This document shows positions 1 to 64,000 of a DNA stretch of 64,000 nt, one piece after another (position 1 is the first letter of the stretch; every line of letters starts with the position of its first letter). Origin of the DNA: Sipunculus nudus (Eukaryota; Annelida; Sipuncula; Golfingiida; Sipunculidae); contig CM049311.1 of the NCBI GenBank assembly GCA_026874595.1, positions 71,778,453 to 71,842,452 of the forward strand, read 5' to 3'. The translations under genes and the position numbers were made by a program. Under the pieces are notes generated by a model. The model was not told the DNA's origin. It saw only the letters and a program-made list of their open reading frames with translations, and did not search any database.

Positions 1-348
1 AATTTTGCTCAACATAGCTCTTCATCATAGGCAAAACTGGTGGCGCCACCTACAACCACTTATGCACAATGTCCATTTGTTCATCTGCCTTGGGATAAAA
101 TCACTCATATCTCAGCAGTGGTTCTACTTATCCACCTGAAATTTTGCAGGTTTATATATCCTGGACAATTTCCTCGATTTTATGACAGGTGGCACCACCT
201 ACATTCACTTTTACACTGCAGACATCCATGCTAATGTGCAACACACCTCACTCTATTCCCCTAGCCACTTAATCCATGCCCCACTTCACCCGTCCCACTC
301 TGATTTCTGCGGATACACATATTCGCTTGTCGACTACCCATATTCTAG
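1..348 (+). mobile_element. Helitron-like family C element, 3' part (C-1)
   Basis: The element enters from the left window edge and ends at the CTAG at 345-348, followed by T. It carries two copies of the GTGGCGCCACC-type palindrome (39-51 perfect; about 188-199 as a CA variant). It then has the family's 3' tail: a TCCATGCC..CAC tract, GCGGATACA, a degenerate hairpin (CGCTTGTCGACTACC) and ATTCTAG. The same tail is seen at 23.4-23.5 kb, 46.2-46.3 kb and, inverted, at 42.1 kb. The two small open frames here are not coding. The hairpin about 12 nt before CTAG, with T after it, matches canonical Helitron 3' ends; the assignment is by structure only. Confidence 0.72.
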
Positions 349-487
349 TTTTAAAATGTCCTAGTCTGAAATTTGCAGGTCAGAAATGTCCATTTTGCTA
401 TAATAATAATGACTAAGGTAGAAATGCAGGACTTAAGAGGATCAATATTAAATTTTAAAAATAAACCTCCATTCATACTCCAAACTT

Positions 488-521
488 TACACAGGTTCGC
501 ATTAGGCCTGTAGGCCTTGTT
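488..521 (+). mobile_element. Lone 3' terminus of family B
   Basis: About 34 bases match the last bases of the full B elements at 21.6 and 61.7 kb: CACAGGTTCGC, then the hairpin AGGCCTGTAGGCCT, then TGTT. Nothing to its left resembles B internal sequence. It is either a severely deleted copy or the remnant of one whose interior has decayed beyond recognition. Confidence 0.7.
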
Positions 522-3500
522 CAGTTTATAGAAGAATATTGCATGTAGCAGTGGGATGGCCATAAATGTGGATACTGATAGTAACAGGAGCTTTTTAAGG
601 TTTAGTGATGTAAGTGACTTCATAGTCCACAGACAAACACCAAAACAGCCACCTGAGGCATCATTAATTAACATTAAGACTGGAATTGGAAAGTGTAATC
701 TGGTATGTTTTACCTGGACATATCAGTTGCCTTAAAGCACCCACACACTAAACTGTGTGGCATTGTGAAGAGCAGGAGCTCTCAGATTTTTTGATAAAAT
801 GCTAGAGGGTGTACTCAGGTTTTAATGTGGCTCTTGCGTAAGGCCTCTTTGTCTGATTACGAGCGTGGGAAGGCTGTGGATACACATTAATGTCTGCTGT
901 CTAAAATATATACTTGTGTTCAAATTTTTCCAAACTTGTAGATTGATCTGTTGGGTTTTTTTAATGGCCATTAAACAGAGTCCTGGATTCAGAGACTTGT
1001 CAACAGAAAGTCTTTATTCAGTTCTTTTGTTGGCTGCATGATTAAATATGGCTGTAGAATGGATTGCATATATATATATTCTTGAAGAGGTAAACAGTGT
1101 TGTTTTGTGTTTGGGCTGTTAGTCATACTCAAGGCTTTTTAATAGGAAGAAAATTTGATGAGTCCAGGATGCCAAATGTTGGAGAATCCTATTGATGTTT
1201 GGAGTGTCCTAAGGGGAGATGCTGTTTGTCAAATTTTGAGTGGTTACATAAAAGTGAATCTTTTATGTCATTATCCTGTGATTATATTATAAAAAAAATT
1301 GTGTAATTGTATGATTATTTGTTTATTATTGTATAAAAGGCTCATATGCCAGGGCAGAGTTTAAGTGACTACAAGGGCAGCCAGAAGTTAGCTTGAGAAA
1401 TGGCTACTAGTACTTGGGGTATCCATTTACCATGACTACTTCTGATAATAATAAAAGATATTCATGGAAATAGCTAAAATGACACAACCACATATAAGTG
1501 GGATTCATCCAAAACCATTATAGTCAAATGCAGTAGATGAACCTCGAAACTCTTGATATATATATAAAAAATAGATGGGATTTGTCAATGTTAAGGAAAT
1601 ATAAAACTGTTTTGTCATCTATATTTATTCAGATTAATGCTCAACAAGTGTATGAATCATGTGAAGAAATTAATAAGATATTAATGCTGTGTGTACTGTT
1701 AAACATTTTATATGGAGTTAAACATTTGTGTTTAATGAAAATAACATTTTCAGAAAAGGGAGAAGGAAGAAGATAATTGCATTGTAAAGTTGCCCATTTT
1801 GTTTTGAATGCCCAATAATAATTACCCAAAAGACTTCTTTAAATATTCATGAATAAGAGGACTGAGGTAATGTTTCTAAAGAATCTGGCAATATTCCCTT
1901 TGTTCTGCTATAAATAAAAATCCCTTTGTCAGAGTTATGTACTGAGTTGCAAATCTGTTTAAATTTAAAGCCAAATCCATTTTCCTCACACAATCGTTGA
2001 AGAGCTCCATGCCATAGATGGTAAACACCAATTTTAGTTGACATATAAAATTTATTTTTCTTGTATTTTCAATTAAATACAAAAATGTTGTGTGAGATTT
2101 TCTGTGATAAATATTTTATTTACTTCTTTAATTCGCTAAATATTTGTATTTTCTGTACTATTTACCAGTGAACAAATATGGAAGTATCTATTTTTAAAGG
2201 CAGTCACAGTCAAAAGCCTTACAATAGATGCAGATGCATGATTTAAGCATTTACTAAGTTGAGTTAGCTTCATGTACTGGGTAGCTCTATGTTTGTGCTG
2301 AAATACATGAATGCTGGCTTATCTTATTACACATCACACAAACTCTTTAGTGAAATTGGATTGATTTTTTTACTGATATTACATTTTCCAGCATACATTT
2401 GGAAATAATTTTATGTCAGTTCAGGCAACTTGTAGAATAAAAGGAAAGGTCTGTTCACCCTTTTAGCGTTTTTCAGTCTGTAGGTTAATGGATTGCTGCA
2501 TTCACTAGGAACCCACATTGCCTCAAAGCAAACATTATTAAGGAGTCATGAAAAGCAGGACATATCTTCACCCGAGAACAGTGGACACAGGAGCAGAGAG
2601 CTTTGCAAGCAAACATTAAAAAAAAAGCTCAATGTTAACAGCATTAAAATTTTTTTTCTGCCAGTATTGATAGTTTAAAAAGTTTGGCAAACTTTAGTAA
2701 ACAATTAAGAAGGATGAATGAATGTTTATTGTTGATGCAACATTACTTCATTTCCACATTTGGAGCAGTAATTTGGCACTTTGTTTATTTTGAGGAACAT
2801 TTTAAACTCAGACTGTAGATGTGGCCATTGTCATCATATAATATTCAGGCCAGAGGTCATACGCAGTACAGAAAGAAAATTTGAATAACAGCTTAATAAT
2901 AGCTCATCTTGTTATCATCACTACTGCTGTCTGACAGATGGATGTATGTTCACAGTTAAGTACCTTTCGACTGTGGCCTGTGAAATGTGATAAGGTTTTC
3001 ATTTGATACTGATAAGTGTCGAAACAGCCAGTTTAAAGCTATTTATTTTGATAGAAGTCACATGATTGATAAAGAAAAAATATTTTACAACCTGCTTCAG
3101 TTACCATGGAATCATACTAGTCCTAACAAATGTGTACTTGATTTTCTCATTTGGGGTCATACATTCCTGTAGATTACTATAGTGTACCATGCACTATTAT
3201 CTGGATTCCCATGTTAATCCTGCATCATTGCTCTTAATTTGGAAGATTATGAGAATTATGAAAATAGGCTCCACAGCTCCACAAGTAATATTGTTGAAGC
3301 CATTACATATAGGCAATTTACAGCTATACTGAATAGTGATCAAGAGTATTGGGTTTATTGTACAATATAAATGCTGCAAATAAATGCAGGAATTATTGCA
3401 CTGTTGTGCTGCCAGGCACTTTAATGACTTTCTAGCTTCCTGAATATTAATGTTAAAAGAAAATAGAAGTGCTGTTTTATGTTAGTAACATACATATAAA

Positions 3501-4020
3501 GAAGCAGTTCAGTTTGTTGTGCTGACTGAATAAATCCATGGGAACACTGTATTGCATAAATTACATTAACAAATGATTGCAACTTCTGGTACAAGGTGAT
3601 CTTGAAATCTTTTGCAGCCTTGTATGTACATGTTTGTATTATCATTTCAAATTTCAGCTAGCATGTATCATTAGAAATGGAAATTTAATCATTCTGCTGA
3701 AGACTCCCTGTATACATGTTCTGTATTAACATTGGAAACTGAAGGTAACAGAAATATTAACTGTGAATGTCCTACAGACATACAAGGGCAGTTTCTTTCA
3801 AAACTGCAGGGAGCAGATGACTTTTTGTATAATCTTACTGCATACATGGTGGTATTACCTTTGCTACAACCTATTGCATTTTGCAGCCGTGATGTGTACA
3901 TAGTTGCATATCCATTTGAAATAGAAGATGGTATATGTCTTTAAGCTCTTTGCTTAAATATTGACATATTACTATTGAAGTGTCAGTTGTAGATTTCCTG
4001 TTGCAGTTTCTCTGCATAGC
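522..4020. other. AT-rich non-coding stretch, no recognisable gene
   Basis: This is AT-rich sequence with only chance open frames of up to about 79 codons and no codon periodicity or protein motif I recognise. It holds no transposon terminus, tRNA or long tandem array. It could be intronic or intergenic. Confidence 0.6.
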
Positions 4021-4021
4021 A

Positions 4022-4290
4022 TGATGGCATTGCAACTGGACACTGCAGGTTGCAGTAAATTATCATGTTCTCTGTATATTGACAGCATTGCAACTGGACT
4101 GTGCAGTTTGCAGATATTATCTCGTTCACTTTATAATGGTGGCATTGCAAATGGACTCTGTAGTTTGCAGATATTATCTTGTTCACTGTATAATGGTGGC
4201 ATTGCAAGGGGACACTGCAGTTTGCCGATATTATCTGGTTCCCAAAATAATCTTAGCATTACCTTTGGACGCTGCAGGTAACATTAATTT
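4022..4290 (+). repeat. 57-bp minisatellite, about 4.5 units
   Basis: Tandem units begin at GCATTGCAA-like positions 4027, 4085, 4142, 4199 and 4256 (spacing 58, 57, 57, 57). Each contains GCATTGCAACTGGAC, then CTGCAGTTTGCAG, then ATATTATCTNGTTCACT. Because 57 is divisible by three, frames stay open across the array on both strands (for example 4021-4281 and 4079-4321), giving repetitive Ser/Leu/Cys-rich peptides. I regard those as a by-product of the period, not as a gene. Units diverge by roughly 10-20% by eye. Confidence 0.85.
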
Positions 4291-4329
4291 TGAAAACTAC
4301 AAGTGGCAGGTCTACAGGTAGCACATGTA

Positions 4330-5908
4330 TATTCCTGCATACTGTGTCAGTGCATTAAATTTCTTTTTCTTATATATTTTTCATGGAATAAAGTTGATCA
4401 AGGGAAGTACTTCCTGTAGAAAAAAATTACATTACTTTTGCAGAATGTGAGCATATGCAGTCATTTTGCTTCCTTTGATCCTTTATGCTTTATGAAATCA
4501 CCATGGGAGACTATAACTTAATTTCCAAAGTCCCATGTGACCCATAACAGCTTGCAAAAGCTTAAATAACAACTTGAGGTTACAGACTAGGAAATTATTT
4601 CACAGACTGTTGGTGACTTGCCTCATTCATCTGACTATATAATACCTTTTTCCACAGAGGCATGTTGGTAATGGTGGTCCTTTTGCTATATCCTTAAACA
4701 TATAGCAGCAAGTAGATATAATCAATGTAATGTTAATGCAGGTAAGAAAAAAATTATAGTATTTCTCTTGTCCCCTTCATGGTCACAGTTTTATGTGTTT
4801 GCCTGTACACACTTTAAATGATAAAGTCTTGAAAATAGGAAGGTGAATTTATCTCTAGTACCTGATAATTTATATTTTCAAAATGTAAAGGGCTCCTGGA
4901 CTGGATTGATTCCTAGAATGTATTTTTATTCTGTTTAGTATGTATACCTCAAAATATGTTTTCATATTTATTAAGTGTAAAATTTTCTTAACCAAGAATA
5001 CAATTGGCAGATATTTAAATTATTGTGTACCCTCATGCAAACGTATCTATTAAATGATACCATTTTATAAGTCCAATCAGGAAACTATAGCTTAAATGTC
5101 AAGTAATTGTACATCATATGTGTTAGAACTTTTTTATCCCTGACCAAATTCATCAAAGAAACTTACAACTCAAAGATTCAGTTTTATGTTGGCAGGTGTC
5201 GGTTAATTTCTGTATTCATGGTCTGTCTTAGTGATGTAAAATTTAAATTAAAGCAAGAGAAAATAATAAAATGTAGATCATGATGAAGTGAAAATGGAGA
5301 GTGTATTTGATGTGATGAAGTGAAATCTAAAGCTGTATACAGAAGTGTTTGTATAAAATGTGTGGATATAGGTGAATAAAAATGGCAAAAAAATGTTTTG
5401 TAGAGCTTGTCAAACAGTGAGGACAATGTGTTTGATTAATTTTGTCAGAGTAACATTAGAGAAGCATGATTCCCTACATGTTGCAAAGATTTCTTGTGAG
5501 TGAAACCTGCCATTATGGATTATTGCCTCTACCAGGAATTCATGTGTTCATTCCCTTTTGTGTGTGTGTTTGTGCGTGTTCTTGTATAAATTTGTGTTTG
5601 TTCCCAACAAAACTTGTGCAGTCATGAATGGAATCTCATGAAATTTTTAGTGCATTCAGGAATGGGGCAGTAAAGAACTAATAAGATTTTGGTGTGGATC
5701 CAGCACATGATCTGAATTCATGAACGTCATTAAGGAATATTTACAAGTGTTCAGTCACTTATGCATGAATGAATCTTGGAATATGGGCCAAATGCCCACA
5801 TGGTGGAGACTTGTTTTACTTGGATTACAGATTTCTGCATTTATTACTTGTTAAGGCAGGCTTAATAGGTGATGAAAATGGGTACCATAACCTGTTCAAT
5901 TCATTGTG
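4330..5908. other. AT-rich non-coding stretch
   Basis: I see no gene, RNA gene or repeat terminus here. Open frames are short. One TG-rich patch (near 5560-5610) is simple sequence. Confidence 0.55.
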
Positions 5909-7340
5909 TCCCCAGAAAAAAGTTGGGATATTATAGTTTGACATGCTGGGATATTATAGTATCAGCACGTCACACCCCCAGTGCCACAGAAAAATCTTGG
6001 GAGAGATAATTCACAAAATATTTCACAGATTTGTATCAGATTTGACATATGCATAAATGTAGATAAAAGAAAGAAGCCTGTTTTAAAATAGGTAGATGAC
6101 CTTTACTATTAGAGTGATGTTCACCTTGAAGATATGTTCATTTTTTTGTAAGAATCACACAAAAACTTAAATATCTCAAGAAAGGTTGCATTGATTGGTC
6201 CAAAAAAAACAGGTTGACAGATGATCTTGGATAGCTTTGTCTTGCATCTGAGACAGGTGGTACCACTTACCAGTATAATCCTTTTCTTGTTTTGGTGCCT
6301 GTCAATGCCCCATCTTTGCAACCTGACAGTAGTGCACTGTAAGCATTGTAAGTTAAACTCTAATGGACAGATTTCTTTCATATTATGCACATGCATAGAT
6401 ATGCGTTATGGGATAGGGTATGTATAAATTGGGGATTTAGCCCTTACTATGAGTCACCTTGACCTTGAATATTTTCAAATTTGGTAAGAAAAAAAAACAT
6501 ATTACGCAAGTGGATAGTTACATATATGTAAAAATGCTACATGTATAACAATTGTTTCTGCCAAGATCTTTGGTCTTCAAGTTCAAATCAGTGAATATAT
6601 ATGATTTTTTGTGAATCCCATAACTTTTGAAGTACTGCATGTTTCTTCTTCAACTTTGACAAAATCTTTGACATGTTCCACCAAGATCTTGGATACATTT
6701 TAAAAAGGAGACCTTGACTCTGGTTTTCAAGATCTAATTTGTAGAAACATGGGATTTTGTGAACCCTGTAACTTTTGAAATACTGGATATTTATCCTCAA
6801 AACTGGACACAAAATTTTTTTTCATTGAATTCTTGAACTTGTTTCAAAATTGGTGGCCTTGACCTTGGACATCAAGGTGAAATAAGCAAAAACAAAGGAT
6901 TTTTTGAAGTTATGTATATTTTGGATCAATTTTGATCAAATTGTTTCACCCTATTGAATTACAGACCTGTCAGAATTCCAATATGGCTTCCAGAGCACAA
7001 TATGTGATTTTCTTTTAAGTGGGATATCTAAACAAGAACATACTTGATCTTTCTCATACATTTACACAGAAATGATCGGTACCTGTAAGGGCTCCATCTC
7101 TATCAAAGTGTCGACCTGTTGGAATTCAAATATGGCCACCAGAGCACCATCGTTAATTTTCTTTCACACCCAATATCTCAACAAGAACATGCTTGATCTT
7201 TCTCAAATACACAGGGATCATTGGTGCTTGAGGGCTTCTGACCTGTTGAAATACAGACTTGCTCAAAATCAGATATGGCCAACAGAGTAAAGATGGTGAT
7301 TTTCTATTGCACACATTATTTCAGACATATCTTCTTTAAC
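5909..7340 (+). mobile_element. Family D (Helitron-like) copy, old (D-1)
   Basis: The start TCCCCAGAAAAA..GGGATATTATAG at 5909 matches the start of the better D copy at 55168 (TCCCCAGACAAAG..GGGATACTATG). The interior carries the same phrases as D-2: TTCACAGAT/TTCACCGAT, 'GACCTTGAATATT', 'TTGGATAGCTTTGTCTT', and the degenerate palindrome AGGTGGTACCACTT near 6254. At 6960-7260 there are about two tandem units of roughly 130 bp ('GACCTGTNNGAATTC...ATATGG', 'AACAAGAACAT.CTTGATCTTTCTC'). The right end is not clearly recognisable; 7340 is approximate. Confidence 0.55.
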
Positions 7341-7398
7341 ATTATTTGAACCATAAGGAATTTTTCCTTCACGCATATGGATAAAAACCTGTTTCTGT

Positions 7399-8144
7399 TG
7401 TTACAGGTGCTCCTTTTTATTGTGTGCAGTGGTCTAACAAATCATTGTTTTATTTTGCACATGGATGTTCCATGTGTTGTTGGCGTTTGGTTTCTTCGCC
7501 TGGCCGGATGTTGCAGGCTTGGTTTATTTCGCATTGGACGAACCCAAGATACACAGCATTCTTTGTTCTGGTATTTTCTTTGAACGTGTGTACTGTGTTT
7601 GATTCTTTAGAATGTTTGAGCAATGGAAGGTTCTCAGCTGGAGGTGTAAGGTTATAAATAGGGGCTGTGTTTTAGAGCCAAGAGAGAGGTGAGAGAATAT
7701 TCCAGCGGATACAGAAGCAAGTTAGTCAGTGTGTGGGACGTATCCGATTATCCAGTAATTTCAGGGATTCTACTATTACTAACACTGTACTGTTTAATGC
7801 TGCCTGCCTAAATTTTACTTTCTTGATCGTTACAAGAGCTTTACATTGGACTGTTATTCTCCGAGAGAAATCGTGTGTGAATTGTTCGCCAATTTTATAC
7901 ATTTTAAAGGACTTATCGCTGTGACAGTGGTAGTATCCAGGAACTGTGCACTTTTGTTTATTTTACTGTGTGATTGTATTGATTTGTTGTTATACTGCTG
8001 TTATACTGTGTAATTGTATTGATTTAGTGTATTGTAATGTTAGGGTTGTTTTAAGAATAAATAATAGTTATTTGTTAACAAAAAACTTCTGACACTGACT
8101 TCTTTATTCATTCACCCAGACGTTTCATGCTGCCTAGTGTTACA
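7399..8144 (+). repeat. Possible solo LTR of a retrotransposon
   Basis: The segment has an LTR-like order: a TATA-type box (TTATAAATAG, about 7652-7661) followed by a GC-richer transcript-start-like region, then an AATAAA signal (8056-8061) with a GT-rich stretch before it, and an end at AGTGTTACA (to 8144). A TGTTACA-type start is present at 7399, so the piece would run TG...CA. No primer-binding site, gag/pol coding or target-site duplication was found, so the left boundary is a guess. It could instead be a promoter plus first exon of an unrecognised transcript. Confidence 0.3.
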
Positions 8145-8329
8145 GAATCTGATTTTTTTTTTATCTCCTTGGCAAGGTTTGTGTTCATCACGCATACATG
8201 ATATGTTGATACTAGGTTCCGTAACACTGTTTGTCATATTTTTCAATTTTAACCTAAATTTTCCACCCATATATAAACTAGTCCAGCATTACCAGAAATG
8301 CTGGGCCCTCTGAGGACCATTGTCCGACC

Positions 8330-8440
8330 ACATGTAATTGTAATTGTAATCACTTACTTTTCTGAAAATACAAAATTGATTACTTTTAAAAGTAATTATA
8401 TTTATAATCTATTACTATAAAAGTATTTGGACTCAAGTCT
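8330..8440. repeat. Degenerate GTAATTGTAATC / AATTACTTTT repeat
   Basis: Repeated TGTAATTGTAATC and TTACTTTTAAAAGTAATT phrases recur in a longer form at 57.48-57.65 kb, where the block abuts CCCAACCCTG. Such subterminal repeats next to CAGGGTTGGG are a pattern I associate with hAT-type ends; this copy lacks a clear terminus. Confidence 0.4.
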
Positions 8441-8444
8441 GCTC

Positions 8445-10340
8445 AATGATGATGTGAATAGATTGGTAGAATTAATGAATGAAAGGTACTATATTCTGTT
8501 TATACAATGCACCTGTCTTCATCACACTGACATTTAAATGATAAGTAACATGTGACAATAGAAAGGCGGGAGGGGAAAGTAACTTCAAATACAGATATAT
8601 TAAATTCTCTATCAGAAAGAAAAAAACCCAGATCCGAACATGTCGTTATTTCTAGAATAATCACTTCAGAAAGTCCTACAATATTCACGAAATGAAATCT
8701 AAATTCCTGTAATGAACTCTGCAGAAAAGACCAGATGTTTTGTGTCGGGTTGCTTATATGGAAACATACTCTGCGAACAGCTTGCAACTCATATTCACGT
8801 TTGCTCTCATGTTCACTCTTTAGTTCGCTGTCGCTTTCTTGCTCATGGAAATGTAGCTTTATGAGAACATTGATAATTGAAGAAAATTGCTGGGTAATGT
8901 GGATATATCATTTATCCGATCAATTTATTTTTTTTATAATTTATTATAAAAAATTAAATAAAATATACAATTTTTATTGCATTATTATTAATAATACAGA
9001 TCAGAAATTAAATACATTGATATGATGTACATCAATCTCCCACATCTTATCAAGTACCTCTTTCTTTTTAATTTACATATAATAATATGTGGTTAAGCAT
9101 TTTTCAACAACTCTATGACCCATCTGCATTAAATTGTATATAAATCAGCATAACTATCTTGTTTATTTAATAATAAAAATATTAAGAAAGATTACTGAAT
9201 TCACAGGGGAGTGTAGCCTTGCTTGGTATTCAGCTTTTTAATGAAATGGTGATTAATCCATTATGTGGTTATTTGATCATCTAACACCTAAAAAAAATTA
9301 GGCAAAAAGGTGTGTTAATTATATTACCTTATCTAGCCAGGTTTAGGTGCCAAATCTAGAATCCCCTGTGGAATGGCCACTTGAAGCTGAAAAGATCAAT
9401 AGTTTGTTAGTCAGTTGGCATGTACTATTAGTATTACACACATAGATTCTGAGCTGTAAAGCAGTTCTTGTATCAGTGCCTATTTTAGTGATCAGATATA
9501 CCCAATAGACTGTGTATTTGCTGCAATAACAGGTGCCAGGTACTGTTAGAATGGTTTCATGGGATCAACTCTGACGTTTAGTCAAAGCTAGTTTCAAGCA
9601 GTTGGTGTGTTTCTCCCATGCACAGACACAGTAACGTTTTCCATGAAATATTTATCTGTGTATACCTTTGGGATCCGTCTGTATGGCCAGGCTCCTGTGT
9701 AACAACAGCGTCACTAGGGTTTCCCGTATTTAGCTGCTGGCATGTGATGTCTTATTGCACACTTTACAGAGAAAGTTACAGGTGACTGGAGCTATCTGCT
9801 TTCATATCCAGACCTTGCCAGTTATAACTGTGACATTGCACACCTTTTATTGTCATTGATTGACTATTCAAGTGAAACTGTCATGTTGGGACCACAGAAT
9901 AACAGTGCGTGAGCTGTTTGTCAACTACTTAAATTAGAGACTGAGAATTTTTTTGGAGTACCCACTGTTATTGGAAGTACACATTTTTTAACAGCAGGTA
10001 AGGGTGCTTTTATTTTACATCCAAACATTTTACTTTATAACAATATGGTGATTTGCAATACTTTTTTTTTAAATTTTCTTACTGTCTTGGTCTTTTATAG
10101 AATTACTAATGTATGCAAGCTTTTAATTAATTAATTAATCATACATTAGTCTGTGCGACTAATCAGGTTAATGTTTCTCCTTTATCGAAAAATAGAGGAT
10201 CAAGAGCTTTTATACAGCATTCTGTCTTGTTGTGTATCTGTCTAAGGCTGTTTGGTCCTTATGCAAAAGTTTAATCATAAATTAATTAATTGTTGCTTGG
10301 ATCTGGCATAGAGTCACTCATAAAAAGTTTATCACATCTT
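8445..10340. other. AT-rich non-coding stretch
   Basis: No gene, RNA or repeat terminus was recognised. A TTAATTAA run near 10120-10140 is simple sequence. Confidence 0.5.
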
Positions 10341-10369
10341 TCTATCAGTGCACACAGCAAATACTCACG

Positions 10370-10620
10370 ACCAGTTGGTAGGATCATGCCCATACAAAAA
10401 CACTTGATGTTAGTTCATTTAGTAGATTTTGCTCTTAAAAATTCTCATGAATGACAAATGTGTTGGATCATGCCCTTAAAGTGTTCCTATCATCATGACT
10501 GTTTGGTAGGGCTTTGCCCATAAATTAAAATACAGTCTAAAGTAAGTAGGTTTGACCATGCTTTTAAAAATGCCCATGATTGGTTGGTTGGATCTTGCCG
10601 GTAAATCACCCTTAATATTA
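10370..10620 (+). repeat. Diverged short tandem repeat
   Basis: A phrase close to GTTGGTAGGATCATGCCCATAA recurs at about 10376, 10461, 10502, 10546 and 10585 with uneven spacing of about 40-85 bp. The units are strongly diverged, so this is an old array; no function is evident. Confidence 0.4.
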
Positions 10621-10847
10621 AAGTTTAATGGCTTTTAGGGAATTCCTTCAGACTTGTATCATAATTTGCCTAGATCTCAGAAGATGAATTGTTATTGCAT
10701 AACACATCAATCTTTTGTCTTGACTCGTTAAACAGAAAAATGGAGTTAAGATCTTCAACATGAAGACAAAACTTGGCTTGGAGTTTTCAGTCAGGTTATA
10801 TATGTTTTCATTTGCATCTAAGTTATGTATTAATAAATTATTTCATA

Positions 10848-10855
10848 ATTATAAA
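10848..10855. repeat. Left target-site duplication of hAT-like element
   Basis: ATTATAAA directly precedes CAGGGTTGG and is repeated exactly at 14127-14134 after CCAACCCTG. Confidence 0.9.
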
Positions 10856-13800
10856 CAGGGTTGGTTTTCTTCCGGAAGAAATGTATTTCTTCCAAGACAT
10901 TGGAAGAAAGTGGAGAAAATGGGGTTTCCTCATCTTTCTTCTGGAAGTTAATGGATGAAAGTGGAATTTAATGGACAGTAAGAGTAATAGTGTGATACAC
11001 AAAAATCAAAAGAGATATTGAACTATTTTTATTTCTTTTGAATAAAATAAAACAATATGACTTTTAATCAGTGTACAGGAACAATGCTATGATTAACCTA
11101 AAATTATTTTGTCAGTTTTATTCTAATAGTATTGCCAAAATTGCAGCTGATGGATGTATATTTAAGTTTGTAGTGTTGCACAGTATGTGTTGACATGTTA
11201 TTTAACAAAAGATTCTTGTGTAAATGTCTACCTGTTTTACATGAGGGTTAGAGGAAGTTTTCTGTATTTGTAACTAGTTCTTACCTAATTTTTGTCACTC
11301 AGCATTATTACTTTTGCATGATAGAGAATTACAGATTGATATACATGTACCGTAAAAGTCGTTGCAGAAGTCGCATCCTTATTACAAGTCGCATACTGAC
11401 TTTAAGGATTCCTCCGGAGAAAAGCCGTTCAAGTTTTGTTTCAGGAAAAGTCCATAATATAGGTCGCACCCAGACTTCAGAGGCGTCCCAACCACCTGAT
11501 ACTTATGGAATTTAAGTATCATTCCTTGTGGTGCAAGATTACAACCAACGTCCCCGTAGTACTAATGTGGTTTATTAACTAGAAAACAATTTAAACATAA
11601 AACTAATTGGACAGCTTTAATACAATGCTTATATTTAAGGAATAACAAGAAAATCATTACATATAAAGTAGGGGTTTGATTGTCAGGTAAGATTTGTACG
11701 TTAAAGATCGTCAAAAGTATAAATATTCATTACACTATGATCAGTTTGCGCACGCGTGACCAGTCTCAAACCGATGCATTGGGCATATTTTTAACTAAAG
11801 ATTATTGAAGGATGGAAAGAATAATTTAGTTTGAATTTATTCATCTAATTTCTTAAATGGGCTCTCAAACTGAATTAAGTAGCCCTTGAATTAATTGTTA
11901 CAACTTACCATCAAGGCGCGGTACATGCACGGTATCATTTAAATCACTGAAATATGTCAGTCAACAAGGGGATAATGAACGCTTTAAAGACCGGTCAGTT
12001 AAATAAAAAAATAAACATAATTGAATTTACGGGTATTATATTTACTGAGACTAATGATTTTATTCTGTGATAATATCTGGAAAGTCCAGTTTCCATCGTT
12101 ATCATTGAATATATTCAAATGGCTTAGATGTATGGCAGACTCAGCCGTATTGAATCAAATCCGTCAGGACACCAAACGATGCCGGTTCCCGTGGAATTTA
12201 GGTACGTATGTGGCAATTTCAGAAAATAAAATATATACTTGTATGGTGTTTTTTATATCTTTGTATTTATTTATGTGTCTTTATTAAAAAAAATCACGAA
12301 TACGTCAATGCACGATTGACCGTAATGCATGCGTGCCGCTATATTGTTGACCGGGCATACGATCGTCATGAGAGAGACACAGGTAAATCACGAAGCAAAT
12401 CGTATATTTGCAGCTAACGTGAAATGTTATAACATTATATCATAACATTATCCAATACGCTTGAAAACCACGAGATGGTGACGGTGATCTGACGGTTCTT
12501 AAAATGGGAGTTTATAACTGTGGTTATCAGTCACGGAAGGCTTAGTTGACCTGGGGATGTAAAGGTCATTGAACGGGTGACCCGGGGCTTGAACTTCCGC
12601 TACACGGCTTCTAGGGCACCTGGTACCAAGCGATCAACCGGGCAGGCAATAAAATTCACGTGTATGCAGTGGATCAAGCTTGAATGTGACGCAACTTTAC
12701 ATGTATAAACGGATATGGAACCGCGAGTTTTTCATAATGGCATGCATACTCATAAAGATTAAACAGAAAGAATAATACATCAGAGAGCGGCAGACTGGCA
12801 TATGCGTCAAATTGACTTATGATATAACAGTACCGCAGATTAGGAAGTGTCACTTGAATTGCGACTTGTCAGAACGGGTAGGCCTTGAACTGAGCAAATT
12901 TCATGTTAATAAAATCCAACTTCCGTCAGTTCACAAAATATGAGGCAGGTTTTCATTAGAGATGGTTAAAGGTGTAAATTATTGGGGATAGACGTGTCAC
13001 AAAGCACTGGTTAAAGGTATCGCATATTATCGCTCAACTGACGTCGTTCCATATACCGGGAAAGCTGACTAAGACAGGATAAGTACGTATTATAAGTCGC
13101 ACCCCGACTTTTCTAGAAAATTCTTGTTTTTAGAATTCAATTTCCTAGTACAAGTCGCGACTTCTGCAACGACTTTTACGGTACTACAATTTTCTCATCT
13201 TGTATCTTAACAGGCAGTGCATAGCTGCCAAGGTTAAGGCAGTGCTGCATACTAACACACCAACTAATGTAGAATCTAAAAAGTATGCAAACTGCACTTC
13301 CTAGAAATATAACACAATAGTAATATCCTATGTCATATTACACTATGATTGATCAGTGATTACCAGTTGAACTTACAATTATTACTCATTTAAATTTAGA
13401 CATCTCTCTCTAAGTTCTGTCGTTAAACATAGTGGACTACAATCAGTACCTATCAGAGATCTACATCTAAGTTACCACTAAGCATGCAGTAGCAAAACAC
13501 CAATTTTGTAGCTCTGCAAACACCTGGTCTATTCCTGAGCTTGTTGTGAATAAGTATGCCAAAACTTGAAAATACCTAGAAAATATGTGAAACCCTTTCT
13601 CTGTACATGTGTATTTGTTTGGTAATAATCTATTATAACAAGGAGCAGTTTGACTGTTCGTATCGTGGATGAAACCCTGATTATTATGACATGGCTTCCC
13701 CATACGGCATATACCCCCCTCTCTGTGCAGTCAGGGGTAAATGGAGTGAAGCTGCACTTTTTTAATATAATCACCTGGTAATCATTGCATGGTTCACTGG

Positions 13801-14126
13801 ACTAAAACCTGTGTCCATTGATTTTGAATTATGTCACCTGAACTGACAAACTCAAAACTACAGGAGGCATATTGTCTAACTAAATTAAACTAATAGTCAT
13901 ACATTTTAAGATAACATTTTATATTAAGATAAACTTTATGTTTGCAAATAAGATGGAACAGATATGTTTAAGCAGAATTAAAGCTGAAAATTTATTAGAT
14001 TTATATATTCTCACATGAAATTTGAGTTTCTTCCGGAAGAAATGGAAGAAACTATTTCTTCCGAGCCGGAAGTTTCTGGAAGTTTCCATGGAAGGAACCA
14101 CCTCTCAGAAGAAATTGCCAACCCTG
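10856..14126. mobile_element. hAT-like DNA transposon, non-autonomous, with nested element
   Basis: The left end CAGGGTTGG (10856-10864) is matched by CCAACCCTG (14118-14126). Both ends are immediately flanked by the same 8 bases, ATTATAAA (10848-10855 and 14127-14134). An 8-bp duplication with CAG..CTG-type ends is the hallmark of the hAT superfamily. Subterminal regions at both ends are crowded with TTTCTTCC/GGAAGAAA boxes, including TTCTTCCGGAAGAA, plausible transposase-binding repeats. No transposase frame is visible, so the copy was mobilised in trans. A second transposon (11350-13181) is inserted inside it. A related left end occurs at 16179. Confidence 0.88.
11350..13181. mobile_element. 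TA-flanked DNA transposon nested in the hAT-like element
   Basis: The left end begins CCGTAAAAGTCG and continues through GTTGCAGAAGTCGC; the right end (about 13156-13181) is its exact inverse, giving about 26 bp of perfect terminal inverted repeat. Both sides are flanked by TA (11348-11349 and 13182-13183). AAGTCGCA-type boxes repeat inside both ends (near 11390, 11460, 13095 and 13150). A TA duplication points to the Tc1/mariner/pogo group or a derivative, but no transposase frame survives and the longest open frame (88 codons) shows no DDE motif. The interior is less AT-rich than the surroundings. Perfect inverted repeats suggest a fairly recent insertion, later than that of the hAT host. 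Confidence 0.85.
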
Positions 14127-14134
14127 ATTATAAA
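14127..14134. repeat. Right target-site duplication of hAT-like element
   Basis: ATTATAAA directly follows CCAACCCTG and is the exact match of 10848-10855. Confidence 0.9.
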
Positions 14135-16015
14135 TAAAGGACCTACTTTTACACAGTACTGTAGATCTTAGCTTAGTCCCATTTCTCTTAATTAAGTAAT
14201 GTTGGTGTCAAACAAAAATACACAGCATGTCCTGTTATTTTAACAGCTAGTGTATGTAGCCCAGCAAATATTATATTAAAATTGCACAGCATTGGAACCT
14301 TCCTTATATGTTTATACTGAGAGCCTCATTGCAGCATTCTTGGTCATCAGGTTTTTGGTGGCTCTTGGGTCCTGTACTAGTGTCCCTGAATGTTAACCAC
14401 CCATATTACATGTAACATATTGAACCAATAGTCACCTTCCGGTTTTGATTGACAGCCATAATTGATTCTGACCTTAGACATGCAGTGTTGATATTTATAA
14501 GTGACATGAATTCATGCTGCCCAACTATATTTTTTAGAGCACTTTGATACAGTGCCTTAGTATATGTTATCTGTCAAGCTTCAGATGCATGCAGATGTAG
14601 TGTAGTACATATAGATATGGCTGTACCAGTTATACAGTACAGGTATGACTATCATCACTTTTTCTGGATCAAGCGTGGGTTGTAGGTGTTACCAGTTGAC
14701 TGGATGATTTAATTTTCATTTGCTGACTTGTTGACACTAGCAGATAGTTTTAGATGAATGTATTCCTTGGTACTTTTGAACAATATTTTTTTTTTTCATT
14801 TGTAACTTCATACTTTCAAATATAAACATTACATCAAACAACTGTGCATACAGGTAATAACATTATTACAATGTTAACTACAGATGTGACAACCAACCTG
14901 TGTGTGATAATGGAATGGTGGTAACATGCTGGTATAACTCTGATAGCCAGCCAAACTTGACCATCAGTAGATATTTATAAATCCAAGTTGTTCCCTTATT
15001 AACGTGCACAAGTGTGGCTCTCTGCAGGCTACCTGTGTTTGAATCTTAGAGTGGCTGTAAGAGTGGGTTGTAGTGGCCTGTCCAAGGTTGGTGGTTTTCT
15101 CTGGATCTCCCCTTTTCTTTCATCCATACTTTCTTCAGCACACCTAATGAGCCATGGAGAGTACTTTGCACGAGTTATAACAACTAGTTGTACAACCTAT
15201 GAAAAATATAAATAGTTTTATTAGGTCCATATGAAGTCGAAAGACTTGAAGATAAGCAAGTCCTACAGAGCGATTGGTCACAATCTACATCTTTTCAGGC
15301 TAGCCAGGCAACAAAGTTCCAGTTGACATTTATATCAAGGACAACATTTCAGTTTTACTATATTTATGTCCATATGTCATACATCAAACAAGTCCATTGG
15401 CATATGGAAATTTTTGATTTCTTCCATATTTAGCTTGAAGATGTATGATCTGCTTTTGAGCTAGTTTTACTTGTGCATGCCATCCAAGTTTGTCAATCTC
15501 GCACCAAGCAGCCAACTATCTTGCACCCACTACAAGGTAAATATTTTAAACTGTTTCTCGATCTCCTACACTATGAATTCAGCCTCTTTTAAGTCTTTGG
15601 ATATTGATTAGTAAACACTTAGGGCAATAAACATTTCGGGGTTCAATTAACGATGTGGGGATACAACACAAAGTACTCTGAGGACAGTGAAACCAGGTAC
15701 AGGTACTGGCCAATGGCAAATGACTGAAAAAAGAGAAAGTGCCGTGGAAAAAAATGTAACGAGAGAAAAAAAGAGAAAAAAAATAGCTACCATTCCCCGT
15801 TTCTTATCACAGACTGAATAAAGATTTCTTCACATATTAGAAATATGCATATATATTGCTCCCAAAGTTAGAAACATGTATATATCATGCACATACCCCA
15901 GCAAGATAAGGGCATTTTCCACATGTTCTGGTTGACACATGATTGACAATTGCATAAAAATTTTCAAAATGTCCAATTCTTGTTCTAACTGGGCTGTTAA
16001 GGCAGGAGAGACATG
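14135..16015. other. Non-coding stretch
   Basis: No gene or defined repeat was seen. A purine-rich tract (about 15720-15790) weakly resembles the direct repeats at 16.0 and 17.5 kb. Confidence 0.5.
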
Positions 16016-16021
16016 GTATAT

Positions 16022-16165
16022 TTCAGTATGCTTTCACTGAAAATAAGAGGAAAAAAAGAGTGCTGCTGGAAAAAAATGAAAAAAAGAGTAATTAGCATCA
16101 TTATCAGGGAATCCTAAGAAAAAAGAAAGACTCTTAAAAAAAAAGAGTGATTTGTTGGAAGGCCT
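16022..16165 (+). repeat. Purine-rich direct repeat, left copy
   Basis: About 140 bp starting CAGTATGCTTTCACTGAAAA and continuing through AAAAGAG tracts, 'ATTAGCATCATTA.CAGG.AATCC' and AAAGAGTGATT. It matches 17520-17645 in the same order and orientation with indels in the A-runs. Confidence 0.7.
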
Positions 16166-16178
16166 AGCTGTGTTAAAG

Positions 16179-16300
16179 CAGGGTTGGCATTCTCCCAGGA
16201 AGAAAGGTATTTCTTCCCTTCCCAGGGAAGTTAGGGAAATTTTTGGGAAGAAAAGGAAATTTCTAGGAAGAAAAGGAAGTTAGGGAAGAAGCTGTTGGCA
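16179..16300 (+). mobile_element. Left end of a second hAT-like copy
   Basis: CAGGGTTGGCATTC at 16179 is followed by a run of GGAAGAAA/TTTCTTCC/GGAAG boxes, as in the termini of the element at 10856-14126. No matching CCAACCCTG end was found downstream, so this is a fragment or a copy whose right end has decayed. Confidence 0.55.
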
Positions 16301-17519
16301 TTTTCCACAAACTCTTATTAAACATATACACACATTTAACAGAGAATCACAGAATGATGTATTACAATTATTCATTATTTGTACATTGTTATTCATTATT
16401 TATACACTGAATTAGACTGACATTTTATAGAATTTAATTAATAAAATAAATAGAACTGACAGTGTGAGAATAGTAACACTGACACTATGCCTAAGACTGA
16501 GACAAATCAGCTCCATCAGTGTTTTGGGATTCAGTGTTTTGGATTCATGGCCAAAACATCTACTCCCAGAATATCTAGTGCAAGTTTTTTTTGTTTTGTG
16601 TTGTTCCCCTAAATCTCTTTTCAGTAATTTGGGTTATGTCCCAAAATGTCTGCTGGATATGATCTGCTTAGTAATAGGGTGATTTTCATTTGTTGTTTCC
16701 ACATTCCTTAAATTCATAGGTATATATGATAAACATATAATTAATAATTAACCAGTTTGTACCAATAATTAATTAATGAAGCTACTCACGACCTTAAACT
16801 TTGATAACCATTCATTGCTGAATGGATTCCTTCCTGTTCACAATGCTAAATAATGGAACAAATCTGTGTTAAAGAAGCTTAAATAGCCTTTGATCCTTTA
16901 ACTTGATCTTAAAGAATAGAAATAATAAGTAATAGATTAGTAATAAAAGCCTTTAGACATTTTGGGATTGCCCTCATTTCCTATAGTAGATGTTTTGGGA
17001 GAATGAAATGTAGATATTTTTGGAGTAAACATTTTGGGCAGGCCCCACTAGTATCAACAGGTTAGATCTCCTCATTACTGGAGAAATAAATAAGTAGTAT
17101 TCTCAACAGTCATTGAAATCTCAAACAGCGTATGGTTCTGCTAAACCAAATTAAATTGAAGTGATTATTCAATTCAATTCAAAGTATTAATACTCAGCTT
17201 AAGGCTATATAGCTCTACTGTACAAAACACCCTTAATTCTCTTGTTAAGATGACTTTTAATGCTCAACTAAAGAGTGTTCAACCATTAAAAACCACATTC
17301 CACCCCTTGGACAGTGTTCATCTTAATTGTTCAACTAAAGACTACTCCTTGAGCCCCACAGTCACACCCCAGTCACTTTCTCAGACACCAAAAAGGTTTG
17401 TTTGCACATCCTGTACATATAAAAGTTTGTAAATCAATCCCCCTGATTTGTACTGACATGAAAGGCCAAAATATCTTTTGAAAAACAGAACAGTGAATTA
17501 AATTAGACATAGTATTATA

Positions 17520-17645
17520 TCAGAATGCTTTCACTGAAAAAGAGGAAAAAGTGTTGCTGAAAAAAAGAGTGGAAACGGAAATTAGCATCATTACCAGGAA
17601 ATCCAAAAAAAGAGTGATTCTTTTAAAAAAGATAATTTGGCAGGC
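17520..17645 (+). repeat. Purine-rich direct repeat, right copy
   Basis: Matches 16022-16165 (GAATGCTTTCACTGAAAA..., 'ATTAGCATCATTACCAGG'). The two copies enclose about 1.35 kb that includes the hAT-like left end at 16179. Confidence 0.7.
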
Positions 17646-17649
17646 CTCT

Positions 17650-18200
17650 GGTGAGAATCTGCAGTGAGTTTGGTGGCAACAAGACATGAAACAGGAAAAT
17701 CTAGGGCGAATAATGATTTTTTGGCAATGCCCAAATCCTCAAATTACAGTATGATTGAGACATAATGGTCCAGCTGTGTTTGGCATTCTGGCTGTTATGT
17801 GTCCAACTACTGTTGTCTTGACTTCTAATATTGTCTTGAGGGCATACTCATTCCCATGACAGGTAAGGGTCCAAAATAAGGAGCAGTAAAACTGTTGAGA
17901 GCCCCATGGTCTGATAAAGTTATTGGGTAAGTAGGTGAAGGTAAAGGACCAGTGATTCTCACAGTTCTTATTGTGATGAATCCATGCTCAGGGTTTCATA
18001 TGATTATTGATGGCTCAAACAGGAATCAGTAACTCTTACAACTTTTCTATAATAGGCATCAAATTTATGAAGATTGATTAATAACTTTTATTTTTAATTT
18101 TTATTTTAACCTATATTTAATGGAAAAGTTGCCTCAAAAATTATATTGAATTATTTTATTTGGCTCCATTGCCATTCATGTATTCATGAGGGAATCTGGG
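17650..18200. other. Non-coding stretch
   Basis: No gene, repeat terminus or RNA gene was recognised. Confidence 0.5.
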
Positions 18201-18203
18201 TTT

Positions 18204-21200
18204 TTAGCGAACCTGTGAGCTTATGCGATGGTGTGGCGTCGTCCGGCGTCCGTCGTCTGTACGTTAACCCATACTATCTTGAAAATGGCAAGAGTTAGCA
18301 TTACAAAATTTTATGCAAAAAATTAGTCATCTAATAAAATCCATCGGATTTTGCTTATTTTTTGGCTAACTGCATTTTCTTAGATTTTATAGGGAAAAAG
18401 CTTAAAAAATCTTCTTCTCTGAAACTGTTCAGCCAAATTGTCCAATATTTCACAGAAATGATCCCTGGAACAATCTCTCTCAAGTTTGTTCAAATGGTTT
18501 AAGTTTGGTGATTTTTGGCCGAGTTACAAGAAGTTAAACTTAGTCATCTGTCCAAAAAAGCATACTAAAATTACAATCTCAGCAACTGCTGGAGCTATCA
18601 TCACCAAATTTTATGGGAATGTTTGTCACATGAGTCATATCTGAAATTGAGGTATTGGTGGCGCCACCTGCATCAGCCTTTTTTGTATGGGGTCATCAGT
18701 GCCCTTATCATACTGAGGGCTACAAAAACTCTGAATCCATATGGCCAAATTGTTTAATATCGCACAGAAATGATCTTTGGGTACTGCTTTCTGAATTTTG
18801 TTCAAATGGTCTCAGTTCAGTGACTTTTGGCTGAATTATGGGAAGCTGAATTTAGCCATATGCAATGACAGCCCATTTTAGCTCAGTGGCTAAAAAGATC
18901 TTCTTCTCAAAAACCACTAGGCCAAATTCTAAAATCTCACACATTAATTATCCTTAGATGTTGATAATTCAAGTTTGTTCAAATGGTTTTGGTTCAATGA
19001 TTTTTGGTCGAGTTATGAGAAGCTTAACTTAGCCATTTTTCTGTATTTTCATATGAGTTATAAATCTACAAAACATTTTTGAAGGACTCAACTGAGGCTA
19101 ATTTGTTTAATATTTTACAACTTGAGCTAGCATCATGAAATTTAATGTAAAAAATTAGCAATCTGAAAAACTCTGCATTTTTTTAGATTTTATTTAGAAA
19201 AAGCTAAAAAATTGTTTAAAATCTTCTCCTCCAAAACTGTCAAGCCAAATTATTCAATATTTCACAGAAATAATCTCTTATACCATCTCTCTCAAGTTTG
19301 TTAAAATGGTTAAATTTGGGTGAGTTTTGGCCGAGTTACAGGAAGTTGAACTTTGTCATCTGTCAAAAAAAGCATACTAAAAATGACAATCTCAGAAATG
19401 GCCGTAGCTTTCATCACCAAATTTTATGCCAGTGTTGGTCACATAAGTCATATATGAAATTGAGGTATTGGTGGCACCACCTGCCTTGACCTTTTTTTGA
19501 ACTGGGGTCATTGGTCCTCTGTATATTAACCCATAATTTCTCAGGAATAGCAGGAGCTACCATCCCCAGATTTTATGCAATAATCTCTCACATATCAAAT
19601 GTTGTGAGAATGTTTAATTTTTTGTTATCTGCACTTACTTAAATTTTATAGGGAAAAGGCTGAAAAACCTTTAAAAGTCTTCTACTTGTAAACAGTCCAG
19701 CCAAATTGTTAATATTTTACAGAAATGATCCCAGAGGCAAGCCTTCTCAAGTTTGTTCAAATGGTTTGCATTTGATGAATTTTAGCGGAATTACACAAAT
19801 TTGAACTTAGTTATTTTGCCAAGTAAGCATACTGACATAGTACTCTCAGAAATGACAGAACCTAGCATTACCAAGTATTGTGCAAATGTTGGTCACATGA
19901 CTCATATTTGAAGTTGCAGATTTCGTGATGCCACCTACATTGACCTGGTTTTTATTTGCAAAAACCTCATAATTTTAACCTCTTTCAGCTGATAATGTTT
20001 ATGATGAAACTGTCAAGTTGAATCGTTCAGTTTTTCAAAAGAAATATCCTAGGACATGGTTCTTTCAATCATATATGAATAGATTGAGTTTGTTGATTTT
20101 TGGTTGAGTCGTGAAAAGCTTAAGTTGGTCTTATGGCCATTATTATGTCTATTTCAAACTGAGGACTGCAATAGTGTTCTTCTACCAAATTGTTGTTTCA
20201 ATTATAACTTCTGTGACATTGCACAAAAATTATTCTTAGGTGGCCTTTGCTCAAGTTTACTTGAATGATTTTTGGCAGAATTATTGGACCTTTAGCAATG
20301 AAAGAACTGCATCTTTTATTATTATAGATATTTTTGGTAAAACAGTTTATGAATATGTCAGCTTGAAAAAAAGCATTTTAGCCAAAGTCTTTCAGTATGT
20401 GTAAACAGATTTACCAACAGGCAAAGATTGTGTCTGTATCATTACATAGGTTGAAAAACTGCCAACTGTTTCAGATTTTGCAACAGATCAAGAGTTCATT
20501 CAGTGCAGCCAGATATAGGTCAAGAGTTCAGTCAGTGCAGCCAAGCACAAGGCATGTGATCACTGCATGGGTGTCATGTGAACACCTCATGGCCAGCATG
20601 TGATCACCTCATGGGTAGCATGTGATCACCTCATGAGTATCATGTGATCACCCCATGGGTGTCATGCCCCTCAGGGCTGCATGTGGAGCCAATCTGTGAG
20701 CTTATGCAATGATGTGGCTACTATTTCAGATTTGGCAACAGGCCAAAGGTCAGTCTGGATCTATTTATAGCTTCGGCAGACTGCCAACTGTATCAGAATT
20801 GGGTAACAGGTCAAGAGTTCACTCAGTGCAGCTAGGTATAGGTCAAAAGTTCACTCAGTCTAGCTAGTTCACTCAGTGCAGTAGCTGCATTCTATTTATA
20901 GCGTTGGCAGACTGCCCACTGTGTCAGATTATGCAACAGGTCAAGAGTTCACTCAGTGCAGCCAGGTACAGGTCAAAAGTTCACTCAGTCTAGCCAGATG
21001 CAGGTCGTGAGTTCACTTAGTGCAGTAGCCTGAGCTAGCAATTTGTCACAGTTAACTTGGGACAACTGCCTTTCTCACCTAAGCCTGGTCAGCCCCATGC
21101 ATCAGACTTAAGGTTAGTCTGATGTATTGGCCTGATATATTTGCCTGTCTGTGATGGCTTTCTTGTTCACAAGACAGGTGTCGCCACCTACAATGACTTT

Positions 21201-21630
21201 TGCACAATGTATGTGCCTCCTTATTTCTACAGAGGAATTTGATATAATCAGCCTGAAATTGGGCATATTTATACATATCAGATAGCTTTGTCATATACAA
21301 GACTGGTGGTGCCACCTACAAAAATTTTTGCACAGTGTTTCCCTGCCTATTTCTCAAGAGGGGTTTGATATATCAGTCTGAAATTGGGCATATGTATATA
21401 TCTCTGATAGCTTTGTTGTATACAAAACTGGTGGTGCCAGCTACAATCATTTTTGTGTTGTGTGCACCCATACGAGAATTTCAGCAGTGATGTTTGTGTA
21501 ATTGGTTCTTATTCAAAATGTTTATTACTTGCATTGTTCATATACATGAAAAGTAATGGTCCAGTATTGAAGAATTATACCTGGTGTATTTCCCAATGCA
21601 CAGGTTCGCATAAGGCCTGTAGGCCTTGTT
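18204..21630 (+). mobile_element. Full-length family B element, Helentron-like (B-1)
   Basis: It starts TTAGCGAACCTGTG and ends CACAGGTTCGC, then TAAGGCCTGTAGGCCT hairpin, then TGTT. The 11-bp GCGAACCTGTG and CACAGGTTCGC are perfect subterminal inverted repeats. A GTCC/GTCCG-rich patch lies about 30 bp inside the 5' end. The interior is a string of diverged units of roughly 130-180 bp, each repeating 'GCCAAATTGTNCAATATTTCACAG', 'CTCAAGTTTGTTCAAATGG' and 'TTTTTGGCCGAGTTA'. Several carry the GTGGCGCCACCTGC-type palindrome (18659, 19470, 21176, 21305, 21431). A minisatellite block lies at 20480-21030. No protein is encoded. The ends fit non-autonomous Helentron/Helitron2 structure as I know it. 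Confidence 0.78.
20480..21030 (+). repeat. Minisatellites inside B-1
   Basis: There are two interleaved motifs. One is 'AGGTCAAGAGTTCACTCAG' with 'TGCAGCCAGGTACAGG', repeated from about 20490 to 20530 and from 20810 to 21030. The other is a 22-25-bp unit close to CATGTGATCACCTCATGGGT at about 20555-20665. Both recur in B-3 at 60.78-61.20 kb, so they are part of the family. Confidence 0.8.
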
Positions 21631-22362
21631 TCATCTTTTAAGAAATTTGATTGTTCATATAAAGAGGTGTTACAGATTCTCTGGCAATGCAAATATTTAT
21701 ATTGTATTAACAGTGGAATACCGACCCTTTTACAGTAATTGATTTGAGCATTTACAAATAGCCCACCAAGAAACAATATATATACCAGGATCTTTATTTG
21801 TGAGCGTCTTCATAAGACTAATTATTATACTGGAAGAAATATTAGCTCACGTGCAGTGTGGTTATTTTCGGTTACTGATGACTCTGTGATGAGCATGCAT
21901 GTGTTTGTTATATAATCCATTGGACATATCAGTGTTTATCATAGATATAGCAGAATGAATATTATACATAAAGCTTGAGATATTAGTTGGGTATCATGTT
22001 TAGCCCATGGTTTGTTACTTGGTCTATTATCTGCCAGCCTTAAAGTTCAGTGTGTGCTGTATAATTATTCTTTCTTGAAACCTTATAGGGATCACTGCCA
22101 GAGAATGTTTTGTGTTATTTTGTTGTATCATATTCACCTGGTTCATAAATTTGAAATGTCAGGATTAAGGCCTTGAGCACGATCCGGTTAACTCATAAAG
22201 GGTTACTGCTCACTAAATCATTTGTTAAGAATGTTAAGTTGATGTAGTACCTAGTTTAAAGTCAAATAATATTTAAAAAAAACCCTGAAAAGTCATAACG
22301 AGGTCATGACATTTTATTTTTTTGTGAAATTGATATTTTTCATTGATTTGTATTTAATTGCA

Positions 22363-23535
22363 TCTGCCAAAAACAAAGTTTTGTGGATACTATGTTTAAG
22401 ATTTTGCTGCCGTGGCCGCAGTTTTCGTTTCAGGAATAGAACTCTGAGACCACTGGACAGATTTTTCCAAAACTTTACACCACTATTGGTTCACATGTGA
22501 ATGGTGCAAAAATATTTTGCGTTGACCTTTGACCTTTCCTCTCTCCAGTGGGTCCATCTGTGCATCTGTTTTGACACATTAACCCATATATCTTCAGACT
22601 CTTTGACCAATCAGACTAAAAATTTTGCACAAATGTAGCCCTTGGATAGCTTTATAACATACACAAAATATGGTGGCACCACCTGCAACCATTTTTGCAA
22701 AGCTTCCATCTGTTCATCTGCCTTGGGATTAAATCATTCATATCTCTGCAGTGGTTGGACTTATCCACTTGAAATTTTGCATGTGTATACATCCTGAATA
22801 GCTTTTTTGTTTTTAACAGGTGGCGCCACCTACATTCTCATTCAGGCTGCAGACATCCAGGCTTATATCCCAGGACTGGTTTGACGTATCCTCCTGAAAT
22901 TTGGCATGTGTATAGATCTCACATAGCTCTTTATCATACACAAAATGGTGGTGCCACCTGCAACCATTTTTGCACAGCGTCCCTCTGTTTTTCTGCAGTG
23001 GGATATAATCACTCCTATCTCGGCCGTGGTTTAACTTATCTGCCTAAAGTTTTGCATGTATATACATCTTGGATAGCTTTGTGGATTTCGTGGTAGGGAG
23101 CGCCACCTACATTTATGTTAACACTGGAGAAAACTGGAGAATATCTCAGGACTGGTTTGACATTTCCCCCTGAAATTTTGCATGTGGATAGATCTCACAT
23201 AGCTCTTGATCATACACAAAACGGTGCCACCTGCAACAATTTTTGCACAGCATCCTTCTGTTTGTGTGCTGTGGAATAAAATCACTCATAAACAAGCAGT
23301 GGTTTGACTTATCTGCCTAAAATTTTGCATATGTATACAACTCGGATAGCTTTCTAGATTTTGTGGCAGGTGGCACCAGCTACATACACATTTCAGTTGC
23401 AGACATCCATGCTAATGTGCAACAGACCTCACTCCTATTTCCCCTTGCCACTCGATCCATGCCTCATTTCACCCGTCCCACTGACTCCGATTTTGACAGA
23501 TACACGGAGTCGCTTGTTGACTACCCATATTCTAG
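22363..23535 (+). mobile_element. Full-length family C Helitron-like element (C-2)
   Basis: It starts A|TCTGCCAAAAAC and ends ATTCTAG|T, 1173 bp. The 5' end forms an imperfect hairpin (TCTGCCAAAA...TTTTGTGGATAC). The interior has about six units of roughly 130-150 bp, each with '...TTTTGCAnGTGTATACATC', 'ATAGCTTT' and a palindrome of the GGTGGCGCCACCT type (22673, 22818, 22948, 23097, 23225, 23370). The 3' tail matches C-1 and C-4. TC at the start, CTAG at the end, an A before and a T after, and no target duplication are canonical Helitron features. It encodes nothing. Confidence 0.82.
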
Positions 23536-24009
23536 TTTCATATTGAAATCTGATATAATTTGCAAACGAAAGACTATTTAATTAATAGCCTTAAGATGCT
23601 TTGAGATATGGACAATAGAGAGCATGTCTTACAGAAATAAACATTTCACATAAAACTGGAGTGTTTATGGTTAATTCTGTTTCAAGTTAAACTTACTGGT
23701 TGAATACTTTATTGTTTTAATAGGGTCCTTAAAAATCATGAAATTTATCCAGTCATGGGTCTATGACCTTGGCTGCTCAGTCATATAAGCACTGTCTGAT
23801 AAATTTGAGAGCAAAGAAAACAACAGATATGTAAGATAAAAATATGAAAAAAAAATTTAAAGATTAATAAAAATGATATACTTAGCTATTAAAATATCTT
23901 GTTTAGAGAAAATTCATATAATCAAATTTGTATTTTTAGCTCAGCTGACTGTAAGTCATCTGAGCTATAGGGATCACCTTTTGTCCATCGTCCGTCCGGC
24001 CGTCCGGGA

Positions 24010-27000
24010 GTCTGTCCATTAACAGGGAACAAATCGTAACCGCTAGAACTGGAATCTTCTTACTTGACATCCTGGGAGGTCCATGAAAAATCTCCTTGGA
24101 AACCAGAAATTAGGTCTCTGTTACCCATAACCTTCCAGCTATGGTCATGATTTTTGGCATACATATTGATCATGAGAGGTTCCATCAGTTCCTGAAGACT
24201 GGTGGCGCCACCTGTATTTTTCGAATTTTTACGATTTTTTTTCTCTATTTTTGAGACCTTTAAAAATGTGAACATCTGTTAACAAGGCACAAATCGTAAC
24301 GACTGGACTTAGAATCTTCATTCTCGACACACTGAGAGACCTATGAAAAGTCTCCATGGAAACCAGAAATTAGGTCTCTGTTAACCATATCCTTCCAGCT
24401 ATGGGGCCCCAAACTACCCCCCAGAAAAGTAAAAAATTTCATACAAAAACTTCAATATCTCATTAAATACTTGACTGATGGTCATGATTTTTGGCATACA
24501 TATTGATCGTGAGATGTTCCATCACTTCCTGCAGACTGGTGGCGCCACCTGTATCGTTCAATTTTTTACGAATTTTTTTCTCTATTTTTCAGACCTTTCA
24601 AAATGTAAACATCTGTTAATGTGGCACAAATCATAACGAATGGACCTAGAATCTTCATTCTCATTAACCATATCCTTCGAGCTATGGGGCCCTTAAGTAC
24701 CCCCCCCCCCCCCCCCCGCCCCCAGGAGTAGTCAAAAATTTCATACAAAAACTTCAATATCTCAATAACTACATCACTGATGGTCATGATTTTTGGCATA
24801 CATATTGATCATGAGAAGTTCCATCAGTTCCTGCAGACTTGTGGCGCCACCTGTATTGTTCGATTTTTTACGATTTTTTCCCTCTATTTTTGAGACCTTT
24901 AAGGATGCTGTCATCTGTTAATGTGGCACAAATCATAACGAATGGACCTAGAATCTTCATTCTCAACACTGAGAGACCTATGAGAAGTCTCCATGGAAAC
25001 CAGAAATTAGGTCTCTGTTACCCATATTCCTCGAGCTATGGAGCCCCAAATTACCCCCAAGAAAAGTAAAAAATTTCATCAGTTCCTGCAGACTTGTGGC
25101 GCCACCTGTATTGTTCGATTTTTTACGATTTTTTCCTCTATTTTTGAGACCTTTAAGGATGCTGTCATCTGTTAGCATGGCACAAATCGTAACGACTGGA
25201 CCTAGAATCTTCATTCTTGATACACTTAGAGGTCCATGAAAAATATCCTTGGAAACCAGAAATTAGGTCTCTGTTAACCAGATCCTTCGAGCTATTGGGC
25301 CCCAAAGTACCCCCCCCCCCCCTCCCCAGAGTAGTCAAAAATTTCATACAAAAACTTCAATATCTCAATAACTGCATCACTGATGGTCATGATTTTTGGC
25401 ATACATATTGATTATTAGATGTTCCATCAGTTCCTGCAGACTTGTGGCGCCACCTGTATTGTTCGATTTACTACGATTTTTTCCTCTGTTTTTGAGACCT
25501 TTAAGGATGCTGTCATCTGTTAACGTGGCACAAATCATAATGACTGGACCTAGAATCTTCATTCTCGACACACTGAGAGACCTATGAAAAGTCTCCATGG
25601 AAACCAAAATTAGGTCTCTGTTACCCATATTCTTCGAGCTATGGAGCCCTAAAGTACCCCCAAGAAAAGTAAAAAATTTCATACAAAAACTTCAATATCT
25701 CATTAACTACTTGACTAATGGTCATGATTTGTGGCATAACTATTGATCATGAGATGTGTCATCTGTTCCTGCAGACTGGTGGCGCCACCTGTATCGTTCA
25801 ATTTTTTACGATTTTTTCCTCTATTTTTGAGACCTTTAAGGATGCTGTCATCTGTTAGCATGGCACAAATCGTAACGACTGGACCTAGAATCTTCATTCT
25901 CGACGCACTAGAAGACCTATGAAAGTCTCCATGGAACCAGAAATAAGGTCTCTGTTACCCATATCCTTCGAGCTGTGGGGCCCCAAAGTACCCCCCCAGA
26001 GTAGTCAAAAATTTCATACAAAAACTTCAATATCTCAATAACTACATCACTGATGGTCATGATTTTTGGCATACATATTGATTATGAGATGTTCCATCAG
26101 TTCCTGCAGACTGGTGGCGCCACCTATATTGTTTGATTTTTTTACGATTTCTTCCTCTATTTTTGAGACCTTTAAGGATGCTGTCATGTGTTAGCATGGC
26201 ACAAATCGTAACGACTGGACCTAGGATCTTCATTCTCAATACACTGAGAGACCTATGAAAAGTCTCCATGGAAACCAGAAATTAGGTCTCTGTTACCCAT
26301 ATCCTTCGAGCTATGGAACCCCAAAGTACCCCCCAGAGTAGTCAAAAATTTCATACAAAAACTTCAATATCTCAATACTTCACTGATGGTCATGATTTGT
26401 GGCATAACTATTGATCAAGAGGTGTTCCATCAGTTCCTGCAGACTGGTGGCACAACCTGTATTTGTTCGGGTTTTTTTTTACGAATGTTTTATCTATTTT
26501 TGAGACCTTTAAAGATATGAACATCTGTTAACAGGGCACAAATCATAAAAACTGGACCTAGAATCTTCATTCTTGACACACAGAGAGACCCATGAAAATT
26601 CTCCATGGAAACCTGAAATTAGGTCTCTGTTACCCATATTCTTTAGGCTGTATGGCTCCAAAATACCCCCCAGAATAATGGAAAATTTTATACAAAAAGT
26701 GCAGTATCTCAATAACTACAACACTGATGGTCATGATTTTTGGCATACATATTGATCATGAGCTGTTCCATCAGTTTCTGCAGAGAGGGTGCGCCACCTC
26801 TATTTTTTTCAATTTTTTATGAATTTTTTTTCTCTTTTTTCGAGACCTTTGAAGATGTGGCCATCTGTTAACAGGGCACAAATCGTAACGACTGGACCTA
26901 GGATCTTCATTCTCAATACACTGAGAGACCTATGAAAAGTCTCCATGGAAACCAGAAATTAGGTCTCTGTTACCCATATCCTTCGAGCTATGGAACCCCA

Positions 27001-29000
27001 AAGTACCCCCCAGAGTAGTCAAAAATTTCATACAAAAACTTCAATATCTCAATACTTCACTGATGGTCATGATTTGTGGCATAACTATTGATCAAGAGGT
27101 GTTCCATCAGTTCCTGCAGACTGGTGGCACAACCTGTATTTGTTCGGGTTTTTTTTACGAATGTTTTATCTATTTTTGAGACCTTTAAAGATATGAACAT
27201 CTGTTAACAGGGCACAAATCATCAAAACTGGACCTAGAATCTTCATTCTTGACACACAGGGAGACCCATGAAAATTCTCCATGGAAACCTGAAATTAGGT
27301 CTCTGTTACCCATATTCTTTAGGCTGTATGGCTCCAAAATACCCCCCAGAATAATGGAAAATTTTATACAAAAAGTGCAGTATCTCAATAACTACAACAC
27401 TGATGGTCATGATTTTTGGCATACATATTGATCATGAGCTGTTCCATCAGTTTCTGCAGAGAGGGTGCGCCACCTCTATTTTTTTCAATTTTTTATGAAT
27501 TTTTTTTCTCTTTTTTCGAGACCTTTGAAGATGTGGCCATCTGTTAACAGGGCACAAATCGTAACGACTACACCTAGAATCTTCTCTCTTGACATGCAGG
27601 GAGGCCCATAAAAAGTCTCTTTGGAAACCTGAAATTAGGTCTCTGTTACCCATAACCTTTGAGCTATGGGGCTCCGAAGTACCCCCCAGAATAATGGAAA
27701 ATTTGATACAAAAGCTCAAGTATCTAAACAACTATTGCAGTGATCACCATGATTCTTTGCATGGATATTGATCATGGAATGTGTCATCAGTTTCTGCAGT
27801 ATGGTGGCGCCACCTGTATTTTTTTTATTTTTACGAATTTTTTTCTCTATTTTTGAGACCTCATAAGATGCGGTCATCTGTTAACATGGCACAAATCGTA
27901 ACAACTGGACCTAGAATCTTCTCTCTTGACATGCTGAGAGGCCCATGAAAAGTCTCCTTAAAAACTTGAAATTAGGTCTCTGTTACCCATAACCTCTGAG
28001 CTATGGGGCTCCGAAGTACCCCCCAGAATAATGGAAAATTTGATACAAAAGCTCAAGTATCTGAACAATTATTATATTGATCACCATGATTCTTTGCATG
28101 GATATTGATCATGAAATGTTTCATCAGTTTCTGCATTCTGGTGGCGCCACCTGTATTTTTTCGATTTTTTAAAGTTTTTTTTCTCTATTTTTGTAACCTT
28201 TTAAGATTTGGTCATCTGTTAACAGGGCACAACTCATATCAACTGGACCTAGAATCTTCTGTCATGACATGCAAGGACGGTCATAAAAAGTCTATATGGA
28301 AACCTGATACAAGGTCTCTGTTACTGATATCCTTTCAGCCATGAGGCTCGGAAGTTCCTCCCAGAATAATGCAAAAATTGATACAATAACTGATGCATTG
28401 ATCACCATGATTGTCTACATTTGTATTGATAATGGCTTGTTTCATCAGTTTCTGTAGACTGGTGGTGCCACCTGTATTTTGATTTTTTAAGAATTTTTTT
28501 CTTGATTTTTGAGACCTTTAAACATTTGGTCATCTGTTAACAGACCACAAATCATAATGACTTGACCTAGAATCTTCTTTCTTAACATGCAGGGAGGTCC
28601 ATGAAACATCTTGGAAACCTGAAATTAGGTCTCTGTTACCCATATCCTTCATGCTCTGGGGCTCCGAAGTACTCCCCAGAGTAAAGATTTGGTCATCTGT
28701 TAACAGAGCACAAATTATAATGACTTGACCTAGAATCTCCTTTCTTTATATGCTGGGAGGCCCCTGAAAAGTCTCCTTGTGCACCTGAAATTACATCTCT
28801 GTTACCCATATCCTTCATCCTATGCGGCTTTGAAATACCCCCCAGAATAAACATTTGGTCATCTGTTAACAGGGCACAAATCATAATGACTGGACCTAGA
28901 ATTTTATTTTTTGACATGCTGGGAGACCCCTGAAAAGTCATCTTGTAAACCTTGAAAATAGGTGTCTGTTACCCATATCCTTCATGCTACAGAGCTCCAT
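24010..29000 (+). repeat. Tandem array of ~335-bp units inside A-1
   Basis: The unit landmark CATCTGTTAACAGGGCACAA (with variants) recurs near 24276, 24610, 24914, 25166, 25514, 25848, 26187, 26521, 26860, 27198, 27540, 27873, 28207, 28529, 28693 and 28857. Spacing is mostly 333-342 bp; shortened units occur at 24914-25166 and after 28529. Each complete unit runs: CTGTTAAC start; 'GGACCTAGAATCTTCATTCT'; 'GAAATTAGGTCTCTGTTACC'; a CCCCCC run; 'TTGGCATACATATTGATC'; the palindrome GGTGGCGCCACCTG; and 'CTCTATTTTTGAGACCTTT'. Divergence is higher toward the 3' end (after 27540), typical of arrays homogenised in the middle. Confidence 0.92.
26205..27558 (+). repeat. 677-bp dimeric tandem duplication in the A-1 array
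   Basis: The two-unit block from about 26205 to 26881 is repeated at about 26882-27558 with an offset of 677 bp (676 after a T-run indel). It is nearly identical: rare variants such as 'CTAGGATCTT', 'GGTGGCACAACCTG' and 'GAGAGGGTGCGCCACCTC' occur in both halves and in no other unit. It is a recent higher-order duplication. Confidence 0.9.
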
Positions 29001-29159
29001 AGTACCCCAATGAATATTGGATGATTTTATACAAAAGGTCAAGTTTGGAAAAAGTATTTAATTCAAATTTGACATTCAGATGATAAAATTACTTTTGTCA
29101 ATGTCTTCCTGGTCAGCTGAGCGTCATGACCCCTGGGTCACTTGTTTGTATCTCCTGAT

Positions 29160-29355
29160 TCAATATACAGGGCAAGACAGCATCACTCTCACACAGCAAG
29201 TCTTTTCACTTTATTAAACATTCAGTATACAAACAAGAAAGGATCACTCTTACACAACACTTCTAATCTCAATTTGTTAAACTTTCAATATACAGGACAA
29301 TTAGAAAACATCACTATTGCACAACAAATCATGTCTCACTTTATTAAACATTTAA
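29160..29355 (+). repeat. ~62-bp tandem repeat, 3 units
   Basis: 'NATATACAGGNCAA', 'CATCACTNT.ACACAACA' and 'TCACTTTATTAAACATT' recur at about 29163, 29224 and 29287. The block lies just right of the A-1 terminus. Confidence 0.65.
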
Positions 29356-29359
29356 TTAC

Positions 29360-31780
29360 TAAGCACTTCTCCAGGTAATCTGGTATCCTGTTATTGTCTT
29401 ATGCAATAGAAAATTTGATCCACATGTAATGCCTAAATAATGTTCAATAATAAAATAATATCCTTACACCAATATCGTTATACCTGCTACTGTTAATAAA
29501 CCTTTTGCCAATTATAGATATATAATTCTTCCATAATTCTTCATTTAACATTTCTTTAGAGAATTTAGAGGTTTATCCAGTTGAACCTGAAACCATCTGT
29601 GAAATTATCTTAAAAAATTTATATAAAGTTACTTTAAATTTTAATACATGAGTAAATAAAACTGATGTAACTATTAAACACTGTAGGGAACATACCATCC
29701 ATGGTGCAAGCAATTAACTCATACTCTTGAGTTAGTTAGGATTTGACTACAAGTATGAAACAGGAAATATATTAATGGCCTTGCTTGTATGATTGAAATT
29801 ATATTTTGACAGCTAAATGGAGTATACATAAGTTTACATTTTTAGGTAAGGATATTAAAAAAGTATACACGTATATATTTTTCTTTTTAAAGAAAGGGTT
29901 AAGGTAATACTGAAGACTCATCGTCCTATTGCTAATGTTATTTCATGTTTTAGCTCAACATAGACTGGATGTACATTTGTTTTTCATTTTCTAACCATTG
30001 AGTTCACAGTTAAGGGAAGTAATCATAAAATTACTAAGTGTGTGAGGCTTGCTTGTGTTATTGTTCTTTTGACTTGAAGAAGATGGACTTACTTGGTTTT
30101 GCTGGTTTCATTTGGGAAATACTGAAAATTGGCTTTACTTTGATGTGGAACCCAAGGGTTTTATCAGTAACAAATCACACTGTGTGCATCTAATATTTCA
30201 TCTCTCAGATTTTATCTACACCTGCACTATACAGCACAGCTTACTTTCCCCAAGTATATTAATGTGACCTATTTGATAAACAAGTTGTTGTGTTAAATCA
30301 TACTCATGTGCATGATCTATTATTTCATTTGTAACATTTTCTCTACAACTCCACTATACATTACAGACTACTTTCCCAAGTATTAATGTTATTTACTTTA
30401 TTAACATGTTACTGCGTTAACATTTGAAATGCTTCCCTCTTTACCTTAGTATATATTAGGTGCCTTTTACCGAAAACATAGCAGATGTTGCAGTGTTTCT
30501 TTTAAATTAGATGATATGGATGGATGATAGCCACAGTTAGATAAATGTTATACTTTGTAAATTTCTAGTATTTGATCCAAAGCTTATTTTGAGCTCTGCT
30601 TGGAGGCAGTACTGAAAGGTATATCTATATGACAAATCATATGGGTTCATACAGGTCCTTAAAAACCATCAAAGTCAAAGATTTCAAAACTGCAGAATTT
30701 AAGTAATAAACTATATACTTTAACTTTTAGAAATAAGACAAGAATAAAGTCATAAGTCCTAAAACTTTGGCTGTTCTGTCTTTCAATTTTACTATTGGTC
30801 TAAAATGCTGAATAAAGTTATTCAGTCCCTATAGGCACTCAAATTATTTGCTCTCCCAGGCCCCCAAGGACTTATCATGGGACAGTCTTGAGTGATCTTG
30901 GTTAAATTTGTGAATCGGGTAGCAAGGGATGGAGCATCAGTCATCTACATGAATTTTTTTTTGTGGGGACCTTGAATATTAACAGGTGTAGCAGTAATAA
31001 TATGTACACTTTTAATAGCAAGGCATACAAAGATCTATTTTGATGGGACCTTGAATGGTTTCTGGAATGCTTGCCCATCATGTATACAGTGTTGAAAAGA
31101 CTGACCTTGTAACAAATATTGATGCCGAGAACAATTCCCAGATAGATGACATTGAAAAATACTAGACAATGGTTGACAGCTAGGACATATTTAAATATAT
31201 GTCGGGACTCCCACAGCAGCTGATGACAGGCCAAGGCTTATATTCCATTTGTACCTGGAACAAATCTATACATCAACTGGTATCTCTTGCCTGCATATGG
31301 TGTAAGTAAACCTGATTCCTGTTATGGATCTTACCAGCAATACTTTTTTTGGTTGTTGGTTTAAGGTGTGTTTGGATAGAACGATATGTAGACAAAACAT
31401 ACCTGTCTATTGGTGAACCTGGGTTGAAGACTAACTTCAAGTCTACAGTTACGGTTAGTATGTACATCAGTATCATGATGCACTACTACTACATATGTCA
31501 CATTGATGTAGATGGGAATCCAGTTGAGTTCGGAACTCAACTAGTTATCAGACTATAAAGTAATTCTATCTTTTTGTCATTCTTTTCACCCTCTGCACAG
31601 GACGTGCTATTTGTTTTGATTACAAGAATGACTTTATAGGGGGAGAAACCCTTGACATTTAGACAGGGGAGGGGTCCAGGGTGTCCTGACCCCCCTTTTT
31701 TCAACCAAAACCCTTTTTAAAGGGTTTCAGACAAAAATTATGGCATGGATCCCTCTTTTCCGGACCTGGGGACCGTTTTT
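29360..31780. other. Non-coding stretch with one diverged duplication
   Basis: No gene was recognised. About 110 bp at 30188-30300 ('CTAATATTTCAT...CTGCACTATACA..ACAG', 'TACTTTCCC.AAGTAT') is repeated in diverged form at about 30315-30425, a direct tandem duplication. Near 31640-31785 a patch rich in GGGGTCC and GACCCCCC resumes at 34600 (GGTTGGACCCCCCTTTTCC); it looks like an older repeat interrupted by the A element between them. Confidence 0.5.
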
Positions 31781-31787
31781 TAGGTTT

Positions 31788-34583
31788 TTTAGCTCAGCTG
31801 ACTATAAGTCATCTGAGCTATAGTCGTGGTCCAATGTCCGTCGTCCGTCCCTCTGTCTGTCTGTCCGTCCGGATGGTCTTCTGTAAGACTGGCATGTTTC
31901 GACACCATTGGACCTAAGAATCTAAAATTCGGCATACAGTTAGGTGTCCCCAGAATCTCCTACCATGCCGAAAATTGGGTCAAAAGGACGTCGTTCCTTC
32001 GAGATATTAAGGAAAAACCTCAATTTTTTATTAGAAATCTATTTTCACTCTTCAGGATTGCCTAATATCAAAACCACTCATCTGGTTTACTTCATATTTA
32101 CCATAAATATTCGTCTGTATAGTTCCTATGTACCTGCCAGAAATTAAGTCAGTATTATTTAATGTAAAAAGGTTATAGGCCCAAACATAATGGACTTTGT
32201 AAAAAAAATCAGGAAAGATATTTGGTCACTCAGGACGAAAGTGTTAAAGGTAGGGACTTTTTTCAGTAATACAACTTTAATTAATCAAAATTTAATTGTA
32301 TACCAAAAATTAGATCAAAATCTGTTAAATTTTTTTAAATATTGGCAAAAATATAAAATTGGTACCTTAAATTTTGCCCAAGTTTGACCATGGCACGTTT
32401 TTTCCTGTAACTGCTGTGGATTTAATTTTCAAAGCATGTTTTTGTAAGCATTTCAACTGTTAACACCAAAAATTTGAAACCAGTTGATCAAAAACTGTAG
32501 ATTTTATTCAAGTTTTCAAGCACCATGTCACGTATTGTTTACATCAAGCTAGTGTAATGCAGTTTGCTAGAGCTGAGCTCCCCAGCTTCAGCTCTAAGTT
32601 CCTTAAATTTGGCATACAGTTAAATGTCTCCAAAATCCCCTACCATGCCAAGAATTTGGTCACTAGGACTTAATTCCTTTGAGATATTAATGAAAAACTT
32701 CATTTTTCCATTAAAAACCCATTGTTACACTTTAAGACTGCCTAATATCAAAACCACTGATCTGACTTTGATCATATATAATATACATATTTTTCTATAC
32801 ATTCGCTATGCACATGCCAGAAATTATGTCGGTATTGCTTAATTGTTTTAAGTTATGGGCCAAAACATAATGCACTTTTTAAAAAATCAAGAAATATATT
32901 TACTCCCTTAACAAGAGGATTGCTGAAGCTAGAGATTTTTTGTCAGGGATGTAACATTATTTAATCAAGATTCAGTTGAATACCCAAAATTAGTTCTGAA
33001 TTTTTCAAATTTTATAAGTTATTAGTATAAATTTATACATTTGTTTCCTGAGAGCATTTGATATAATTTTCATATTATGCACACATAAGGATTTCATCTT
33101 TGTAGTTTAGAAAGCTGAAAGAAATTGGCCAAATATTGTAGCTTTTATTAATGTTTTTATGAGACCATGTCAGAACTAGGCTCTACCCAGCCCCTCTTCA
33201 GTCACCTGTAAGTTGACTGAGAGCATTTGATATAATTTTCATATTATGCACACATAAGGATTTCATCTTTGTAGTTTAGAAAGCTGAAAGAAATTGGCCA
33301 AATATTGTAGCTTTTATTAATGTTTTTATGAGACAATGTCAGAACTAGGCTCTACCCAGCCCCTCTTCAGTCACCTGTCAGTTGACCTTGTTGACCTTTC
33401 ATCAAATTATGCACGCTTGAGGGAGGCATACACTGGGGCAGCCAGGCAGCAAATGCCCAGTCACAGTTGATCCAGGTATCCAACCCAACTCATCTAGTAG
33501 TTGTTTCGAAAAACAACATAACAATAAACAATAAATTAATGAATTTTATTGGTTTTTAATAACAAATTAAAGAAAAATTAATAGAAAAGGAATTTGGTAG
33601 TTGTTGAGTAACAGAAAATTAACTTGCAGTTACTGATGATGTAAGAATCTTGTAGGGATGGATAGAATGTCAATGTCAATGTTATTCCAAATAACACCAT
33701 GCAGTCACCTATGGTATTTTTCAGTTCAATTTTAATGATAAAAAAAAATAAATCATATTATTCATTACTAATCATTAGGGATCATATGAAGGAAATTAAT
33801 GATAGACAAAGATGCAGTTGATAATATTAATCTAGATTCCTACTATGTCTAGTGTGTAGATTGATGTGAAAGTAGTCCAAAGTGAATATATTACATTTAT
33901 TTTTTTAAATATAAATAAAAGCCATAAAACCAGGTACTTATGATCATTATTTAAATTTGTGAATTTTGTATATATTCTGGATTCTCAACATCATTGTTTG
34001 GCTAAAACTGAATAAATACTAGACATGGTGCAAATGCTTTGCAAATGTATTTGAAAATGAATATGAATATGTACTGCATTAAAAAATTTTATTGCATAAG
34101 AATGGGAATTCAGGTAAAAATGAAAGTATTTGAATACCAGTGCAGATACTTTCAAAATGTATTCATGAATGCATTCATGAATATGTTCTATAATATTATT
34201 TTAATGATCATTTCAGTTATATTTTATTATTTTTAAATCATAGGATTTTCTTGTTATTTTTTTTAATAAAAATTATATTGGCACAATGTTTTGTTATTAT
34301 ATTCTAATAAATAGTTAAACTTTTATTATATGTGCTGCTCATAAGTTATATGGCCAAGTCAAAATCTGTGTGACAATAACACTCCATTTGTTAATAAAAG
34401 AAATGAAATCAATCCTCTTCCCTGTCTCCAAAGATACTATCAAAATCATACATAAGCTAAACACCAACAACTCATAATAAAGCTTATATTTATTACCACA
34501 CAAAAACCAGCATGTGCCTCATTCCCAAATCATATTTTTATCATATATAACAGCTGAGCGCCGTGACCCATAGGTCCCTTGTT
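31788..34583 (+). mobile_element. Family A element, second subtype (A-2)
   Basis: It starts TTAGCTCAGCTGACTATAAG and ends CAGCTGAGC, then CCGTGACCCATAGGTCCC, then TTGTT (34583). A GTCCGTCGTCCGTCC patch lies about 45 bp in. The interior differs from A-1: units contain 'CTAAAATTCGGCATACAGTTA', 'CTACCATGCC', 'TTGAGATATTAA' and 'TGCCTAATATCAAAACCACT', seen at 31923-32100 and again at 32601-32775 (offset about 678 bp). Downstream is a 169-bp tandem duplication, then about 1.2 kb of unique AT-rich sequence shared with 47.8-48.9 kb. No protein is encoded. Confidence 0.8.
33048..33385 (+). repeat. 169-bp tandem duplication within A-2
   Basis: The stretch starting CTGAGAGCATTTGATATAAT at 33048 and ending near TCACCTGTAAGTTGA is repeated at 33217-33385 with only one or two differences (ACCATG/ACAATG, CTGTAAG/CTGTCAG). 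The paralogous copy at 47575-47740 has a single unit, so the duplication arose in this copy. Confidence 0.92.
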
Positions 34584-34584
34584 C

Positions 34585-35870
34585 TTTTGTCCTTCTGGGT
34601 TGGACCCCCCTTTTCCTTAATCCTGGATTGGTCACTGCTTGCATGTAAAACTAGAGACTTTTATATTGAAATTCTGTACAGCAGAAGTACATTTATGGAA
34701 GCATACACAGTACATAGAGGATAATCTTACATAAGGAAATAGATAGGAAAATTAAGAGACTATGCAAATCAAGATTATCTAAGTCCATCCTTTCCTGTTG
34801 ACATATATTTCAGATTTCCGACAAATTCTTACACTCATTATAAAATTACATTTACATAAGGGGCAACATCTTTTTCAGCTATTTTTGTATCTTTACCAAA
34901 TTTTCAACAGTTCTTACTGGGAGGGTTTGCTTAAGATTATTTTAGAATCTTTGAACAGAAAAATAAACTGACTTGGGAGAATCTGGCCATGCATAAGAGG
35001 GAGTTCTAGGTGCAAGTTTTAGTGTTCTATAGTGAGCCTGTGAACAGTAAAAGTGAATAAGTTGGCAGATAGAAATTATTATATGTAAATTAAAAAAAAA
35101 AATTATTGAATCAAGTTCAATAAGTGACAGAAAGTTGAGGAACAGTAACAGCAATCTGTATAATTTCAAAAAGGAGTTGAGGAAAACCATGAATCAACTT
35201 AAGGAACCAACAGAACATGCTGGTTTGTGATGCCTTTTAACCTTAGTGGAAATCCTTGATGTATATTTCTGCTTTAACAATTCCAGCTCCAGGGATAGTC
35301 TCAGCTCAGGTAACGCATAAAGCCAAGTTAGTGTGAATTTTTCATAGAAGTTTCAAGTGCCTCAAGGCCCTGTGCTGATGGTCAGGCTGTTAAAGGTTAA
35401 TTTGGTTCTCCTCTTGTATTGGCAGACATCCAGGCTGTTTCTTGTGGTGCCCTGAACCACTGTGGGTTTACTGTAAAATTTACAAAAAAAAAAATCATTA
35501 TAAAATATATGAGATTAAAATATGTTATTAACGAACACCTAATTACCTTCACATCTGGGAGTTCTTCAAACGTGATTAGAAATAAACTTGAACAATCTAA
35601 TTAAAATGAAGTTCTGATATATCAGAAGTGTGTATTTCAAGAGATATGTGTAAGGTATTATCAATATAAGAAGGGTTGATAAAAAATAAAGTCGTGGCAT
35701 CATAGTGAAATTAATTTTTTTAAGACATCAGAGATGATAACCGATACCAAGCAGGTTACCTTGGTCTCAATATCAGAAGTGAAGCAAATAAGATATACAG
35801 TTGTCACCTGATAATCAGACACAAAATTTAACATTGAGGTTACACTGGACCCACTTTTTTTAAAGATTTT
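34585..35870. other. AT-rich non-coding stretch
   Basis: No gene was seen. The first 60 bp continue the CCCCCCTT-rich older repeat interrupted by A-2. Small open frames on both strands are unremarkable. Confidence 0.5.
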
Positions 35871-35879
35871 TTTTTATGA

Positions 35880-37051
35880 AAATCAAAATGCTGTGGGGGT
35901 CATCAGTCATCAGTACAATAACCCATAATTTCTCAGGAAAAGCAGGAGCTAGCATCCCCAAATTTTTTGCAAAAATCTGTCACATATCACATGTTGTTGT
36001 GTTGAGCTTTTTGTGCTCAATCCCACAACACAATTCACAAGAATTATCCCAGGTAGGGTTCTTTTAATTGTATAAAAATATATTGGGTTCATAATTGATT
36101 TTTGGAAAATCATAGAAAGCTGAAGTTGGTCTTGTGGCCATAAGTAAGCCTATATCAGAGGGCTGCAATAGTCTACTTCTGCAAAACTGTTGTTTAAAGT
36201 TCTGTATCATTGCACAAGAATGATTCCTAGATGGCATTTATTAAAGTTTACTTAAATGATTTTTGGCAGAATTATAAAACCTTTTACAATGAAAGGACTG
36301 CATCCTTTCTTTTTTAAACATGTTGTTTGAGGTGCTGGTCGGTTTACACTGCGGTCAAATGTGCTTGGTAGCACAGATTATTTCCACGGCCTGTTGATAT
36401 ACATATGATGCAATTGTCATCTTAAAGACAGTCTCTATACCAACTTGCTTTTCTGGTCTGAGGTTTGTTATTCCCCACTGTTTGCATATTTCCTCTCTTG
36501 CAGTGCCAAATGAGTTTGGCATGGATGCAGCCAGCCAGCCATGTATGTTTACATGATGAGCCAATCAGATTTCTTCTAACCTTTGGCATCATTGTTTACA
36601 CGCGTATCCAATCAGATTTTAGCTTTTCCAGCAAAAACTAACTGGGTGTTTGGAAGCTTGCTGAACCTGAAGAATCCTTCTAGTTATCACAGTGTGTGAA
36701 TGGGAGGTCACCGGGGAGATCCCAGGCTGTGTTCAGGGTGTACTGGGCACATAGCCAAAGAATCGTTTAAAGAACCTGCCTGAAATTTTGCATGTCCATA
36801 CATCTTTGATAGTTTTCTTGTACACAAGACTGGTGGGGCCACCTACAATCATTTTTGTGTTGTTAGCACCCATGCCAGTGTTTCAGCAGTGACATTTGTG
36901 TAATTGGTGCTTGTAGGTTCAAAATGTTTAGTACTTGTATTGGACATATACATGTCACACATGTACTTGAAAAGTAACGGTCCAGGATGAAAGCACTATA
37001 CCTGATGTTTATCTCATTGTACAGGTCTGCATTAGGCTTGTAGGCCTTGTT
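35880..37051 (+). mobile_element. 5'-truncated family B element (B-2)
   Basis: From about 35880 ('GGGGTCATCAGT..', 'ACCCATAATTTCTCAGGAA..AGCAGGAGCTA') to the B 3' terminus (ACAGGTCTGCATTAGGCTTG, then TAGGCCTTGTT, ending 37051) the sequence follows the right half of B-1. It retains a GGTGGGGCCACCTACAAT palindrome variant at about 36832. The 5' terminus and GTCC-rich patch are missing. Between about 36300 and 36780 there is sequence not seen in B-1, probably an insertion or a divergent internal variant. Confidence 0.68.
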
Positions 37052-37230
37052 ACTTTAACCAACTGAAATAAAACTGAAATGGAACCAGATTGAAAATTAA
37101 AGATACTATGGTTTAACAATATTGTGCAGCGGCATAGAACCTTTGCAAGTGAGAGAACAAATAATTTTACACAGATCTGTTCATATATATCACAATTGTA
37201 TAGATAAGGGTGAGAGGACAAACCCTTAAT

Positions 37231-38111
37231 TTTTGGCTCAACTGACTATAAGTTATCTGATGGTATAGCCATTTATATACATGAACAGCTGAGTCCCCAT
37301 GTAACCCTTCACCTACACACAACACCAGATTTTGAGTCATCTCTTCTCTATTTTCACACTCAGACTCAGTCACTTCAGATTGTTTTCCTCTATAGGTCAC
37401 CTGCATGTCCCATCAGTAACATCTTCTCTGAACTCCAAGTTTTAGTCTCTCAAGTTGACCTCAACCTGCCTATAGTGATCATGGGCGATTTCAATATTGA
37501 CATTTCTAATATAATATATAACACCAAATTGACACAATTATGTCAACTCTTTAAATGTCAACAACTAGTCAGAGAACCAACCAATGACCATGGAAATACC
37601 ATGGATCTTGTCTTTACTAACTGTTTGAATGTTTCAGTTTCAACATTAGAACATGGTCAGATCACAAGATATTATTAGCAACAATCCCCCATTCTTCAAT
37701 TCAGATCAAACATGGCAACTTCTCATAGCTTGTACTACCATTTCTTCTCTATAGATACTTTTTGAGACATTCTGTTTCCTCTCCCATTCAGCAACAACTG
37801 CTTCCCAAATCATATCAGTTTTCTACTTTTCCATAATTATTTTGATTTATTAAATGTGTATTTTTATACTTGCAAATCTCCACTTCCTTCCTCTGCAATT
37901 TCCAACATCTGGTCATTCCCAGTGCAATATTTTAGACACAAATTCTTGTACATATTTGAAATACTGATACTGCTATATTACTATTCTGCTCAACTACTTA
38001 TTTAATACAAAAAATTACATCTGTCAAAATGAAATCTTACAGAACTACATACAACAATGGTGATACATCTGTCACATTCAGCTGAGCACTGTGACCCTTG
38101 GGTCCCTTGTT
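37231..38111 (+). mobile_element. Short family A element carrying endonuclease sequence (A-3)
   Basis: The left end TTGGCTCAACTGACTATAAG is a diverged A 5' end; the right end CAGCTGAGC, then ACTGTGACCCTTGGGTCCC, then TTGTT closes at 38111. At 881 bp it is the shortest A copy with both ends. Instead of repeat units, the 5' two thirds is a decayed endonuclease reading frame that begins within a few bases of the 5' terminus. This looks like an internal-deletion derivative of a coding element, joining the 5' end to the region that once encoded the endonuclease. It lies about 180 bp right of the B-2 terminus. Confidence 0.68.
37243..37728 (+). pseudogene. EEP/AP-type endonuclease fragment (transposon-derived), frameshifted
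   Basis: One frame is open from 37214 to 37678. It reads from a GIAIYI strand through IVFLYRSP and LPIVIMGDFNID (GDFN at 37484-37495) to a TNDHGN..DLVFTN segment. The catalytic SDH motif that should follow is in another frame (37657-37665, context TWSDHK), which runs to a stop at 37726-37728. Comparison with the relative at 41.3 kb suggests a 4-bp loss just before SDH. These motifs, in this order, define the C-terminal part of the exonuclease-endonuclease-phosphatase fold found in LINE retrotransposons and, fused to Rep/helicase, in Helentrons. The N-terminal catalytic region and any Rep, helicase or reverse transcriptase are absent. Its location inside A-family ends favours the Helentron origin; a captured CR1/L2-like LINE fragment is the alternative. 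Confidence 0.72.
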
Positions 38112-41020
38112 ATAATGGGGTTATGACCTTCACAGGGAAAGTGACATTGATAAGTCCATTTGCTTAGGCCAGTTCTTGGTTAAAATCAAACAAAACATGA
38201 TATATATATCTCAAGAAAAGCTAGATGGAATGATTCTGATAATTGAAAGACTGAATATCTTGGAAATTAGCTGTATTCAGCACAGGAGGCTTGTTTTTGT
38301 ACCATTAAACACTACCAGTTGACAACTTCCCTGGAAGTATGGGCCAGATAAGAAAATGAAAACATGTTTGAGGAGCAGCCTATATATTTATTAAGTACTC
38401 CCCCAGGGCGGAGGCTTGCATTCCTGAGAATACATACTTCTAGTTTCATTTTGAAGCACTAATCAGTGCACCCCTGATGCTACCTGTACTATGCCATAGA
38501 TCTTACACTCTGAAATACTTTACCAGTATAGCCTACAAATGTTATGGTAAGTCTGGAATAAACTCGTCAGCTGGGTGTTCTAGGGGACAGTTAAGAATGA
38601 ACTCAAACCTGCTGGACAGGACGGCCAAGTTGAAAAGTTAATGTCAAGCCCTGTTAGGCTGGTCAGAAACCAGATCAGGATCTATAGACCTTGACATATT
38701 TACTGTTATTGATAATATTCATCCATTGATCAAACTTGATCTTTATTGGATCAAATGCAGTCTTTGGCCTGCTTGATTTGGGATATAAGATTTATTATTA
38801 TATATACTTATTTTCACTTGAAACACATTGTACAAGCAGGGATTTCTCCCTTTTAAAATGTTATCATTGCCCTCCTGGGTTGAACATTTGGGGGTGAGAG
38901 CAGTGTGTCAGGTTGAGTATTTGTGTAAATGTGCAAGCCCAAAAACTAATGGACTGCTGTCATAATGCTTTTAGCTGAATGTCCATCAAATCATTCTCTC
39001 TAGTGCTCTTGCATTACCAGAAACAGGGCTTAACAATAACAGAAAGCCAGTACTGGCCTGAGGGCCTGGAATAAAATACAAATAAACACAAGTCCCTACA
39101 AGAATAAAGTAAACTTTAAAATTATTTAGTTTCTTAGTCTTTGTATTCCAAGACAAGAGGTCATGGATACTTAACTTTAATATCAGGCAAACTATTTCGT
39201 ACCCCCAAACAACACCTCTGTGTCACTTAGTTACAAGTAGCTTAGTAATCGAAAGTAGGGCCTAATGTCGGTGAAGTAACATGGCTGCTATATGTACCTG
39301 ACTGCATGCTGTTTGACTTTCGGACTTTATAAAACATATATGAAACCACCTCAGTCTTATTTCAGTCTTATTTCAGCTACTATGGTTGGAGCACCATTGT
39401 GCAACCCCTACTGCTGAAAGAAATTCTTCCCGAGGAAGATTACTCTAAAAGATGTTGTGGATCCTTTCAAACAATATTTATGCATTGGAGCCAATTTATA
39501 ATAGGTATATTATATTTACTACATGTGCGACTGTAACTTTGACTTTGTCCATCTTGCTTGAAATCACACTTTACATAGATAATAAGGAGAGGATACAATT
39601 AATTTAAATTGTGGTCATGAGTCATGCTTGTTCTGTGATGGTGATCTTAACCTTGAATTGGTCTATTTTGGTCCAAAACCTTTCAATATGTATAAAGTGT
39701 AGGTTGGTTGATTGCCATTAATGGTCAAAGTTTGTAGACTAAAGCTAAGATACCTTGTGAATGGATGCAGCTTGCAGAATGCCTGTTGAGAGATATCATA
39801 TGCACCCAGATGGCAACATGGGTATTTCTACGTGTCTAGCCTGGATACCATACAACAAGTAGCGATTTGTTTTACGGAATATGCATTTCTGCATGCTGGA
39901 TCATTGCATGAGGAATCTCACCTTATTATTTAGTCAATACCTATTTCAGCTGCATTCTGCATTTCACATGCAGCATTCAGTACTCCATACATGAATATAT
40001 GGAATCTTAGCTTAAAGGTCATGGTCCTTAGGTCATGGATTGGTTAATTCATCTTGTCAAATTATTTTTATATATATAGTCTTTCATTTGTGCACAGTTT
40101 AACTTCCTCTCACTTAATAACAACTTGCAATCTGGATTAATTAAATAGTCAACTAATGAATTTCTTTGAAATTTTGTTCATACATAGAGGTGGGTCCTGG
40201 CCAGTGACCTGGATAGCTTCTATCCATAGAATATTACTTGTCAAATTGTGACACCACCTATGTAATATATGTCAGCATGTAAGCATTATAGGAAAGGTGG
40301 TCTATGTAAAATTGGTATAGGGAAGATCTGGAGATGGTATATATGCAGCATCTCTGATGCCTGAAATTTCTAGTTTATTAACTGACAAATTTAACATACC
40401 GCTTGAATTATTATTTCAGTTATTCTTAGGAATAACTCAGTTATTAATGAAAAATATATAAAAGATGGTAAAGTCATTTATGGGTTTACTGATCTCAAAA
40501 GCATATTATAGCCTAAAACTTATACCACATGAATACATGTATGTCCTTACAGTAAATACAGTGAAATATTATCTATAGGCAACAAGCAAGTATCAATGTC
40601 AATCCCTGGCATGCAATTATATTTCTTTTTAAATCAAAGTATGATAACTGCAGTTTGCAATTAATGTTGTACCTATACATCAAAGCCACAATATTGAAAG
40701 GAGTGAATGCTGCCTTCAACTAGGCCTGCTATATAACAATTAACAGACATGTATACATTCTGTCCATGAGTGTGGTAGATATTTCATTGAACAATTAATA
40801 CGTATGCATGTTGCTGCAGGGTATTGGACTTAGATTATTATTTTTAAAAATGAAATTAATCATTATACACAGGGAAGAAAATGTGTGATCAGGTAACAGC
40901 TATATATGGCATGTGTCCCTAGAAAATGCTGATATATAAATTTATATATGTACATTATTGAATCAATAACTTTGCCTGTGGCCAGGTTGTTAGTTTTCAA
41001 GACATATTTGTGTAAGGTAT
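38112..41020. other. Non-coding stretch
   Basis: No gene, RNA gene or repeat terminus was recognised. Base composition is a little less AT-rich in places (38.3-39.5 kb) but no frame exceeds chance length. Confidence 0.5.
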
Positions 41021-41168
41021 TATGGGCAGGTGTTATGAGTTGGATATATCTTCTTATATAATATCATTGAACTTCAGTACCTGCTCAACCAGTGATAAAG
41101 AGTATATCAGTAAATGCACAAAGAATGAAGAAAATATCAATAAAAGCATACAAATAATAATAAGAAAA

Positions 41169-41500
41169 AACAAGGGACCCATGGGTCACTGTGCTCAGCT
41201 GAAGTTGACCTTGAAGGTAAAAATCTAAAGTAATATCAAATGGAGATAAAGTGTAAGAGGAAGAGGTAATAAAGGCCATGGTTGATTTATATGATTGGTT
41301 TGTATTGATGAGCAAGAAATTGTTGCAAATAATATTTTATGACCCGACCATGTGTTTCCTAATATTGAAACTGAAGCATGTGAGCAGTTTGTGAATAAAT
41401 GATCTGTAATATTACCATGATCATTAGTTGGCTTTTTGATTAACTGTTGACATTTCAGTAGTTTACACATTTGTTCAATTGAATCTATTTTTTTTGTATA
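41169..41500 (-). mobile_element. Inverted family A 3'-end fragment (A-4)
   Basis: Read on the minus strand, the piece ends CAGCTGAGC, then ACAGTGACCCATGGGTCCC, then TTGTT (plus-strand AACAAGGGACCCATGGGTCA from 41169). It is preceded by an endonuclease-like frame. No A 5' end was found to the right, so this is a 3' fragment or its 5' end has decayed. Confidence 0.65.
41225..41500 (-). pseudogene. EEP-type endonuclease C-terminal fragment
   Basis: The minus-strand frame contains LLKCQQLIKKPTNDHGN, an FTNC segment and TWSGHK, aligning with the plus-strand fragment at 37.2-37.7 kb (KCQQLVREPTNDHGN, VFTNC, TWSDHK). The conserved SDH has become SGH, which should abolish catalysis, and the GDFN region is missing, so it is a dead remnant. 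The frame continues intact through the site of the deletion seen in the other copy. It stops only about 55 bp before the A 3' terminus, consistent with an endonuclease at the C-terminal end of a Helentron protein. Confidence 0.65.
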
Positions 41501-41509
41501 ATATATATT

Positions 41510-42090
41510 ATTAAATATATATGTATTTTTTGTGAAATGTATACAGTTGAAATATAACTAATTAACAACATAAAACAGGGCAAACAAAGCTTGATCTCAA
41601 ATTCTGCTGAGGCATTATGAGGCATATTATAAGTTTATATTTCTATACATTTCCAATATAACATATATATCTGAAATCAAAAGTTGATTCATAATTCTCA
41701 ATTGCATCATGATATTCATCATAAATCTCAATCTTGTCAGATACCACCATATCATGCATACAAATGTTTATTTATTTTTACCACAAAAATATATCTTTTA
41801 AATCTGCAAAAGAATAAATATCTTAAAATAATACTTGATTTGGATTTCACAATTTTTAATTGTGTCTTTATTTATCCATAATGTGCTTCATATTTTATAA
41901 ATTTAAGCATACTGATGGGTTCAATTATATTTGTTAAAATCATTTAAAAGAAAATTGATTTCTTTAAAAATGCTACATTAAACAACATTGTATCTTATGG
42001 ATTACACTTTGAATTACTTTTTCAATGAAAGTTTTTGCATATCGGAGTGGAAACAGCATTACAATTAAGGAGATGCAGTGAAAACAATAA
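41510..42090. other. AT-rich non-coding stretch
   Basis: Very AT-rich sequence with no recognisable feature. Confidence 0.5.
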
Positions 42091-42093
42091 CAA

Positions 42094-42483
42094 CTAGAAT
42101 ACGGGTAGTCGTCAAGCGACTACGTGTATCCGCCTAAATCAGAGTGGAACAGGTGAAGTGAGGCATGGATTGAGTGGCAAGGGGAAATAGAGTGAAGTGT
42201 TGCATATTAGCATGGATGTCTGCAGCCAAATTGTGTATGTAGGTTGCCCCCCCCTACCACAAAATCCAGAAAGCGTCCAAGGTGTATACATATGCAAAAT
42301 TTAAGGCAGATATGTGGGTTTATGTGTGGAAACAGACGCACAAACGGACGCAGAGCGCAGAAGAAAGGTCAGAGGTCAAAACAAAATCGGGGTGCAGCAG
42401 TTCACATGTGACCCGAACATAATCCTGGGTTTCGTAAAATTCTGCCCAGCGGTTACGGAGGAGTTCTCCGGACACCTACGCGG

Positions 42484-42516
<33 letters not shown>

Positions 42517-42555
42517 GCTTAAAACATAGTATCTGCAAAACTCTGTTTTGGCGGA
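42094..42555 (-). mobile_element. Short inverted family C element (C-3)
   Basis: On the minus strand it starts A|TCCGCCAAAAC (42555) and ends in the hairpin GTAGTCGcttgaCGACTAC, then CCGTATTCTAG|T (42094). The hairpin here is perfect: a 7-bp stem with a 5-nt loop. At 462 bp it keeps the two ends and little of the ~130-bp unit array of C-2. A GGC trinucleotide expansion lies near its 5' end (42480-42516), where the full copies have a CCGCGGCGGCG-like patch. The overlapping proline/glycine-rich open frames (42314-42529 +, 42376-42681 -) come from that expansion and are not genes. Confidence 0.82.
42480..42516 (+). repeat. GGC trinucleotide repeat
   Basis: About 12 GGC-type triplets with one GCA interruption and a final GGT. 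It sits at the GC-rich patch near the 5' end of C-3 and is the most GC-rich spot in the window. Confidence 0.9.
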
Positions 42556-43093
42556 TACAATTACTGCATAACACTTGGTGGGTTGGGTTTGCTTTGGGGG
42601 GGGGGGGGGTGATTGGGGTGGTGATATGAGAATAACTGTACACCTGTCACAGCATGGGATCTCCCCCAGTGACTGTAACAAATCAGAAACCCTGGCATAG
42701 CTGACTTCCAGTGAACTGGAGTGGGACCCTGCATCTGTAATCTGTAATCAAAGCAAATGACTACAATAGAGCCTCAATAAAAAATCAATAACTAGCTTAA
42801 TTTTCAAGCTTTTATTTTCAAATTTCAGATTTAAACGAATTAAATATTTATGTTTACATGCTGTGAAAATTAAAACAATGGTACTTACAGGAAGAAAAAG
42901 TGCCATGGTTAAAGTTGGGCAAAATTTAAGGTACTGATTTTATTTTTATGCTAATAACTTAAAAAATTTACAAAATTCAGATGTAATTTTGGGTAAACAA
43001 TTGAATCTTAATTAAACATAGTTATATACTTGGGAAAATAGACTCTAGTTTCAAAATTTTTCATGTTAAGTGAGTAAATAATTTTCCTGATTT

Positions 43094-46000
43094 TTAGCTC
43101 AGCTGACTGAAAGTCATCTGAGCTATAGCGATCACTCTTTGTCCGTCGTCTGTCTGTCCGTCTGTCCGTCCGTTAACCAGGCACAAATCGTAACCACTGG
43201 ACCTAGAACCTTGTAACTTGGGATTCTGAGAGGTCCATAAAAAATCTCCTTGGAAACCAGAAATTAGGTCTCTGTTACCCATATCCTTCGAGCTGTGTGG
43301 CCCCAAAGTACCCCCCAGAAAAGTCAAAAATTTCATACAAAAACTTCAATATCTCATTAACTACTTGACTGATGGTCATGATTTTTGGCATACATATTGA
43401 TCATGAGATGTTACATCACTTCCTGCAGACTGGTGGCGCCACCTGTATTTTTCGATTTTTTACGAATTTTTTTCTCTATTTTTGAGACCTTTAAAAATGT
43501 GAACATCTGTTAACAAGGCACAAATCATAAAGACTGGACTTAGAATCTTAATTCTTGACACACTGAGAGGTCCATGAAAAATCTCCTTGGAAACCAGAAA
43601 TTAGGTCTCTGTTACCCATATCCTTCGAGCTATGGGGCCCCAAAGTACCCCCCAGAATAGTAAAAAATTTCATACAAAAACTTTAATATTTCAATAACTA
43701 CATCACTGATGGTCTTCATTTTTGGCATACATATTGATCATGAGATGTTCGATCAGTTCCTGCAGACTGGTGGCGCCACCTGTACTGTTTGATTTTTTAC
43801 GATTTTTTTCCTCTATTTTTGAGACCTTTGAGGATGCTGTCATCTGTTAGCGTGGCACAAATCGTAACGACTGGACCTAGAATCTTCATTTTCGACACAC
43901 TGAGAGACCTATGAGGGTCTCCATGGAAACCAGAAATTAGGTCTCTGTTACCCATATCCTTCGAGCTATGGGGCCCAAAATTACCCCCCAGAATAGTCAA
44001 AAATTTCATACAAAAACTTCAATATCTCATTAACTACATCACTGATGGTCATGATTTTCGACATACATATTGATCATGAGATGTTTCATCAGTTTGTGCA
44101 GACTGGTGGCGCCACCTGTATTTTTCAATGTTCACGAATTGTTTTCTCCATTTTTGAGACCTTTAAGGATGTAGTTATCTGTCAACAGGGTACAAATCGT
44201 AACAACTGGACCTAGAATCTTCGTTCTTGACACACAGGGAGACCCATGATAAGTCTCCATGGAAACCTGAAATTTGGTCTCTGTTACCCATATCCTTTGA
44301 GCTATGGCACTCCAAAGTACAGCTCAGAATAATGGAAAATTTGATACAAAAGCTAAAGTATCTGAACAACTAATGCAGAGATAACCATAATTGTTTGCAT
44401 GGATATTGATCATGGAGTGTTTCATAAGTTTCTGCAGACTGGTGGTGGCACCACCTGTATTTGTTCGGTTTTTTTTACGAAATTTTTCTGTATTTTTGAG
44501 ACCTTTAAAGATATGAACATCTGTTAACAGGGCACAAATCATAAAAACTGGACCAAGAATCTTCATTCTTGACACACAGGGAGACCCATGAAAAGTCTTC
44601 CATGGAAACTTGAAATTAGGTCTCTGTTACCCATATTCTTTAAGCTGTATGGGTCCAAAATACCCCCCCCCCCCAGAATAATGGAAAATTTGAATAACTA
44701 CAACACTGATGGTCATGATTTTCGGCATACATATGGATCATGAGCTGTTCCATCAGTTTCTGCAGACTGGGTGTGCCACCTCTATTTTTTTTCAAATTTT
44801 TACGAATTTTTTTCTTTTTTTTGAGACCTTTAAAGATGTGGTTATCTGTCAACAGGGTACAAATCGCAACAACTCGACCTAGAATCTTCATTCTTGTCAT
44901 GCAAGGAGGCCCATGAAAGGTGCCTGTGGAAACTTGAAATTAGGTCTCTGTTACCCATATCCTTCAAGCTATAGGACTCCGAAGTATCCCTCAGAATAAT
45001 GGACAATTTGATACAAAAACTGAAGTATCTGAACAACTAATGCAGAGATCACCATGATTTTTTGCATGGATATTGACCATTAAGTGTTTTTATTAGTCTG
45101 CAGACTGGTGGAGCCACCTGTATTTTTGTATCCGCCAAAACGAATTTTTGCGGATACTAGGTTTTTGACCGAGTTCCTCCACCGCGGCGGCGTTCGTTTC
45201 CAGAGAGCTCCTCGGAGACTAATGGACCGATTTTTTCCAAACTTACACCTATTATCGGGTCACATGTGAACTGGTGCCTAACCAATTTGCGTTGACCTCT
45301 GACCTTTCCTCTCTATCCAGTGTCCATTTGTGGGTCTGTTTCCACTCATAAACCCTCATATCTCGGGAACCATTTGACCGATCAGGAAATAAAATTGATA
45401 CAAATGTAGCCCTTGGATTGCTTTATAACATACACAAAAAATGGTGGCGCCACCTGTAACCATGTTTGCACAGTGTCCATCTGTTCATCTGCCTTGGGTT
45501 AAAATCACTCATATCTCTGCAGTGAATTGACTAATTTACCTGAAATTCGTCATGCGTATACATCCAGGATAGCTTTCTTGATTTTATGACAGGTGGCGCC
45601 ACCTACGTTCACGTTCACGCTGATGACATCCAAGCTTATATCTTGGGAACCGTTTGACCGATCAGGAAATAAAATTTATACAAATGTAGCCCTTTGATAG
45701 CTCTGTAACATATAAAAAAATGGTGGCGCCACCTGTAACAATGTTTGCACAGCGTCTGTCTGTTAGTCTGCCGTGGCCTAAAATCACTCATTTCTCTGTA
45801 GTGGTTCGACATAACTGCCTAAAATTTTGCAGGTTTATACATCGTGGACAGCTTTCTTGATTTTATGACAGGTGGCGCCACCTACATTCTAGTTAACGCT
45901 GCACACATCCAAGCTCATATCTCAGGAACCATTTGACCGATTGGGCCAAAATTGTGCATGTGTTTAGATCTCACATAGGTCTTTATCATACACAAAACTG

Positions 46001-46481
46001 GAGGGGTTACCTGCAAAGATTTTTGCACAGTGTTTGTCTGTTTGTCTGCCATGGGCAAAAATCGCTCATATACATGTAGTGGTTTGACTTTTCTGCCTAA
46101 AATTTTGCAGGTGTATACAACTTGGACAGCTTTCTGGATTTGTGGTAGGTGGCACAACCTACATACACATTTAGGCTGCAGACATCCATGCTAATATGCA
46201 ACATACCTCACTCTATTTCCCCTTGCCACTCAATCCATGCCTCACTATCCGATTTTGGCAGATACATGTAGTCACTTGTCGGTTACCCGTATTCTAGTTT
46301 TAAAAGTTTACACATTTTTCTCTATTTTTGAGATATATAAATACAGACTAAATCTTGGCCTGTTGGTTAATCTGTTTGATGCTTCAGTTGAATGGGTATA
46401 TACTACCATTCTGATGATAAAATTTCCTTTTGCGAATCTCTTCCCAGTCAGCTGAGCGTCATGACCCATGGGTCACTTGTT
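43094..46481 (+). mobile_element. Family A element with ~335-bp array, interrupted by C (A-5)
   Basis: It starts TTAGCTCAGCTGACT with a GTCCGTCGTCTGTC patch and ends TCAGCTGAGC, then the perfect palindrome TGACCCATGGGTCA, then CTTGTT (46481). The interior has about six units of the same ~335-bp repeat as A-1 (palindromes near 43431, 43770, 44105, 44447, 44770 and 45107). The last unit is broken at 45130/45131 by the C-4 element and resumes at 46298. No protein is encoded. Confidence 0.85.
45131..46297 (+). mobile_element. Family C Helitron-like element nested in A-5 (C-4)
   Basis: It starts TCCGCCAAAACG after ...TATTTTTGTA and ends ATTCTAG before TTTTAAAAG, 1167 bp. The 5' hairpin GTATCCGCC..GCGGATAC is well preserved. 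About six units carry near-perfect palindromes (45444, 45593, 45722, 45869, then degenerate at 46010 and 46147). Joining the outer flanks restores a continuous A-unit sequence ('CACCTGTATTTTTG.A' then 'TTTTAAAAGTTT..CTCTATTTTTGAG'), as in the intact unit at 28141-28190. The insertion therefore lies between A and T with no duplication, as in canonical Helitrons. Confidence 0.88.
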
Positions 46482-46876
46482 TACAAAGTCCATTATGTTC
46501 GGGCCCATAATCTAAAGAATTTATACTTAACAGACTTAATTTCTGGCATGTACATAGGAACTATATAGAGGAATATTTATGGTAAATATGAGGAAAAACA
46601 GATGAGTGGTTTTGATATTAGGCAGTCCTTAAGTGTGAAAAAAGGATTTTAATAAAAAATTGAGGTTTTTCCTTAATTTCTCAAAGGAACGAAATTGCAG
46701 AGACCCAGTTTCCGGCTTGGAAGGAGATCTTGGGGACATCTAACATTATGCTGAATTTTGGATTACTAGGTCTTACAGTTTCAAAAACGTGCCACAACTA
46801 CGGACGGATGGACGGACGACGGACAATGGACCACGACTATAGCTCAGATGACTTATAGTCGTCTGAGCTAAAAATG
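46482..46876 (-). mobile_element. Inverted 5' fragment of family A, second subtype
   Basis: On the minus strand it reads TTAGCTCAGACGACTATAAG, a GTCCGTCGTCCGTCC patch and the A-2 phrases 'GGCAT.A.GTTAGATGTCCCC', 'GGAAAAACCTCAATTTTT' and 'CTGCCTAATATCAAAACCACTCATCTG'. It stops at the exact 3' end of A-5. It has no 3' terminus of its own. Confidence 0.75.
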
Positions 46877-47185
46877 ATTTTTTCAGTTAAAGAATATCAA
46901 TGTTTTAATTCAGGTCTTATCAGAGCATTTTCAGCAGACATAGATATGCTGCAAATAAAATGCTTGAATGGAAGTCAGTGATGGAATATATAAACTCAGA
47001 ATCCTCTGGTAGAAGCTCCTGTTTTACATGAGGCCATATTTATGATAGCCAGGAGGCCCAATTAAAATCAACAAGCATGTCAGAAACAGAGTCTTATATA
47101 TGTTGCCAGAGTAAGTCCTGAGGGAAACAGAAAAATATATCGTGCACTTTGTGTTAAAGTAGATACATAGATGCACGGTGTATAA
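46877..47185. other. Non-coding stretch
   Basis: About 300 bp with no recognised feature between the inverted A fragment and the A-2 paralogue. Confidence 0.5.
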
Positions 47186-47189
47186 TGAA

Positions 47190-48895
47190 AAACTTCTTTT
47201 TCCATTAAAAACCCATTTTTACACAAGACTGCCTAATATCAAAACCACTGATCTGACTTTGATCATATAGAATATACATATTTTTCTATACATTTGCTAT
47301 GCACATGCCAGAAATGATGTCAGTATTGCATAAATGTTTTAAGTTATGGGCCCAAACATAATGCACTTTTTATAAAAGCAAGAAATATATTTACTCCCTT
47401 AACAAGAGGATTGCTGAAGCTAGAGATTTTTTGTCAGGTTTAAACCTTATTTAATCAAGATTCAATTGAATACCCACAATTAGTTCTGAATTTTTCAAAT
47501 TTTATAAGTTATTAGTATAAATATAAAATTAGTACCTTCAATTTTGCCCAAGTTTGACCATGGCACATTTGTTTCCTGTGAGCACTGTTGATATAATTTT
47601 CATATCATGCACACATAAGGATTTCAGCTTTTAAGTTTAGAGAGCTGATAGAAATTGGCCAATAATTGTAGCTTTTATTATTGTTTTTATGAGACCATGT
47701 CAGACACAGGCTCTCCCCAGCCCCTCTTCAGTCACCTGTATGTTGACCTTTCAGCAAATTATGCACACCTGAGGCAAGGCATACACTGGGGTAGCTAGGC
47801 AGCTAGGCACAGTTGATCCAGGTGTCCAACCCAACTTATCTAGTAGTTGTTTTGACCAACAACATAACAGTAAACTATAAATTAATAAATTTTTATTGGT
47901 TTTTAATAACAAATTAAAGAAAAATTAATAGAAAAGGAATTTGTTAGTTGATGAGTAACAGGAAATTAACTTGCTGTTACTGATGATGTAAGAATCTTGT
48001 ATGGAAAGATAGAATGTCAAGTATTCCAAATAACACCATGCAGTCACCTATGGTATTTTTCAGTTCAGTTTTAATGATAACAAAAATAAATCTTATTATT
48101 CATTACTAATCATTGGGGATCATATGAAGGAAATTAATGATAGACAAAGATGCAGTTGATAATATTAATCTAGATTCCTACTATATCTAGGGTGTAGATT
48201 GATGTGAAAGTAGTCAAAAGTGAATATAATACATTTATTTTTTTATATAAATAAAAGCCATAAAACCAGGTACTTATGATCATTATTTAGATTTGTGAAT
48301 TTTGTATATTCTGGATTCTCAACATCATTGTTTGGCTAAAACTGAATAATTACCAGACATGGTGCAAATACTTTGCAAATGTATTTGAATATGAATCATT
48401 ATAAATTTTTTTGCATAAGAATGGGAATTCAGGTAAAAATGAAAGTATTTGAATACCAGTACAAATACTTTAAAAATGTATTCATGAATGCATTTATGAA
48501 TATATTCTGTAATATTCTTTAAATAGTCATTTCAGTTATATTTTATTAAAAAAATCATATGATTCTCTTTATTATTTTTGATAAAAATTATATTTGGTAC
48601 AATATTTGTAATTAAATTTTAATAAATAGTTTAACTCATATGTGCTGCTTATAAGTTATATGGCCAAGTCAAAATCTGTGTGACAATAGCACTCCATTTG
48701 TCAATAAAATAAATGAAATCATTCCTCTTCCCTGTCTCCAAAGATACTATCAAAATCATACATAAGCTAAACACCAACAACTCATAATACAGCTTATATT
48801 TATTACTACACAAAACCAGCATGTGCCTCATTTCCAAATCTATTATATTTGGTCATATATAACAGCTGAGCGCCGTGACTCATGGGTCCCTTGTT
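47190..48895 (+). mobile_element. 5'-truncated A copy paralogous to 32690-34583
   Basis: From 'TGAAAAACTTC.TTTTTCCATTAAAAACCCATT' to CAGCTGAGC, then CCGTGACTCATGGGTCCC, then TTGTT (48895), the sequence matches A-2 base for base over long stretches with scattered indels; by eye about 90% or better. It lacks the A 5' terminus and has one unit where A-2 has the 169-bp duplication. Confidence 0.82.
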
Positions 48896-48904
48896 CTTCT
48901 ATTT

Positions 48905-48990
48905 TTGAGACTCACTATGGGAGTCATGTTGCTCATTGTTCAATTTTCCAAGAATTCAGCTGATATGGCCCATGAGGCACTAGTTGTTTT
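48905..48990 (+). mobile_element. Degenerate A 3' end
   Basis: 'TTCTATTTTTGAGAC' (an A-1 unit phrase), then CAGCTGATATGGCCCATGAG, then GCACTAGTTG: a decayed version of CAGCTGAGC..TGACCCATGGGTCA..CTTGTT. The 47.2-48.9 kb copy probably inserted into this older element. Confidence 0.5.
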
Positions 48991-49063
48991 TATTTTTAAG
49001 ATTTGAAAACACAGACCCTTTTAACCCTGCCTCTAGGTGCACATTCTTTGCCCTCAAGGCTTT

Positions 49064-49770
49064 TTTGCTCAGCTGACTGATTTTTTTTTTTTAATCTTGA
49101 ACAATTTTGATATCATTTTTAAATCAAAAATATGTTCAAGATTTGAATCCTTATATTCCAGTGTGATAAAACATAAGGGTCTTATATAAGTGCTCATTGA
49201 CATGTTAAGTTTAATAAGTTAAAACACTTTTTTGTTTCATTCATATCTATCAAAGTTGGCTGGGCCTTGATATCAATAACACTGTTTAACTTAGATAATC
49301 AGGAATATGGGGCAAACTTTTGTGGGATTAATATTAAGCTCATGTGGCCATATATTTAACTATTGAAAACGTAATACATTTACACTTTTTTTGTATTTGA
49401 AATGTACATATCCTTTATTATAACACTTGGGCCCTTTTTTTTCTTTAAGGCATCATAAAATGGGTTCAGGTCACAAGTTTCATTCATTACACAGTGCAAA
49501 TACCATATATACCTAATTGCCTTGTTTTAACATGTTAATTATAAGTTGTTATAAATGCTCATTTGAATTTTTTTACAGCATTTTAATTTCAGTTAATGAA
49601 TTAATGTTTAATATTATACTTTAGCTCATGTCCATTATTCTTTAATTTACAGGGTTTCATTTTAGTAGGGCCATTTCCTCTTAGCTTATCAAATGCTAAT
49701 ATATGAAAAACCAAAAAGAAATAAGTACATTTTGCATTTGCTTAAATTTTCCGAAATTCATCAGAGCAAC
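49064..49770 (+). mobile_element. Family A copy, third subtype, 5' part
   Basis: The start TTGCTCAGCTGACTGA is followed by 'ATCTTGAACAATTTTGAT', 'GTTGGCTGGGCCTTG', 'CTCATGTGGCCATATAT' and 'TTTCATTTTAGTAGGGCCATTT'. The same order of phrases occurs at 54.85-56.57 kb and 62.5-62.95 kb. No clear A 3' end follows; it fades near 49770. Confidence 0.6.
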
Positions 49771-49774
49771 ATTG

Positions 49775-50440
49775 TTTATCAGTGTCTTCAACTATCCAAG
49801 TGTCCTGATTCTCTCGAATAAAATTAATTATATTTTGTAAAATCATAAATCTTAAAAGTTTTGCAATATATGGTCCTGATATGCTGGTAGGTTATATCCA
49901 TTGATTTTATCACAGTGAAAATTCTTTCTGTGTGTTGTTTTAGGGAGCCGTAAAAGAAAGCTTTCTGAATATTCAGTGAGGGCTTCACAGTGATATTAAA
50001 ACACAAACAGAAAAAACTAAAAATAAGAAATCAATTTTTCTTATATCGCAAAAACCTTAGATAAAAGCAGTGAACTTTTGTGTAAAGAACTACTGTGAAA
50101 TCTAAAATGGAGAAAAATGTGTATAAAAAGCCAATTAAATCAAGTGCTTGGATTATATAACCCATCTGGTGCCCATCATACCAGAAAACTAATCTTCCAT
50201 GGGAAGTGGTATATATGATTTCAAAGGTCAAAGTGATAAATGACAACTTTTCCTGTAATTTTTTTTATATTGACTGTACAATGTGATACCATAAGAGCCA
50301 ACTGGAGTTTCCCTCTGGGGCCTCCTTTACCCTCAGATACGTGTGTTTTCTGTTAAGAGAATAGAAGGATGTAAGGACTTTACTCTCAATGAATGCTCCT
50401 GGTAGAAAATATTGGGAAAATAGCATGCTGATCTGAGAAC
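49775..50440. other. Non-coding stretch
   Basis: No recognisable gene or repeat. Confidence 0.5.
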
Positions 50441-50487
50441 CCAGTTCAATCTATAAGAGAATATTTAATGAGTGAGAATGAAATTCC

Positions 50488-50695
50488 ATACCTTTTGTGG
50501 AAACCCGGGTGATCACTGAACCTCCTATCTGTCTTCATTGAGATGCACACTAATTTGTCAGGCAATATATCTCCGGAAGAGTTCCATTTTCTAGGGTTGT
50601 GCATTATTGACGAGCTTGGTATGAAGAATATGCTGCAAGTCTTACATTTAAGTACAGTTCCTTGTGTCCATCTATTTTTCTTTACTTCCTTTGAC
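50488..50695 (-). CDS. Candidate exon, weakly CUB-like (very uncertain)
   Basis: The minus-strand frame (open 50446-50703, 85 codons) contains two cysteines (CKTC), then SSGDILPDKL and CISMKTDRRF, then GFHKRY. The spacing of SSG..L, a hydrophobic strand, TD and GF...Y recalls the C-terminal half of CUB domains. On the minus strand a GT donor-like site (AAAAG|GTATGG) lies just inside GFHK|RY. No good acceptor or second exon is visible and the N-terminal half of the domain is missing. Base composition is slightly less AT-rich than its surroundings. It may be chance. Confidence 0.18.
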
Positions 50696-50749
50696 AACCA
50701 CATGGGAATTGTTTCACATATTCACACATATTTAGCACCTCCTTGAGCA

Positions 50750-53700
50750 AATACGTGTGTGTGTAATGCCCACATTTGCATCTGAAATGAGGAACTACGC
50801 CAACAAGGTGGCTGATTTATCAATTTTAACCTTTCTTTAACATTGTCTGACTGGCTTAAAGGTGCTGTTGTCTGACTTTGTTACTATTTAAGTAAGCATT
50901 GATTATTTTTACTCACTTTGTAATTACTTTGACCTTTACTCTTGTCTGCTGTATATATAATGTATGACCAAGGAATGTATGATGGTGGGCAGAAGTGCTG
51001 ATTCTAGTTAATATGCTTTGTTGCTCTGCATCTGTGTTAAATATATCCTCGTTAGCAATATAGTTTGTTAAGGTGTTGAAAGCAAGGTAAACAGTAGTAG
51101 GCTATATCAATCAAATGGCTAATTGGTCCCTACCAGTAGATTCATTAAAGCATATACTGGTATGTATATCTTTCACATTTATTTTTTAGAATAAATGTAT
51201 GAAAATTAACATTCATTGAAAGTACCGGTAAGGTAACTTCATGGTTTAATATTGGGTCGACACATTAAATTGATGGGCTGTTCTCCTGGGGTTGACAAAG
51301 GGGTAATAAACCAAAATGCAGTTTCAAGATATATAGACCCAAAAACAAATGTATTTACGGGACCCTGCATTTAGACCTGACCTGTCAGTATTCTGGTTAA
51401 ATTAATTGTCAAGTGTTTGTAAGTGTGATTTGACTACACATGAAACAAGATTTTCAGCATTTTCCATCAATTAAAACCGTAAAGTAGAAAAGAAAGAAAA
51501 AAACTATATGTAAAATTCAGACAAGCAGTTATTTTGTTTTACATTTTTTTGTAGTTTTGTTTTTGTTGACATTTTATAAGTCCCGGGAATTTTTTTAACA
51601 CCATAATGAAATGATCACAAACTTCACAAATGAATATGGTTATCTTTTCTTTACATTATCACAAAAGTCATTGGTTTGATTTAATCAAAATATTTAAATA
51701 AATTGATTTTCTAAATCTTTAGATAACCAGTTAAAATTAAAATTTAAAAAATGTATATTATATTTATATCAAACACTGTTTGTTTATATCAAGTTCTTCA
51801 GGTACTTAGTTGTAAGTATATGTATTCAAACAAAGAACAACTGTATATATCCAATCAAAACATTGCTGACTTAAGGTCTGGATTTTCCATGTTACCTTAG
51901 TGAAAAAAGTATACAATATAGCCAAGGTGAAAGTTCTTGAATTAAAAATTTAATTAAATCACAGCTTTAACTTTTAATCTGTATAACAGAACCACACCTG
52001 TCAGTATCAGCATTCAAGGTTTGTTCTTGTCTGGCCACCTGCAGGGTCATTGGTCTTTTTAAAAACAAGATCTTAGATTTGGTGCCATTAAGTATAAGAA
52101 AACAATTTCACTGGATTAGGTTTGTGGGAAGCATCATCTTTTGGCATGTGAAGCAACATACATCTAATCATTTATATGAAGTCAAAAGAAATTTCTTCAG
52201 CAGGTTTGGTTAAATGCCACTTTATACATGATGTGGATATATGCGGGAAAAGAAACAGTGTGGTGGCTGCATTAATTTATGGTTCATGTTAAAATTTTAA
52301 TTGGAAGTGATGCTGCAGCTATAATGATGGAATTTTAAAATCTGTTATGACTTTCCAGTGTAGAATTTCATTTAGGCATGTTAAGCAAACAGCTATAAGT
52401 AATTGTATAACACTTGAAATTCATAGTATTTTTACCCTGCAGTATATGTGAAAAAAAAAACATAAATGGTTTTCATGTTTCTAGGAAAAGATAACAGCTA
52501 GTTCATATGTAAGTTTTTGTTCTTTATTATTGAAAAAAATGGCTTGTGAGATGATCATTGAACGGCTGTGGATGGGTATTCCATAACTTGAGGGACAAAT
52601 TATCATGAATTCTGCACAGCGTCTTCATATGTCAGGTCTGCGATATGAAGTAAAAATCAATATGACTAAGGTTAACATTAAGAGTTATATTTCATATTGC
52701 CGAGCAAATGTCAGCAGACAGCAAACTCAAGGATACACTCCTTCAGGTAAGCTTTGATGGTCAGTGTGTCATTTATTTGTTGTTTTTATCATCAGAGCCA
52801 CATGGAATGCAGGACAAGTTATAAAGTCTTGAGTTACATTTTGTGACATTTATGCTAAAAATTCAGTTTCTGCTTTTAGGATTCAAAACATATCAGTCCA
52901 AGGTAAAAAATTCACAGAAATCTGAAAATGAAGTTACAAATGCAAAATCTTCTACTGTTCTCATACTACACACCTTTCTTTAACATGATATTAAAATCAG
53001 AATTGATTCTCAAATGTAGGTTTATCATTAATTTACTGTGGTCAAATCTTTAACTTTATCTTTGCCTGTAGTTAATGTTGTCTATTCAGTATATCAGTTC
53101 ATCAGGTGAGCTACATCATGGTGATGTTATAAATTTATTTTGTGACTGTTAGCTACTCTGGCATTATCAATATTATTCCTGGCTAATTTGTCAAGGTTTG
53201 CAAATTTTTACACAACTATATCTGTCCTTTCCATACCACTTTATAACCACAGTATCATGCCCCTTAGAACTGAAGAACATTTTTCAAGGTAAGAACTTGG
53301 GAAGGCACCTCAGAACTGGACACCCTCTGCTGCAGCCCAAAGCCTGGCATATTTTATCCATACATATTATTTCACCATGCAGGAGCCAGATTTCCTGCGA
53401 ATGTTCAGCTTCTGAATCTGAGGACGCATCACCTCAGCTAATCTGGAATATTAATGGGGAGGGCATCTCCATTTGTTGAGAGTTTCCTTATTGGCAAAGT
53501 TCTATTCAGTTTCTGTTATGAAGAAAAAATTTAGTTTAAAAGTATATTCACAGATCAATTAAGATATTAACTAGTTGAAGTTCACAAAACTTGGCAAGTT
53601 AAACATATGAATGCAAACTAAGCCAACCAATTTGCACATATTTATAAATATTCTGTTCCAAGAAAAAACATAAAATTGCTTAAGGTAATTAAACCATTAT

Positions 53701-54690
53701 AAAGTTATTGTAGCCTATACAATTAGGTAAATCAAGTATATATTCTTTGGACTCTACCTTGAAAATTGAATGAATGTAAGTTTTTTTTGCAATGTAAAGT
53801 AATTTTCACACAATCAAATTTAAAGGGGTCAGGGTTAGTAAAACACAGATATATTGCTGATCTGTTTCAGGAAACTGTTCTGTAATTGGTGTCATTTTGT
53901 TCTGCACAAATTTCTGAAAAGAATGCTGTATAGCACAAGCAGGACACCATTAAACCTCAAACACAGGAAATTCTATTTCTTTACTAAAACTTGAACATTT
54001 TCAACATAAGTTGTTCTGTAACACCTTGAGGCTTCCTGGTGGTTGTGACAAGGTGATGAGCATTAAATTTTTTAAAACTAATGTTTTTTACTCTAACACA
54101 GTATGAACCAATAATTTAGAAAAAAAAGTAAGGATTTCAGTCATATCACAATCTGTGATGTACAGTGTTAGACAGATGGAGATGACAAATATTTGTCACA
54201 TGAAAATGGCCATTTTTGCATATTTTTTTAATTCTTTTTGCCCAAAAAATTGATTAAGATCAGATTTAAAATAGCATCTTTTGTCATTTTATGAAAATAC
54301 ACCATTTTTGCTGCAAAAATGACAACAGACACTGTAGATATAGCATATATTTATGCCTTAATAATTTTTTCACAAAAATGTTACTTGGACTTTCAACCTG
54401 ATTTTAGGTTGAGAAAAAGCCATCAGTGCCATATAACATGTAAAACTTTATTTATGGCTCACTGTAGTATTTTTTTATGAAAAACGATTTAAATAATAAT
54501 CAGGATTATACCAGTTTTACATACTGAACAAAATATATGAAGCAAGCCACCAAAGTGGTTCTCCCTGTCTCTTAGTATCAAATGTTGTATAAACAAATTT
54601 GTTGTTCCACTAGCTTCTCTTCAGTACACCTGATAACAGACAGAATAAATACTTATGGAAGCATAACCATATCAACATGCAAATATATAA
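50750..54690. other. AT-rich non-coding stretch
   Basis: About 4 kb without any recognised terminus, RNA gene or convincing coding frame. The longest frame (53198-53479, 93 codons) has no recognisable domain. It could be a single large intron or intergenic DNA. Confidence 0.5.
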
Positions 54691-55167
54691 AGTTCACTAC
54701 ATCACTAGGGCAAACCCTCTCTCCTGTTATGCTTGATCAGGCTGTCTGCAGTTAATACCACAGGGAGCCTCTCCCTCCCCCCCCCCCCCATTTCTGTTGA
54801 CAGACCTACATATACTATAAACAAGATGAATCTTATAATTTTAATGTTAAATTGATCTTTTTTATTGAGACTTGGACAATTTTGATTTTTTTTTAGAAAA
54901 AAATGTTCAGAATTGAATTCTAATAGTCAAATGTGATAAAATATTAGAGTCTAATGTAAGTGCTATCTGACAAGATTTAAGAAGATATAAATACTTGGTA
55001 GTATTTCATTCATATCTCTTAAAGTTGGCCGGGCCTTGGTGTGAACAACACTGTTAAACTTAGTTTTAAAATCAGGAATATTGGTCAAACTTTGTGGGAT
55101 TAACTTTTAACTCATATGGCCATATATCTAACTTTTGAAAACTTAATTACCTTCACACATTATTGTA

Positions 55168-56395
55168 TCCCCAGACAAAGTCAGGGATACTATGTTTTCA
55201 TGACGGTCCCGCCACTGCCGCTGCCGCATAAAAATCTTGTTGGCGCGATAACTAAAAAATATTTCACCGATCTTTACCAAACTTGGTATATGTATAGATA
55301 TGGGTGAGAGGATGACACCTATTTAAAATGAGGTCATGACCTTTACTAGGAGAGTGTCCTTGGACCGTGAATAGGTCTAATTTTGGTGAAAATCACACAA
55401 ATTCTTAAATATCTCAAGAAACCTTGCATGGATTGATCCCAAAATCAAGTTGATTGAAGATCATGGATAGGATTGCCATGTTTAAGAAACTGGTGGCGCC
55501 ACCTATTATTCTTTACTTGTTTTCGTGCTTTTTACTACCCCCAAAATTGCCATGTACTTGACAGTTGTGTGAGCATTGTAAGTCAAAAACTAATGGACAG
55601 ATATCTTTTAAATTATGCATATACATAGATATGGGTTATGGGATGATGTTTATTTAAATTAGGGTCATAACCTTTCCTATTAGAGTGGCCTTGACCTTGA
55701 ATATTCCCATATTTGGTGAAATTCACACAAAATCTTTAATATCTCAGTAAGGGATACATGGAATGAACCAAAAATCAAATTGACCGAAGATCTTGGATAG
55801 TTTTGTCTTTTGCAGAAGACAGGTGGCGCCACCTTGTGTTGTTTTCTTGTTAAAATGATGTTAACACAATAACTTTGTAAGAATTTGAGGTACAGTCACC
55901 AAACCCACAGGTTTGATGCATCTTATTGACAGCTAGGTCAAGTTCTAACATGGATTACCTTGATGCATTTTTTAAGGTCACAGCAGCAGTTATGCTAAAA
56001 TGATATTAGCGCAATAACTCAAGAAGAATTTGTGGTACAGTCACCAAACCTACAGTTTAGATGCATCTTATCAAGGGCTAGGTCAAGTTCCAATATGGAT
56101 AACCTTGATGCATTTTTCAAGGTCACAGAGGCGATAACGCTGAAATGATGTTAACTTTAATATCTCACTGAGGGATGCATGGATTGGTCCAAAAATCAAA
56201 TTGACATAAGATCTTTGATAGCATTGTTTTCTGCAGAAGACAAGTGGCGCCACCTTATGTTGTTTTCTTGCTAAAATGATGTTTAAATGGAATAACTTTG
56301 TAAGAATTTGAGGTACAGTCATCAAGGGCTGGGGGGGGGGGGGGGGGTAATTGTCTGGGGATACTATTGCACCTGCAGTGCCAAGAAATATGTAG
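55168..56395 (+). mobile_element. Family D Helitron-like element (D-2), with empty-site support
   Basis: It starts GTA|TCCCCAGACAAAG with a hairpin (GTATCCC..GGGATAC), like family C. Near its 3' end it has the inverted GTATCCCCAGACAA (TTGTCTGGGGATAC, 56351-56364), then an imperfect hairpin (TTGCACctgcaGTGCCAA), then 11 nt later GTAG|TTT. The paralogue at 62790-62810 reads straight through ('CACACATTATTTGTTTATG'), placing the insertion between A and T without duplication. Units carry perfect or near-perfect palindromes at 55491, 55822 and 56244 and the 'GACCTTGAATATTCCCATATTTGG' phrase. It encodes no protein. Confidence 0.8.
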
Positions 56396-56704
56396 TTTGT
56401 TTGTGAAATGTAACTTTTATGTAACACTTACTGTAGGCCCATTTTTTGCCTTGATGCATCATTAACTGGTTTCAGGCCACAGGTTTCATTTATTACGCAG
56501 TGAATATGCTTTAGCTAATGTCCATTATTCTATTATTTACAGATATTTATTTTAGCAGGGAATTTTCTTTTAGCTTTTTTTTTATTGTGATAATATTTTA
56601 TTATTTTGACACGTACACCATATATTACAAATAACAACAATGAATCAATTTTGAAAAAGAGAGAAGAGAGAAATAATTTATTTAACATAAAGTAATTCTC
56701 ATTT

Positions 56705-56708
<4 letters not shown>

Positions 56709-56747
<39 letters not shown>
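56709..56747. repeat. (TA)n microsatellite
   Basis: About 19-20 uninterrupted AT dinucleotides. Confidence 0.98.
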
Positions 56748-56749
<2 letters not shown>

Positions 56750-57479
56750 ACATAATTTGTTTTTATCAGGAGACTTGTGTCTGTATAGTATTAATTATGC
56801 AGGCTTTGATGGATTTTTTCCCACAGTACTCAATATAACTACTTAACGTTTTGACAATATATTATAGCGTTCGATATAATTCTAGGCAGTGTTGAGAATA
56901 GAGAGTCATATTTACATAAAAGTCATATCAACAGTCATATTTATAGGACAGTTGTTAATTTAGATGACCATTTAATCGTTTGATAATTAATGCTGAATTT
57001 TAATAACTTGAAAATACCCTTGCACCACTATTTGACAAAAAGTATCGTAATGTAACATTTTTGTTATAATAAAGTAAATAAAAAATGTCTCATTCCAAAT
57101 TATATTGTTATTTAGTTAAGTAATATAGTAATAAATGTCACTAAGAAGTAATAGATAAGGAACTGTGGCGATAGTAAATTGGTAATAGCAATAGCAATAT
57201 AATAACAATGAAACTAACAGTAATATTTATAGAATGTTTTGAATAAACCCAACCCTGATGAGTATGTTCACATTTTTGTTCAGACTAAACATCCAGGAGT
57301 CAGCATTAGCAGAGAACTGTCTACGTCAAACAAATACGTAACAGTGTTTAATGATTTTGGAAAGACCCATGTTCAAATTGTATAGAGTGCATTTATCACT
57401 GTGTGATACATTTATTTTTAGATTTTGATATGTAAACAAGGTAATACAAAGTTGTTTGTTGTCACTATCACAATGTAAA

Positions 57480-57655
57480 TACCCTAAAAGATAAAAAAGT
57501 AATTATAAAAGTAATTCCAATTACTTTAAAAAGTATTTGTAATTGTAATCAATTACTTTTTTGAAAACACAAAAGTATTTGTAATTGTAATCAATTATTT
57601 TTAAAAGTAATTGTATTTGTAATCGATTATTTTAAAAGTATATAGACCCAACCCT
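57480..57655. repeat. AATTACTTTT/GTAATTGTAATC block ending at CCCAACCCTG
   Basis: Five or so copies of GTAATTGTAATCAATTA and AAAAGTAATT-type words lead to CCCAACCCTG at 57646-57655. This looks like a terminal region of an hAT-type element; a second CCCAACCCTG in the same orientation lies at 57248-57257. No opposite end or 8-bp duplication was found. Confidence 0.45.
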
Positions 57656-57849
57656 GTCATTTACTCAATTATTACATTACATTCCTTTATAATAGCCCAA
57701 CATGTCCATGATATTCATAAGCTTTATTGACTCGATATAGTATCACAATGGAGAAACATTTATAGTCCAATCAGGATCAGCTGAGCGCCGTGTCCCATGG
57801 GTCCCTTGTTTTATGATATTTCATGACTGAAATTTGGGCATACTATTGT

Positions 57850-58490
57850 GTTCACACAGTTGCAACGTGGCAGCTGCAAGCCATGATAGAGATAACTCAA
57901 ACTGATGATGTTTCACTTTATCAAACTTTACATGTGCATATCATATATTGGTGAGAGGATGAGCCCCAGGTAAAATGGGGCTAGGCCTACATCAAGAGAG
58001 TGACCTTGACCTTAAATATCATTATATGTCCAATTTGGGTGATAATCACACAAAACAGTAAACATCTCAAGATACCAATTAGGGCCATGCTTAAATAAGC
58101 TTGTGCATTTTAGTAATCATCCTGTCCGTCTGTGTGTCCATCTGTCTGTCCGTCAACAAGTTTGTTTCTGGATAATAACTCCAGTTTGGATCGACATTTG
58201 GGTTTCAAACTTGACTTACATGTATGGTCAACCATTAAACTTAAGTAAAAACACTATTGAGGTAAAGGTCATGAGGTCACAGGTGAAAGTCGCAGATTAT
58301 TAATGCAATTTAAGCAAAACCTTTCATCAGAAACTTTCCTTCTTCCATGTATGGCTCACCTGCCAATAGGGATCCTTTAAAATTTTGGGGTCTAAGGTCA
58401 AGGTCACAGGGCCATCTGTCTACAAATCTGTTTGTAAACATTGGTTAATTTAAGCATACCCTTAAGACACCTTGTTTTGTAAATCCATAT
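57850..58490 (+). mobile_element. Family D-like fragment (D-3)
   Basis: Phrases 'GATAACTCAAA', 'TTGGTGAGAGGATGA', 'GAGAGTGACCTTGACCTTAAATAT' and 'AATCACACAAAA' follow the order seen in D-2. Then comes a GTCTGTCCGTC patch and a segment with 'GGTCATGAGGTCACAGG' repeats. Neither end is preserved, and the GTGGCGCCACC palindrome is absent from this fragment. Confidence 0.5.
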
Positions 58491-59051
58491 ATAAACATAT
58501 ATTAATGTTCACTTCATTATTGAACTTTGTCATATCATATCATCATATCATTCTGGATTATGTTCTGCGTGTAGGTTAAATCACATTGGTGAATATCTAT
58601 AAATCCTACCTCAAGGTTTTGTGAAAAATCTGCACCTGCCAGCTCATGGCATCTTTGACTTGTTATCCAGCTCTTTTAAATCTCAATACTACTGAACAAA
58701 GTTTAGGCTAAACACATACCATGGGAATCCATGACAGCTGACCAATGACTTGTAAACCTGCACAGCTGACATTAAAGGCTGCAGGTGCACTGTAGACCCT
58801 ACTCTAAAAATCATTGTCCCAACATAAATCTCATTAATAGCTTATTAGCTCAGCTGACTATAAGTCTTCTGAGCTATAGTCGTGGTCCATTGTCCGACGT
58901 CCGTCCGTAGATGTGGCACGTTTTGAAACCGTAAGACCTATAGGAATCCAAAATTTGGCATAATGTTAGATGTCCCCAAGATCTCCTCCAAGCCGAAAAC
59001 TGGATCTTTGCGACTTCGTTCCTTGAGAAATTATGGAAAAACCACAATTTT

Positions 59052-61675
59052 CAGCAAACCTGTGAGCTTATGCAATGGTGTGGCGTCGTCCGGCATCCGT
59101 CGTCCGTCGTCTGTACGTTAACCCATACTATCTTGAAAACGGCAAGAATTAGCATCACGAAATTTTATGCATAAAATTAGTCATCTAAAAAACTCTATTG
59201 GATTTTGCTTATTTTTTGGCTAACTGCATTTTCTTAGATTTTATAGGGAAAAAGCTAAAAAAGCTTAAAAAATCTTCTTCTCTGAATCTGTTCAGCCAAA
59301 TTGTCCAATATTTTACAGAAATGATTCCTTGAACAATCTCTTTGAAGTTTGTTCGAATGGTTTAAGTTCGGTGATTTTTGGCCGAGTTACAGGAAGTTGA
59401 ACTTAGTCATATGTCCATAAAAGCATACTAAAATTACAATTTATAGAAAAGGCTGGAGCTATCATCACCAAATTTTATGGCAATGTTGTTCACATGAGAC
59501 ATATCTGAAATTGAGGTATTGAGGGCCCCACCTGCATCAGCCTTTTTTTCAGGGGTCATCAGTGCCTGTATCATACTGACGGCTACAAAACACTTCTTCT
59601 CTGAAACCATATGGCCAAATAGTTTAATATTGCACAGAAATGATCCTAGGGTAGTGCTTTCTGAAATTTGTTCAAATGGTCTCAGTTCAGTGACTTTTGG
59701 CTAGGTTATGGGAAGCTGAATTTAGTCATATGCCATAACAGCCCATTTTAGCTAAGTGGCTACAAAAATCTTCTTCTCAAAAACCACAGGGCCAAATTCT
59801 TAAATCTCACACATTAATTATCCTTAGATGTCGATAATTCAAGTTTGTTCAAATGGTCTCAGTTCAGTGACTTTTGGCTGAGTTATGGGAAGCTGAATTT
59901 AGTCATATGCCATAACAGCCAATGTTAGCTAAGTGGCTACAAAAATCTTCTTCTCATAAACCACTGGGCCAAATTCTTAAATCTCACACATTAATTATCC
60001 TTAGAAGTTGATAATTCAAGTTTGTTCAAATGATTTTGGTTCAATGTTTTTTGGCTGAGTTATGGGAAGCTGAACTTTGCCATTTTGCTGTATTTTCCCA
60101 TATGAGTTATAAACCTACAAAACGTTTTTCAACTGATGATACTGAGGCCAGTTTGTTTAATATTTTGCAAGAATAATTCCCTGAATCATTCTAATAATAA
60201 TTGTCTTTAATGGTTCCAAAAAATGAATTTTGGCTGAATTATAAAGATTGAATTGAGTCATTTTACAATAAATGTTAGCTGTGTGAAGCAGATACATCTA
60301 GCCTAGCACCAGTTTATCAGCATCCATTACATCATGCCTCTAGACATTTAGATTTCAGAATATCTATGGAAAATATTGACAAGAATGTTTTTTAAAAGCT
60401 TTTAAAAAAATGTAGATTTATGATATTACATATCATCTGTACACTAACTCATAATTTCTCAGGAATAGCAGGAGCTACCATCCCCAAATTTTATGCAATT
60501 ATCAGTCACATATCAAATGTTGATGGATTCAGCTTATTTTTGCTATCTGCATTTACTTAGATTTTACAGGGAAAAAGCTGAAAAAAACTTTAAAAGTCGT
60601 CTTCTTGTAAACAGTCCAGCCAAATTGTTCAATATTTTACAGAAATGATCCCAGAGACGAGCCTTCTCAAGTTTGTTCAAATGGTTTGTGTTGGATAAAT
60701 GTTAGCAGAGTTACATAACGGGCCAAGATTGTGTTTGTTTCTTGAATAGGTTGAGAAACTGCCAACTGTTTCAGATTTGGCAACAGATCAAGAGTTCATT
60801 CAGTGCAGCCAAATATAGGTCAACGGTTCAATCAGTGCAGCCAAGCACAAGGCATGTGATCACCTCATTGGCAGCATGTGATCATCTCATGGGCAGCATG
60901 TGATCGCCTCATGGGTAGCATGTGATCACCTCATGAGTATCATGTGATCACCTCATGGGTGTCATGCCCCTCAGGGCTGCATATGGAGCCAATCTGTGAG
61001 CTTATGCAATTGTGTGGCTACTATTTTAGATTTGGCAATAGGCAAAAGGTCAGCCTGGATTTATTTATAGCTTTGGCAGACTGCCAACTGGGTCAGATCA
61101 TGCAACAGGTCAAGAGTTCACTCAGTGCAGCCAGGTACAGGTCAAAAGTTTACTCAGTCTAGCCAGGTGCAGGTCAAGAGTTCACTCAGTGCAGTAGCCT
61201 GAGCCAGTAATTTGTCACAGTACACTCAGGGCAACAGCCTTTCTCACCTAAGCCTGGTCAGCCCCGTGCATCAGACTCAAGGTAAGTTTGATGTATTTGC
61301 CTGATATTCTGACCTGTCTATGTGTCTTTAATAGCTTTCTCGTTGTTCACAAGACAGGTGTCACCATCTACAATGACTTTTGCAAAGTGTATGTGCCTGC
61401 TTAATTCTACGGAGGAATTTGATATATCAGCCTGAAATTGTTATTCATGTCAAATAGCTTTGTCATATACAAGACTGATGGTGCCACCTACAATCATTTT
61501 TGTGTTGTGTGCACCCATGCTAGAATTTCAGCAGTGATGTTGTGTATTGTTTCTTGTTCAAAATGTTTAGTACTTGCATTGTTCATATATATGAAAAGTA
61601 GTGGTTCAGCATTGAAGCGTTATACCTGTCGTATATCCATATGCACAGGTTCGCATTAGGCCTGTAGGCCTTGTT
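59052..61675 (+). mobile_element. Family B element nested in A-6 (B-3)
   Basis: It starts CAGCAAACCTGTGAGC (a diverged B 5' end) with a GTCGTCCGGCATCCGTCGTCC patch and ends CACAGGTTCGCATTAGGCCT, then GTAGGCCTTGTT. The outer sequence reads CACAATTTT before and TATTAAATAC after; A-2 at 32023-32040 reads CTCAATTTTTTATTAGAAAT straight through, so the insertion is within a T run. Internal order matches B-1, with a 177-bp tandem duplication absent from B-1 and with the CATGTGATCACCTCATGGGT minisatellite at 60845-60970. Confidence 0.85.
59690..60043 (+). repeat. 177-bp tandem duplication within B-3
   Basis: 'TTATGGGAAGCTGAATTTAG', 'GCTAAGTGGCTACAAAAATC' and 'CACACATTAATTATCCTTAG' occur at an offset of 177 bp in two nearly identical units. 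B-1 (18.8-19.0 kb) has one unit here. Confidence 0.88.
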
Positions 61676-63028
61676 TATTAAATACCTATTTTCAGACTTC
61701 AGGACTGCCTAATATCAAAACAACTCATCTGTTTTTTCTCAAATTTACCATAAATATTCCTCTATTTATTTCCTATGTACATGCCAGAAATTAGGTCTGT
61801 ATTATATAATTTAAAAAAAGTTATGGGCTCAAACATAATGCATTTTTTGAAAAATCAGGGAAGATACTTGATCGCTTAACACAAAACATGTTAAAGGATA
61901 AGGACTTTTTTTCCAGTAATATAACTTTAATTAATCAAAATTAAATTGTATACCCAAAATTAGATCAAAATCATTTAAATTTTTTTAAATATTAGCAAAA
62001 ATAAAAAATTGGTGCCTTATATTTTGCCCAACTTTGGCCAAGGCACTTTTTTTTCCTGTTAGTACTGTAGATTTAATTTTCACAGCATGTACACATAAGG
62101 ATTTAATCTGTTAAAATCTGAAATTTGAAAATAAAAGCTGCAAAATTAGGCTAGTTATTGATTTTTTTTAGGCTCTTGTTGTATTCCCTTACATAGTCAA
62201 GCAGTCCACTTTGGTCACTGTTGGTCATTCAGTGCAGCTCTGTATGCTCCCCAGGCTGTTGGCATAATGTTATGTAATCCCATCACTAATGCAAGCCCTC
62301 TCTCCACTGAGTTGAGCTTGATCAGGCTGTCTGCAGTTAATACTACATGGAGCCTTTCCCCCCCCCCCCCCCCCCCACCACATTCTGTTGACAGACCTGT
62401 ACTATGAACTAGATGAATCTTATAATTAACCTTTTTTCAGCAACGATCAGTATTAACAGAGACCCCTCCCCCCACCCACCCCTTCAATACACAGGACTGA
62501 TAAACAATGGACAATTTTGATTTTTTTTTTAAGAAAAAAATGTTCAGGAATTTAATCCTAATATTTCAATGTGATAAAATATTAGGATCTAATGTAAGTG
62601 CTAACTGACAAGATTTAAGAAGATATAAATACTTTGTAGCATTTCATTCACATCTCTTAAAGTTGGTGGGGCCTAAGTGTGAATAACACTGTCAACTTAG
62701 TATTAAAATTAGGAATATTGGTCAAACTTTGTGGGATTAATTTTTTAACTGATATGGCCATATATTTAACTTTTGAAAACTTAATTACCTTCACACATTA
62801 TTTGTTTATGAAATGTTACTTATATATAACACTTACCCTTGGTGCATCACTAAATGGTTTAGCTCATGTCCATTATTCTATAATTTACAGTTTCATTTTA
62901 GCAGGGCCATTTTCTCATAGCTTTTCAAATGATAATATACATGAAAAACCAAAAGAAATAAAAATATTTTGCAGTTACTAATATTTTCCAAAATTCAGCT
63001 GAGCGATGTGACCCATGGGTCCCTTGTT

Positions 63029-63640
63029 ATGTCCAACAGTCTGTTTAACAGAACACAAATGAATAATTAATAATTATGAATAACTATTTATCCTACTTTG
63101 TCTGTGGCAACTCATGAGGTTTGAAGTTAACCAGGTAGGATTTGCGCCATAAATTGATATCAATTTAAACAATGTCAGTGCTTGCTTACCGGTAAACTAG
63201 CCACTAGCCACAGTGTCCTTGGCACTCTAGTCAAGGATATTCATCATTCAGCAAGCTGGCTGGCTCACCTTGGCCGCAAGCGTGACATTTATTCTTTCTT
63301 TAATTCTGAATAAATAAAACCCAGAATTCCAGCCTTGGTTATCGCAGCAGAGTTTCCATTTACTACAAATTAATTATTTAACTTTTTGAGTACAATAGCT
63401 GGCAGTAAAGTGACATTTAAGTCAGTGAGAGTATGTTTTATGGGATGGAGGTCTAGAATATATAGATGCACAACAGATTTTCTCGTTTTGCTTCAGCTGA
63501 CTGAGAGAATTTGCTTAATGCTATAAAAAAATAATCTTAGCAAAACTTATATTTTCAGATTTTTAACATTGAAAATTTGTAAAATCAAAATTTTAATTTG
63601 ATAAAAATCAACTTATAGATCATGGAATACCCATGTACTC
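63029..63640. other. Non-coding stretch
   Basis: No recognised gene or repeat. Confidence 0.5.
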
Positions 63641-63930
63641 TAGATCCGAGAGTACAGCGCTCGGGAAGGGATGCTCGGAACTTGCTTATGCCATCCAGTA
63701 GCACGTAATATGCATATTAATACAAGGCTCATTTTTCCATATGGTGCTGTAATTACCGCGTAAAATGTTCACGAGTCCAGTGAATGCGGACACTTTCAGC
63801 TGGCTTGCACACTGACATACATGGAGACTTGCACATGGCACTTCGATTACAAGACAACCAGTGGCACGTTTTAATTATAAATATGAAGCTGCCTTTCCTC
63901 AGATGACGTGAAATTCAATGTTTGTCAAGC
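63640..63930. promoter_or_regulatory. GC-richer non-repeat segment, possible regulatory DNA (tentative)
   Basis: This segment is compositionally unlike its AT-rich surroundings and contains CpGs outside any repeat family I could define. Motif-like words include an octamer-like ATGCATATTAAT (near 63710) and a CRE-like GATGACGTGA (near 63903). It could be a promoter or enhancer or an untranslated exon of a gene beyond the right edge. No coding frame was seen. Confidence 0.2.
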
Positions 63931-64000
63931 TTGTATTATTGGACTACGTCAAGAAATAAATGTATTATAACTGGTCAACAAAGTTGAAGAAAGGGACCCG

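Follow-up and report, generated by a model that had tools for sequence, protein, structure and literature searches.

A palindrome recurring in the central repeats of several HINE families of Sipunculus nudus, a candidate protein-binding site

The window, i.e., the whole stretch of 64,000 nucleotides analysed here (C6:71778453-71842452), comes from a genome of depleted CpG (ratio 0.31) and carries several non-autonomous Helentrons (HINEs) whose tandemly repeated interiors share a palindrome of 14 letters, AGGTGGCGCCACCT. Self-comparison of the window yielded the unit types F1 (337 bp), F2 (149 + 131 bp, i.e., F2a and F2b), F3, F4 and F5. F3 and F4 belong to a single element, since across the genome their matches occur within a few kb of each other and in the same orientation (e.g., on C12, C7 and C16). 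The main features are listed below, where T form designates a palindrome whose first base is T.

24200-24213, no strand: palindrome in the T form, one mismatch, in an F1 unit; the site of the initial annotation
22818-22831, no strand: exact palindrome in an F2a unit
45591-45604, no strand: exact palindrome in an F2a unit
45870-45883, no strand: exact palindrome in an F2a unit
55821-55834, no strand: exact palindrome in an F5 unit
18656-18669, no strand: palindrome in the T form, F3 unit
43431-43444, no strand: palindrome in the T form, F1 unit
55491-55504, no strand: palindrome in the T form, F5 unit
38-51, no strand: palindrome in the T form, F2b unit
21304-21317, no strand: palindrome with two mismatches, F4 unit
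23938-29010 (end approximate, right end not located), + strand: copy a of the F1 HINE; an inverted repeat marks the left end (23938-23967) and is followed by a GTCC-like microsatellite and units of about 337 bp with 12 palindromes (at most two mismatches) from 24200 to 28460; units of about 166 bp without palindrome at 28519-28989
43096-45127, + strand: F1 HINE, copy b; left end at 43096-43125, microsatellite, palindromes at 43431, 43768, 44104, 44443 and 45106; broken by an F2 element in a T-run, 8 bp past the last palindrome
45128-46300, + strand: F2 HINE nested in the preceding F1 element; left end at 45128-45157 (subterminal inverted repeat, or subTIR, and complementary repeat), double units of about 280 bp with two palindromes each (149 + 131 bp), right-end hairpin at 46257-46300
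22349-23538, + strand: second copy of the F2 HINE; palindromes at 22671, 22818, 22946, 23095 and 23368, right end at 23495-23538
1-351, + strand: 3' part of an F2 HINE; palindromes at 38 and 187, right end at 308-351
18206-21628, + strand: F3/F4 HINE; left subTIR at 18206-18226, right subTIR and 3' palindrome at 21599-21628, units of both types, F3 (18656, 19469) and F4 (21176, 21304)
59053-61673, + strand: second copy of the F3/F4 HINE, with decayed palindromes of 3-4 mismatches (59520, 61356, 61476)
55222-56500, + strand: array of F5 units with palindromes at 55491, 55821 and 56242, known without element ends
45358-45441, + strand: upstream module of one F2b unit, running from the box ATATCTCGGGAACC to the palindrome; an example of what the unit types have in common

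The palindrome is real and far over-represented in the window, where 37 matches at two mismatches or fewer (4 exact, at 22818, 45591, 45870 and 55821, 17 with one mismatch and 16 with two) were counted, whereas 100 dinucleotide-shuffled versions average 0.02. Throughout the 1.43-Gb genome, exact copies number 41,719 and the T form 67,276 (both strands together), as against 0 and 2 for the respective reversed-pattern controls, so that the number is beyond chance, as the initial annotation had proposed. The eight positions that it had singled out (39, 18659, 22818, 24201, 43431, 45593, 55491 and 55822) are all genuine sites, misplaced by three bases at most. Three of them are their own reverse complement; the other five read TGGTGGCGCCACCT, in which the outermost pair is broken. 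Sites are strongly clustered in the genome, to judge from ten arbitrary 10-kb pieces that contained no palindrome at two mismatches or fewer and no new families. The first 1.5 Mb of C1 hold 100 exact palindromes among the matches listed, i.e., some 66 per Mb, compared with 29 per Mb for the genome as a whole. A literature search by the letters of the palindrome returned, among the matches listed, no title describing this palindrome in a repeat; for the 9-mer, none of the 25 titles listed (of 120) concerns CTCF, and a single pattern scan of viral contigs gave no match.

By their ends, the F1 (left end only), F2 and F3/F4 carriers are HINEs. Their subterminal inverted repeats are GCGAACCTGTG on the left and CACAGGTTCGC on the right in stacked copies of F3/F4, and GTATCCGCCAAAA and TTTTGGCGGATAC, respectively, in several copies of F2, with mismatches in others. 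The repeat complementary to the 5' subTIR is GTATCCGCCAAAACGAAGTTTTGCGGATAC in F2; the left flank of F1 reads AGCTCAGCTGACT..AGTCATCTGAGCT and continues into GTCC/GTCT runs, and F3 contains GTCC/GTCG-like text. A stem-loop palindrome closes the 3' end, AGGCCTGTAGGCCT in F3/F4 and GTAGTCG-CTTGT-CGACTAC in F2; locus L114 gave no usable right end. Insertion into oligo-T is indicated by at least four T at 21 of 28 F3 left junctions (counted by eye) and by one element that splits an F1 T-run in two (L095 compared with L118, by eye). The elements lack coding capacity, no open reading frame of 120 aa or more being present in the window. Another interspersed repeat family, with no site at two mismatches or fewer, adjoins the HINEs at 31786-34586, 46477-48898 and 61677-62834. 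Left ends whose first 30 bp or so are those of F1 and which then diverge occur at 31791-31820 and 58847-58876 and at four other loci (L008, L010, L044 and L046); in most of them the continuation is TAGTCGTGGTCC, and we read them as another HINE with an exchanged module.

HINEs occur in molluscs and arthropods, and the setting is that of a known transposon class; what is new is that a module is shared, how widely it is shared, and at which level selection acts on it. As far as the available description of Cg_HINE of the Pacific oyster goes (PMC7492417), the present elements resemble it in a left flank composed of a subTIR, a complementary repeat and a microsatellite (GTCY/GTCC/GTCK in several oyster elements), in central satellite-like repeats, in a right-flank subTIR with palindrome, and in oligo-T insertion. 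Flanks and repeats are combined as modules in the oyster, where two segments are common to otherwise dissimilar monomers; here, in contrast, one palindrome recurs in ten unit types, a comparison with the oyster segments that is by description only. SubTIRs, a 3' stem loop, central repeats and TT insertion are likewise shared with DINE-1/HINE elements of insects and mites, although no common internal palindrome is mentioned in what is available of that account (PMC4067079). A conserved palindrome is also described for DTC84, and two well-conserved motifs persist in BIV160/Cg170 despite divergence (PMC5139131, in the part available); the DTC84 palindrome, compared with the present one by description and not by letters, may or may not be identical to it.

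The comparison of unit types excluded the palindrome and involved ten of them, namely six consensi and four single copies (F6-F9; loci L010, L012 and L019), a pair being counted as similar if no more than 3 of 300 shuffles reached its score. The upstream side (about 85 bp) is similar in 29 of the 45 pairs, the downstream side in 8. Upstream similarity involves two regions, a box, ATATCTCAGGAAC, located some 84 bp ahead of the palindrome, and a stretch around AAATTTTGCATG, some 50 bp ahead of it. The four transposon families that had looked unrelated differ in ends and downstream text, but all identified ends are of HINE type and the upstream module is common; likewise, the related text reported around the palindrome is borne out upstream and much less so downstream. 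This comes close to one family with swapped ends, the alternative that the initial annotation had itself set against its reading, as a common upstream module is combined with different ends and different downstream texts.

Such an arrangement would also be expected if the palindrome were an exchange junction at which units recombine or are replaced, one upstream module being placed before varied downstream texts. The imbalance between the two sides fits this explanation, as does the similarity that stops at the palindrome in single pairs, e.g., F7-F9 and F2a-F2b, and a precedent exists in the mollusc satellite phBglII400, where junctions coincide with palindromes, a 12-bp palindrome accounting for 13 of 16 (PMC5139131, in the part available). 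Nevertheless, faster evolution of the downstream side would give an identical picture, and F2a-F4 and F2b-F4 are similar on both sides, so that we consider an exchange junction improbable.

An 84-bp upstream profile from which the palindrome was excluded, though built from palindrome-bearing units, was used to collect units that had not been ascertained by the palindrome. Starting from 319 hits, and after removal of the sites through which loci had been chosen and of hits too near a locus end, 285 units were retained, of which 251 have the palindrome at three mismatches or fewer (37/45 in the window, 66/80 in C1 loci, 148/158 in flank-fetched loci and 0/2 in the arbitrary 10-kb pieces). For fifty control palindromes, made by shuffling the half-site, the corresponding number is 3.7 of 285 on average and 85 at most.

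Whether such persistence exceeds that of neighbouring columns bears on a passive ancestry, in which the palindrome would be a functionless old part of one repeat family, looking conserved through the way it was found. The families are related and the ten unit types were chosen for carrying the palindrome; moreover, raw conservation within families is unexceptional. For this comparison, test units were found with the palindrome masked, ascertained sites were excluded, hits that stopped short of the profile end were dropped, and the raw analysis left out identical rows and rows in which fewer than 10 of the 14 letters of the palindrome were aligned. The palindrome then exceeds the mean of its flanks in five of the six unit types; in five, too, it is equalled or surpassed by other 14-column windows (the register being off by one base in four of the six). 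Once base type, CpG and family are corrected for, the residual pooled over the six unit types, in which some units are counted under both F2b and F4, amounts to 0.094 for the palindrome; the highest among 127 other windows is 0.026. Corrected windows at or above the palindrome number 0/128 in F1, 0/128 in F2a, 5/128 in F2b, 3/127 in F4 and 0/127 in F5; F3, with 13 rows, shows no excess (24/114). In the column-wise check proposed by the initial annotation, the palindrome is unremarkable in raw conservation and, on pooling, the highest of all windows once base and CpG effects are removed. Because units found by their flanks still have the palindrome as their best conserved window after correction, and because divergence between lineages is about five-fold lower at its G/C sites, we hold passive ancestry to be rather unlikely.

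The lineage comparison covers 276 units, each counted once, 219 of which fall into 17 clusters of at least 90% identity that were reduced to lineage consensi. Clusters of fewer than three units were left out, as were those of fewer than four units from the count of private mutations, and the first palindrome column was omitted from both. Between lineages of the same unit type, non-CpG G/C sites differ in 9 of 153 cases in the palindrome and in 267 of 863 in the flanks, a ratio of 0.19 (with clusters formed at 88% or 93%, the ratio is 0.19 or 0.31, respectively); A/T sites differ in 6/58 versus 331/1566 and CpG sites in 10/36 versus 55/120. None of 112 other 13-column windows diverges as little as the palindrome. 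Since lineage comparisons are not independent, we give ratios and window ranks rather than probabilities. That the shared module has been kept under constraint, as had been suggested, is thus supported, the palindrome outlasting its neighbour columns after correction as well as between element lineages.

Within the 90% clusters, the palindrome is somewhat less variable than its flanks (ratios of 0.78 for G/C, 0.61 for A/T and 0.66 for CpG). Private mutations at G/C sites number 23/1739 in the palindrome and 86/10146 in the flanks (ratio 1.56, p = 0.075, small counts), against 4/702 and 119/19000 at A/T sites and 2/286 and 7/908 at CpG sites. The palindrome is kept in multiplying lineages and apparently decays freely in landed copies, a split between lineage and copy that rests on the small private-mutation count. 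Constraint at the level of lineages together with none in private mutations is predicted by a function for the element and not by one that every copy would serve for the host. As private mutations are not rarer in the palindrome, selection by the host on individual copies was rejected as unsupported.

Constraint on multiplying lineages and not on single copies is also what a transposition signal predicts, and the palindrome could serve the Helentron machinery as a site that the Rep/helicase of the autonomous partner, or one of its accessory proteins, would bind, or at which replication would take place or pause. Helitron-type Rep domains do exist in the genome, with at least 143 matches (150 of 195 candidates scored), some of them in frames of more than 2000 aa (e.g., C8:80139053 and C13:66180677). 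This reading is weakened by the flanks of three autonomous Helitron-like elements (28.6 kb, middles left out), in which neither a palindrome at three mismatches or fewer nor similarity to the HINEs was found, although these elements are possibly not the partners. One palindrome per unit would also exceed the needs of a transposition signal. A role in the Helentron machinery is, in our estimation, a minority possibility. The flanks of the three Rep-domain elements contain tandem arrays of their own, unlike those of the present HINEs.

A palindrome is an inverted repeat, and the conserved feature could in principle be a hairpin or cruciform, in DNA or RNA. Across the 17 lineages, however, no pair had been replaced by a different Watson-Crick pair, whereas broken pair states number 22, half of which (11) concern the outermost pair. 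Lacking a spacer, the sequence could form only a 5-bp stem with a GCGC loop, and no Rfam family was detected in the window at the gathering score. The lack of compensatory changes makes a hairpin unlikely, indeed very improbable in our assessment, and a double-stranded protein site likelier. The dimeric protein evoked in the initial annotation is compatible with these data and not demonstrated by them, as the outermost pair is broken in 11 of the 17 lineages.

An element-level site for a protein, whatever that protein is, would be the probable function of the palindrome. More specifically, the best explanation overall, in which we place middling confidence, is that the palindrome, the core of a HINE repeat module, would bind a protein and be selected because of its effect on the element. 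The data show the element type (for F1 by its left end only), the module of about 100 bp common to the central tandem arrays of several HINE families, its conservation, and the level at which this conservation acts. According to the model, the palindrome at the core of the module would be a cis-acting, double-stranded site for a sequence-specific DNA-binding protein. Binding would help the element to multiply, e.g., if it kept the array accessible in the germ line, whether for transcription or for the Helentron machinery; alternatively, the benefit could come from insulation of the array.

Among DNA-binding proteins, CTCF deserves particular attention. Its core consensus is AGRKGGCRS, which the extended vertebrate motif precedes with CCA, and we take the half-site AGGTGGC(G/C) to equal this core. 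AGGTGGCGC, which matches the core, is found on both strands of the exact palindrome; a guide used for deleting the mouse HS+44 CTCF site contains GTGGCGCCACCT. The genome codes for a CTCF-like protein with 58% identity to the vertebrate CTCF fingers over 257 aa, whose five top PDB matches are CTCF chains and whose fingers 4-6 have the same helix contact residues (by eye), fingers 3 and 7 differing in part. Because the half-site equals the core and a CTCF-like gene is present in the genome, host CTCF is tentatively the leading candidate binder. It is no more than that, since the extended motif is missing: in none of the six main unit types does either strand of the flanking consensus have CCA before the core (by eye). 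That the palindrome is kept on both halves also counts against CTCF. A CTCF-like asymmetry at the central CpG was considered and rejected; raw rows had 112 changes of position 7 to T versus 53 of position 8 to A, recent changes 15 versus 14, and with only three lineages informative the hint in the raw rows vanished in the lineage and recent-mutation counts. Large clusters of C2H2 zinc-finger genes turned up in the course of the CTCF search, on C16 (about 38-62 Mb) and also on C7 and C9.

If CTCF does bind, each array would offer several cores readable from either strand. One might then speculate, with low confidence, that HINEs have spread CTCF-type sites, or sites of a similar architectural protein, through the genome in regularly spaced arrays, more than 100,000 in all and kept for the transposon's benefit as a selfish insulator module common to many families. 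The likeness to mammalian transposons with CTCF sites would lie in the spread of a protein site through the genome by a transposon family; in the mammalian case binding is seen by ChIP-seq, as far as that source extends (PMC3368268), whereas the present case has sequence alone and the motif core only.

Conserved boxes in satellite-like repeats and Helentron arrays were noted earlier without a demonstrated role, in the parts of those reports available to us (PMC7492417, PMC5139131). Here, the box is statistically separable from its neighbours and the level at which selection acts can be read, which makes testable what the central repeats do for a HINE. Should the binder be CTCF-like, transposon arrays would be linked to genome folding in an invertebrate.

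A separate possibility is that the palindrome is an insertion hot spot. Thirteen of 59 F3/F4 junctions lie inside other HINEs, five of them (L034, L037, L052, L125 and L005) and a sixth identified by eye (L051) within 25 bp 3' of a palindrome. For comparison, T-runs within 25 bp 3' of a palindrome number 5/1637 in the ten arbitrary 10-kb pieces. This candidate was rejected, as the T-runs of F1, mostly located just there, partly explain the pattern, HINEs cluster regionally (70/1364 T-runs in the window) and the test was post hoc. The F2 element in the T-run past the last palindrome of F1 copy b (45106-45128) has counterparts, an F1 flank of this kind preceding 14 of 18 F2 left ends, although 10 of the 14 loci were chosen by similarity to this copy. 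Since such a flank stands before most F2 left ends, the F1-F2 composite (45106-45157 in the window; L061-L070) has itself multiplied, as one unit and in many copies.
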